Below, piece by piece: positions 1-37,982 of a stretch of 37,982 nt of DNA. How positions within the stretch are numbered: position 1 is the stretch's first letter; every line of letters begins with the position of its first letter. Below the pieces are notes generated by a model that did not search any database, was not told where the DNA came from, and was given only the letters and a program-made list of their open reading frames with translations. This DNA comes from a virus. Position numbers and translations under genes: made by a program. The DNA is taken from IMG/VR virus record IMGVR_UViG_3300042555_001580, positions 1 to 37,982 of that record; one strand, written 5' to 3'.

Positions 1-127
1 TGCCTGATACTCTCTAGGCAATGCACAGATGCGTTGATGTGGTAATCGTCAACCGTGTTGGCATGGAAACGCGCAACACGGCATAAACACTCTATCGTTT
101 TTAGGTGGTTGTTTTTCAGGATTATGT
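1..127. repeat. 127-bp terminal direct repeat, left copy
   Basis: Bases 1-127 are identical to 37856-37982, the last bases of the window. The likely cause is the end overlap of a circular contig, because 127 is a common maximum assembly k-mer. A true short terminal repeat of a linear virion genome is the alternative. A gene crosses this segment in the same frame in both copies. Confidence 0.95.
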
Positions 128-194
128 CCTGAACGTTTTTTAAAGGCTCTTGCTTTTTCTTTTTATACTCAAAAAGATCAATGACCTTCCTCAT
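1..194 (-). CDS. Hypothetical 85-aa protein, N-terminal part (gene crosses the contig ends)
   Basis: The start ATG at 194-192 lies inside the end of the upstream HTH gene, a 17-base overlap that suggests translational coupling. A GAGGG stretch about 11 bases upstream can serve as ribosome binding site. The frame begins MRKVIDLFEYKKKKQEP, runs open to base 1, and continues through the end repeat to TAA at 37794-37792. The joined length is 258 bases, exactly 86 codons. The product is charged and probably helical, with a basic N-terminal stretch and an amphipathic C-terminal half (RQEIDDLLDRVKEQGG), and has no recognised domain. It follows the HTH gene in an apparent two-gene unit that ends at the hairpin at 37758-37790. 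Confidence 0.75.
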   Translation of the reverse strand, partial: MRKVIDLFEYKKKKQEPLKNVQDIILKNNHLKTIECLCRVARFHANTVDDYHINASVHCLESIR

Positions 195-456
195 ACTGAA
201 TCTTGCCCTCAAAGTATGCTTTTTTAATCTTCTCCGGCACGATCTCAAGTTCTCTAGCCACATCATCGAAATTTAAATCCAATACTTTACAAAGGCAACG
301 TAAAAATGCTTCGTCCTGACTTTTTGTGCGTCGGTCTTCGATAAAAAGAATTTTGTGACCCGATCCTGAAAAACCGTAATTTTTCATCAAATCAAGAACA
401 TGGCCTCTTGACCAACCCAACGATTCCCTGCGACTTCTTAAGAGCGTTTTGTGCAT
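178..456 (-). CDS. XRE-like helix-turn-helix regulator, 92 aa
   Basis: The fold pattern matches the Cro/CI/XRE class: LLRSRRESLGWSRGHVLDLM (residues about 5-24) fits helices 1-2, the stretch to KILFIEDRR fits the recognition region, and a C-terminal helix holds LRCLCKVLDLNFDDV. There is no protease or oligomerisation domain, so it is shorter than CI-type repressors. The ATG at 456 has AAGGATG 6 bases upstream. It is divergent from the gene at 536, and the 79 bases between them hold that gene's promoter, so it probably controls that promoter and perhaps its own. No integrase is present, so a lysogeny role is unproven. The family call is fairly safe, the function inferred. Confidence 0.7.
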   Translation of the reverse strand: MHKTLLRSRRESLGWSRGHVLDLMKNYGFSGSGHKILFIEDRRTKSQDEAFLRCLCKVLDLNFDDVARELEIVPEKIKKAYFEGKIQYEEGH

Positions 457-472
457 AACATCCTTTTTCTTC

Positions 473-502
473 TTGACTTAATCTTTGTCTATTTGGTATG
501 TA
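473..502 (+). promoter_or_regulatory. Promoter of the left early operon
   Basis: TTGACT at 473-478 and TATGTA at 497-502 are 18 bp apart, in the intergenic region divergent from the HTH gene. The -10 overlaps GGTATGTATATCACACA, a poor match to the palindromic -10 seen in other phage promoters. Transcription would start near 509, before the ATG at 536. Confidence 0.55.
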
Positions 503-535
503 TATCACACATCCACAAAAAAAGAAAGTGTTTTT

Positions 536-769
536 ATGATTGCAAAATTAAAGTCTGAGTTCGTGTTTAAGAGCTTTCCCTTTGAGGTTGACGAAATTAG
601 TGATGAAGAGGTAACCCAGTACCTTAACAAGGCTGCCAGTGAGGGATGGTCTTTATACAGTACGAATCTTGCTCTTGATTCTGACCGCGTTGTTCAGACG
701 TTTGTTCACAAGAAGCGCAAAAAGGATCAAAAGGAAGACTCTTTGGTGGACACGTTTGGCACTCATTGA
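536..769 (+). CDS. Hypothetical protein, 77 aa
   Basis: First gene of the left plus-strand operon. The ATG at 536 follows AAAGAAAG and lies downstream of the promoter. The frame stays open upstream to 485, but that would run into the promoter. The product starts MIAKLKSEFVFKSFPFEVDE and ends in a Lys/Asp-rich tail (KKRKKDQKED). The middle segment ISDEEVTQYLNKAASEGWSL resembles small phage proteins with an 'LNKAASEGW' turn, but no named domain is recognised. Its stop TGA overlaps the next ATG (TGATG), so translation is probably coupled. Confidence 0.7.
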   Translation: MIAKLKSEFVFKSFPFEVDEISDEEVTQYLNKAASEGWSLYSTNLALDSDRVVQTFVHKKRKKDQKEDSLVDTFGTH

Positions 770-1017
770 TGATAAGGGATGAGAATTTTTTAGACGACGC
801 TGAAGTGGATATTGATTTTAATGTCTTTCCCACAGCCAGCTTTGTCATCACGTTCCATCCCTTCCCAGACGAATCTGATGCCCATTTTGAATGCACACTT
901 GTGGATTTGATTTGGGAAGCGGTATCACAAAGGATTGAAAACAAGGAAAACCCAAAGACAATCTCAAATTATTTGAGAATGCTGGCAAGCGAAATAGATG
1001 GGGCGTGTGATGAGTGA
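769..1017 (+). CDS. Hypothetical acidic protein, 82 aa
   Basis: The ATG at 769 overlaps the stop of the previous gene. The product is acidic, starts MIRDENFLDDAEVDIDF, and has a beta-rich centre (FVITFHPF, HFECTLVDL) and a helical C-terminus. There is no signal peptide or membrane segment, and no family is recognised. It overlaps the next gene by 8 bases, consistent with one compact early operon. Confidence 0.65.
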   Translation: MIRDENFLDDAEVDIDFNVFPTASFVITFHPFPDESDAHFECTLVDLIWEAVSQRIENKENPKTISNYLRMLASEIDGACDE

Positions 1018-1207
1018 TGTCTTTAAAATAAGATTGTCTTTTGGCGTGCTGCTTGTGTGTTTTTTTGCGTGGCTTTCTTTTACGGGACATTCGTTATTAA
1101 ACAAAGATTATTTTGGCTTAATGTTTCCGTTCGTTATTGCTATTCAATTTTTTCTTTTGGGCTATCAATTCCACGAAGAAAAGGCAGAAAAAAACAATGA
1201 TTCTTGA
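1010..1207 (+). CDS. Small two-helix membrane protein, 65 aa
   Basis: The ATG at 1010 (MSDVFKIRL) fits better than the in-frame ATG at 998, because it overlaps the upstream stop in the way of its neighbours. Two hydrophobic segments, residues about 9-26 (LSFGVLLVCFFAWLSF) and about 37-52 (LMFPFVIAIQFFLLGY), flank a short loop, followed by a charged tail ending AEKNNDS. It is probably an inner-membrane protein. A holin-like or exclusion role is possible but nothing specific shows it. The tail is encoded by the first copy of a 22-bp direct repeat. Confidence 0.65.
   Translation: MSDVFKIRLSFGVLLVCFFAWLSFTGHSLLNKDYFGLMFPFVIAIQFFLLGYQFHEEKAEKNNDS
1184..1205 (+). repeat. 22-bp direct repeat, copy 1
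   Basis: Perfect 22-bp repeat that starts GCAG and ends AATGATTCTT, identical to 1413-1434. It encodes the end of the 1010-1207 product (AEKNNDS) in one frame and the start codon region (ATG ATT CTT) of the next gene in another. Confidence 0.95.
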
Positions 1208-1436
1208 CCAACTTATAATTCAAATGGAAAGATGGGGTGAACTCCAAGGTACTTACAGGGGTGAAGTTACGTTTGCATCTGAAAAAGGGAAAGTTTCTGT
1301 AAAAATAGGGCAAAAAGAAGCAGGGTTAATTTTAAAAATATGTTCCGATAAAGTAATTGAGGCTGCACAAGATGTAGCATCGGCTATGATTTCTCCGGTG
1401 TTGTTAATAGAAGCAGAAAAAAACAATGATTCTTAA
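1197..1436 (+). CDS. Hypothetical protein, 79 aa, flanked by direct repeats
   Basis: The ATG at 1197 (MILDQLIIQMERWGEL) overlaps the upstream stop. The product looks soluble: an N-terminal amphipathic helix, a short beta segment (GEVTFASEKGKVSVKIG), then helices. No family is recognised. Its last residues (AEKNNDS) are the same as those of the preceding protein, because both gene ends are encoded by copies of one 22-bp repeat. Recombination between the copies would remove exactly this gene and leave its neighbours intact, so it looks like a single-gene cassette. Confidence 0.65.
   Translation: MILDQLIIQMERWGELQGTYRGEVTFASEKGKVSVKIGQKEAGLILKICSDKVIEAAQDVASAMISPVLLIEAEKNNDS
1413..1434 (+). repeat. 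22-bp direct repeat, copy 2
   Basis: Second perfect copy of the repeat at 1184-1205. It covers the end of the 1197-1436 gene and the start of the 1426-1584 gene. Confidence 0.95.
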
Positions 1437-1584
1437 AGCCGCCTGTTTTGTCTTGATTGTCACGGTGCTGGCTTTGCTGTCTCTGATCGTGCTGGACGAT
1501 CAAAAGGTGTGTTTCGATTATGGTCGCCTGAAGGATAAAATGGTGTCTATGGTTGTGGATTCTGAAACGGTGCCTGTGGAATGA
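1426..1584 (+). CDS. Small single-pass membrane protein, 52 aa
   Basis: The frame from ATG 1426 gives MILKAACFVLIVTVLALLSL and continues VLDDQKVCFDYGRLKD to TGA at 1582-1584. Residues about 4-22 form one strongly hydrophobic helix with a lysine before it. The rest is a short charged domain with one Cys, likely outside the cytoplasm. The stop overlaps the ATG of the endonuclease gene. It could be a spanin-like or moron peptide, but there is no lipobox and no long coiled coil. Function unknown. Confidence 0.6.
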   Translation: MILKAACFVLIVTVLALLSLIVLDDQKVCFDYGRLKDKMVSMVVDSETVPVE

Positions 1585-1964
1585 TACCCCTGCCAAAATC
1601 CTTTTTTAAAGGCAAGAAGCTACCTAAAGCAGCTAAAGTCAAAAGCATTGAGGAATCCTCTGGCCTTGAATGCAAGTTTCTCTATCTCTGGGAAATACTT
1701 TCAAAGCACAAACTGGAAAAGGAATACAAGTTTCACCCTGTGAGAAAATGGCGGTTTGACTACGCACACCCCAAAAGCAAAATTGCTATCGAGATTGAAG
1801 GCATCAATACGCACAAGATGGGTCGTCACCAGACGCTTGTGGGGTACTCAAAGGACTGTGAAAAATACAATCAAGCGCAGTTTATGGGTTGGAAAGTCTA
1901 CCGCCTTACACAAGTCATGATAACCGAAGACTGGATTCTGTTTGTCAATAACCAGATAAAATAA
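1581..1964 (+). CDS. PD-(D/E)XK endonuclease, DUF559/Vsr-like, 127 aa
   Basis: The core RKWRFDYAHPKSKIAIEIEG is the PD-(D/E)XK signature: Asp in FDY (about residue 56), then E-x-E in AIEIEG about a dozen residues later. It is followed by GRHQTLVGYSKDCEKYN and GWKVYRLT, as in the common phage nuclease family related to Vsr and DUF559 proteins. Full family length. Such enzymes process DNA during phage recombination or replication, some probably as Holliday-junction resolvases. Its position shortly before a Sak4-like recombination ATPase fits that role. The ATG at 1581 overlaps the upstream stop (ATGA). Family certain, exact substrate unknown. Confidence 0.88.
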   Translation: MIPLPKSFFKGKKLPKAAKVKSIEESSGLECKFLYLWEILSKHKLEKEYKFHPVRKWRFDYAHPKSKIAIEIEGINTHKMGRHQTLVGYSKDCEKYNQAQFMGWKVYRLTQVMITEDWILFVNNQIK

Positions 1965-1967
1965 ACG

Positions 1968-1996
1968 TTGACTTGGTTTGCTTTGTTGTGTATTGT
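1968..1996 (+). promoter_or_regulatory. Promoter with palindromic -10 region
   Basis: TTGACT (1968-1973), a 17-bp spacer and TATTGT (1991-1996). The -10 lies inside TGTGTA-TTGTT-TACACA (1987-2003), a perfect 6-5-6 inverted repeat, so a repressor bound there would block the promoter. The leader ACACATCAACACAAAGGAACC belongs to the shared phage leader family. It drives the genes from 2022 onward. Confidence 0.75.
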
Positions 1997-2021
1997 TTAC
2001 ACACATCAACACAAAGGAACC

Positions 2022-2333
2022 ATGACTATGAAAGAAGAGCCAACAATCGAAGAATTAGAACGGGATATAAAAGAAAGAGAGTTTTTATTAGGATTTAAAC
2101 GATTTATTGACCAGTACAATTATACAAAAAAAACTAATATACATTTGTATGTTGATCTTTTTTATCCAAATAAAAGAAAAGACCTGTATTTGCAGACAGG
2201 GGAGTCTTCAATGTATATTCCTTTATCAGATATTACAAAAGAATTTGCTGATGATTTAATTTCTCTTTTAAACAAACACAAATCATCATTGATGTCTGCT
2301 GAAGCTAAAGTTGAAATTAAACGATTGTCATAA
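2022..2333 (+). CDS. Hypothetical protein, 103 aa, likely paralog of the 28529 product
   Basis: The ATG at 2022 follows AAAGGAACC and the promoter. An earlier in-frame start at 1968 would lie in the promoter. The product begins with a charged helix (EELERDIKEREFLLGFKRFI), has a beta-rich middle, and ends IPLSDITKEFADDLISLLNK. This order, and the end pattern IP...T.EF..DL...L.KHK..L, matches the protein at 28529-28909, so the two are probably diverged copies with similar promoters. Function unknown. Sits directly before the Sak4-like gene. Confidence 0.7.
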   Translation: MTMKEEPTIEELERDIKEREFLLGFKRFIDQYNYTKKTNIHLYVDLFYPNKRKDLYLQTGESSMYIPLSDITKEFADDLISLLNKHKSSLMSAEAKVEIKRLS

Positions 2334-2346
2334 AGGGAGACTAGCC

Positions 2347-3264
2347 ATGTTTACAAAAGCCGAGAAGAAAAAGCAGAAATTGAGACTTGCCTTAACGGGG
2401 CCATCGGGAAGTGGAAAGACGTATTCCGCGCTTACAATGGCTTTTGGCATTTTTGGGAAGGATGCCAAGGTTTGTGTTATTGACACTGAGCATGGTTCTG
2501 CGGAACTTTATAGCGATAAATTTCCTGAGTATTATGTATCTCAGTTTTCGCCTCCGTATGCCCCTGAAGCTTATATAAAGCGTATTAAAGAGGCAGAAGC
2601 ATTTGGGGCGGATGTTATCATCATTGACAGTATAAGCCATGAGTGGAACGGACAAGGCGGATGCCTAGAAATGGTGGACACCGTGACGAATGCTTCATCG
2701 TCAAAAAATAGCTACACGTCATGGAAAAACGTAACGCCAAAACACCAAGCCTTTATCGACGCTATTTTAGCCTCTAAATGTCACATTATTGCAACAATGC
2801 GGGCCAAACAAGAATATGCGCTTGTTGAGAAAAACGGTAAAAAAATGCCAGAAAAAATAGGACTAGCCCCTATCCAACGGGAAGGTATGGACTATGAATT
2901 TACACTTGTCTTTGATCTTCCTGGCGGAGGGAACTTTATGGCTTCCTCCTCTAAAGATAGAACGGGATTCTTTTCTGGGAAGATATTTCCCATTGATGAA
3001 ACGCTGTGTTCAGGGATTTTAGGTTGGCTTAACTCTGGGCAGGAACCCGAGAAAAAGACGACGATGCCACCAGAGTTTATAGCGCAAAAGATGGTTGAAA
3101 AATTAAGAACCATTGAGAATGAAAGAGACCTTAATGCTTCCATGGAAAAAATTGAGGAAAAGTACAGGGACAACCAAGTGATTATGGACATTATCAACCC
3201 CGTGTACTTTGAGATGGTAAATAAACTGGAAAAACCGTTTGAAAATCAAGACAATGGTGTATAA
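2347..3264 (+). CDS. Sak4-like phage recombination ATPase (AAA_24 type), 305 aa
   Basis: P-loop ATPase with Walker A GPSGSGKT (residues 18-25), a DTEHGS segment and Walker B DVIIIDSISHEW. This arrangement matches phage nucleotide-binding proteins related to RecA/Rad51, called Sak4, which help single-strand annealing recombination. The length is slightly above the roughly 230-280 residues common in the family, because of a charged helical C-terminal extension after about residue 235. The ATG at 2347 has AAAGGGAG 8 bases upstream; an earlier in-frame start at 2311 falls in the previous gene. No obvious single-strand binding protein gene is adjacent. The neighbouring endonuclease supports a recombination or replication role. 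Confidence 0.85.
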   Translation: MFTKAEKKKQKLRLALTGPSGSGKTYSALTMAFGIFGKDAKVCVIDTEHGSAELYSDKFPEYYVSQFSPPYAPEAYIKRIKEAEAFGADVIIIDSISHEWNGQGGCLEMVDTVTNASSSKNSYTSWKNVTPKHQAFIDAILASKCHIIATMRAKQEYALVEKNGKKMPEKIGLAPIQREGMDYEFTLVFDLPGGGNFMASSSKDRTGFFSGKIFPIDETLCSGILGWLNSGQEPEKKTTMPPEFIAQKMVEKLRTIENERDLNASMEKIEEKYRDNQVIMDIINPVYFEMVNKLEKPFENQDNGV

Positions 3265-3353
3265 AGTTATGTAAAACCTGCCAAAGGAGAGATGAAGTGA
3301 GGTTCTTTTTTTCACTCTCTAAACCTAAAAAACCCCAAATAAAGGAAGACCCT

Positions 3354-3578
3354 ATGTCTGAAGTCCAACAACACTTAGCCGCCATTGAGGAAGTTTACAA
3401 AGTGGCTTCTTTTGATCTTGCTGCTATTGCTTTTCGTATTATTCGCAGCCCTGAAATTGTTGCTAAAATCACGAAAGTGGAAGGCGAGCAACTGATTCTG
3501 TCTGCTCTTAATGACTTTCCTAACTTTCAAAACCAAGTTCGCACCACTGTTGCACACGTGCAACAACGGGGAAACTAA
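3354..3578 (+). CDS. Hypothetical protein, 74 aa
   Basis: The ATG at 3354 (MSEVQQHLAAIEEVYKV) has AAAGGAAG 6-7 bases upstream. A GTG at 3297, itself preceded by AGGAGA, would add 19 residues (MRFFFSLSKPKKPQ...), so two starts may be used. The product is helical with no membrane segment and is not recognised. The coding end contains a perfect inverted repeat GTTGCAC-AC-GTGCAAC at 3548-3563. It precedes the lysis genes. Confidence 0.6.
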   Translation: MSEVQQHLAAIEEVYKVASFDLAAIAFRIIRSPEIVAKITKVEGEQLILSALNDFPNFQNQVRTTVAHVQQRGN

Positions 3579-3589
3579 GGGCCCCTGTT

Positions 3590-3826
3590 GTGGATAACAG
3601 CAGCAACACAAATACCAAGTTGCTTGTGACGTTGCTTGGTATTGTTATCGCTACCATTGCGGGGGCTGGTCCGTATTTTTTGCAGACACAAGCCGCCATT
3701 GATAAAAACTTGGCCGTAATGGTAGCCTTGCAACAAAAGTCTGAGAAAGACTTTGAAAAGCTGGAAGGTCGCTTGACCAACGTTGAAAACGCCATTCCTT
3801 CTTTAATTTCCCAAGGTGATAAATGA
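3590..3826 (+). CDS. Membrane-anchored coiled-coil protein of the lysis cassette, 78 aa
   Basis: Starts with GTG at 3590 (AAGGG 8 bases upstream). There is one hydrophobic segment at residues about 11-30 (LLVTLLGIVIATIAGAGPYF), then a heptad-like helix (QQKSEKDFEKLEGRLTNVEN). This is the layout of XhlA-type or Rz-like lysis accessory proteins, but neither can be assigned. It lies directly before the lysozyme gene with an ATGA overlap, so a role in host lysis is likely. A weak hairpin over the preceding stop codon (ACAACGGGG with CCCCTGTTGT) could modulate its translation. Confidence 0.65.
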   Translation: MDNSSNTNTKLLVTLLGIVIATIAGAGPYFLQTQAAIDKNLAVMVALQQKSEKDFEKLEGRLTNVENAIPSLISQGDK

Positions 3827-4290
3827 TGCTTTCTCTTTCTCAAGATGGAATTGACCTGATCCATGCTTTTGAAGGGTGCGTGTTAAAGATTTACAAGGAT
3901 TCTGCTGGCATTGACACCATTGGGTGGGGTCACAGAGTATGGCCAGAGGAAATACCTCAATTCCAAAACGGAATCACTCAAGAACAAGCGGATGCTTTGT
4001 TTTTGAAAGATGCGGCAAAGAAAGAAAATTCTGTTCGGGATTTGATTTTTTATCCCATAAACCAAGGGCAATTTGATGCGCTTGTGTCCTTCACCTTTAA
4101 CCTTGGGCGCAGGAACCTTGAACAATCCACCCTTCGTCGCATGGTAAATGAAGGAAGAATTGACGGAGCAGCCAGAGAATTTGAACGCTGGATTTATATT
4201 AACAAAATTCCCTCTAACGGCCTTCGCAGACGCAGAAAAGCAGAATCCTTGATGTTCCTTAACGATCCAAAATGGCAAGAATTGCTGTGA
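3823..4290 (+). CDS. Endolysin, GH24 (T4-type) lysozyme, 155 aa
   Basis: Muramidase that cuts the MurNAc-GlcNAc bond of peptidoglycan. The catalytic triad has T4-like spacing: Glu17 (FEGC), Asp26 (YKDS) and Thr32 (DTIG) match Glu11, Asp20 and Thr26 of T4 lysozyme, followed by GWGH. The later motif ALVSFTFNLG is also typical. Full length for a single-domain enzyme. It has no N-terminal signal or SAR helix, so release must depend on a holin, and one is encoded at 4762. Two adjacent ATGs (3823, 3826) could start it; the first overlaps the upstream stop. Very secure. Confidence 0.95.
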   Translation: MMLSLSQDGIDLIHAFEGCVLKIYKDSAGIDTIGWGHRVWPEEIPQFQNGITQEQADALFLKDAAKKENSVRDLIFYPINQGQFDALVSFTFNLGRRNLEQSTLRRMVNEGRIDGAAREFERWIYINKIPSNGLRRRRKAESLMFLNDPKWQELL

Positions 4291-4466
4291 AACCCTATAT
4301 GTACGAAGAAATAGCTCCTATTAACTTAACTTTAGAAGAGTTAGAGGATGCTTTAAATGTTGCCCGATTAGAAAAAATGGCAAGTAAACATGCCCTTGAG
4401 AATATTAAAAATATCTCATTTATTTCTAACAAACCCCGAAATGATGGATGGTGGAATTCACTATGA
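4272..4466 (+). CDS. Hypothetical protein, up to 64 aa
   Basis: Small helical protein (LTLEELEDALNVARLEKMAS) between lysozyme and holin genes. The start is uncertain: ATG 4272 lies inside the lysozyme gene, GTG 4287 overlaps its stop (GTGA), and ATG 4299 lies beyond it. None has a strong ribosome site, so coupling to lysozyme translation is likely. No domain recognised. The stop overlaps the next ATG. Confidence 0.55.
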   Translation: MARIAVKPYMYEEIAPINLTLEELEDALNVARLEKMASKHALENIKNISFISNKPRNDGWWNSL

Positions 4467-4765
4467 AAAACCTAACCGTTTACCAAAATGTGTTTGAAAA
4501 CCTCAAAGGCGAAACAAACGCGCACTGGTTATGCGTGGCATTGAATGACAAACTGAATGAGACGCATGATTTTTTGCTTGAGATCGCTCGTACCATGCAA
4601 AGAAACGTAGATGACGTAGATCAGGAAAAACGGGAAAGTCTCGAAGAGATTATAGAGTTTGCGGATGGTTTGGCTCAACATATCCGTATTGAACAATGCC
4701 GTCATATTGATAAAATGAGAGAGTTTTCGGGGTTAAGGGAATACGGGAAAGGCATGAAACTATGA
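4463..4765 (+). CDS. Hypothetical helical protein, 100 aa
   Basis: The ATG at 4463 (MKNLTVYQNVFENLKGE) overlaps the previous stop and has GGTGGA upstream. The product is helical and acidic with several Cys and His (CVALND, EQCRHIDKM), has no membrane segment, and is not recognised. It sits between the lysozyme and holin genes, so it is co-expressed late, perhaps as a lysis or virion-associated accessory. Stop and next start overlap (ATGA). Confidence 0.6.
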   Translation: MKNLTVYQNVFENLKGETNAHWLCVALNDKLNETHDFLLEIARTMQRNVDDVDQEKRESLEEIIEFADGLAQHIRIEQCRHIDKMREFSGLREYGKGMKL

Positions 4766-5289
4766 GTACATGGAAAGAGGTTGGAGAATGGCTAAAATCA
4801 AACGCTATGGACGGCGCAAACCTAGTCGGCTCTCTTTTAACGGGGAACATTCCAAACGCAATAGCATCTGGCGTTTCTTTAATCTCTGGTGCCACAGGAT
4901 ATGCAGAACCTGACAAGGCTCTTAATGCCCTTCAGAAGGACCCACAGGCCCTTTTAAGGCTTAAAGAGCTGGCTTATCAAAACGAGTCCTCTATCCGCTC
5001 TCACATCCTTGAAATCAAGAAAATAGAACTGTTAGATGAACAAGCCTCCCACAAGGAAACACAAGAAACTATCCGCGCTGGTGATAAAGCAGAAGACCGT
5101 CTTATCCGATGGACACGACCAGGGTTATGTTGGGCGGGGATATTTTTGTCTGCTGCTTATATTATGCACACGACAAACCCGAGTGACACAATCTTTTTTG
5201 GGCTTATGACCCTTCCCTATAGCTATATGGGATTAAGACAAATAGGGAAGGGGATTGATGCTTTTGTTGGCAAAGAAAAGATTGACTAG
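4762..5289 (+). CDS. Holin, 3TM family (GTA-holin type), 175 aa
   Basis: Resembles the 'holin of 3TMs' family known from alphaproteobacterial phages and gene-transfer agents. An N-terminal Gly/Ala segment (GSLLTGNIPNAIASGVSL) leads to a charged helical region with DPQALLRLKELAYQNES and a helix ending AEDRLIRWTRPG. Membrane segments follow at about 116-134 and 143-158 (IFFGLMTLPYSYMGL). The RWTRPG-before-membrane pattern is characteristic. It would permeabilise the inner membrane to release the lysozyme. Last gene of the plus-strand lysis unit; its TAG shares bases with the stop of a tiny opposite-strand frame. Confidence 0.75.
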   Translation: MSTWKEVGEWLKSNAMDGANLVGSLLTGNIPNAIASGVSLISGATGYAEPDKALNALQKDPQALLRLKELAYQNESSIRSHILEIKKIELLDEQASHKETQETIRAGDKAEDRLIRWTRPGLCWAGIFLSAAYIMHTTNPSDTIFFGLMTLPYSYMGLRQIGKGIDAFVGKEKID

Positions 5290-5327
5290 CAACCCTTTCC
5301 GCCGCCTTTTCCTTTTTTCTTTTTCAT
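5286..5327 (-). CDS. Possible 13-aa Lys/Gly peptide
   Basis: ATG at 5327 with TAGGTGAT just upstream encodes MKKKKGKGGGKGC and stops at TAG 5288-5286, sharing CTAG with the convergent holin stop. Such Lys/Gly-rich mini-ORFs occur at operon ends in other phages. It is too short to be sure it is a gene. Confidence 0.35.
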   Translation of the reverse strand: MKKKKGKGGGKGC

Positions 5328-5334
5328 AAATCAC

Positions 5335-5469
5335 CTATTTTTTCTTTTTTGATTTTCCAGCCTCAGACAAGGCAATCGCCACCGCTTGCTTTTGTGGTTT
5401 TCCTGCTTTTATTTCTTTTTTGATGTTAGCAGAAATGGTTTTATCCGAAGAACCTTTTTTTAATGGCAT
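5335..5469 (-). CDS. Small basic phage protein, 44 aa
   Basis: ATG at 5469 encodes [20 protein letters not shown], then a [16 protein letters not shown]-like end with a lysine tail. This resembles a widespread short phage protein (DUF6496-like, pattern [12 protein letters not shown]), usually found near structural genes. It is highly basic, so nucleic-acid binding or association with packaged DNA is plausible. The ATG is 1 base past the stop of the upstream fibre-region gene. Family likeness is from memory of the motif, function unknown. Confidence 0.7.
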
Positions 5470-5470
5470 A

Positions 5471-6079
5471 TCATGTCCAATCTACGGTTGGTGTGTTTCT
5501 ATCCCCTGTGGGAGACGTTGATGCTTGTGCAAATACGGTTGTACCGTCCAGTTTATAAATTGTCACGTCACCCGTTGTTTCGTTGACGTTGACTTTGGCC
5601 AGTTGCGTTCTTGCCACACCTTTGAGCATTTGACTTGATGTGATGGCGTTTTCCATTGTGTAATTCCAAACAGCATCCGCGTTTTGCGCTGCTGTGGGGA
5701 CAGAGCCACCTTCTGTGACGATTGTGGAAGCGGCGGATTGAATTAAGAGGGTTTGGACTCCGGCGGTGTAGGCAATGGGGTCTCCGCTTGGTCCTCCGAT
5801 AAGGTTTCCTCCTGAGACTCGGGCGATGTAGTTCCCTGCTGGGAACCGAAGTTGCCAAGACCCCAATAGTTCGACGGTGATACCGACTTGCACCCCGGGT
5901 CCGAGCACATTAAGTCCGGAACCTGATCCAATTCTTTCATAAAGAATACCCTCTTCTGTGGCTTGAGCTTCTTTTATAGCATCATACAAAAGAATGCAAT
6001 CAATGTTTACCGATCCCACGTCAACATCAATTTTTGATGTGGCAAAATCAAAGGTAAACGGAGACACATAATAGGTCAT
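5471..6079 (-). CDS. Virion appendage or tail protein, 202 aa
   Basis: Beta-rich, low-charge protein starting [20 protein letters not shown]. It has an [15 protein letters not shown] strand region and an [15 protein letters not shown] motif; phage proteins with 'ADAVWN' segments often follow tail-fibre genes. The C-terminus ends in Thr/Asp-rich strands ([12 protein letters not shown]). It is downstream of the 484-aa structural protein with a 3-base gap, at the distal end of the late operon. Probably part of the tail appendages; the exact role is unknown. Confidence 0.6.
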
Positions 6080-6082
6080 GGA

Positions 6083-7537
6083 TTACACGTCACTGTTTCG
6101 GCTTGCGTTCACACTTGCCCCAGCGTTGGTCACAGATAACGTGGTAGAAAAAGGCACAATCGGTGATGCGCCACTTCCATTTCGTACATCCACGCGGGCA
6201 TTAAAGTTAGAGGCATAAATAAACGTCACGCTTTCCGATGATCCCGTTGCAGCCCTGTCAATATAAGGCACAAACACATCATCCGCCGTGACAATGTTAC
6301 TGGCTAAAGCAGGCGAAAGACCCGTAAAGGTTTTGGTGCCCGCATTAAAGGCAGTGTAGGTGTAACGAAGGTTTTTAATGCGAATCACGCCGCTGGCTGG
6401 GGTATCGGTTTTAATGCTTTCCACAACCTGCAATGAGGTAGCCCCTGCACTGGCCGCAACGGGCGTATATTCATCCTTTAATAAAGCCCCTGATCCATTG
6501 TCACGTGCCACCAAAACACGATCCCCAGCCACAAGATTCCCCACCGTGATGCCAATTAAGGTGGGTGGAACCTGCGTTGTGCCATCATGGGCAATCAACT
6601 GATACTTGGTACTTTCCGCAGGCAAGACACCCGTCAACCACCACCCTTGAGCCACAAAGAACGTACCCCCCGCAAAGGTTCCAAAAGGGGCAGCAGGAAT
6701 TTCCGTATAGGCAGCGTTTAGGACCCGATACCGCCACCCTGGGATGCTGTTAAGCGTGGCTGCGCTGCTTTCTCTAGTTAAATATTGCAAATACTGATAC
6801 GCTTCTTGCAGGGTACACGAACTGGTTAAAGCAATCGTGCCCTTATATAGTTTTGACCCATTGCCGTTGCCAAGGTCTTGGTTTGTATCCCCAAACGTTA
6901 CCGTGACCTTGCTGGATAAGGCCGCCGCGCTGGCCTCAGAAAGCACAATGTTAGAATCAAGGGACGTTGACAAAGCCGCATTGCTTTCACCACCCGCCGC
7001 AAGGTTTACGTCGAAATGAGAATAGGTTTGTGCCCATTTTCTTGAAAACGCCGTCACGTTTCCTGAATCAATCAGGGTGCCACCTGTACGCACCTTCACC
7101 AAAATCTGAATGTGACCGTTAGACCAAAAGGTGGTAAGTTTTGATCCGTTTTGCACAACGTAAACAGGTGATGCCGCAACAATACCACCGATGGTTTTTA
7201 AGCCAGAGTATTGAACCGAGGCAACCGAGGCAACAGGTTGCTGTTTGATAGATCCAAAATTAATGAATTGCGCCGCCGCGTCATCAAGGTTAAAAGCTAT
7301 TGATCCTTCCGTTAAAAGGTTTAACCGTGAAGCCACAAATTCATCCCGTGGACCATCTAAACGTGATGGGTTAGGGGATAACATATCTAACGAATCATTG
7401 CCTGTAGCGGCTGGATCATCGGCTAAATTCTGAAGCCATGCGTGGAACTCTAAAACCGTGTAAACGGTTGTACTGGCTCCAGCTTGGCGGCGAATGTCAC
7501 CTGTGGCACTAATTTGAAAGTCGTCTTGAATAGCCAT
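6083..7537 (-). CDS. Structural or tail appendage protein, 484 aa
   Basis: Starts MAIQDDFQISATGDIRRQAG. The N-terminal part has a TVLEFHAWLQNLADDP segment, followed by Thr/Ser/Gly-rich beta segments to the end (SVTNAGASVNASRNSDV). Proteins of this make-up are frequent in phage tail regions, downstream of receptor-binding proteins. No enzyme motif is visible. The GC-rich, Ala/Thr-heavy coding here and in the next gene differs from the AT-rich early genes, as is usual for exchanged fibre modules. Probably a virion surface protein. Confidence 0.65.
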   Translation of the reverse strand: MAIQDDFQISATGDIRRQAGASTTVYTVLEFHAWLQNLADDPAATGNDSLDMLSPNPSRLDGPRDEFVASRLNLLTEGSIAFNLDDAAAQFINFGSIKQQPVASVASVQYSGLKTIGGIVAASPVYVVQNGSKLTTFWSNGHIQILVKVRTGGTLIDSGNVTAFSRKWAQTYSHFDVNLAAGGESNAALSTSLDSNIVLSEASAAALSSKVTVTFGDTNQDLGNGNGSKLYKGTIALTSSCTLQEAYQYLQYLTRESSAATLNSIPGWRYRVLNAAYTEIPAAPFGTFAGGTFFVAQGWWLTGVLPAESTKYQLIAHDGTTQVPPTLIGITVGNLVAGDRVLVARDNGSGALLKDEYTPVAASAGATSLQVVESIKTDTPASGVIRIKNLRYTYTAFNAGTKTFTGLSPALASNIVTADDVFVPYIDRAATGSSESVTFIYASNFNARVDVRNGSGASPIVPFSTTLSVTNAGASVNASRNSDV

Positions 7538-7546
7538 GACAAATCC

Positions 7547-9871
7547 TTATTCATCCAATACTTGGCTTGCTGTGATTGTGGCATTTACCCCTGCAAGCGT
7601 GGTTGTTGTGCGCCATTGCTGATAAAACGGTGACGTTGTGGCTTTGCGCACGACGATTTCAATAGGGGCAGAGCCGGAAACCGTATAAGAATAGGCGTAT
7701 GACGTGCCTGTTGTCGCGTTTGCCAGAACCGCTTGCGTATCGGTACGACGTATAAGAATGCGCGAGCCGGACACAATGCCGTCAATGGTTAAAGTTGCGC
7801 TAACGGAATTATCCACAGTTATGTTGGGGCCGGTATTAACAAACGTTACACTGGGTTGAAGTTGTACCGTCACCGCACCGCCGCTGGTATTGGTCAACGT
7901 CAGAGTCCCGCTGATTGTTGCGCCGCGCAGGTCATAGGTTCCGGCTGCCGTGAAACGCATTGTGGCCGATTCCAGCTTAGGCGAGTACACGCCCGTGGTG
8001 CCGCGAACAACAACGCCTTGCAACGTGCAGGTCGCGTCTGCGCCGTTGGTAAAGGAAATTGTGCCAGTCGTTTTTAAAGTGTTGAACTTCGTCCCAACTG
8101 CAAGAATGGTGCTTTTTACTGTGACGGTATTCGTGCCGGTGTTGACTGCAAAGGCACTCGCTGCCGTCGCATCCACAACCACATTCAGCGCACCCAAATC
8201 AAGTGTGGTACCCGCTGACGTGGCAACCTGAGTAGAAACGGTCGGGAAATTGACGTTCGCGCTTTGGACGTTCCAAAATTTTGCTGCATCGTAAAAATTG
8301 TCTAGTGTATCCACGTTTACAAGCGCACCCGCCGCGGATCGACTCAGCGTGACAGCAGAGTCGTTCACCATCGCAGGCTCAACAACCGAACCGCCAATTC
8401 CTTTCATGGTTACTTGGTAAACAGCAGACAAGCTCTGATACGCACGGACGTTCCATGTCGCCACATCGCCCGCAGCGAAGCGCGGAGTAACGCTCGCTTG
8501 ATTGTCAGGTGAAAAACCCGTTTCAATGTTGTCAATTACCACCTGTCCGCTAACATTCGTGACACCTAGACTTTGTACGGAAGCCGAACTGATTGTCCAA
8601 ATTACAGCGTTTTCAATCGCGACACCGGCAGTCGTTTTTACCGTCGCGGTCAGTTTTTGTGTGACATACAGTAGCACGGTACCCAGGGAAGCATCAAACA
8701 CAACCATTGATGTTCCAACCGCGCTATTTTTAAACGTAATATTCAATGTTTGCCCCGCTGGCACCGCTTTTGCGATGTCAAGCTCAGACCCCAAAGCACC
8801 AGCGTAGTCTTCAACTGTGTATGAACCGCCGACACCGGTGCCATTTGCACCGGCAATAACACACCTCCACCAAAACACTTCAAGCCCTTTAAGAACCTGT
8901 GGGCCTTGCAAAACTTGAAAAGCAGGACCGCGACCAGTGTTATTGACGTTAGTGACATTAATACCTCGGTCTCCTATTGCTTTAAGCCCAAAAATCGAAA
9001 CTGTGCTTCCAGGTTTAAACCAACAGACCATCGAACCGCGACGGCTGTCCATAACAGGCTTGTTACGCATTCCATCAAAACCAATATTTGCTATTGAGCC
9101 GTTGTCAAAAACCATGTCGGCCCAATGATCTATAGTCCCACTTATCCAATCAAAACGCGCACCGTTTGAAATTGCCAAAAAGCATGTTGCTGGCGCGGGG
9201 TTAGTTGCTGGGAATGTCGAACCGTCACCGTCGGCGGTAGAGCGTCCGTACTGTCCTTTTTGGTAAATAAGAACTTGAGCACTAATCCCGTCTGTATAAC
9301 TAGGGGCGGTTGTTCCAATGTAGTTGACAGTGTTTGTATAGCGGCAACCCACCACCAAAACGCCGCCACTTCCCACGCGAAGCACCGGCTGACCTGTGCT
9401 GATTGCATTTTGACCTATTACCAGTTGTTCATTGTGACCAAGAAGGGTCGAGTTGACCTCTCGCAGACCTCCGATAATCAGGGTGCCATTAACCTGTAAC
9501 TTGACGTTATCGCCTAACAAATAAATCACATAACCGCTGGAAGCGTCCACACTTGAAGTTGTCACACCCGCAAGGCCGCTCAACCCAGCAAGACTTGAAT
9601 CGCCACGCGCCGCCGTTCCAGATTGACTTGAAACGAACGTGATCCCTGTGCCTTGGGCACTTTCCAGAACGTCAAACGTAGTGCCGGTTGCAGCGGCCAC
9701 CATCCAGTTGCCATTGTAGTTCGTAGTGCCCGTGATCCGCACCACGTTCCCCACAGCATACGATTGCGTGCATGTAAAGCGCACCCCGCCCGTGATGGAA
9801 GCAGCCGCCGTGATGGCGATGCCAGACTCGTTAGCTTGCGTGATGATTGATCCAGCGACAGAAAACGTCAC
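7547..9871 (-). CDS. Large tail fibre or tailspike-like protein, about 774 aa
   Basis: Very long Ser/Thr/Val/Gly-rich protein with repeated short beta strands (for example LRVGSGGVLVVGCRYT and FKNSAVGTSMVVFD), consistent with a beta-helical fibre or spike. It contains a CarboxypepD-like insertion (TVKTTAGVAIENAVIWTI...GQVVIDNIETG, about residues 410-450). GTG at 9871 is the best start: GAGAGG lies 5 bases upstream, and it overlaps the stop of a 26-codon frame (GTGA); GTG 9877 would add two residues. Likely recognises the host surface. No catalytic residues can be assigned. Higher GC than flanking genes suggests modular exchange. Confidence 0.75.
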   Translation of the reverse strand: MTFSVAGSIITQANESGIAITAAASITGGVRFTCTQSYAVGNVVRITGTTNYNGNWMVAAATGTTFDVLESAQGTGITFVSSQSGTAARGDSSLAGLSGLAGVTTSSVDASSGYVIYLLGDNVKLQVNGTLIIGGLREVNSTLLGHNEQLVIGQNAISTGQPVLRVGSGGVLVVGCRYTNTVNYIGTTAPSYTDGISAQVLIYQKGQYGRSTADGDGSTFPATNPAPATCFLAISNGARFDWISGTIDHWADMVFDNGSIANIGFDGMRNKPVMDSRRGSMVCWFKPGSTVSIFGLKAIGDRGINVTNVNNTGRGPAFQVLQGPQVLKGLEVFWWRCVIAGANGTGVGGSYTVEDYAGALGSELDIAKAVPAGQTLNITFKNSAVGTSMVVFDASLGTVLLYVTQKLTATVKTTAGVAIENAVIWTISSASVQSLGVTNVSGQVVIDNIETGFSPDNQASVTPRFAAGDVATWNVRAYQSLSAVYQVTMKGIGGSVVEPAMVNDSAVTLSRSAAGALVNVDTLDNFYDAAKFWNVQSANVNFPTVSTQVATSAGTTLDLGALNVVVDATAASAFAVNTGTNTVTVKSTILAVGTKFNTLKTTGTISFTNGADATCTLQGVVVRGTTGVYSPKLESATMRFTAAGTYDLRGATISGTLTLTNTSGGAVTVQLQPSVTFVNTGPNITVDNSVSATLTIDGIVSGSRILIRRTDTQAVLANATTGTSYAYSYTVSGSAPIEIVVRKATTSPFYQQWRTTTTLAGVNATITASQVLDE

Positions 9872-9948
9872 AGCCACCTCTCGATCAAGGCATCATCATA
9901 ATTGATCGGTGATGCAGGCGTTCCCGTTGTGATGGTCTGATTGGCCAT
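9868..9948 (-). CDS. Short 26-aa frame upstream of the large fibre gene
   Basis: ATG 9948 encodes MANQTITTGTPASPINYDDA and ends ERWL with TGA overlapping the GTG start of the fibre gene. TAATAGGT upstream is a weak ribosome site. It may be a leader peptide for coupled translation or a genuine tiny virion peptide. A sequencing frameshift that split the fibre N-terminus is another possibility. Confidence 0.4.
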   Translation of the reverse strand: MANQTITTGTPASPINYDDALIERWL

Positions 9949-9957
9949 GAAAACCTA

Positions 9958-10344
9958 TTAGCGGCTAGTGGTAAATAATTTTTTAACTCTTGGTATCAAA
10001 CCAAAAGCTAACGAAAGAATAATAAAACCTACAGAAAGATTTACAAGATCAAAGTTTTTGATTGATAGCACAATACAAAAAAAAGCCCCAACACACTGAA
10101 ATGTCCAGTCCACAAAAGAATCTTTAAACGCACCACCACGCAGCAAATCCGCGCTTTCTTTTAATCCAGCAAAAACAACAGCAGGAAGAATACTGAAATA
10201 CAAAGGCAATACTTGTATGGCAATACAAGTGATAAGAACACCTATGGTAAAATGCCCTGTCTGGTTAGTCACCCAGCCATACCAGTCTCTTTTTTGCGCG
10301 TCCGGTGTTTTTAATGTCTCAAGGATAAGGGACAATAAACTCAT
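9958..10344 (-). CDS. Multi-pass membrane protein, 128 aa
   Basis: Hydrophobic segments at about residues 30-50 (HFTIGVLITCIAIQVLPLYF), 50-65, 85-100 (FQCVGAFFCIVLSI) and 103-118 (LVNLSVGFIILSLAFGLIP). A short cytosolic-looking N-terminus (DAQKRDWYGWVTN) and a basic C-terminal tail (RVKKLFTTSR) flank them. It is embedded in the tail-fibre part of the late operon and overlaps its upstream gene by ATGA. A second holin or a lysis-timing protein is possible by position and topology, but no family is recognised. Confidence 0.65.
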   Translation of the reverse strand: MSLLSLILETLKTPDAQKRDWYGWVTNQTGHFTIGVLITCIAIQVLPLYFSILPAVVFAGLKESADLLRGGAFKDSFVDWTFQCVGAFFCIVLSIKNFDLVNLSVGFIILSLAFGLIPRVKKLFTTSR

Positions 10345-10757
10345 ACTTGAAATGCCTGTATAAACATGCCGTCAATTTGTTCACTTGTTAGCGAAAGCAA
10401 AGACCCGAATGCTGAAACAAGAGGATCGTTTCTTTCCACAGTCGTCAAATTTGCCCAGCGTATCTTAATGGCCGCATTCTCTGCTGCCGTGCCACTAAGC
10501 AAAGCATTAAACGCCGTTGGGAATATCGTTCTATCCGTGGCCTCTGCCTCCGTTATAAAGCCCATAGCCTGCAAAACAATTAGCATCTGAGTGGCTGTGA
10601 TGGTGGGAATGGGTGTCGGTGGGGCAACGTAGGGGCCGATGATGACATTATCCGCAATCAGTTTTTGGTATTCCGCGATAGTTTCATCAACGGGAATGGA
10701 CGAACCTTGTCCGTCTGTGATACGGGTGTTTTGTGGGTTGGCATAAGTGTACGTCAT
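10341..10757 (-). CDS. Tail-fibre-associated protein, 138 aa
   Basis: Starts MTYTYANPQNTRITDGQGSS, then a linker rich in Pro (PYVAPPTPIPTIT). The helical C-terminal domain (TATQMLIVLQAMGFITEAEA ... RNDPLVSAFG) resembles the C-terminal part of phage proteins encoded next to fibre genes, sometimes annotated as fibre assembly proteins. It is directly downstream of the 446-aa tail protein. Assembly factor or minor virion protein; uncertain. Confidence 0.6.
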   Translation of the reverse strand: MTYTYANPQNTRITDGQGSSIPVDETIAEYQKLIADNVIIGPYVAPPTPIPTITATQMLIVLQAMGFITEAEATDRTIFPTAFNALLSGTAAENAAIKIRWANLTTVERNDPLVSAFGSLLSLTSEQIDGMFIQAFQV

Positions 10758-10759
10758 AA

Positions 10760-12100
10760 TTAAAGCTCCGATGATGCTAGAAAATCAAAATCAACAACAA
10801 AATTTCCTGAGGAAGTTGTCGTAACGCGAGCCCCAAAAAAAGTAGAATCTACTTGTTCAACAACCAATGAATTTGCACCTGCTCCTCCATAAGTGATGTT
10901 TGACACAATCACCGCGGGTGACGCAGTCCTTTTGCGACTTCGAAAAGGACGATAAGCAGCCCTAAAGTTTCCTGCTCCACCTGCATAGCCATAACCATAA
11001 ACTTTTCCAGTTTCAAGATACCATTCACACAAACCAATTTCTGTAGCTATTGGACGATATTCAGGACGTGGCGGCGCATTGTTTAAGCCCAAAGGCGCAT
11101 CTGGCGTAACACGAATGTCCGCCGCTGAAATGTAAACGTTTTTCCCAGCACCATTGAGTTGAGAGTTAAAATTAAGATCAAAGCCATACCCACGGCTTGC
11201 AAGACCATTTGTAACAAACGTATAAGCAACGGTTGCCGTTGCACCAGAGGCAATGGTTTGCAACGATGTAACACCAAGATCAGAAACGACTGATGTATAG
11301 TTATCTACTGCCGTTGGATAATAAGTGGCTATTGTGGGCGTTATAGATGCCCCTGTTTGGTTTGAAATTACAAACTGAACCGTTACCCGTCTCCCAGAAA
11401 TCTGCCCCGCCATATTGCTTTCAATACGTTGATTTAAGGTGCATCCAGTCAAACCTGATGCTCCCAAAAGACCAAGTGAAGTTGTACTATACGTAGAGCC
11501 ACTTAAAACGGACCCAGCTTGCTGCCAAGACACGCTGCCTCCAGTAATCCCTACAGCCCATCCGTCTAAGGTGTACTGCCCTCCTGGTGGCGTAATGGTT
11601 CCTGACGTTCCTCTTTGTGCAACCTCCATAAATGGATTGCGAAACATGTTAGCATAACCATTTGTAATGCCTAAAACATTTGTAACGTAATATTTTGATA
11701 ATGTTGCATTTTCCTCAAGAAACGATAGATCAACACGCGATAAATTGCTTGTCAATGCCCCACTATCCAAAACAACCGTCACCGTCGTATTGGGAGAAGA
11801 ATACGCACTAGAAACGATATACCCGTAAAACGTGCCCATAATCGTGCCATAAACACGAATACGCCGCCCCACTGTGTAATAAGCCGTCACGTCCGTAGGA
11901 ATGGTAAACGATGTGGCACTAACGTAGGTAGGAACGTGGCCTAAATCACACCATCCACCGCTTTCGTAAAACGAACGTGTGTCTGCCATAATTTGACGTA
12001 TGGTGTTGTTTACCAAACCCGCCGCCATGCCCTCTGGGGCCCCGTTAGGGGGCGTCAAAGTGTTGTTGGCCGCTGTTGTGCTGTAATCCTTAATCGGCAT
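10760..12100 (-). CDS. Tail fibre or receptor-binding-type protein, 446 aa
   Basis: The N-terminus (MPIKDYSTTAANNT, PNGAPEGMAAGLVNNTIRQI) is a common phage motif that begins virion-attached tail proteins. A middle segment (NPFMEVAQRGTSG ... YTLDGW) matches a domain often seen in phage tail proteins with carbohydrate-binding folds. The remainder is beta-rich with aromatic loops. No catalytic residues evident. It lies between the ejection proteins and the fibre cluster, 4 bases from each neighbour. Likely attached to the tail and involved in surface recognition. Confidence 0.7.
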   Translation of the reverse strand: MPIKDYSTTAANNTLTPPNGAPEGMAAGLVNNTIRQIMADTRSFYESGGWCDLGHVPTYVSATSFTIPTDVTAYYTVGRRIRVYGTIMGTFYGYIVSSAYSSPNTTVTVVLDSGALTSNLSRVDLSFLEENATLSKYYVTNVLGITNGYANMFRNPFMEVAQRGTSGTITPPGGQYTLDGWAVGITGGSVSWQQAGSVLSGSTYSTTSLGLLGASGLTGCTLNQRIESNMAGQISGRRVTVQFVISNQTGASITPTIATYYPTAVDNYTSVVSDLGVTSLQTIASGATATVAYTFVTNGLASRGYGFDLNFNSQLNGAGKNVYISAADIRVTPDAPLGLNNAPPRPEYRPIATEIGLCEWYLETGKVYGYGYAGGAGNFRAAYRPFRSRKRTASPAVIVSNITYGGAGANSLVVEQVDSTFFGARVTTTSSGNFVVDFDFLASSEL

Positions 12101-12103
12101 TAT

Positions 12104-14314
12104 TTACTCTCCTGTGATTTCTCTAGCCGTTGCCTGACCCGCTTGTAAACTGATAAGTTTATCAATCAAACGCTGTTCAGCCGTTGAGTTCTGTTTTACC
12201 CTGCCAAGAGCCACCAACGTATCGCGCATTGCTTTGCTTTGATAAATACGACCACCCACTGCCACTGCACCTGCCACACCCATTAAAGACTGTGTTAGAC
12301 CTGGTAAAAGACTACCAAAACCTGCTGCACCAAGTGTTCCAACACCCATTTGCAATGGCGTTGACTTTGCATATTTCCCAGAACGTTTTGTCGCCTGCAA
12401 TGCACGTTTTAACCCTTCAATGGCATCCTGTTCTTGCTTAGAAAAAAATGTTTTGATCTGATTTTGCCTTTGGGACAAAGACTCAAGAAATTTATCAGGA
12501 TCAATGCTCTCTTCACCTTTGAGTTTTGAACGCGCCATCATGTCTTCCACAATAACACTTTTTGCACTCTGCTTTCCTTTATTATCAAGATACTTAGCAA
12601 GAATTTCTACTTCACTTGCATTTTTGCTTAATAAGATATTTTTAGCAGATTCAGGGACAATATCTCCTTTATTCATAATGCTGGATAAAGACGTTTTTTT
12701 AACCTCTTTGCCAAGGGTTTGCAATTCTTGATTGCCAATTTGCCATTTTTTATAATCCGCAGGACTTTTGGATTTTAAAAAGTTTCCCATATCCTCTTTT
12801 AAGGAAGGATAAAATAGGTTTTCAAAATCAAGCGCACCTGGATCGTTGGCCACAAACTTTTTACTGTATGTATCCCTGACGGTTTCTAAAGCATTCAGCC
12901 CTTTGTTTTCTGCCGCTTGCGCTCGCATTCCGAGAAGTTCTTCTCTCATTTTAGAAAATTGACCAGGACCTCTTTTCATTTCTGTTTCATAATTAGGCTG
13001 TATTTCAGCTAACTTTTTATCAATGGCCTCTGTCAATTTTGGTGTGGGAATAGATATTTCTTGACCAGCGATTGTATCCATCTGGTTTTGTAATTTTTGA
13101 AGATTTGCTTTTTTTTTCGAGATTTCATTTGAAATACGATTTTTCTTTGCAACATCTATTGGAACACCGTCCACAGTTGTTGAAGGCGTGGCATTCAATT
13201 CATTTTCTAAATCTACAATATCTTTTTGATATTTATACACTTTGTTAGAAATTGTCTTGGAATTACCAATTAACTCTTCTGCTGTATTATATTCTGGTCT
13301 TTGCAAAACACGGTTTTTAAGGTTACCAAACTTTTCTATCATTTTGCCGTGTTTGTCTTTAACCTGTGTAGTTATATCTTGTAACCAAGCAGAATTGGAT
13401 TCTGCTTCGGGAACATATTGACGCACAAAATCTTCCGCTGCTTTTTGTCTGGCTTCTTGTGTTTTAACCAAACCGCCACCCGTACCAACAAGAGGAACAA
13501 TATCAGATGCCGCTTCAAGTTTCTTTCCAGCCCAAGATTGAGGGGGAAACACACTTGTGGTCCTAATGGGTATGTTGGCTTCTTTGCCTGCCTGTATGAC
13601 CTTTTCTGCCTCCGTGATGGGGCCTTTTTTGGCACCACCTACAAGAGCCCTGCCTACATTCGTAACAGCACCCACACCCTTTTCTAATGTGGCACCAAGA
13701 GGACCAGCAATAGCAGCCGTCTCAAGGCCACGCTGGGCAGCTTGTGGCACCGTTTCACCTTCCTGAAGGTTTTGTGTAGCTCTAAACGTTTCCACGGGTG
13801 CACTTACAAGAGCATATTTTGCTGCACGTTCTAAAAACGGCGCACTCTTGTTAATCCATCCAGCCACACGCGCAGGTGTTGCTGCTATGGATGTAGCAAC
13901 ACCACCAGCCAAACCAGACAAAGCGGTTGTGGTTCCATACTCTTTTTCACCACCTGCCAACTGTGCCTTTTCAAAAGCAGCTTGCCGTTCGTATTCTGGT
14001 AAAAAATCTTTGCCTTCCGTAAACAACGCAGGTGCCGCTCTAAACCCTGCAATGGCATCTCTTCCAAGGCCAAGTGTTGCTTCATTAAGAAAACTTCTCA
14101 TGCCCGCAGCCAGCCGACCCTGTTCTTGATAAGCAGGCTTTTGCATTTCTTCAGCAAGGCCAACAGGCTGCTGTGGCGTTTGCTGGGAGGGTTTATAGTA
14201 GGATGGCTTATAATTATTGCGGAAATACTCCTCCGCTTGCTGCTGGGTTGCGCCCTCAGGACCATTGATCTCATAAAACTGACCATCGGGGCCCTTTACT
14301 TGAAACTTAGGCAT
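12104..14314 (-). CDS. Large internal virion or ejection protein, 736 aa
   Basis: The start ATG 14314 (MPKFQVKGPDGQFYEINGPE) overlaps the upstream stop (TGATG). The N-terminal FxVxGPDGxxYEIxGPEGAT..QA segment is a recognised opening of phage internal proteins. Then come Ala/Gly-rich hydrophobic helices (LGRDAIAGFRAAPALF, SLLPGLTQSLMGVAGAVAVG near the C-terminus) and a long central coiled-coil (residues about 340-450, rich in Lys/Glu/Gln). No lytic transglycosylase motif was seen. Such proteins are ejected with DNA and may line a channel through the envelope. Third of three ejection-type genes in a row. Confidence 0.7.
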   Translation of the reverse strand: MPKFQVKGPDGQFYEINGPEGATQQQAEEYFRNNYKPSYYKPSQQTPQQPVGLAEEMQKPAYQEQGRLAAGMRSFLNEATLGLGRDAIAGFRAAPALFTEGKDFLPEYERQAAFEKAQLAGGEKEYGTTTALSGLAGGVATSIAATPARVAGWINKSAPFLERAAKYALVSAPVETFRATQNLQEGETVPQAAQRGLETAAIAGPLGATLEKGVGAVTNVGRALVGGAKKGPITEAEKVIQAGKEANIPIRTTSVFPPQSWAGKKLEAASDIVPLVGTGGGLVKTQEARQKAAEDFVRQYVPEAESNSAWLQDITTQVKDKHGKMIEKFGNLKNRVLQRPEYNTAEELIGNSKTISNKVYKYQKDIVDLENELNATPSTTVDGVPIDVAKKNRISNEISKKKANLQKLQNQMDTIAGQEISIPTPKLTEAIDKKLAEIQPNYETEMKRGPGQFSKMREELLGMRAQAAENKGLNALETVRDTYSKKFVANDPGALDFENLFYPSLKEDMGNFLKSKSPADYKKWQIGNQELQTLGKEVKKTSLSSIMNKGDIVPESAKNILLSKNASEVEILAKYLDNKGKQSAKSVIVEDMMARSKLKGEESIDPDKFLESLSQRQNQIKTFFSKQEQDAIEGLKRALQATKRSGKYAKSTPLQMGVGTLGAAGFGSLLPGLTQSLMGVAGAVAVGGRIYQSKAMRDTLVALGRVKQNSTAEQRLIDKLISLQAGQATAREITGE

Positions 14315-15510
14315 CACTGGCCCCCATTCACAGGAGCCAATGCAGGGGGCATACTCCATTGAGGCGATGACATGGGTAATTGAGGTGATGACGCAGGAAA
14401 TTGAGGTTGTGTATTAAGTTTTTTCTTTAGATTTTCTTGGCCTTTTTTAATAACATCTTTAATAATTTTTAAACTTTCTCTTGCCTGTTTAGGGTCTTGG
14501 GTAGATTTTAGGTTTACAAAAGCCTGCGCTCCTTTCTCACCCTCAACAGTCGCAATGTTACCTGCTCCGCGCAGACGATCATACATTTCAAGAAAAGACT
14601 GACTTCCAATTTGATCTCGAAGGGTTTTTGCATTTGCAGCAGGCCCCCATGGAAGAGACGGACCAGCACCCGTTCCACCCTGTAAAGCCTTTCCAAGAGA
14701 AGGTGCACCAAAAATTGCATCAAACCCTTCTGAATTTTCAAGTCTTTGAATGGTATCTAGTAAGTAATTAGAGTTTAACTCAATGGTAGGGGCATCCAAT
14801 TGCAATTTACCTTGTTCTGTACCCATAGATCTAGCATAAGCATTTTCATACATGTCCGAAGCACTAGCACGTTTCAAATTTTCAAAATCCTTTCGTTGCT
14901 CTGGAGTCCTGCTTAACCAAAACAAATACTCTTGAACAGCCGCTGGCATATCACCCATACCACCACTTTGACGGGCTTTATATTCTTCCAAAGCCCTTTG
15001 ATTTCCGTATTGCATATTCTGCAACTGGACTTGTTGGGCAAATTTACGTTCGGCATCCTGCGCATTGATTCTATCGACCATCTGCTGTTTAATAGTGCCT
15101 AAAGGGTCCACAGTCGCCGATAAACGATATTGTTCTGGCAAATTCTGCGCTGCTTGAGCCGCCGTATCATATTGCATGGCCTCGCGTTGAAGGGCCATTT
15201 TTTGTAAATTATCTTGAAGCTGCTGACGTGCTAAAATAGCATTTTGCCTTTGCTCTTCCCTTTGCAATTCCTCTTGCTTTTGCCTTTCATCCATAAAAGC
15301 TAAACCCCCCTGACCAAAAGCCTCCCCCGTACTCAAACCCTGCCCACTATTCGCAAGCATGGTCACACCCATGCGCGTTAACGAGTTTCCAAAAGCAGGA
15401 TTGTTAAAAATAGACCTGCTTTGCTGAGATTGACCCATGGATTGCTGCTGTTGTGGTTGCTGCTGCAACGCCTGTGCCAACATATCCTGATAAGAAGGAA
15501 TCATTGCCAT
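14314..15510 (-). CDS. Internal virion or ejection protein, 398 aa
   Basis: Gln-rich N-terminus (QALQQQPQQQQSMGQSQQS) followed by a helical region (EELQREEQRQNAILARQQLQ). The C-terminal domain contains GSQSFLEMYDRLRGAGNIAT and STQDPKQARESLKIIKDVIK, a motif found in many phage internal proteins. A proline-rich tail ends the protein. Mostly alpha-helical, as in DNA ejection proteins of P22-like and T7-like podoviruses. It lies between the 363-aa and 736-aa ejection-type genes, 3 bases from one and overlapping the other. The family call rests on context and the C-terminal motif. Confidence 0.65.
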   Translation of the reverse strand: MAMIPSYQDMLAQALQQQPQQQQSMGQSQQSRSIFNNPAFGNSLTRMGVTMLANSGQGLSTGEAFGQGGLAFMDERQKQEELQREEQRQNAILARQQLQDNLQKMALQREAMQYDTAAQAAQNLPEQYRLSATVDPLGTIKQQMVDRINAQDAERKFAQQVQLQNMQYGNQRALEEYKARQSGGMGDMPAAVQEYLFWLSRTPEQRKDFENLKRASASDMYENAYARSMGTEQGKLQLDAPTIELNSNYLLDTIQRLENSEGFDAIFGAPSLGKALQGGTGAGPSLPWGPAANAKTLRDQIGSQSFLEMYDRLRGAGNIATVEGEKGAQAFVNLKSTQDPKQARESLKIIKDVIKKGQENLKKKLNTQPQFPASSPQLPMSSPQWSMPPALAPVNGGQ

Positions 15511-15513
15511 AAT

Positions 15514-16605
15514 CTACCCCAAAAATCCTCTTGAACCAAACCAACCACCCATAGATTTGGGAGTGTAACTATAATTGCCACCCAAAGGCATATTCCCCTC
15601 CGTAGGCATACCTTGCACCATGTTAGACTGCTGACCACCACCGCCAAAGAAACCAGCTAATCCGCCACCCGCAGCACCACCCACTGGTCCACCTAAAGCC
15701 ATACCACCTAAAGCCAATCCGCCACCAATCAACTGCTGGCCCAAACTCGATTTCTTATAAGGCGTGGCCGCCGTCGTAACACCCGTACCAGGTAAATACG
15801 CACTTTGTAAATTTTGGTTAAGTTGAGATAAACGCTCTTGCTGTGCATTTTGATTAAAGTTATACCGATCCATCTGATCTTGAAGGGCCATACGCTTTTC
15901 TTCTTCCAGCATCTGCCCTTGAGACAAAAGACCCTGCGCTCGTCTTTGCGTAATGCCAGACAACGCTGAACCCGCATTTTGCGCCATCAAAGCAGGACTA
16001 TACGCCAATTCCTCATACGTCGGTGCAAAACCCAAAGCATTCTGCTGATTTGCACGCTCTTGTTGATAATTTTTCAACGCAACACCAGAAAGATTGTCCG
16101 CGAGTTCACGAGAAAAATTACGGCCTGATGTTTGCAAGCCTTGTTGAAAATCCGATCCACCAAAAGCCCCAGAACGCCCATAACCCGCCCTCAATGACGG
16201 CAACACATTCTCGTTATAAGATTGCTCAGAACGCCTTGCAATCACGTCCATGTAATTCTGCAATTCAGGCGTAATGCCCAAATAATCGCCTTGCAACGTC
16301 CTTTGTAGCTGATTCTGAGCCGCTCTCGATGTAGAAGACAAACCCCCTTGAGCCTGATTGTACAGTGCCCGTGTCGCCGCCTCTTCCTCAGGGGAAACAG
16401 TTTGACTCAAAAGATCAATGCCCTGACGGGTTGGGTCCGAATAACTCACATACGTTTGACCAGGGAAAAATTGCTGAGGCCCTTGATCGTATAACCTTCT
16501 TGCCTCACCCGCAGAAAACTCTAACTGAGGATTTAAATACGCAGGAGCGGAAGTTGTCGTGGTTGTGGTGCTAACCCCTTTTTTGCCTTTAAAAATACCA
16601 CCCAT
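15514..16605 (-). CDS. Pilot-like internal virion protein with Gly-rich membrane segment, 363 aa
   Basis: Begins MGGIFKGKKGVSTTTTTTSA, then a helical region with many Gln/Arg (RRSEQSYNENVLPSLRAGYG). A C-terminal glycine/alanine hydrophobic block (LIGGGLALGGMALGGPVGGA, about residues 292-325) could insert in a membrane. This combination is typical of small ejection or pilot proteins. It is the first of three ejection-type genes and follows the GNAT gene. Function from context. Confidence 0.65.
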   Translation of the reverse strand: MGGIFKGKKGVSTTTTTTSAPAYLNPQLEFSAGEARRLYDQGPQQFFPGQTYVSYSDPTRQGIDLLSQTVSPEEEAATRALYNQAQGGLSSTSRAAQNQLQRTLQGDYLGITPELQNYMDVIARRSEQSYNENVLPSLRAGYGRSGAFGGSDFQQGLQTSGRNFSRELADNLSGVALKNYQQERANQQNALGFAPTYEELAYSPALMAQNAGSALSGITQRRAQGLLSQGQMLEEEKRMALQDQMDRYNFNQNAQQERLSQLNQNLQSAYLPGTGVTTAATPYKKSSLGQQLIGGGLALGGMALGGPVGGAAGGGLAGFFGGGGQQSNMVQGMPTEGNMPLGGNYSYTPKSMGGWFGSRGFLG

Positions 16606-16608
16606 ACA

Positions 16609-17055
16609 TCACCCCATCATTAAAACGCCAAGTTTTTTAAAGCCAAATTTTGCCCATAAGTTATGAAACAATCGATCTGTTTTTTCACTTATACCAGAAC
16701 CACACAAAGCATACACAATTTTTGCATCTAAAGCCTTAGCTAACTTCACAACAGAACCCGCTAACATTCTGGATGCAACCGTGCCGCGAAACTCAGGAAC
16801 AATGTAAAACTTGTCTACATCGCCTTCTTTCTGCACATAATACGTATGACAAACATTAAGGGAACAAAACCCAACTGGCACACCATCCCCTGTTTCAATC
16901 AAAAGGATATATTGCCAGTCCCTTATCATCTCTAGTGTATTTTCTTTACTGTAATCAAGCACTTTATACATGGTCTCAGAAAAAAACTGATAACAAAGCC
17001 TTTCCACCAAAGGAAAATCCTCTACATCGGCTAGTCTTATCTTAAAATCATCCAT
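16609..17055 (-). CDS. GNAT-fold N-acetyltransferase-like protein, 148 aa
   Basis: The GNAT core is visible: beta strands YILLIET and GFCSLNVCH, then FYIVPEFRGTVASRMLAG (acetyl-CoA loop, R90-G91...A94-S95-R96, helix to LAKAL). The C-terminal KIVYALCGSG and FHNLWAKFGFKKLG fit strand 6 and the final helix. Full single-domain length. Encoded inside the virion module between nozzle and ejection genes, as GNAT-like proteins are in some podoviruses (T7 gp13 has been described this way). It may act in assembly rather than catalysis. The acetyl-CoA loop looks intact; the substrate is unknown. Confidence 0.75.
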   Translation of the reverse strand: MDDFKIRLADVEDFPLVERLCYQFFSETMYKVLDYSKENTLEMIRDWQYILLIETGDGVPVGFCSLNVCHTYYVQKEGDVDKFYIVPEFRGTVASRMLAGSVVKLAKALDAKIVYALCGSGISEKTDRLFHNLWAKFGFKKLGVLMMG

Positions 17056-17057
17056 GA

Positions 17058-17387
17058 CTACCCTAAAATGATGTATCCATAATTCATGTCTGTATGGTTT
17101 TTTGATGCGTGGGTCAAAACAAAAGACCCATTATTTCTGCCAGAAAGGTACATATCTACGGTATGTCCTGCTGCATGTGCCGTCAATGGAACCCAAAACA
17201 CTAACGCATTTGCTCTCATTCTTGCATTTGTAACCGTTGTGGACGTGGTATGCGGCGCAACGGTAAACTCACCCGTTACATTCAAGCGACCCTCCATCAT
17301 CCCATCCCAAATGCGCGTCATTTTAACCAGATCAATGTCATCAGGATTGTAAACCTTAGGCACACGTTCATAGGTGTTAACGGCCAT
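17058..17387 (-). CDS. Minor structural protein, 109 aa
   Basis: Small beta-rich protein (MAVNTYERVPKVYNPDDIDL, then VTGEFTVAPHTTSTTVTNAR and MYLSGRNNGSFVLTHA) ending YGYIILG. The make-up suggests a jelly-roll-like virion component near the tail. It lies directly after the nozzle gene, with a 1-base overlap, and before the GNAT gene. No family is recognised. Co-expressed with tail genes, so probably a virion part. Confidence 0.55.
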   Translation of the reverse strand: MAVNTYERVPKVYNPDDIDLVKMTRIWDGMMEGRLNVTGEFTVAPHTTSTTVTNARMRANALVFWVPLTAHAAGHTVDMYLSGRNNGSFVLTHASKNHTDMNYGYIILG

Positions 17388-18859
17388 TATTCATTCCCCG
17401 TAGGTCTAAACTCAACCATAAACCCCTTGGCCCGTGTCCACGTGCCCGATAACTTAATGACAAACTGCGTATACCGCGCAATTACATCAAAGTTTATATT
17501 TTCTGTTATTGTGTTAATGGCACCAAACGACGTTTGCGTTGGCATCTCTGTCTGCAAATTTCTGTGATTTGTTGCCACCATAACCGTTGCATCCGTAACC
17601 ACATGAAGGCCACTTAAATGCGCCCGACCATTCTTATTTAACCGAAAATCCTCTGTGTGCAGTTCACCTTCCAAAGATGCACCACTAAACGCCCCATACT
17701 TATTGTTTGACGAAAACCCACCAAACACACGCAAACCCCCCGCATAAATCGGATCATCCAAAGACCCAGGAATGTTATCAATAGACCCGTAAAGCGTCTC
17801 TAACGTTTCCAGCGTTTGGGCTGTCGTGTACGACGATAACAAAAACCGCACAGGATACTGAATGACCGTCCATTCCTGCAACGACGTGTTATAAGATATC
17901 ATCATATCAGGATACCCATTGGGAGAATTGATAGACGCAAAACTCCATAAAATATTCTTAGTCACAGGATCACGGGCACCCTGAATGCTTCTTAACTTTC
18001 CAAAGTCCACAAGATCATAAAAATACCGATCAATCTTGTTTTCCCCGATAGGCACAGAATTGGTCCCGTCAAAAGCATAAAACCCATCTGTCCCATAATA
18101 ATAAATAACACTCCCATCCCTCACAAGAGAATTGGGGGCTAACGTCCCACGACCCCTTGGCAAAGGCCGCAATCCAAACGATGCTGGCTGGGCAATGTAT
18201 TCCACCCGATAAATGGAATCCGTAAAGAACAACACCGCATAGTCATTAAGGGCCATCACACGCTGCCCAGTGCCTCCTACGTCCTCTCTAACATCATTAA
18301 AGCCCGCCCCTAGCCCTGAAGTCGTCCAGTCCGTTATGAGGCCCTGTGCTGACCATCTCAGGCGGGTGTAACGATCCGTCCCACCATCTACAAGGTTAAA
18401 GGCAAGCAAAAATGAATTGGATACCGCAATATCCCGACACCGAGGTGGACTACCCGCTAAATTCCCAAACGTCCCCCCTACAGTCGTGTCATATCGCTGA
18501 AGGACATTCTCAAAGTTTGTCGCCAAAACCACTTCATCATAAAGATCAAACCGCCAATCCGTTGCCGAAGAATTGTACGTTGTCCCGCTCACGTCAGACC
18601 ATGTATTTGACCCCGTTAACAGATACAGATGCGTCTTCGTTCCAGCAAAAATATACTGCAAACCACGAGGCGTTTGAAACCGAGCCGCCCCAATCACATC
18701 ACTGGGCAATGCACCTGTCTGTTCACTTAATGTCTTAAAAGGGACATAATCCGTACCTTGAATCAATACGTTCTTAGCCATGACAAGATTGCCATCGTTC
18801 CTATACGACCCCATATCAGGCCGCCATGGGCCAAAAGGAATCATATCCGTAAACGTCAT
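17387..18859 (-). CDS. Tail nozzle protein, P22 gp10-like beta-propeller, 490 aa
   Basis: Beta-rich protein with repeated propeller-like segments (YIFAGTKTHLYLLTGSNTWS, EVVLATNFENVLQRYD, YAVLFFTDSIYRVEYIA, YYYGTDGFYAFDGTNS). It opens with MIPFGPWRPDM and a PADV-like GALPSDVIGAARF. This is the pattern of podovirus tail-hub or nozzle proteins that plug the portal and stabilise packaged DNA. It is directly downstream of the adaptor gene (4-base overlap), as expected for portal-adaptor-nozzle order. Fairly confident of the class. Confidence 0.75.
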   Translation of the reverse strand: MTFTDMIPFGPWRPDMGSYRNDGNLVMAKNVLIQGTDYVPFKTLSEQTGALPSDVIGAARFQTPRGLQYIFAGTKTHLYLLTGSNTWSDVSGTTYNSSATDWRFDLYDEVVLATNFENVLQRYDTTVGGTFGNLAGSPPRCRDIAVSNSFLLAFNLVDGGTDRYTRLRWSAQGLITDWTTSGLGAGFNDVREDVGGTGQRVMALNDYAVLFFTDSIYRVEYIAQPASFGLRPLPRGRGTLAPNSLVRDGSVIYYYGTDGFYAFDGTNSVPIGENKIDRYFYDLVDFGKLRSIQGARDPVTKNILWSFASINSPNGYPDMMISYNTSLQEWTVIQYPVRFLLSSYTTAQTLETLETLYGSIDNIPGSLDDPIYAGGLRVFGGFSSNNKYGAFSGASLEGELHTEDFRLNKNGRAHLSGLHVVTDATVMVATNHRNLQTEMPTQTSFGAINTITENINFDVIARYTQFVIKLSGTWTRAKGFMVEFRPTGNE

Positions 18860-19518
18860 ATAAGACCTGCCGGACGCCTAAATACACGCTCACTTACTGT
18901 CTTTCTTACAGTCTCACGGCTAAACCATGCCGAAGAACGACGATCAAACATACCCTGCCACGCCGCCATCTTATTTTCATCACTAAATCGCGGCGGGATA
19001 TGCGCTAACGACCCATACAAATATAAAGATGGGTCCAGCCTCAATAACCAATTTGTCGTCTGTGTGTTGCTTAATGGCAACAGTTTCATCCAATACACAA
19101 CATCTATCGTATAGTTCGAGTCGCTGGTGGGATAAAATTCTAACGCGCTTGTTATAACATCCGTATTTAAGGCGTTGCTATGCGTGATCTTTTCCGCATA
19201 AACCTCTGGTTTACCAGAGTATCCCGTCATTCTCGCTTCCCGAATATCTTTTAAGGACCCAGACCGTAACGTCTGATTCCCAGAAATTGTGGCATCATAA
19301 ACACTCAAAACATCCGAAGGCAAGGTTACTGTAGATGACCCCGCTGTCACCGACAGGGATACTTCGTTTTTCTTTTCCTGAGGCCAAAACGACGTATCTA
19401 CATAGTTTTCAAACAAAGCTATAGCCAAATCAATATCCGCCGTTATATCGTCACTGCGAGGAAAATACCGACGAATGGCTGCAACCAACTCTGAATAACT
19501 ACTGATGGCAACTGGCAT
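18856..19518 (-). CDS. Head-tail adaptor protein (SU10-like), 220 aa
   Basis: Matches phage adaptor proteins: the N-terminal helix SYSELVAAIRRYFPRSDDI, a D.AIALFE helix, then TLPSDVLSVYDATISG and a strand pair around LEFYPTSDSNYTIDVVYWMK. These bind below the portal and connect it to the nozzle in phages such as SU10 and P22. The length is in the usual range (about 180-230). It follows a pentapeptide-repeat gene and overlaps the nozzle gene. No odd features. Confidence 0.78.
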   Translation of the reverse strand: MPVAISSYSELVAAIRRYFPRSDDITADIDLAIALFENYVDTSFWPQEKKNEVSLSVTAGSSTVTLPSDVLSVYDATISGNQTLRSGSLKDIREARMTGYSGKPEVYAEKITHSNALNTDVITSALEFYPTSDSNYTIDVVYWMKLLPLSNTQTTNWLLRLDPSLYLYGSLAHIPPRFSDENKMAAWQGMFDRRSSAWFSRETVRKTVSERVFRRPAGLI

Positions 19519-19882
19519 CTAAACTGCTCCATCTGAGATCGGCATCTGTCGTGACAATGTCTTTTAACGTACAGTCCTTAAAAACCACACCCTGCAAACA
19601 TGATCCAGTAAAATCACATCCCGTGAAGTTACACCGATTAAACACAAACCCACGAATATCATACCCGCTAAAGTCTGTCCCAGAAAAATCCATGCCACTC
19701 GCATTTTTGTTTTTGACGCAAGAAAAGTCTAAATCATTGTCCCGCAAGGCGTTTTCATCAACCTGAAAAGGATCAACAGAGTCTGATGTGTCTTGCAACG
19801 TCTCTTTGTTTTCTACCAAAACGTGTTCACCATCTTGGTTTTTAATAATTCTGGGGGGTCGCCCTCTGCGTTTTATTGTCAC
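19499..19882 (-). CDS. Pentapeptide-repeat protein with AT-hook-like N-terminus, 127 aa
   Basis: Residues 5-11 are RRGRPPR, close to the AT-hook core (RGRP) that grips AT-rich minor grooves. From about residue 52, A(D/N)(L/F)XX-type repeats follow (FSGTDFSGYDIRGFVF, CNFTGCDFTGSCLQGVVFKD, TTDADLRWSSLDAS), which form a right-handed quadrilateral helix. Pentapeptide proteins such as MfpA and Qnr mimic DNA and bind gyrase. The gene is in the head-tail part of the late operon, between a 107-aa protein and the adaptor, overlapping both. The role is unknown; DNA mimicry or virion function are both possible. Confidence 0.75.
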   Translation of the reverse strand: MTIKRRGRPPRIIKNQDGEHVLVENKETLQDTSDSVDPFQVDENALRDNDLDFSCVKNKNASGMDFSGTDFSGYDIRGFVFNRCNFTGCDFTGSCLQGVVFKDCTLKDIVTTDADLRWSSLDASCHQ

Positions 19883-20202
19883 ACCATACTCCCGTGAAAA
19901 ACTTTTGCGTGTGGAAAATGCTTTTCAATAACCCGTATCAATTCAGGCACGTCTTTTGTAATGTCATGACCATAATGCTTACGAATAAAAGCCAATTCCA
20001 ATTCATCTAAACGAAACATAGGCACATGATCTTTATTGCCATGCCACATTTTTTTACTAGCATCACGAGCATCCTGCCGCGATTCATTGATCTTTTTTTG
20101 CGTATCGCCAACATAAGACCGATGAACGTGAACATCGTCACCATCCAAAACCAAATCTGTTTTGATGCCGTTTATAACCTGTCTTTTAACAATCTCTGTC
20201 AT
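19879..20202 (-). CDS. Hypothetical protein of the head module, 107 aa
   Basis: Starts MTEIVKRQVINGIKTDLVLD. It then has a basic helical middle (GDTQKKINESRQDARDASKK) and a C-terminal helix with His (IRKHYGHDITKDVPELIRVI). No domain recognised. It is the first gene after the terminator at 20205-20230, so it would be made at a lower level than the capsid protein unless read-through is efficient. Position between capsid and adaptor suggests a head-completion or minor head role. Confidence 0.55.
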   Translation of the reverse strand: MTEIVKRQVINGIKTDLVLDGDDVHVHRSYVGDTQKKINESRQDARDASKKMWHGNKDHVPMFRLDELELAFIRKHYGHDITKDVPELIRVIEKHFPHAKVFHGSMV

Positions 20203-20204
20203 AC

Positions 20205-20230
20205 AAAAAAGGGGAGGGAAGACCCTCCCC
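20205..20230 (-). terminator. Strong intrinsic terminator downstream of the capsid genes
   Basis: On the minus strand GGGGAGGG-TCTT-CCCTCCCC is followed by TTTTTT: an 8-bp all-strong stem, a 4-base loop and six T. It lies 9 bases past the stop of the 44-aa gene and before the gene starting at 20202. It probably gives high capsid and scaffold output and lower tail gene expression. Confidence 0.85.
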
Positions 20231-20238
20231 CCTCTCCA

Positions 20239-20373
20239 TTACTTCTTTTTAAACTTAGGGTCAATCATCGGCGTAGGCTTGCATTTCGCAAACATACTTT
20301 CCTGACCTGGTTTCTTCGCGTTATTTGGCATAGTGCGGCCTTTAACGGGAGGATTCATTGATTTCTTATCCAT
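20239..20373 (-). CDS. Small basic protein next to the capsid gene, 44 aa
   Basis: ATG 20373 (AAAGG upstream) encodes MDKKSMNPPVKGRTMPNNAK and continues to a lysine-rich end (DPKFKKK). It is rich in Lys, Pro and Met, probably unstructured, with one Cys. It is translated right after the capsid gene (22 bases away) and before the terminator, so it should be made in large amounts. Possibly a head decoration or DNA-neutralising peptide; no family is recognised. Confidence 0.6.
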   Translation of the reverse strand: MDKKSMNPPVKGRTMPNNAKKPGQESMFAKCKPTPMIDPKFKKK

Positions 20374-20395
20374 AAAAAGAACCTTTCGTTTGTGT

Positions 20396-21337
20396 TTAGG
20401 TTAAGTCTGCAATAACGCCAGAGGCACGCTCGTTACTGGCTTGCAAAGTATACTCTGCAAGAACCATAAAACGCTCACTGTCTCCACTTTTAGCCAAAGG
20501 AGTGTCTTGCAATTCCCGCAAAAACGGAACTTCCCACATGTCGTTATCCAAAATGTGAACCGTCCGCGCACGAGAAAACGCATTCAAAACAACTTTCACT
20601 TCACCAAAAGAGGTTGCAATGATCTCAAGAGCCGCTGTTAAACGCCCGTCCGATGTGTCTTGACGCTTAACTGTTGCATACCAGTCAAAGGTTTCAAACA
20701 CCGTCTTTTGACCAGTTGTCATCATAACCGTTTTGGTACCAGGACCAGCATTGTTAAAAATGGATTGCTGAACGTTCTCAAACAAAGTTCTTGTAAAAGC
20801 ACGCTGTGTTCCATCCGTTGCTGCCGCCGATGATGTTCCGTTGGCACCAGTAGCACCACGAGACACATTGGTAGAATACCAACCTTCCAAAGGACGAAGT
20901 TGTCTTGCCGTGTTGGTTGCACCCGTCGCAGGAGCCTGATTTTGCGTTAAAATAAACTCCATGTCGCGCATAAGGTTTTGATACGCATACGCAACCTGCT
21001 TAGCATACTCACTTTTGTTCCCCGCTTTGTTTACACTTTCTTGTGTTCCAGAAACACCAGCCGTCAAAGTAGAAATCTGTGTGTTGTTTGTCGGACGCAC
21101 AGAGACCGTGTTTTGCAAGGTTGCAGCATCATCACCATCAATTCTTGCGTTGGCCGCAGGGGCACGCAAGGTTACAGTTTGCCACTGATGGGTTATCCCC
21201 GTTGTGGTTGTCCGTTTGCAAATCTCCGTCAAAAACGGACACTGCATCATGGATACGTTGTAGATAGCGTCAATAAACGCTTCTCGGTTGGACGTTGCAC
21301 CCGTGTAGGTGTCAACAGCATTTGTAGGTAAAGCCAT
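20396..21337 (-). CDS. Major capsid protein (SU10-like HK97 fold), 313 aa
   Basis: The N-terminus MALPTNAVDTYTGATSNREA resembles the SU10-type major head protein. A MQCPFLTEICKRTTTT loop follows, then beta segments (THQWQTVTLRAPAANARIDG). Later come IFNNAGPGTKTVMMTTGQKT, KVVLNAFSRARTVHILDNDM and a C-terminal AEYTLQASNERASG, all typical of this family. It has the expected length, and the neighbours are a scaffold gene upstream and head-tail genes downstream. AAAAGAAAG precedes the ATG. Confidence 0.88.
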   Translation of the reverse strand: MALPTNAVDTYTGATSNREAFIDAIYNVSMMQCPFLTEICKRTTTTGITHQWQTVTLRAPAANARIDGDDAATLQNTVSVRPTNNTQISTLTAGVSGTQESVNKAGNKSEYAKQVAYAYQNLMRDMEFILTQNQAPATGATNTARQLRPLEGWYSTNVSRGATGANGTSSAAATDGTQRAFTRTLFENVQQSIFNNAGPGTKTVMMTTGQKTVFETFDWYATVKRQDTSDGRLTAALEIIATSFGEVKVVLNAFSRARTVHILDNDMWEVPFLRELQDTPLAKSGDSERFMVLAEYTLQASNERASGVIADLT

Positions 21338-21360
21338 AAGATTGTCTTTCTTTTAAAAGG

Positions 21361-22305
21361 TTAATTTTGTTTTAGGGTGCTCCACAATGCCGCTACAGTG
21401 TCGAGCTTTTCTGATTGGCTGGACGCATTTCGTATATTAGCCCGCAACGTGCGAATGTTGGATTGCTTAATATCGCTGTCCGTAACCGTCACCTTGCCAA
21501 CAGAACGCTTTATCACCTTAGGTGCCTCTTTCACAGGTTTCAAAACCTCCGAGGATTTCATTTTCATGTCATTGTATGACATTGCATCTTTAGCCATCAC
21601 AAAAAACCGAGCATCCATTATCTCTGCCACAATGTTTTGAGGGACGTCATAAGTTTTGGATACAAACTCAGCAACCTTTTGTAAGCCATTGTCTTTCAAC
21701 AAATCAGGTGCGCGTTTTTCTAAAATTTTATGTTGCTCTCTGAAAAAAGCCTCGTTGTATTGATTCGACTCTTGCTGCTTTTCCTCTCGGATTTTACGCA
21801 ACGCTTCGCCCCGTGCCTTGGCTTGGTCTTCAATGGATTGCTTTTGATATTGCAACTTGGCAACCTCTGTCCAATCTTCTTCCGCTGCCGCCTGCTGAAT
21901 TAACGCATTGATTTGTGAAAGGCTCGCACCAACATCTGAATTATCAGAAAGGATTTTCTCCATCACATCCAGCTTTTCAATAAGCTGCTGTTTCATGTCC
22001 AAAACATCCTGTGGCAACCCAACATCCTTAGGCTGCTGTTTCTCAGAATAAGATGCCACCAACTCAGACAATGGCACCTTCTTCGTTTCTTCGCCAACCT
22101 GAAACTCTATCAAATCATCAGGACTAGAATCCTCAACAACAACCTCTTCAGCGGCTTCAGAAGATTCCACAGCCGGCTCTTGCTCTTTGTTTTCTTCCGC
22201 AGGAACGTTTTCCTCTACAGGCTCAATAACCTTTTCTGGTTCGACAGGCGCAACATCTGCGCTTTTCATTTTTTCGTATGCTTCAATAGCAGATTCAATA
22301 GACAT
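21361..22305 (-). CDS. Scaffold protein, 314 aa
   Basis: Directly upstream of the capsid gene, as scaffolds are. Acidic Pro/Glu/Val-rich N-terminus (VAPVEPEKVIEPVEENVPAE, residues about 17-60), a central SPDDLIEFQVGEETKKVPLS segment, and a long helical coiled-coil (about 90-210, with QKQSIEDQAKARGEALRKI). The C-terminal region is basic (KPVKEAPKVIKRSVGKVTV), which could bind the capsid interior. No protease motif is seen. Class clear from composition and position. Confidence 0.82.
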   Translation of the reverse strand: MSIESAIEAYEKMKSADVAPVEPEKVIEPVEENVPAEENKEQEPAVESSEAAEEVVVEDSSPDDLIEFQVGEETKKVPLSELVASYSEKQQPKDVGLPQDVLDMKQQLIEKLDVMEKILSDNSDVGASLSQINALIQQAAAEEDWTEVAKLQYQKQSIEDQAKARGEALRKIREEKQQESNQYNEAFFREQHKILEKRAPDLLKDNGLQKVAEFVSKTYDVPQNIVAEIMDARFFVMAKDAMSYNDMKMKSSEVLKPVKEAPKVIKRSVGKVTVTDSDIKQSNIRTLRANIRNASSQSEKLDTVAALWSTLKQN

Positions 22306-22309
22306 AATG

Positions 22310-22543
22310 TTATCCCTTGCTTAAATTGTGTTTATTGATAATTCCTTGAAGAATCAAGTTAATTGATTCAAGACCTTTGATCCTTGCATAAAAAGATTCT
22401 CTAATGACGGTTTCTTCGGGCTTTGATGACATCATCTGATCCACAAGAGACATACGCGCATCCGTAAGGATAGACTTAAACACAGGGCAATCTAACAACT
22501 CCCTTGCCTTCATAGCCTTATCTGACAGTGCAACGTAATCCAT
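22310..22543 (-). CDS. Hypothetical small helical protein of the head operon, 77 aa
   Basis: Starts MDYVALSDKAMKARELLDCP. The pattern SKPEETVIRESFYARIKGLE followed by a leucine-rich last helix is common in small phage proteins encoded between portal and scaffold genes. It is all-helical, with no known function. Ends 4 bases before the scaffold start. Confidence 0.6.
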   Translation of the reverse strand: MDYVALSDKAMKARELLDCPVFKSILTDARMSLVDQMMSSKPEETVIRESFYARIKGLESINLILQGIINKHNLSKG

Positions 22544-22554
22544 ACAATCCGTTT

Positions 22555-23049
22555 CTAAAGTATAACTCTCATAGCACTTAGTAGTGCCATTGTTTCTTTT
22601 TGTTCTATTTCCAGATAAATGTCAATAATTTCCATATCTTCTTTTAAAAGAGCTTTAAGCGCCATCAAAGCATCTTGTAATTCCTTTTGCTTTTGCCTTT
22701 CTTTAGCCTCAAGGATTTGCTGCGTTTTTAATGCTTTCTCTAGCCGCTTAATCTCTAAGTCTAAAACTTTAGACTTTTCAATGTTTTGAGAATAATCAAT
22801 AAGTTTTCTGACAACCCTTTTAACCTTTGGCTGCTCAAAAGCAATGATTTTTTGTCCAATGCTTTGTAACTCTTGATCTTCTATTTTTCTAAGACTAAAC
22901 TTAAGAACCTCTTTTTCTTTTTCCCATCGTCTTTTTCTTCTGATCTCCAATGTGCCGCCACCAATAGAAGGCACGCTTGGTGATGTAATGGCCGGTGTCC
23001 AGTAGTTTCCTGCCCAGTATGTTTTTGCCCAATACTGATTTGACCACAT
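22555..23049 (-). CDS. Phage head-module protein with aromatic N-terminus, 164 aa
   Basis: The N-terminus MWSNQYWAKTYWAGNYWTPA is a tryptophan/tyrosine-rich opening found in short phage proteins near portal genes. A Gly/Pro linker then leads to a basic helical region with long coiled-coil character (LDLEIKRLEKALKTQQILEA, KERQKQKELQDALMALKALL). The gene sits between portal and scaffold. Function is unknown; a small virion or assembly protein is likely. Confidence 0.65.
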   Translation of the reverse strand: MWSNQYWAKTYWAGNYWTPAITSPSVPSIGGGTLEIRRKRRWEKEKEVLKFSLRKIEDQELQSIGQKIIAFEQPKVKRVVRKLIDYSQNIEKSKVLDLEIKRLEKALKTQQILEAKERQKQKELQDALMALKALLKEDMEIIDIYLEIEQKETMALLSAMRVIL

Positions 23050-23058
23050 TTTAAAAGG

Positions 23059-25326
23059 CTACTCTGTTTCAATGCGCGTAACGCGACCATTCTCACGGAC
23101 AATGCGCTTTGGCTTCTGTATCATAGATAAAGCACTCTGTGTGTTTTGCGTACTTGCAGTCGAAAACTCCTTAATGGCATCCCCAATCTTTGAAATAGCC
23201 TCACTCACAGATGCCATCTGCTTTTCCATATTGCTTTCTTTTTCAGAATCCTCACTTTTTTCTTCCTCTTCCTCTTGCTCTGGCGGCTCAGCCATCATCA
23301 ATGCACGATTTGATTCTTCCTGAGCAACCTGTCTGCCCTGTTCTATCAGTAACTTGGCTTTCTCAAGCTCCAGTTTCTGAAGAGAGATTTGGGTTTTCAT
23401 GACTTCAACCTGTAACGATCCTGCCTTATAAGCCGCATCCGCCGCCACTCTTCCCTCTTCAATGTCCATCGCCTTATCCATAGGCTCAGGCGGCGGTGGC
23501 GCAGGTTGAAACTCATCAGGATTCGCAAAATACTTTTCTACATCACCCAAACCAGACAACGTCACCAACTCCGACATTGTCCTGTACAAATGCTGAGGCG
23601 TTAAAAGAGGATTGTTCATCAAACCCTGCGCCGCTATGTTCTGCTGCAACGCTAAAACACCCTGCAACGCCAAAACCTTTGCCTCTTTGTCCGTCCGACC
23701 CGTGCCCACCGTAATGTCAAAAGATTTCCGCTTTCTCCACTCCCTAGGATCAACCTCGTAATACTTACCCGAATCACGCAAGATCATAGAATCTTTAGCA
23801 TACTTCCTAAGCAACTCATGCGTCTTTAAATACAAAGACTTAATGCCAGTCTCAGCAAAGATACGCACAATGTTCTTTAACTTCTTTTGAGACGCATTCA
23901 AAATACTTGCGCCCACAAACTGAGTACTTTCCGATAATGCCGCTGGGTCCAACCCTTGCGTCACCTTCGATATACCCGTGCGACGCTCCGCTAACTCGTC
24001 CAACAGCCCCAATATCGGTATGTTCTTGTCCGCCACATATTCCACATTCAACGGCATTATGCCATCCGTATTTGCCGCTGGAATCACACCCCCCGGATCA
24101 GCATCCGCCAGCATCTTTGTATCCAATCCCGTCGTATCAGGAACAATCGTCACGGGCGCATTGTGCTGCATCATGTTGTTCAACGTAGCACGCAACAACG
24201 TACTCTTATACCGCTGAATATCCCCAATCTCGTCATACTTGGAAATACCCCAAAACCTGTGAGGCACAATGTTCGGTGACAATGCACAGTAAGGAATCGA
24301 ATCCGTTTCCTCACATTCCAACACCACAGTCACACCATTCCCAGTTTGTCCATAACCAAACGTTCCGCCAACAATGGCACGATATAACCGCATATCCCCG
24401 TTGTTCTTAACATCTGCACGAAAGTATGTCTCCATAATCTCAACGCGATCCGTAAACGTGCTTTTATCGCCTGCTCCAACATTCTGAAACGAATTTAAAC
24501 GATCAGAATCTCTCGCCCGTTCTTCTTCGGAATTAAACAAAATCGTTGTCTTAGGAACACGCTCAATCTTCTCTAAACTATAACCAGCCGCCACCAAATC
24601 AGAACGACGTGCAAACACACGCTCCGCCACAAACATAGCATCATCAAGATTTAAACTTGAATGCGTCTTATCCACATAAAAGTTTTCAGGTTGTATGCAT
24701 TCAATGCGAACCTGAGACACATCACTCTTTCTGACACAATCCACATCAAACCGCGCCATCATCACCATCTCAGGCGGCATGATCTGAATTTCATCCATAG
24801 ATAACTCTTGCTCACCAAGAAAAGCCGTGACCGCCTTAACCTCTACATCTTTATCATTCATCAAAGAGGTAAACGCCTGAAACGATTGCATCTTGTACGT
24901 TTCGCGTTCTTTGTTAACCACATCGTCCCAATAAACTTTGACAATCCCATTCTTTTGAATCAAAGCATCCTTTAACCACGTATAGAACAACAAGAACCCA
25001 TTGTTCTGTTCCTCGATAATGGTTTTCACCATCTTCGTTTCTTGCTCCGCCGCCTGTATATCGTTCATGTTTTCAGCAACAAACGATCCAATGGGTGACG
25101 TGCTGAAGTATATGTCCATACATTCTGCTAACGTCCATTCAACCGCATCAAAAACGTCAGAGGATACAAACTCACTCCATCCCTCTTTCTCACCTCCAAA
25201 TAAATCACGGTTATAGTATTTAAGGCCTAGCGTCCGCTCTCTAGTCAAGTCGGTGTTATATTGCCCAATGTCACCCCAATAGGACTGCACAATACCAATC
25301 ACATCATCATCTTTTAACTTAGCCAT
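23059..25326 (-). CDS. Portal protein, 755 aa
   Basis: The dodecameric ring at the capsid vertex through which DNA is packaged and ejected. Visible family features: EFVSSDVFDAVEWTLAECMD in the N-terminal part, VKVYWDDVV, ECIQPENFYVDK, YCALSPNIVPHRFWGISKYD, then DIQRYKSTLLRATLNNMMQH and LDPAALSESTQFVGASILNA. This is P22/SU10-type rather than siphovirus-type. The last 150 residues are helical and acidic (PEQEEEEEKSEDSEKES), probably the long barrel. The ATG overlaps the TerL stop by one base, the usual TerL-portal order. Confidence 0.92.
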   Translation of the reverse strand: MAKLKDDDVIGIVQSYWGDIGQYNTDLTRERTLGLKYYNRDLFGGEKEGWSEFVSSDVFDAVEWTLAECMDIYFSTSPIGSFVAENMNDIQAAEQETKMVKTIIEEQNNGFLLFYTWLKDALIQKNGIVKVYWDDVVNKERETYKMQSFQAFTSLMNDKDVEVKAVTAFLGEQELSMDEIQIMPPEMVMMARFDVDCVRKSDVSQVRIECIQPENFYVDKTHSSLNLDDAMFVAERVFARRSDLVAAGYSLEKIERVPKTTILFNSEEERARDSDRLNSFQNVGAGDKSTFTDRVEIMETYFRADVKNNGDMRLYRAIVGGTFGYGQTGNGVTVVLECEETDSIPYCALSPNIVPHRFWGISKYDEIGDIQRYKSTLLRATLNNMMQHNAPVTIVPDTTGLDTKMLADADPGGVIPAANTDGIMPLNVEYVADKNIPILGLLDELAERRTGISKVTQGLDPAALSESTQFVGASILNASQKKLKNIVRIFAETGIKSLYLKTHELLRKYAKDSMILRDSGKYYEVDPREWRKRKSFDITVGTGRTDKEAKVLALQGVLALQQNIAAQGLMNNPLLTPQHLYRTMSELVTLSGLGDVEKYFANPDEFQPAPPPPEPMDKAMDIEEGRVAADAAYKAGSLQVEVMKTQISLQKLELEKAKLLIEQGRQVAQEESNRALMMAEPPEQEEEEEKSEDSEKESNMEKQMASVSEAISKIGDAIKEFSTASTQNTQSALSMIQKPKRIVRENGRVTRIETE

Positions 25327-26594
25327 TAAACCATCATCCTCCTACTAGGGGCTGCATATTGCATCCGACGCGACGTCACCTTACTAAATCCTTCGCACGC
25401 ATACCTTAAGGCGTCAATACAATGATCTGCCTGATTCTTCTCAAGTTCAGGCAACACCTTCCCGCTGTCTTTATCGGTGGCATAGCTAAAGAAAGACAAT
25501 TCGTTTATTGTCTCTTCGCACCTTGGATGCACAACAATCCTGTATCCCTTTAAAAAGTTTATCCCTTCCTCCACACTGTTCCACCCTTTAAGACTTGGCA
25601 TCATCTTAGGGTATCCATGCTTTTTCATGTGCGATATGGTCTCAGGGCGTGAACAATCCGCAACAATCACATATCGCTGGCTCTCAGGGATGCTTAAGAA
25701 CATCTTGGGAAGGTCTATGATGTCGCATTGCCTCAAGACTAACTCATGATCTATATACAGCGTGCGCTCTTTTAGGTAACAACGTATCAAAACTGTGGGA
25801 TCTGTACTAAAGCCCCAATCACACCCAAACTGAAAGACAGCATCCACGTCAGTATCAAAGGCCTTGATAGTCCAGTTGGTGAACACCGTCTTCTCGTCAG
25901 GATCACTTGCAAACTGACCAAAGATAAACCGTTGTTTTTGTTGCTCATTCATATTCTCCATAAGCTGCTGGATATAGTTTTCAGATATGTTTTGCACGTT
26001 ATCGGCGGGGTTCATCATCAAATAAACATAATCGGCGGGGTTAGCGTGCGGTTCCTTGGTATAATAATTCACACCCTTGATAAACATAAAGTAAGACCAA
26101 TGTGAAACGTGCGGCGGGTTTTGGTCATAGAAAAACTTGTTTTTTGCCTCACTTTTTTGAGCCAACCGTGAATACAAGAAAGACACAGTGCTAAACATCA
26201 TCTGGCTGCATTCGTTGAAATAGATAGTGGTATAGTCACTCCCTAGAGTCTTTTCCTTGCCTTTGTCATCTACGCCCAAAATCCTAACAACAGAGCCATT
26301 TGGGAACGTTATAGTCATATAGGTTTTATCAATCTTTAACCCTTCATCTTTATAGCGGCTTGCAATCACGGCCTCAACTGTCTCCTCAAACAAGGATCGC
26401 CTTGCGTCTGTCTGGTATTGCCTCACGATAGCGTGCTTTGTGTTGGGGTACTTCTTGGCTCTTAAGAATACTACATGCACCAAAAGATATGTTTTGCCAG
26501 AACGTGATCCACCTAACAGCATCACGTGCTGCGCATTGCCTGATAATAAAGCCAAGGCCTCCTTTTGCTTATCCGTCCACTTGACAAGCGTCAT
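25326..26594 (-). CDS. Terminase large subunit, 422 aa
   Basis: Packaging motor. The N-terminal ATPase has Walker A GGSRSGKT (residues 28-35) and Walker B TTIYFNECSQ. The C-terminal RNase H-like nuclease shows FGCDWGFSTDPTVL, YVIVADCSRPETIS and DHCIDALRYA, which carry the acidic metal-binding residues. This is the compact Terminase_3-type architecture with full length. It begins by overlapping the TerS stop (ATGA) and is followed by the portal. The packaging mode (cos, pac or repeats) cannot be read from this sequence. Confidence 0.93.
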   Translation of the reverse strand: MTLVKWTDKQKEALALLSGNAQHVMLLGGSRSGKTYLLVHVVFLRAKKYPNTKHAIVRQYQTDARRSLFEETVEAVIASRYKDEGLKIDKTYMTITFPNGSVVRILGVDDKGKEKTLGSDYTTIYFNECSQMMFSTVSFLYSRLAQKSEAKNKFFYDQNPPHVSHWSYFMFIKGVNYYTKEPHANPADYVYLMMNPADNVQNISENYIQQLMENMNEQQKQRFIFGQFASDPDEKTVFTNWTIKAFDTDVDAVFQFGCDWGFSTDPTVLIRCYLKERTLYIDHELVLRQCDIIDLPKMFLSIPESQRYVIVADCSRPETISHMKKHGYPKMMPSLKGWNSVEEGINFLKGYRIVVHPRCEETINELSFFSYATDKDSGKVLPELEKNQADHCIDALRYACEGFSKVTSRRMQYAAPSRRMMV

Positions 26595-27019
26595 ATATCC
26601 TTTTCCTCGGGTGCTATGATAATAGGATTGCCTTTCTGCCCACCAATATTGATCTTTGTGGCCTCATTAAACCCATACATCGCGTTTAGCTCTTTTAAAG
26701 CCCCTGTGGCACCTTGTGCATGGTTTTGGTCCCTAGCTAGCTGGTATGTGTCTAGCAGTGCCGTCATGGCCATCTCACGAGTCCACACAACGCCTTGCTC
26801 AGCTCTTGCTTTAAGGTCAGCAATCATATCGGATACGTTAGAGTTTCGAGCGACTTCAAAGGCTTGCACTCTCTGAGAATTTTTGCTGCTTGTTTTTGCA
26901 TCGTAAGCATCACGGTAAGCATCAACCTGTTTCATGCCGCTTGCAACGTTCCTAGCGAATTTCTCTTGCTTAGGTGTTAGCTTCTTCTTTTTGCTTTTCG
27001 TCGGCTTTTTATCATCCAT
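26591..27019 (-). CDS. Terminase small subunit, 142 aa
   Basis: DNA-recognition subunit of the packaging motor. The basic N-terminus (MDDKKPTKSKKKKLTPKQEK) runs into FARNVASGMKQVDAYRDAYD, the helix-turn-helix typical of the Terminase_2-type family. A central oligomerisation helix and a short beta tail (KINIGGQKGNPIIIAPE) follow. The ATG at 27019 is chosen because AGGGAGG lies 7 bases upstream; a longer frame to 27052 would run through that site. First gene of the late operon. Confidence 0.85.
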   Translation of the reverse strand: MDDKKPTKSKKKKLTPKQEKFARNVASGMKQVDAYRDAYDAKTSSKNSQRVQAFEVARNSNVSDMIADLKARAEQGVVWTREMAMTALLDTYQLARDQNHAQGATGALKELNAMYGFNEATKINIGGQKGNPIIIAPEEKDI

Positions 27020-27039
27020 AAAATCCTCCCTTTTGTGTA

Positions 27040-27068
27040 TGTATGACAACAAAAACCCATAAAATCAA
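27040..27068 (-). promoter_or_regulatory. Promoter of the late (morphogenesis) operon
   Basis: On the minus strand TTGATT (27068-27063), a 17-bp spacer and CATACA (27045-27040), followed by ACACAAAAGGGAGG and the TerS ATG. The -10 region (TTGTTGTCATACATACACAA) is part of the palindromic motif shared with other phage promoters. It is less perfect than the early ones, which could delay it or require activation. Confidence 0.65.
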
Positions 27069-27115
27069 GCCCTTTCTTTTTTCCTATTTTTTTTGCATTT
27101 TCTTGTATTTTCTTA

Positions 27116-27144
27116 TTGACATGCTGCAATTATTGCAGTAGTCT
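27116..27144 (+). promoter_or_regulatory. Early promoter with CTGCAA-N3-TTGCAG operator
   Basis: TTGACA (27116-27121), a 17-bp spacer and TAGTCT (27139-27144). The spacer contains the perfect palindrome CTGCAATTATTGCAG (27124-27138), so a bound dimer would cover the promoter. The same element occurs at 28478-28492. It drives the early operon from 27197. Confidence 0.75.
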
Positions 27145-27196
27145 GTATATAACAACAACACAAGCGCTTAACACTCAACACAAAGGAAGCCAAGCC

Positions 27197-27496
27197 ATGA
27201 ACCAACAACAATCTTTGGAATACTTAAAAGGCATGATGGAAAACGGAATGTCTGTTGCAGACGCAAACGTGGAACTTATCAGAATGACAGGCGTTCGACT
27301 GGTAACGGGAAAAATACCCAAAGATGTGCGCTCTGCTCTTATGGCTGGCGTAAAAGATGGAAGAATCGGCAGGCTTGCAAAGGAAGGTCATAAACCAGAG
27401 GCATTTTTTCACCCAAATTCTATTTGGAATGCCAAAGAAGCCAGAAACAAAGCGGAAAACAACGCAATACGCGCTCTTTTAGCAATTTGCGCCTAA
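27197..27496 (+). CDS. Early protein, 99 aa, possibly nucleic-acid binding
   Basis: The ATG at 27197 follows AAAGGAAG; an in-frame extension to 27116 would cover the promoter. MNQQQSLEYLKGMMENGMSV begins a mainly helical protein with a basic middle (VRSALMAGVKDGRIGRLAKE) and an Asn/Lys-rich end. GHKPEAFFHPNSIWNAKEAR resembles small phage proteins that may carry an HTH, but no family can be assigned. First gene of the roughly 4-kb early operon, so probably made immediately after infection. Confidence 0.65.
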   Translation: MNQQQSLEYLKGMMENGMSVADANVELIRMTGVRLVTGKIPKDVRSALMAGVKDGRIGRLAKEGHKPEAFFHPNSIWNAKEARNKAENNAIRALLAICA

Positions 27497-27521
27497 CCGT
27501 CAATCAAAAGGAGTAACCACC

Positions 27522-27767
27522 ATGACAGGCTTTAAACCTTACCCTATCAAAGAAGCCCTAGAAATCATACAAAACGCGAAAAGCGTTTATGTTTTAGGCC
27601 AAATATCCTTTAAAAAACCAAGCCCAGAAAGCAAGTTACGCCAGTATTCGTACTGTGTTGCCCTATCCAAAAAAGACAAATCTGAAATGATCAAAAAGTT
27701 TTCCGAATGGAGAGACGATCTAACAATGGACCTTGAAATAGACGGCGAAGAAATCTGTATTGGATAA
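27522..27767 (+). CDS. Early hypothetical protein, 81 aa
   Basis: ATG 27522 has AAAAGGAG 9 bases upstream. The product (MTGFKPYPIKEALEIIQNAK) has strand-helix alternation and an acidic C-terminus (TMDLEIDGEEICIG). No membrane segment and no known domain. Likely a small host-interaction or regulatory protein because of its position at the head of the early operon. Confidence 0.6.
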   Translation: MTGFKPYPIKEALEIIQNAKSVYVLGQISFKKPSPESKLRQYSYCVALSKKDKSEMIKKFSEWRDDLTMDLEIDGEEICIG

Positions 27768-27800
27768 CACCATAGCAACTTTTCCTTAACCCCTTTTGTG

Positions 27801-27806
27801 TATTGT
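27801..27806 (+). promoter_or_regulatory. Possible internal promoter -10 (TATTGT)
   Basis: TATTGT at 27801-27806 lies in the shared TTGTGTATTGTGTCTAAACA context, followed by the typical leader ACAACAAAAGGAACC. No good -35 is visible 17 bp upstream (only ACTTTT, or TTAACC too close), so it may be weak or activator-dependent. Confidence 0.35.
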
Positions 27807-27839
27807 GTCTAAACACACACAACAAAAGGAACCCTTACT

Positions 27840-27902
27840 ATGTCTTTTCTCGAAACCCTATCCGTGATTGCCCTAGCCTTTTTTGTCTGGGGCTCTCACT
27901 AA
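27840..27902 (+). CDS. Possible 20-aa membrane micropeptide
   Basis: ATG 27840 has AAAAGGAACC upstream within the typical phage leader. It encodes MSFLETLSVIALAFFVWGSH, one hydrophobic helix with an acidic residue in front. Its own leader, with strong ribosome site and -10-like element, argues for expression. It could insert in the inner membrane or act as a leader peptide for the next gene 28 bases downstream. Confidence 0.45.
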   Translation: MSFLETLSVIALAFFVWGSH

Positions 27903-27930
27903 ACCAACACAACACAAAGGAAACCAAACC

Positions 27931-28248
27931 ATGTTTATTCAAACCATCCAAATCTCTCAATACGAAGCCGCCTTGCAGCTTTTAAAATCTAACCTCTACC
28001 CTTGGGATTGTGACCCTGAGGCGTGCGTTGCGATTATTGAATATCTCTGGGATCAATCCGAAGAGGCAGGTGGCACGCCGTTCAATTTTGACGTGGTGGA
28101 GCTTACAAACAACTGGGCCGTTTATGATGACCTTGATGCCTTTAACAAAGACCACAACACCACCTTTGAAAACGTCAAAGACATAAACTGCTTAACCCAA
28201 ATCGTCCCACTTCGCGGTGAGCGTTTTCTTGCCGAAAACTTTATTTAA
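27931..28248 (+). CDS. Early hypothetical protein, 105 aa (ArdA-like features)
   Basis: ATG 27931 (AAAGGAAACC upstream). The product is strongly acidic. The motif YDDLDAFNKDHNTTFENVKD with preceding LTNNWAVYDDL and DPEACVAIIEYLWDQ recalls small acidic proteins such as ArdA or DNA-mimic anti-restriction proteins, but the length and motifs are not enough for that name. It has no basic patch and no membrane segment. Testable as a DNA mimic. Confidence 0.6.
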   Translation: MFIQTIQISQYEAALQLLKSNLYPWDCDPEACVAIIEYLWDQSEEAGGTPFNFDVVELTNNWAVYDDLDAFNKDHNTTFENVKDINCLTQIVPLRGERFLAENFI

Positions 28249-28260
28249 AGGACCACAACC

Positions 28261-28452
28261 ATGAACCCCAAAATCACCCTAAAAATCACCAAAGGCAACG
28301 GCGGTTACGTGCTGGGATACCTTGTCAAATCAAACGGCAAAATCCTGTTCACAAAACGTGAATCCTCTCAGTTTGTCAGCAGACAGGCCGCCAACTACTA
28401 CGGACAATGCATTATCAAAGAAGCAAACCAACTGGGATATTTTCCTGTTTAA
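28261..28452 (+). CDS. Early hypothetical protein, 63 aa
   Basis: ATG 28261 with AAAGGACC upstream. Basic protein MNPKITLKITKGNGGYVLGY with beta strands then a short helix (SRQAANYYGQCIIKEANQLG). Not recognised. Directly follows the 27931 gene, before the second operator-bearing promoter. Confidence 0.55.
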   Translation: MNPKITLKITKGNGGYVLGYLVKSNGKILFTKRESSQFVSRQAANYYGQCIIKEANQLGYFPV

Positions 28453-28469
28453 ATGCTGCATTTTTTGCC

Positions 28470-28498
28470 TTGACAGCCTGCAAGTATTGCAGTATTGT
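28470..28498 (+). promoter_or_regulatory. Early promoter with second CTGCAA-N3-TTGCAG operator
   Basis: TTGACA (28470-28475), a 17-bp spacer and TATTGT (28493-28498). The spacer holds CTGCAAGTATTGCAG (28478-28492), a 6-3-6 palindrome as at 27124. A half-like element (CTGCATTTTTTGCC) lies just upstream. The gene at 28921 in this operon encodes an HTH protein, a candidate binder. Confidence 0.75.
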
Positions 28499-28506
28499 AT
28501 ATCTAT

Positions 28507-28526
28507 CATCAACAAAAGGAAACCAA
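28507..28526 (+). promoter_or_regulatory. Leader segment complementary to both loops of the 37714 RNA
   Basis: CATCAACAAA (28507-28516) and GAAACCAA (28519-28526) lie directly before the ATG at 28529. They are exact complements of UUUGUUGAUG (37767-37776) and UUGGUUUC (37732-37739), which sit in the loops of two hairpins of the small RNA. The order fits antiparallel pairing. Similar partial matches occur in other leaders. Confidence 0.6.
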
Positions 28527-28528
28527 CC

Positions 28529-28909
28529 ATGACCAACATCGAAAACATAAAAGACAACATCGAATCCTTGGAAAACAGCTTGGAAAAGGCGAAAGCCGAG
28601 CTAGAATTTTCTAAATTCCTTTCGTGTTTTAAGGAATTTATCCCAGACCCAAAAGGATCAACCGAATACAATTCTTACAAATTAAAAAATCACATAGAAA
28701 AACACCCAAGCCGAATTATCCAATTTTTTTTAAAAGGCCGTCAATTTTTCATATCTGAACGTAGATTGCGTTCCACATGGCATGATAAAACCCGCACTAT
28801 CACAATACCTATTGATAAAAAAACAAACGAATTTCTTAAAGATTTAAAGGGTGTCTTAGAAAAACATAAGGATACTTTGGGTCCTATCACAAATCAGTTA
28901 CCAGAATAA
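28529..28909 (+). CDS. Hypothetical protein, 126 aa, likely paralog of the 2022 product
   Basis: ATG 28529 (AAAAGGAAACC upstream); a longer frame from 28322 overlaps another gene. N-terminal coiled-coil (IESLENSLEKAKAELEFSKF), a basic middle (KGRQFFISERRLRSTWHDKT) and an end TIPIDKKTNEFLKDLKGVLE similar in layout to the 2022-2333 product. Function unknown. Its start region is the best match to the candidate small RNA at 37714, so it may be regulated by it. Confidence 0.65.
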   Translation: MTNIENIKDNIESLENSLEKAKAELEFSKFLSCFKEFIPDPKGSTEYNSYKLKNHIEKHPSRIIQFFLKGRQFFISERRLRSTWHDKTRTITIPIDKKTNEFLKDLKGVLEKHKDTLGPITNQLPE

Positions 28910-28920
28910 GGAAACCAACC

Positions 28921-29112
28921 ATGACACCCGAACAGTTTAAACAATCAAGGCTACACTTGGGCGTCAGCCAAACAGGACTATGCGCCCTTGTGGGTAAATG
29001 CGTTCGCACGATCCAATACTATGAATCCGGCGAATACCCCATCCCCAAATCTATGGAACTTCTTATCAAGCATCTTATCAAACAAAAGGACCAATCCAAT
29101 GAACCAAAATAA
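28921..29112 (+). CDS. XRE-type helix-turn-helix protein, 63 aa
   Basis: Compact HTH: RLHLGVSQTGLCALVGKCVR (helices 2-3), TIQYYESGEYPIPKSMELLI (recognition and end). The LGVSQ..L..LVG....TI..YE.G pattern is the XRE class. There is no dimerisation domain beyond residue 60. ATG 28921 (AAGGAAACC upstream). It is the second gene of an operon whose promoter has a palindromic CTGCAA-N3-TTGCAG site, so autoregulation is an attractive inference. It overlaps the next gene by 14 bases. Confidence 0.78.
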   Translation: MTPEQFKQSRLHLGVSQTGLCALVGKCVRTIQYYESGEYPIPKSMELLIKHLIKQKDQSNEPK

Positions 29113-29353
29113 CATCCTATCTTACCAAATGATTGACAATCTCATCAATCAAATCTTTGGACAAACCGATGACCGCGAAAAACTGCAAGCCTTCGCCGCC
29201 CGTATTCTGCTAGAGCAACAGAAACTGAATAGCCCATGCCTAACCAACAAATTTGGCAAAGAACACGCAGAAACGTCCTACGGATACCGAGAATACAACC
29301 CCTATAGTCCTTTTAAATTCCCCATCATAAACCACCAAATTAAAGGAGCATAA
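29099..29353 (+). CDS. Early hypothetical protein, 84 aa
   Basis: ATG 29099 (AAAAGGA upstream) is preferred over the longer frame, which runs through the HTH gene. MNQNNILSYQMIDNLINQIF starts a helical N-terminus (TDDREKLQAFAARILLEQQK), then a Tyr/Pro-rich tail. No domain recognised. Part of the early operon. Confidence 0.6.
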   Translation: MNQNNILSYQMIDNLINQIFGQTDDREKLQAFAARILLEQQKLNSPCLTNKFGKEHAETSYGYREYNPYSPFKFPIINHQIKGA

Positions 29354-29355
29354 CC

Positions 29356-29520
29356 ATGGATGATAAATCCTATACCACCTATGACGAAACAGCGGAAATA
29401 TCCGATGAAGCACTAAAAGCACTGGATGAACTTCCAAGATCAAAAATCCAGTTTATTTCAACGTCACCCACAACTTGGATGCACGACTTTTACACAAAAA
29501 ACAAAGGAGACCAACCATGA
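29356..29520 (+). CDS. Early acidic hypothetical protein, 54 aa
   Basis: ATG 29356 (AAAGGAGC upstream) gives MDDKSYTTYDETAEISDEAL and continues to TGA 29518-29520, overlapping the next ATG (29517). Highly acidic N-terminal half, then a Trp/Met/His segment (TTWMHDFYTKNKG). Not recognised. Confidence 0.6.
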   Translation: MDDKSYTTYDETAEISDEALKALDELPRSKIQFISTSPTTWMHDFYTKNKGDQP

Positions 29521-29750
29521 TTAACACCATCTATATCCAAAAACTACGCGACCTCGGTTTTTACACGCGCTGCATGGTGCAAATGGAAGAACACGGACAC
29601 AAGGCCCTCTTTGTTCATGAAGAAGGCCGTAGAGCAACCGTAACGCTGGCAGAATGCAGAACAGAGATCAGAAACATCAACCATGACCTGATGCTGCTTA
29701 AAACGTCTTTACCGCGTGAATGGACAGAACACTACAAAATCGTATCGTGA
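29517..29750 (+). CDS. Early hypothetical protein, 77 aa
   Basis: ATG 29517 with AAAGGAGACC upstream is the natural start; the frame is open further upstream but inside the previous gene. MINTIYIQKLRDLGFYTRCM starts a small alpha/beta protein with a basic helix (RATVTLAECRTEIRNINHDL). No family recognised. Confidence 0.6.
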   Translation: MINTIYIQKLRDLGFYTRCMVQMEEHGHKALFVHEEGRRATVTLAECRTEIRNINHDLMLLKTSLPREWTEHYKIVS

Positions 29751-29757
29751 GGGAATT

Positions 29758-29970
29758 ATGAAACATTTACCATACATAAAAAGAATCCAAATAAGATTAA
29801 AAGAAATCGAAAAGGCAAAAAACGATGCAACGCTAAATCTTAATAAAATCTTAGATGAACAAAAAGAATTAGAAATCAGTCTAAAAATCTTTGAAAAATA
29901 CAATGTAGATTGTAATGATCCAGAATTATCTTCTTGTTTTTTGGAATTAAAATTAAAGGAATCATTATGA
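29758..29970 (+). CDS. Early coiled-coil protein, 70 aa
   Basis: ATG 29758 (GAGGGAA upstream). Mostly one charged coiled-coil (IKRIQIRLKEIEKAKNDATL), then a Cys-containing tail. Its layout resembles other small coiled-coil early proteins in this genome. Stop overlaps the next start. Confidence 0.58.
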   Translation: MKHLPYIKRIQIRLKEIEKAKNDATLNLNKILDEQKELEISLKIFEKYNVDCNDPELSSCFLELKLKESL

Positions 29971-30311
29971 AATACGGACAAGAATTGCTTAATTTGGTTA
30001 ATTACGTAGCGTCAAAAAATGAGGAATTTGATGATCTTAGCTTCCAAATTTTATTTGGAGTGCATTCGTTTCTTTACCATTCAAATTTTTTTACCGAAAA
30101 TTATAGCCCTTACGAAGAAGGCATCGAAATATGTTTTTATAAAGAAGGAAAATTTATTGCCAAAGTTTTATATCGCCCACATGAGTTAAAAAACCAAACT
30201 GGTGAATTGTGGATAGACCAAGAAATTCAGAATCTATCAAAAATAGCTGAAACTAAAAATAAAATCACAGAACTGAAAGAACAAATTAAAAAACTGGAGG
30301 AAACACTATGA
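29967..30311 (+). CDS. Early hypothetical protein, 114 aa, C-terminal coiled-coil
   Basis: ATG 29967 overlaps the upstream stop (AAAGGAATCATT upstream). N-terminal part MKYGQELLNLVNYVASKNEE, then a globular region with aromatic residues and a C-terminal heptad helix (KNKITELKEQIKKLEETL). Function unknown. AT-rich codon use fits its early neighbours. It overlaps the next gene by ATGA. Confidence 0.6.
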   Translation: MKYGQELLNLVNYVASKNEEFDDLSFQILFGVHSFLYHSNFFTENYSPYEEGIEICFYKEGKFIAKVLYRPHELKNQTGELWIDQEIQNLSKIAETKNKITELKEQIKKLEETL

Positions 30312-30574
30312 AAAGCCCATCCTTTTACATCATCCTTGATCTGTTTTTTATCCTTTTGTCTTTGATGCTATGCTCAGGCTTTTTGTACCTGCTTAAACAA
30401 GATGACGGCACATCCCTACCTTGGCCCGTGATCTTAGCCCCTGTAGGCGTTGGTCTAGCCAGCCTGTGCCTTTGCATTGCCCTAGCATCCCTTGCCGATT
30501 CCATCCACTTCTTTATGAAACGGAAACGCCGCAAAAAACCCGACGAAAAAAACGTTTTCTCAATCTTGGACTAA
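30308..30574 (+). CDS. Two-helix membrane protein, 88 aa
   Basis: ATG 30308 with CTGGAGG upstream. Two hydrophobic segments (FYIILDLFFILLSLMLCSGF, residues 6-25; WPVILAPVGVGLASLCLCIA, about 38-57) and a very basic tail (FFMKRKRRKKPDEK). Positive-inside placement puts the tail in the cytosol. It could be an exclusion or host-membrane modifier; nothing specific shows which. Confidence 0.6.
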   Translation: MKSPSFYIILDLFFILLSLMLCSGFLYLLKQDDGTSLPWPVILAPVGVGLASLCLCIALASLADSIHFFMKRKRRKKPDEKNVFSILD

Positions 30575-30578
30575 CACC

Positions 30579-30710
30579 ATGCAATACGAAATCTACACCC
30601 TGATTTACCTACTTAAAGGATCAATCCTTAAATCCATGACAGGAAAACCCCTACCAGATGCAGCAAAACCTTTGATTCTAAAACTAAAAAAAGAACTAGA
30701 AAATCAATAA
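30579..30710 (+). CDS. Early peptide, 43 aa
   Basis: ATG 30579, 5 bases past the previous stop, encodes MQYEIYTLIYLLKGSILKSM and continues to a basic helical end (LILKLKKELENQ). A short amphipathic N-terminus could bind membranes. No strong ribosome site (CTTGGAC), so coupling to the upstream gene is likely. Not recognised. Confidence 0.5.
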   Translation: MQYEIYTLIYLLKGSILKSMTGKPLPDAAKPLILKLKKELENQ

Positions 30711-30721
30711 AGGAAACGTTT

Positions 30722-30922
30722 ATGAATTTATTTATTATGATTTCTTTCACTATCTTCATTATCGGTGCTCCATTTGCCGTGCTGTATTATCAATCACTCA
30801 AATTAGACAAACAGATTGCTCAAGAGATTAAGGGAATTTATGAAACTTACGAAAAAATCAAGGATGTAATACGAGAAATAAAGGAAATGAAACAAGAAAT
30901 AATAGAACGGGAAAATCAATAA
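30722..30922 (+). CDS. Single-pass membrane protein with coiled-coil, 66 aa
   Basis: ATG 30722 (AAAGGAAACG upstream). N-terminal hydrophobic helix (MNLFIMISFTIFIIGAPFAV) with a cytosolic coiled-coil (IKDVIREIKEMKQEIIEREN). The arrangement resembles membrane-tethered toxins or small spanin-like peptides, but no motif decides. Last gene before the promoter at 30926. Confidence 0.58.
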   Translation: MNLFIMISFTIFIIGAPFAVLYYQSLKLDKQIAQEIKGIYETYEKIKDVIREIKEMKQEIIERENQ

Positions 30923-30925
30923 TTT

Positions 30926-30953
30926 TTTAACCCTTTGTTGGTATGGTATACAC
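30926..30953 (+). promoter_or_regulatory. Promoter upstream of the 30982 gene
   Basis: TTTAAC (30926-30931), 16 bp, TATACA (30948-30953) inside TTGGTATGGTATACACACA, the shared -10 palindrome. The leader CATCAACCAACAAAGGAGAC is of the same family as the other phage leaders. The -35 is weak. Confidence 0.5.
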
Positions 30954-30981
30954 ACATCAACCAACAAAGGAGACTACTACC

Positions 30982-31281
30982 ATGTTACCGTTTCAATACC
31001 TCTTTATTGCCGCCGCCGTCATGTGGGGACTATCCCAAATGATCCCCGCCAACCATATCCAAATCAAAATGCAAAGCACGTCTGCGCTTATCATGATGAT
31101 GATCGGCATGACCATCACAGGCGTTATCACCATCCCTCAATTCGAGCCTGAGAAACCCCTAAAGTACCTTGAACCATCGCAAGCCGTGCTGCGCGAAAAC
31201 AACACTGCCCGTATCAAGCCTATGGACACCTTCGGGCCAGATGACCTTGACCGCGACATCAAACGCTTGGGAAAATACTAA
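30982..31281 (+). CDS. Membrane protein, 99 aa
   Basis: ATG 30982 with AAAGGAGACTACTACC upstream. Two hydrophobic segments (MLPFQYLFIAAAVMWGLSQM; ALIMMMIGMTITGVITI) followed by a charged soluble domain (GPDDLDRDIKRLGKY). Probably an inner-membrane protein with a cytosolic tail. Last gene of the early operon, just before a bidirectional terminator. No family recognised. Confidence 0.6.
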   Translation: MLPFQYLFIAAAVMWGLSQMIPANHIQIKMQSTSALIMMMIGMTITGVITIPQFEPEKPLKYLEPSQAVLRENNTARIKPMDTFGPDDLDRDIKRLGKY

Positions 31282-31285
31282 AAGG

Positions 31286-31353
31286 AAAAAGGGAGGAACC
31301 AACATCGTCAAATTCCTTATAAGGCACGATGTGAGGATTTATCCTCCCTTTTT
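31286..31353. terminator. Bidirectional terminator between convergent operons
   Basis: AAAAAGGGAGGA (31286-31297) and TCCTCCCTTTTT (31342-31353) are perfect 12-bp inverted repeats, giving a stem followed by T-runs on both strands. The loop holds a second stem (ACATCGT, 31302-31308, with ACGATGT, 31326-31332) around CCTTATAAGG. It lies between the plus early operon and the minus replication operon. The following 135 bases to 31488 hold only a weak ACCAATAA/TTATTGGT inverted repeat. Confidence 0.75.
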
Positions 31354-31488
31354 AAACAAACCCCTATAGGTGCTTAGGGCTTGTTAAGGCTGTCTGTGTT
31401 GCATCCTCTCAAGACAACCAGAGTAACCAATAAGACCGACCGAGTATTCCCAATCCAAAATCTTTATTGGTCAGTGTACACCAAAAAC

Positions 31489-31734
31489 TTAATCACTTTT
31501 TGTCACGGATTGCAAGGCTTCTTTTCCCAATCTGGCTTGTTCTGCCTGCATAAATTCTTTTATCCATGGCGTGTCTTCTTCAGGATTCCGAACACCAAAT
31601 TCCCTAAGAATCTCTAATCCCAAAACCAGCAAATCATCATCATCAGCCATCGGTGATAGATACCCAAATCTTGTGCGACGGTGGCCAAACAAATCATCAA
31701 TCACATTGACAATTCTGTCTTCTAAAGGTTCCAT
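31489..31734 (-). CDS. Hypothetical acidic protein, 81 aa
   Basis: ATG 31734 (TTG 31737 is just upstream), with AGGAATTT upstream. Begins MEPLEDRIVNVIDDLFGHRR; acidic and helical, with an EFMQAEQARLGKEALQSVTK end. Not recognised. Last gene of the minus-strand replication operon. Confidence 0.6.
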   Translation of the reverse strand: MEPLEDRIVNVIDDLFGHRRTRFGYLSPMADDDDLLVLGLEILREFGVRNPEEDTPWIKEFMQAEQARLGKEALQSVTKSD

Positions 31735-31747
31735 CAATTTTAAATTC

Positions 31748-32035
31748 CTAAACCGCTTCTACAGAATTAACAAAAACTTTTATTTTGTTTCCAGATAATT
31801 TTTTGATTGCTACCTCTACGGTTATATCCATAAGAAAATCCTTATATTCATACTCTACGGTGTGAAATGGAATATCAGATATACCTTCTTTTGTTAAAAC
31901 TATTGCTGCTTGCTCATCAAGTTCATCTTCCACTTCTGACGAAATATCAACACGATATTTTAAATCAAAAGTAGCAATGCCATTGACTTCATTTTCGTCA
32001 TACCATTCTTGAAACGTGATAGTTTTTTTAGTCAT
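31748..32035 (-). CDS. Hypothetical protein, 95 aa
   Basis: ATG 32035 (AAAGAGGAACAC upstream) fits better than an upstream start at 32134. MTKKTITFQEWYDENEVNGI, then alternating beta segments. The N-terminal pattern (I..EW...N) resembles the 33462-33758 product, so they may be distant paralogs. Function unknown; part of the replication operon. Confidence 0.58.
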   Translation of the reverse strand: MTKKTITFQEWYDENEVNGIATFDLKYRVDISSEVEDELDEQAAIVLTKEGISDIPFHTVEYEYKDFLMDITVEVAIKKLSGNKIKVFVNSVEAV

Positions 32036-32064
32036 TGTGTTCCTCTTTGTTAAATTTTTAATAA

Positions 32065-32367
32065 TCAATTCTGCCACCACATCGCCTTCGTTTCTTTCCT
32101 CGGCAAAACATAATCCCTTTCTTTCTTGATCCACTCAACCTTACTTCCCTTCATCATGCACACGTTTGGCTCTTCAAAGCATCTTTCTAATGCCGAACCA
32201 TAAAGCTGCACCACACTCCCCAAATGCCGCCCAGGGAGTCTCAAAACCACCAGCCCCTCAGACGGACGCGATTCAACCTCAAGCGTCTTCAAAAATATAT
32301 CCACAAACCCAGCCTCTGTTTTCGGCAACACGTCCTTTAATCTCTGTATCACTTCAACGCGATCCAT
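32065..32367 (-). CDS. Hypothetical protein, 100 aa
   Basis: ATG 32367 has AGAGGG about 5 bases upstream. MDRVEVIQRLKDVLPKTEAG, then a hydrophobic strand (LVVLRLPGRHLGSVVQLYG) and a C-terminal segment ending PRKETKAMWWQN. It overlaps the winged-helix gene upstream by 14 bases. No family identified. Confidence 0.58.
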   Translation of the reverse strand: MDRVEVIQRLKDVLPKTEAGFVDIFLKTLEVESRPSEGLVVLRLPGRHLGSVVQLYGSALERCFEEPNVCMMKGSKVEWIKKERDYVLPRKETKAMWWQN

Positions 32368-32785
32368 CTTTACCCTCTCTGATAGAGAAAGATTCAACCA
32401 TACGGCCAACTCTGCGCCCCCCGTATGTCATGTTACTGTCTAAAATGGCCTTCAATCGCAAAGACTGAAGCAGGTTTGATACTCTGGCTATGTCTATACC
32501 TGACCGATCACATATAGACCTACGGGTAGGCACAATGCCTTCCTCAGTTAGCTGTTTTATGGTGTCTAAAATTAACTGCTTTTCAGAAAAATGTTTAGAG
32601 TGCCCGTGTTCATATTCCTTCAATAAAACATCATTTACACGAGGCCCGTCAAACTCCTCTAAAACCGCATACGCAAAATGCACAAGATCACAATGGGGAA
32701 TAATATAATGATTGTTTACAAAGGAATACGGTTCACCCAAATTTTCCGTTATAAGTTTTGAAATTCTCTCGTATTTATGCGTCAT
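32354..32785 (-). CDS. Winged-helix-like DNA-binding protein, 143 aa
   Basis: The C-terminal half contains an HTH (IVPTRRSICDRSGIDIARVS, residues about 85-104, then NLLQSLRLKAIL), followed by a short beta wing-like segment (MTYGGRRVGRM). The N-terminal half (ISKLITENLGEPYSF) is probably a separate domain. ATG 32785 with AGAGGAGGAAAGCC upstream. Encoded in the replication operon, so it could be a regulator or an origin-binding protein. Family unassigned. Confidence 0.65.
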   Translation of the reverse strand: MTHKYERISKLITENLGEPYSFVNNHYIIPHCDLVHFAYAVLEEFDGPRVNDVLLKEYEHGHSKHFSEKQLILDTIKQLTEEGIVPTRRSICDRSGIDIARVSNLLQSLRLKAILDSNMTYGGRRVGRMVESFSIREGKDGSR

Positions 32786-33215
32786 GGCTTTCCTCCTCTT
32801 CCAATTCATACCAATGCCTAACTATTATAGGTCCGTATTTTTTTTCATCCCTGCATAAAGCCTTATCTCCATCAAACCATGTATAATCATAAAAATCATG
32901 GCATTTCCACAAAACTGTATCAAATTTTTTCCTTAAAAACCTTACAGTTTCTGGTATTTCTGTTTTAGACATTTTCCCCATAATAATCCCTAATGGAGTT
33001 GGGTGAAACTTAACCAAAAGTGATCCGTCTAAACCATCACCCTCCTTTGGGTCTTCCATTTCTTCTTCTGATTCTCTTCGTTTTTGATAAAATTCCCATC
33101 TTAAATCCGTTAACTTTTCTATTTCTGCATTTAAATCATCGCATATCTTTTGCAATCCCCACGATTCGCATTGCATCATGTCCCTATCAAGTATAAATTG
33201 AACCGTCATTCCCAT
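32775..33215 (-). CDS. Hypothetical protein, 146 aa
   Basis: ATG 33215 (AAGGAGGACGAAAGCC upstream) with a second in-frame ATG two codons later; an upstream start at 33251 would overlap the previous gene further. MGMTVQFILDRDMMQCESWG, then a charged coiled-coil (DLNAEIEKLTDLRWEFYQKR), an acidic linker, and an aromatic C-terminal part. No recognised domain. Confidence 0.6.
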   Translation of the reverse strand: MGMTVQFILDRDMMQCESWGLQKICDDLNAEIEKLTDLRWEFYQKRRESEEEMEDPKEGDGLDGSLLVKFHPTPLGIIMGKMSKTEIPETVRFLRKKFDTVLWKCHDFYDYTWFDGDKALCRDEKKYGPIIVRHWYELEEEESHDA

Positions 33216-33465
33216 GGCTTTCGTCCTCCTTTTGCTTAATAAAATCCTCAATTTCCGACGGCAAAGGAATCCTGCCCGTTCTTTGGATAATCGCCTTCAC
33301 AGCAACAACAACATCATCCCCAGAAAAACGACTGGATAACATATCCTCCAAGGCATCACACACCCTTTTCGGATCACGTGTGCCAATGCCATACATATCC
33401 ATCACACGACAAATACGGTTTATGTGATAAAACAAATCTTTACGTTGCGGTTCAGTCCAACTCAT
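33187..33465 (-). CDS. Replication-module protein, 92 aa
   Basis: Starts MSWTEPQRKDLFYHINRICR. The end of its helical domain (VVVAVKAIIQRTGRIPLPSE, then IEDFIKQKEDE) has the 'riPlPsEI' turn seen in short phage replication-associated helical proteins. ATG overlaps the upstream stop. Context suggests helicase loading or origin functions, but no name can be given. Confidence 0.58.
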   Translation of the reverse strand: MSWTEPQRKDLFYHINRICRVMDMYGIGTRDPKRVCDALEDMLSSRFSGDDVVVAVKAIIQRTGRIPLPSEIEDFIKQKEDESHGNDGSIYT

Positions 33466-33758
33466 GATTCATCCTCACTGACATCAATAATTTCAGAAGA
33501 GTATTTTAAATCATTATTTCTTCCTCGAAATAATGTAACCTTAACCTTAACCTTAACCTTAAGTGGCTTCCAATCGGAAACACCAGATGTCAAAGCCTCT
33601 GTTTTTGTTGTAAAGTGTGAAAAACAATTCCTGATAAAATCTTCCATTTTGTAATGTAAAGGCACGGTGTCCGATAGTTCACATTGAAGCATTCCATCGT
33701 CTTCTTTATTCGCCTCAAACCATTCCTCAATCGTTGGAAGAATTTTCTCTTCAGTCAT
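33462..33758 (-). CDS. Hypothetical protein with (Lys-Val)4 hexamer tract, 98 aa
   Basis: ATG 33758 overlaps the stop of the membrane peptide gene (ATGA). MTEEKILPTIEEWFEANKED, then a soluble domain. Near the C-terminus KVKVKVKV is coded by four copies of a 6-bp repeat (33537-33560). The tract would form a basic beta strand, so its length may matter. Not recognised. Confidence 0.6.
   Translation of the reverse strand: MTEEKILPTIEEWFEANKEDDGMLQCELSDTVPLHYKMEDFIRNCFSHFTTKTEALTSGVSDWKPLKVKVKVKVTLFRGRNNDLKYSSEIIDVSEDES
33537..33562. repeat. Hexanucleotide repeat (AACCTT)4
   Basis: AACCTT repeats four times plus two bases on the plus strand; (AAGGTT)4 in the coding sense, giving Lys-Val dipeptides. 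It looks telomere-like only by coincidence. Slippage by one unit would add or remove two residues without a frameshift. Confidence 0.9.
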
Positions 33759-33907
33759 GATTCATCTCTCTTTCTAAATTTATCACGAATCTTGATGAAT
33801 TTTTCATATAACCATGCAAGCACGTACCATAGTGCCGCAAGACCCAAAACGATGCCAAAAATAGACAGGACCACCGCGTCTTTGACATTCATTGTAAACA
33901 AAAACAT
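33755..33907 (-). CDS. Small membrane protein, 50 aa
   Basis: ATG 33907, with AAGGGAGTG upstream and a promoter at 33932-33960, encodes MFLFTMNVKDAVVLSIFGIV, then LGLAALWYVLAWLYEK and a basic tail (RDKFRKRDES). One long hydrophobic region (about residues 11-33) with a positive C-terminus suggests an inner-membrane protein. It heads its own transcription unit within the replication operon. No family recognised; a membrane tether for replication or an exclusion factor are possibilities. Confidence 0.68.
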   Translation of the reverse strand: MFLFTMNVKDAVVLSIFGIVLGLAALWYVLAWLYEKFIKIRDKFRKRDES

Positions 33908-33931
33908 AATTCACTCCCTTGTTGTTGTGTA

Positions 33932-33960
33932 TGTATAACACAAACACAAACCACCGTCAA
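33932..33960 (-). promoter_or_regulatory. Promoter of the second replication unit
   Basis: TTGACG (33960-33955), 17 bp, TATACA (33937-33932), with TTGTGT-TATACAT-ACACAA (perfect 6-7-6 inverted repeat) across the -10. It overlaps the stop of the upstream gene at 33957. Drives the membrane protein gene and the genes down to 31489. Confidence 0.75.
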
Positions 33961-34433
33961 GCATCATCTTTAGCTGCCATGTTCTGAATCTCCAACCTCT
34001 TAACAACCTCTTTTTCCAAACAAGAATTGTTTTTTGTCAAAGTATTAAACAATTCCGCAATCTCGTGATACTGTGGATACCACTGCGTATTTGATTCCTT
34101 GATTTGCTGATAAGCCACCAAAAGAGAAAGCGCGGAAATCTTCCCATGAAAATCCTCCGCAATCTCGTTTATCAAAATGGAAAGGGTAGCCTCACCATTC
34201 GATGCGTGTTTAAAAGCCATCAGACGGCTAAGGACATCGGTCAACATCTTTTTGCTTGCCACCACCCATTGCAACCTCAAGACATCATCGTAGAGGCTTC
34301 CTAGAGCCTTTTGGACGCATTCGGCATCTTGAGGCTCCTCTCGCAACAGATCAAAACTTTCCGTTTTGGTTTTTGAATCGTACTTCAAACCGTAAATACC
34401 CTTAGGACTCAAGGCCAAGATTACGTCTGACAT
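33957..34433 (-). CDS. Possible helicase-loader-like replication protein, 158 aa
   Basis: Follows the initiator gene and overlaps its end by 32 bases. ATG 34433 (MSDVILALSPKGIYGLKYDS) has no good ribosome site, while ATG 34553, 40 codons upstream inside the initiator gene, has GGGAG 7 bases away, so the N-terminus is undecided. The C-terminal half (LSRLMAFKHASNGEATLSIL, TQWYPQYHEIAELFNTL) has the pattern of phage helical proteins with a W-P-...-EI/EL turn found next to replication initiators. Loader function is inference from position. Confidence 0.55.
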   Translation of the reverse strand: MSDVILALSPKGIYGLKYDSKTKTESFDLLREEPQDAECVQKALGSLYDDVLRLQWVVASKKMLTDVLSRLMAFKHASNGEATLSILINEIAEDFHGKISALSLLVAYQQIKESNTQWYPQYHEIAELFNTLTKNNSCLEKEVVKRLEIQNMAAKDDA

Positions 34434-35226
34434 TGATGATTTTACGTTCGTAGTCAGTGAGTTTGGTAGGGAATCTTTGATTCTTTTCGTGTCCAAAGAA
34501 GACACCTTCACCTGATTCACCGCCGTTGTTACCATTGTTCCAAGTCTCTGCATTGTGTTTTCTCCCGTTGGTTTTGGTTTCTTTCGTTTCGTAAACTGTC
34601 TGCCATCCGCGCTCTATTGCTGCTTCCAAAAGCCGCGTCGGATCATTCCCGTCGTTGTAGAGATTTATAATTTTGCTGATAAGCAATTCCTTCGCCCGAT
34701 GCGACATGGCCTTTTTCAAATCTTTGCGATGCTGGAAAAAATCCAAAAGCAAATCTTCAGGGATGTAACTGGGAATATCCAACGGCGTTTCAGATTCAGC
34801 TTTTTTCTTTATAGATTTCTTTTTTAAAATATCAGTATCAGTATCAGTATCAGTATCAGTATCAGTATCAGTATCAGTATCAGTATCAGGTTTTTTTGGG
34901 TTATTTTGGGTTTCTAAATTAACCGACTCTAACCCAGATAAACCCACTGGGTTATTTTGGGTTTCTTTGGGTTCCTCTGTTTTTACAGGACGACCTCCCT
35001 TTAAACCATTGATCTTGTTTCTTTCTTTAACGGACTCATATTTTTCCATGTCTCTATCAAGGTTCACTTTGATAAAACTGAATGCCATCTGCACGATGGG
35101 TTCCATTTCCACATCATGACCCTGATTGTATAAAAAAATGGCTTTTAAAAGTTTCCCAGCCTGTTCATCCGTTAGCAACTGGATGTGCTGTTCGTAGTCC
35201 TGATACAGGATAAAACTCTTTTTCAT
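34402..35226 (-). CDS. Replication initiator-like protein (DUF6291-type N-terminus), 274 aa
   Basis: The N-terminal domain (SFILYQDYEQHIQLLTDEQA, then GKLLKAIFLYNQG, AFSFIKVNLDRDMEKYE) matches the DUF6291 type found in phage replication genes. A KGGRP turn, a linker with two ETQNNP units and a (Asp-Thr)9 tract follow. The C-terminal domain has MSHRAKELLISKIINLY and LLEAAIERGWQTVY, as in phage replisome organisers. It probably opens the origin and recruits host helicase, since no polymerase or helicase is encoded here. ATG 35226 has no clear Shine-Dalgarno (GAAAG only), and its leader is long and structured. Confidence 0.72.
   Translation of the reverse strand: MKKSFILYQDYEQHIQLLTDEQAGKLLKAIFLYNQGHDVEMEPIVQMAFSFIKVNLDRDMEKYESVKERNKINGLKGGRPVKTEEPKETQNNPVGLSGLESVNLETQNNPKKPDTDTDTDTDTDTDTDTDTDILKKKSIKKKAESETPLDIPSYIPEDLLLDFFQHRKDLKKAMSHRAKELLISKIINLYNDGNDPTRLLEAAIERGWQTVYETKETKTNGRKHNAETWNNGNNGGESGEGVFFGHEKNQRFPTKLTDYERKIINVRRNLGLES
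34831..34889. repeat. Hexanucleotide repeat (ATCAGT)9-10 in the initiator gene
   Basis: Nine full ATCAGT units plus five bases, encoding ten Asp and nine Thr in alternation. The tract separates the N- and C-terminal domains. Similar Asp-Asn/Asp-Thr linkers occur in related initiator proteins. Unit changes keep the frame. Confidence 0.93.
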
Positions 35227-35454
35227 GGGGTTTCTTTCGTTCTATTTCGTTCAAAATGATGCCGTGGCAGGCGAACGATAACTTTTCAAAGGGCTAATTA
35301 CTTCCCTTCTAGCCACGGCATTTTTTGCTGGAACATATTTCCTTGTTCCGGAAACAGAAGGCACCCGCTACGCAGTCACCATCTTTTTTGGGGCAACCCG
35401 TCCCGAGGAAGGAAGAATTGGGCTTTCGGCTGTCGACTGCCTAGCCCCATGTTG
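35227..35454 (-). ncRNA. Long structured 5' leader of the initiator mRNA
   Basis: About 228 bases from the promoter (35455-35483) to the ATG, unusual in a genome where most leaders are about 30 bases. Pairings on the minus strand: 35445-35435 with 35377-35367 (GCTAGGCAGTC with GACTGCGTAGC, one G-G mismatch); GGAACA at 35349-35344 with TGTTCC at 35335-35330; ATGCCGTGGC with GCCACGGCAT (35321-35312 with 35268-35259), enclosing AAGGG/CCCTT. GGAACA can also pair with TGTTTCC-side bases, so two folds compete. No ORF is supported. A cis-regulatory RNA is likely; C4-type antisense control is one idea. Confidence 0.6.
35259..35326 (+). terminator. Plus-strand terminator-like hairpin inside the leader
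   Basis: On the plus strand ATGCCGTGGC (35259-35268) pairs with GCCACGGCAT (35312-35321), then TTTTTT (35321-35326). The 43-base loop is long. No plus gene lies upstream, so it would stop antisense transcription, or serve mainly as a leader hairpin on the minus strand. Confidence 0.4.
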
Positions 35455-35483
35455 TTGGTATATTATACAGGCAGAAAAGTCAA
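35455..35483 (-). promoter_or_regulatory. Promoter of the replication initiator operon
   Basis: TTGACT (35483-35478), 15 bp, TATACC (35462-35457), or 17 bp to TACCAA (35460-35455). A perfect TATAAT lies at 35467-35462 but too close to the -35. The palindrome GGTATATTATACA recalls the one at 37192-37208. Confidence 0.6.
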
Positions 35484-35499
35484 GTGTTTTTAGACGGTT

Positions 35500-35946
35500 T
35501 TAAAGATGTTTAATTTCTTTTTGAATCTCTGCCACCAAAGATTCATGCATGGTCACGCCCTCAAGGGCGGGGATGCAGCGCTTAAGAAGCTGCTTTGCCC
35601 GCTGCTGGGCAGTAAAAGGCTGCTGTTCAGGTGTTTTTCTTTTTTCAGGATGCAGCACCCACGTCTTAAAGTTAATGCCCTCTTCCTTACCTTGTATTCC
35701 GCACTGAAGGACATGCTCATAGTATGAATCCATATCCTCGAACGTGGCATCTAGCTTTAAGCACTCTTGGACAAAGTCTATGCCGTAGTACCTGTCGCAG
35801 CACTCAAAAACATTGGTGTAATCGTTTTCGTCCCACCCAACAAAATATACCGTGGCCAAAGATTCTTCAGGGTAGTATTTCTTGAGAAACGCAATAATCG
35901 TTTTTTTACACGCATCATTATATTTTAACCACGCATCATTTTTCAT
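35500..35946 (-). CDS. Hypothetical protein, 148 aa
   Basis: MKNDAWLKYNDACKKTIIAF, a helical N-terminal region, then FVGWDENDYTNVFECCDRYY with several Cys and Asp, and a Gln-rich C-terminal helix (QQPFTAQQRAKQLLKRCIPA). No family recognised. First gene of the minus replication side, with its own promoter (35981-36009). Function unknown. Confidence 0.62.
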   Translation of the reverse strand: MKNDAWLKYNDACKKTIIAFLKKYYPEESLATVYFVGWDENDYTNVFECCDRYYGIDFVQECLKLDATFEDMDSYYEHVLQCGIQGKEEGINFKTWVLHPEKRKTPEQQPFTAQQRAKQLLKRCIPALEGVTMHESLVAEIQKEIKHL

Positions 35947-35956
35947 AACTTATCTC

Positions 35957-35990
35957 TTGATTTTGTCATTGTGTTGGTGTATGGTATACA
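35957..35990 (+). promoter_or_regulatory. Promoter of the right accessory operon
   Basis: TTGATT (35957-35962), 17 bp, TATGGT (35980-35985), or overlapping TTGTCA (35963-35968), 16 bp, TATACA (35985-35990). It faces the minus promoter at 35981-36009; both share the palindromic GTGTATGGTATACATAACAC. One regulator could control both sides. Confidence 0.65.
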
Positions 35991-36009
35991 TAACACAAAA
36001 GAAAGTCAA
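35981..36009 (-). promoter_or_regulatory. Promoter of the 35500-35946 gene
   Basis: TTGACT (36009-36004), 17 bp, TACCAT (35986-35981) on the minus strand. It overlaps the divergent plus promoter by its -10 region, so the two cannot be occupied together. Confidence 0.6.
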
Positions 36010-36018
36010 GAGAAAACC

Positions 36019-36309
36019 ATGCTATATAGACTTGATGACACCTGTATTCTCAAAAAAAGCGACGTGGCTGATATTTTAAACCTTCTTTTTTCTGACGAAG
36101 AAAGTTCACTTTACGAAGTTTGCCATGTTCTTAGAGAGGCTATGAAGCAATCCTTGGATGGCTGGGTAGCTGTTCCTTATAAGGCCAGTAAAAAACAACT
36201 AAGTGGAGGCGACCCTGTTAGTGGGAATACATATTCCCCTATATCGTTAGGTCGGTGGCAATCTATTCTTGCATTAAGCCCTGAAAATCCACCAACAGAA
36301 AGCATGTGA
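36019..36309 (+). CDS. Accessory hypothetical protein, 96 aa
   Basis: ATG 36019 (MLYRLDDTCILKKSDVADIL) with GAAAGTC upstream; a longer start at 35971 would run through the promoter. Small acidic alpha/beta protein ending SPENPPTESM. Not recognised. Overlaps the pentapeptide gene if its GTG is used. Confidence 0.6.
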   Translation: MLYRLDDTCILKKSDVADILNLLFSDEESSLYEVCHVLREAMKQSLDGWVAVPYKASKKQLSGGDPVSGNTYSPISLGRWQSILALSPENPPTESM

Positions 36310-36311
36310 TT

Positions 36312-36626
36312 ATGATTTTATACAAACCATCGCGCGAAGAAATCCGACAAAAAATGGAAGATTTAGATTTTAATTTTGATAATTTAGATTTGTCTAAAAC
36401 AAATTTTTACTCTGTAAGTGGAAATACTATTTGCGGGGCTTTACTTATGCACGCATCTTTTCAAAACTCTGATTTGAGAAACGCATCTTTTAATGGAGCA
36501 TCTTTGCATGGTGCTAATTTTTTAAATGCAAATCTTGAAGGCGCATCATTTTATGATGCAAGATTTAATAATACGATTATGCCAGATGGATCCATCCGAA
36601 GTGGTATTTGTCGTGATAAATTTTAA
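36312..36626 (+). CDS. Pentapeptide-repeat protein, about 104 aa
   Basis: About eight A(D/N/S)(L/F)XX-type units are visible (FNFDNLDLSKTNFYSV, ASFQNSDLRNASFNGASLHG, ANFLNANLEGASFYDA), the right-handed helix of the MfpA/Qnr type. The start may be GTG 36306, overlapping the previous stop, or ATG 36312. It is the second pentapeptide protein here (the other is at 19499). A DNA-mimic or gyrase-interacting role is possible but not shown. Confidence 0.78.
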   Translation: MILYKPSREEIRQKMEDLDFNFDNLDLSKTNFYSVSGNTICGALLMHASFQNSDLRNASFNGASLHGANFLNANLEGASFYDARFNNTIMPDGSIRSGICRDKF

Positions 36627-36653
36627 AGTCTAAGAGCATCTAAAGGAAAAATT

Positions 36654-36887
36654 ATGATTTTATCATACTACTACACCGGAATTCACAAAGATGAATTGCC
36701 AGCCTTTGAAAAGAAGGCAAAGAAACTACAGGCTGATTATAAATCGTTTGTGGTTGGCGGCATCGAGAGAACAATGCGGGTTCATTTCACGGGTGATGAT
36801 TTAACCGAGTGTGAAAAAAAGGCATCGGTTTTTCGTAAGGTTTATGCAAACAAAAAGGAGATTGGTCCATGGTCAAAAAATCTTTAA
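36654..36887 (+). CDS. Accessory hypothetical protein, 77 aa
   Basis: ATG 36654 (AAAGGAAAAATT upstream). MILSYYYTGIHKDELPAFEK begins a basic alpha/beta protein with strand VGGIERTMRVHFTGDDL and a final Lys-rich helix. Not recognised. Overlaps the exported protein gene by 19 bases. Confidence 0.6.
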   Translation: MILSYYYTGIHKDELPAFEKKAKKLQADYKSFVVGGIERTMRVHFTGDDLTECEKKASVFRKVYANKKEIGPWSKNL

Positions 36888-37126
36888 TTTTAGTCGCTTT
36901 GCTTTCAAGTGATGCCATGGCGCAATATTATAGCCCACAAACCTACATGCCATTAAACTGTAGTACAATGTGGACGGCAGAATGTGAGTCGGCTGCAAGA
37001 ACATCTGAATTGCAAAATCAACAGGAAATGCTTGACTTCATGAGAAAACAAGAAGCCAACCGAAGCCTTGAGCAGATAAACGAAAGTAACGATAGGTTTT
37101 GGAGAGAATTTCGTTTGCCAAAATAA
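36869..37126 (+). CDS. Exported small protein, 85 aa (probable moron)
   Basis: Classical signal peptide: MVKKSLILVALLSSDAMAQY, with a Lys-Lys n-region, a hydrophobic core and an AMA-Q cleavage site after residue 18. The mature part has two Cys (LNCSTMWTAECESAA) that could form a disulfide, then a charged helix (FMRKQEANRSLEQINE). Only this protein in the window is clearly exported. Periplasmic phage morons often block superinfection or alter the envelope; this is inference. Confidence 0.7.
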   Translation: MVKKSLILVALLSSDAMAQYYSPQTYMPLNCSTMWTAECESAARTSELQNQQEMLDFMRKQEANRSLEQINESNDRFWREFRLPK

Positions 37127-37191
37127 TCACAGAATAAAACGACACCGTGTCTGGCTAAGCCAAATCCTACAAAACGACGTAATCACGATGC

Positions 37192-37208
37192 TTGTATATA
37201 TTATACAA
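37192..37208 (+). promoter_or_regulatory. Palindrome TTGTATA-TAT-TATACAA
   Basis: Perfect 7-3-7 inverted repeat, 8 bases upstream of the -35 of the next promoter. The -10 region of that promoter (TTGTGTA-GTG-TATACAA) is nearly the same palindrome, so it may be a tandem operator for one regulator. Between 37127 and 37191 I see only a small GACAC/GTGTC repeat. Confidence 0.6.
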
Positions 37209-37216
37209 AAAACTTA

Positions 37217-37245
37217 TTGACACAAGGCCCTTTGTTGTGTAGTGT
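37217..37245 (+). promoter_or_regulatory. Promoter of the 37276 gene
   Basis: TTGACA (37217-37222), 17 bp, TAGTGT (37240-37245), within TTGTGTAGTGTATACAAACA. Leader AACAACAACAAACAAGGAAACCC, as in other phage operons. Confidence 0.75.
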
Positions 37246-37275
37246 ATACAAACAACAACAAACAAGGAAACCCTT

Positions 37276-37674
37276 ATGGTATCATTAACAGATTTTAACA
37301 AGCCTTTTGAATGCACAGACGTGTACGAAAGAGAAAAATACACACTGGAACACGTTGAACTTTCTGATGATGAGGACTTAATCGGAAAAGATGTTACTTT
37401 AATGGCGTATGTTTTTTATCCGAATAGACTTTCTAAAAGTCTTTTTCGTATCCGCTCGAAAGAACAAGAGGGCACAGTAAATTTGGGCGCGTTAGAGTTT
37501 CTTTTAACCCCTGATGAGTACGAAGATTTTTTAGGCGGATTGCTGGATGTTTGCAGTGATTTTTCTGTAGAAGAGCCAAACAAATGGCGCACACACATCA
37601 AATATGTTTGGTCCACAGAGGAAATTGAAAAAACAGACGGACTTCTTTATGACCCAGAATACAGAACCCTGTAA
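37276..37674 (+). CDS. Accessory hypothetical protein, 132 aa
   Basis: ATG 37276 (CAAGGAAACCC upstream). MVSLTDFNKPFECTDVYERE; acidic alpha/beta protein with AYVFYPNRLSKSLFRIRSKE and a helical segment (TPDEYEDFLGGLLDVCSDF). No domain recognised. It has its own promoter with two palindromes, so it is separately regulated, and it is followed by the small RNA promoter. Confidence 0.62.
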   Translation: MVSLTDFNKPFECTDVYEREKYTLEHVELSDDEDLIGKDVTLMAYVFYPNRLSKSLFRIRSKEQEGTVNLGALEFLLTPDEYEDFLGGLLDVCSDFSVEEPNKWRTHIKYVWSTEEIEKTDGLLYDPEYRTL

Positions 37675-37679
37675 ACCCC

Positions 37680-37708
37680 TTGACAATGGTTAGTGTGTGT
37701 GTCATAAC
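37680..37708 (+). promoter_or_regulatory. Promoter of the candidate small RNA
   Basis: TTGACA (37680-37685), 17 bp, CATAAC (37703-37708). It begins 6 bases after the stop of the 37276 gene. No plus-strand ORF follows before the terminator, so it seems to serve only a short RNA. Same spacing as the other phage promoters. Confidence 0.65.
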
Positions 37709-37713
37709 AACAC

Positions 37714-37793
37714 CAACGCTCCTAAGTGGTTTTGGTTTCTTGCCACTTAAAACTTGGCGGGGTTTCTTTGTTGATGGGAAGCCCCGTTTTTTT
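37714..37793 (+). ncRNA. Candidate antisense small RNA with two hairpins
   Basis: About 80 nt. Hairpin 1: TAAGTGG (37723-37729) with CCACTTA (37743-37749), loop of 13 holding UUGGUUUC. Hairpin 2 is the terminator stem, loop of 11 holding UUUGUUGAUG. Both loop sequences are exact complements of the leader at 28507-28526, in the right antiparallel order. GGGGTTTCTTT (37759-37769) complements the 11 bases before the initiator ATG (35227-35237). It could block translation of early and replication genes. A decayed inverted copy of the leader is the alternative. Confidence 0.6.
37758..37793 (+). terminator. Intrinsic terminator of the small RNA and the 37276 unit
   Basis: CGGGGTTTC (37758-37766) pairs with GAAGCCCCG (37778-37786; one U-G pair), loop of 11, then seven T (37787-37793). 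On the other strand the same stem follows the stop of the 85-aa gene at 37792 but is followed only by a short T-run. Confidence 0.85.
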
Positions 37794-37982
37794 ATTGGTC
37801 AAACACCAGACACCCGCCCTGCTCTTTAACCCTATCCAGCAGGTCGTCAATCTCTTGCCTGATACTCTCTAGGCAATGCACAGATGCGTTGATGTGGTAA
37901 TCGTCAACCGTGTTGGCATGGAAACGCGCAACACGGCATAAACACTCTATCGTTTTTAGGTGGTTGTTTTTCAGGATTATGT
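37792..37982 (-). CDS. Hypothetical 85-aa protein, C-terminal part (gene crosses the contig ends)
   Basis: Continuation of the gene that starts at 194. Codons from 37982 to 37856 repeat those at 127-1, and 37855-37792 supply the missing end, DDLLDRVKEQGGCLVFDQ and TAA. See the entry at 1-194 for the product. Confidence 0.75.
   Translation of the reverse strand, partial: IILKNNHLKTIECLCRVARFHANTVDDYHINASVHCLESIRQEIDDLLDRVKEQGGCLVFDQ
37856..37982. repeat. 127-bp terminal direct repeat, right copy
   Basis: Exact copy of 1-127. See the left copy for interpretation. Confidence 0.95.

Follow-up and report, generated by a model that had tools for sequence, protein, structure and literature searches.

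A conserved two-hairpin candidate small RNA of a phage, with loops complementary to the leaders of small early genes

Genome context and the RNA unit

The window, by which we mean the whole stretch of 37 982 nt that was analysed (G000 among the genomes compared), is a complete-looking circular phage contig whose ends share an exact overlap of 127 bp (1-127 and 37856-37982). An end overlap of the same length occurs in G002, G005, G008 and G013; it looks as if assembly of a circular or permuted genome had produced it, although the record is listed as linear. The minus strand carries structural genes, among them those for the portal (phrog_1216), the terminase and a DNA-transfer-like protein; from about 27 kb onward, small early-type genes are found on the plus strand.

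Near the end of the window we find a candidate small RNA (Table 1). The promoter-like site upstream of it consists of TTGACA (37680-37685), a 17-nt spacer and CATAAC (37703-37708). The second hexamer agrees with the -10 consensus at four of six positions and lacks the usual final T, and the site was not on the list returned by a consensus promoter scan; both hexamers are invariant among the aligned relatives. We consider the promoter plausible, not certain, given the imperfect -10. An inverted repeat surrounds this -10 element (37689-37717, GTTAGTGT...ACACCAAC) and is perfect in several relatives (GTTGGTGT...ACACCAAC); it could be the operator of a phage regulator.

Table 1. Candidate RNA, its parts and the putative target leaders in the window
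Feature	Position	Strand	Details
Candidate small RNA	37714..37793	+	Start inferred from promoter, end from terminator
Promoter-like site of the RNA	37680..37708	+	TTGACA-17-CATAAC; read directly from the sequence
Hairpin 1	37723..37749	+	11-nt loop (37731-37741) with UUUGGUUUC, complement of GAAACCAAA
Hairpin 2 and terminator	37756..37793	+	Hairpin 37756-37788, 13 pairs; U-run to 37793
Best putative target leader	28507..28526	+	CATCAACAAA (loop 2), AG gap, GAAACCAA (loop 1); ATG 28529
Second putative target leader	27914..27928	+	ACAAAG/GAAACCAAA, no gap, 15 bases; ATG 27931
Leader with loop-1 complement only	28911..28918	+	5' of HTH-like gene at 28921
Weaker putative target leader	37256..37272	+	CAACAAA, GAAACC; 7 + 6 bases, 4-base gap; gene directly upstream of the RNA
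Partial putative target leader	2004..2021	+	CATCAACACAAAGGAACC
A slash marks the junction of the loop-2 and loop-1 complements.

The predicted fold of 37714-37793 has two hairpins (-28.4 kcal/mol, z = -3.0). Hairpin 2 folded alone reaches z = -4.5 and is the top terminator-like site within 27000-37982. Inside the RNA there is no start codon with a ribosome site and no plausible ORF in the 80 nt; an intrinsic terminator and the absence of an ORF are both expected of a free-standing small RNA. Thus far the sequence and the folding agree with an earlier note on this DNA, which had described a promoter followed by an ORF-free segment of two hairpins ending in a strong terminator, with the reservation already made about the -10.

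Conservation of the RNA

An exact search with 21 bases showed that 12 further IMG/VR contigs contain hairpin 1. Among the 13 phages, four of the 80 columns of the RNA are variable (5%) and none of the 27 columns of hairpin 1, compared with 177 of 400 columns (44%) in the adjacent gene. The changes fall in the 5' tail, in the linker and at one stem position, where A-U becomes G-U; both loops, whose conservation the earlier note had proposed to check, are identical in 13 of 13 phages. The hairpins are also unchanged in G002, where the upstream gene has diverged and ends differently, and in the window, G001 and G006, which lack the downstream gene; the RNA therefore behaves as a module that does not depend on the adjoining genes, as expected of a free-standing trans-acting small RNA. 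This pattern of substitution supports an RNA-gene-like unit under strong purifying selection.

We found no match to the RNA in GenBank phages, plasmids or GTDB genomes, and a search for genomes carrying the portal of the window returned none. A two-loop pattern scan of viral contigs gave only two matches beyond the clade, L025 and L026, which we judged to be due to chance; the match in L025 lies inside an ORF. In G004 (L016, around 9340-9490, minus strand) the RNA is partially duplicated in tandem, the second copy running from loop 1 onward and having no promoter.

Complementarity of the loops to leaders in the window

Loop 1 (UUGGUUUC, 37732-37739) is complementary to GAAACCAA at 28519-28526, and loop 2 (UUUGUUGAUG, 37767-37776) to CAUCAACAAA at 28507-28516; with one more base on the 5' side, CUUUGUUGAUG of hairpin 2 (37766-37776) is the complement of CAUCAACAAAG. 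Together the loops match 18 of the 20 bases of this leader (10 + 8), loop 2 first and loop 1 after the AG gap, and CC separates the matched stretch from the ATG. This arrangement, with its gap of two bases and its distance of two bases to the start codon, had been put forward in the earlier note and proved exact when the sequence was read again. The presence of GAAACCAA before the ATGs at 27931 and 28921 was likewise borne out, as were partial matches at the start regions at 2022, 30982 and 37276, those at 2022 and 30982 being weak.

The best two-block match in the window was equalled by 6 of 2000 shuffled loop pairs and by 15 of 2000 genomic windows. Folding predicts that the leaders are unstructured. 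A promoter-like sequence, TTGACA-17-TATTGT, is located at 28470-28498, so the 28507 leader would start near the transcript start. Ten of the RNA-bearing phages have this leader, and it is exact in six of them. We also observed that the cassette of promoter plus leader (28470-28528 and its relatives) is kept 5' of genes that differ from phage to phage, with products starting MTNI, MSNK, MTIT and MLIT, as if it were a fixed slot for gene swapping.

Bipartite matches across the RNA-bearing phages

For the family as a whole we pooled 488 distinct start regions of the 13 RNA-bearing phages and defined a bipartite match as a loop-2 complement followed by a loop-1 complement, with a gap of up to two and at least 15 bases in all. 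Such a match was carried by 17 start regions with 15 different N-termini. In relatives the loops jointly cover leaders of the UCAACAAAG/GAAACCAAA type with no gap, and these match better than the leaders of the window, over 18-19 contiguous bases. The best case, TCAACAAAG/GAAACCAAAA (19 of 19 bases, no gap; leader type TCAACAAAGGAAACCAAAACC), lies in G008 (L062/L063) 5' of an ArdC-like antirestriction gene, a minus-strand gene starting MKHDFETILNEALE and encoding an ArdC-N and zincin-like protein.

The number of 17 regions was reached in none of 12 000 mononucleotide shuffles of the loops and in 2 of 6000 dinucleotide shuffles, the kind of control that the earlier note had suggested; with the loop order swapped no region qualified. 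When 170 double hairpins of the window were compared, this RNA matched 22 regions over 13 bases or more, and the runner-up among unrelated ones matched 3. Along the RNA, the surplus of complementarity to start regions lies chiefly in the two loop stretches; strong pairing is almost absent from windows inside ORFs of the RNA-bearing phages tested. These statistics, like the RNA unit, its conservation and the complementarity itself, are results of computation.

The leaders have AAGGAAACCAA in common across 26 N-termini, with a spacing to the ATG of 9 to 13, and the same leader is found 5' of different genes; the AACCAA part of the motif is dispensable for Shine-Dalgarno pairing. If leaders were copied as cassettes, independent leaders are fewer than N-termini. 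In G001 and G004 some leaders have broken matches though the loops are unchanged.

The earlier note had warned that low complexity of the C/A-rich leaders inflates the weaker matches, and the caution was justified. A plain count of 8-mers with the whole RNA shuffled was not significant; it included poly-U against A-rich leaders as well as start regions overlapping the RNA, and tests of the loops only took its place. Nested co-folding of the RNA with the leaders, a method that cannot represent loop contacts, showed no preference or enrichment.

A syntenic relative without the RNA

One phage, G013 (IMGVR_UViG_3300044616_001451), is the single negative control of this analysis and the sole syntenic one among the distant relatives sought for covariation. 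Its portal is on average 97% identical to those found in three phages with the RNA, and the locus has the same genes on either side; the RNA is absent there. With portals this similar, the differences in leaders are less likely to reflect a difference in host. G013 has only one leader of the bipartite-match type. Leaders differ at several orthologous early genes; for example, the leader of the MTDFKPYP gene reads CACGGAGTAAAAACTATG in G013 vs CAAAGGAAACCAAGACCATG in G001 and G009, and that of the MNDKKSF gene has no match in G013 vs CATCAACAAAAGGAAACCAACC in G011. When leaders of orthologues were compared in pairs with those of G013, the test gave no significant result (p = 0.39 over 53 genes; p = 0.37 for the plus strand). 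The start regions of G013 also show some excess of complementarity (9 vs 3.7 start regions), and part of the signal is ordinary Shine-Dalgarno complementarity.

Proposed function and alternative explanations

We think it fairly probable, judging from the sequence comparisons, that a trans-acting phage antisense RNA has its free-standing gene at 37714-37793 and serves a family of leaders by a logic like that of C4 RNA. The two loops would work together as a split antisense: the 5' half of the leader would pair with loop 2 (CUUUGUUGAUG) and its 3' half with loop 1 (UUUGGUUUC). The targets would be unstructured leaders, (CA)UCAACAAAG/GAAACCAA(A) in form, that precede a set of small early phage genes. 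At the best leaders the two short helices would meet within the Shine-Dalgarno sequence (AAG/GA), and pairing should therefore hide the ribosome site, block ribosome binding and repress translation. The part common to all these leaders is the one matched by loop 1; loop 2 matches the variable part and should grade the strength of the effect. The small RNA probably lowers translation of the whole set of genes sharing the leader. From these features we infer transcription of the RNA, its pairing in the cell, repression and a role in the shut-off of early or accessory genes. The idea, already present in the earlier note, of an RNA made to kiss a family of ribosome sites is upheld as far as the conserved unit, the ordered complementarity of two loops and the leader family are concerned.

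One could argue that the region is an ordinary terminator with a spacer hairpin, that the leader motif is a copied start cassette, and that the loops resemble it by descent from an inverted leader copy or by chance, with no function in trans. The leaders are A/C-rich and have a common core with a few upstream bases, as copies would have; the 5' arm plus loop of hairpin 2 is close to an antisense of the leader; GGTTTCTT is present in both hairpins; and the mild excess seen in G013 arises there without the RNA. A plain terminator, however, needs no invariant hairpin 1, and a single inverted copy would not yield a complement split over two loops in the right order, so that we regard this explanation as unlikely. 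We hold it somewhat less likely still that the region is the 5' leader and attenuator of the gene after the terminator, with the terminator governing read-through in cis. About 35-40 bases past the U-run, 9 of the 13 phages have the start of a gene that possesses a ribosome site, which leaves scant room for a separate promoter; yet the gene behind the terminator is not the same in all phages, the RNA is unchanged in the three genomes where the following gene is missing, and regulation in cis leaves the complementarity to distant leaders unexplained.

The least probable of the alternatives, to which we give little credence, is that the RNA acts on RNA of the host, either by targeting mRNAs or by mimicking or sponging a small RNA, with the match to phage leaders being secondary. 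There are known examples of phage RNAs that act on the host (review PMC12197685), and the candidate RNA aligns weakly over its full length with the suhB/MmgR family (RF00519; 22.5 bits, E = 0.013), with which it shares a pyrimidine-rich stretch followed by a terminator hairpin. The family's gathering score, 41, is far above this value, the consensus element CUCCCU is not kept, and the bipartite fit indicates phage leaders instead.

Comparison with known RNAs

P22 sar and lambda OOP are transcribed opposite their targets and match them over long stretches. To our knowledge the classic phage antisense RNAs, C4, sar and OOP, have one phage target each as described. The candidate RNA resembles sar and OOP as phage antisense RNAs that control phage mRNA post-transcriptionally (PMC12197685); it differs in that the match is short and split over two loops and the RNA gene is distant from the putative targets.

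The likeness to C4 RNA (RF01695) is closer: both RNAs are about 80 nt long and have two loops complementary to the ribosome site and to the upstream sequence of a target leader (PMC5320573, PMC12197685). C4 RNA of P1/P7 has three stem-loops; its b' covers the ribosome site and its a' binds upstream for specificity (PMC5320573). The candidate RNA is not a member of the C4 family. The C4 model gave no match in the window at its gathering score and none for 37600-37900 at E up to 10; two hairpins are predicted in place of three; and the RNA has many candidate targets, up to about 9 kb away. C4 is cut by RNase P from a longer transcript, whereas this RNA has its own promoter-like site and intrinsic terminator, which argues against such processing. 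No Rfam family reached its gathering score in the window, and no described counterpart was found in the literature, as covered incompletely by titles and abstracts.

A broader reading of the trans-acting antisense RNA is possible, and we offer it tentatively: a phage-wide translational regulon in which many unrelated early genes have a translational operator in common, TCAACAAAG/GAAACCAA, and a single split antisense RNA, with two loops that jointly make up the complement of this operator, reads it. RNA and leaders would then be matched in specificity, and the pair would differ between phages whose virion genes are near-identical, as in G013, comparable with the repressor and operators of heteroimmune phages. 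An RNA reading the leader of a dozen or more unrelated genes would, if real, be a translational counterpart of the repressor-operator regulon and a simple, portable post-transcriptional switch; it would account for mosaic phages retaining the leader while the gene behind it is swapped.

Palindromes at early promoters were observed as well. Those of the window (at 2000, 27800 and 37230) are of the type TTGTGTAtTGTnTACACA, while those of the relative without the RNA (L096, 5700-5760) read GGTATATG...CATATACC and are not of the window type, a difference resembling that between phages of different repressor specificity. Since these promoter-proximal palindromes differ too, the whole early block of G013 may have been exchanged.
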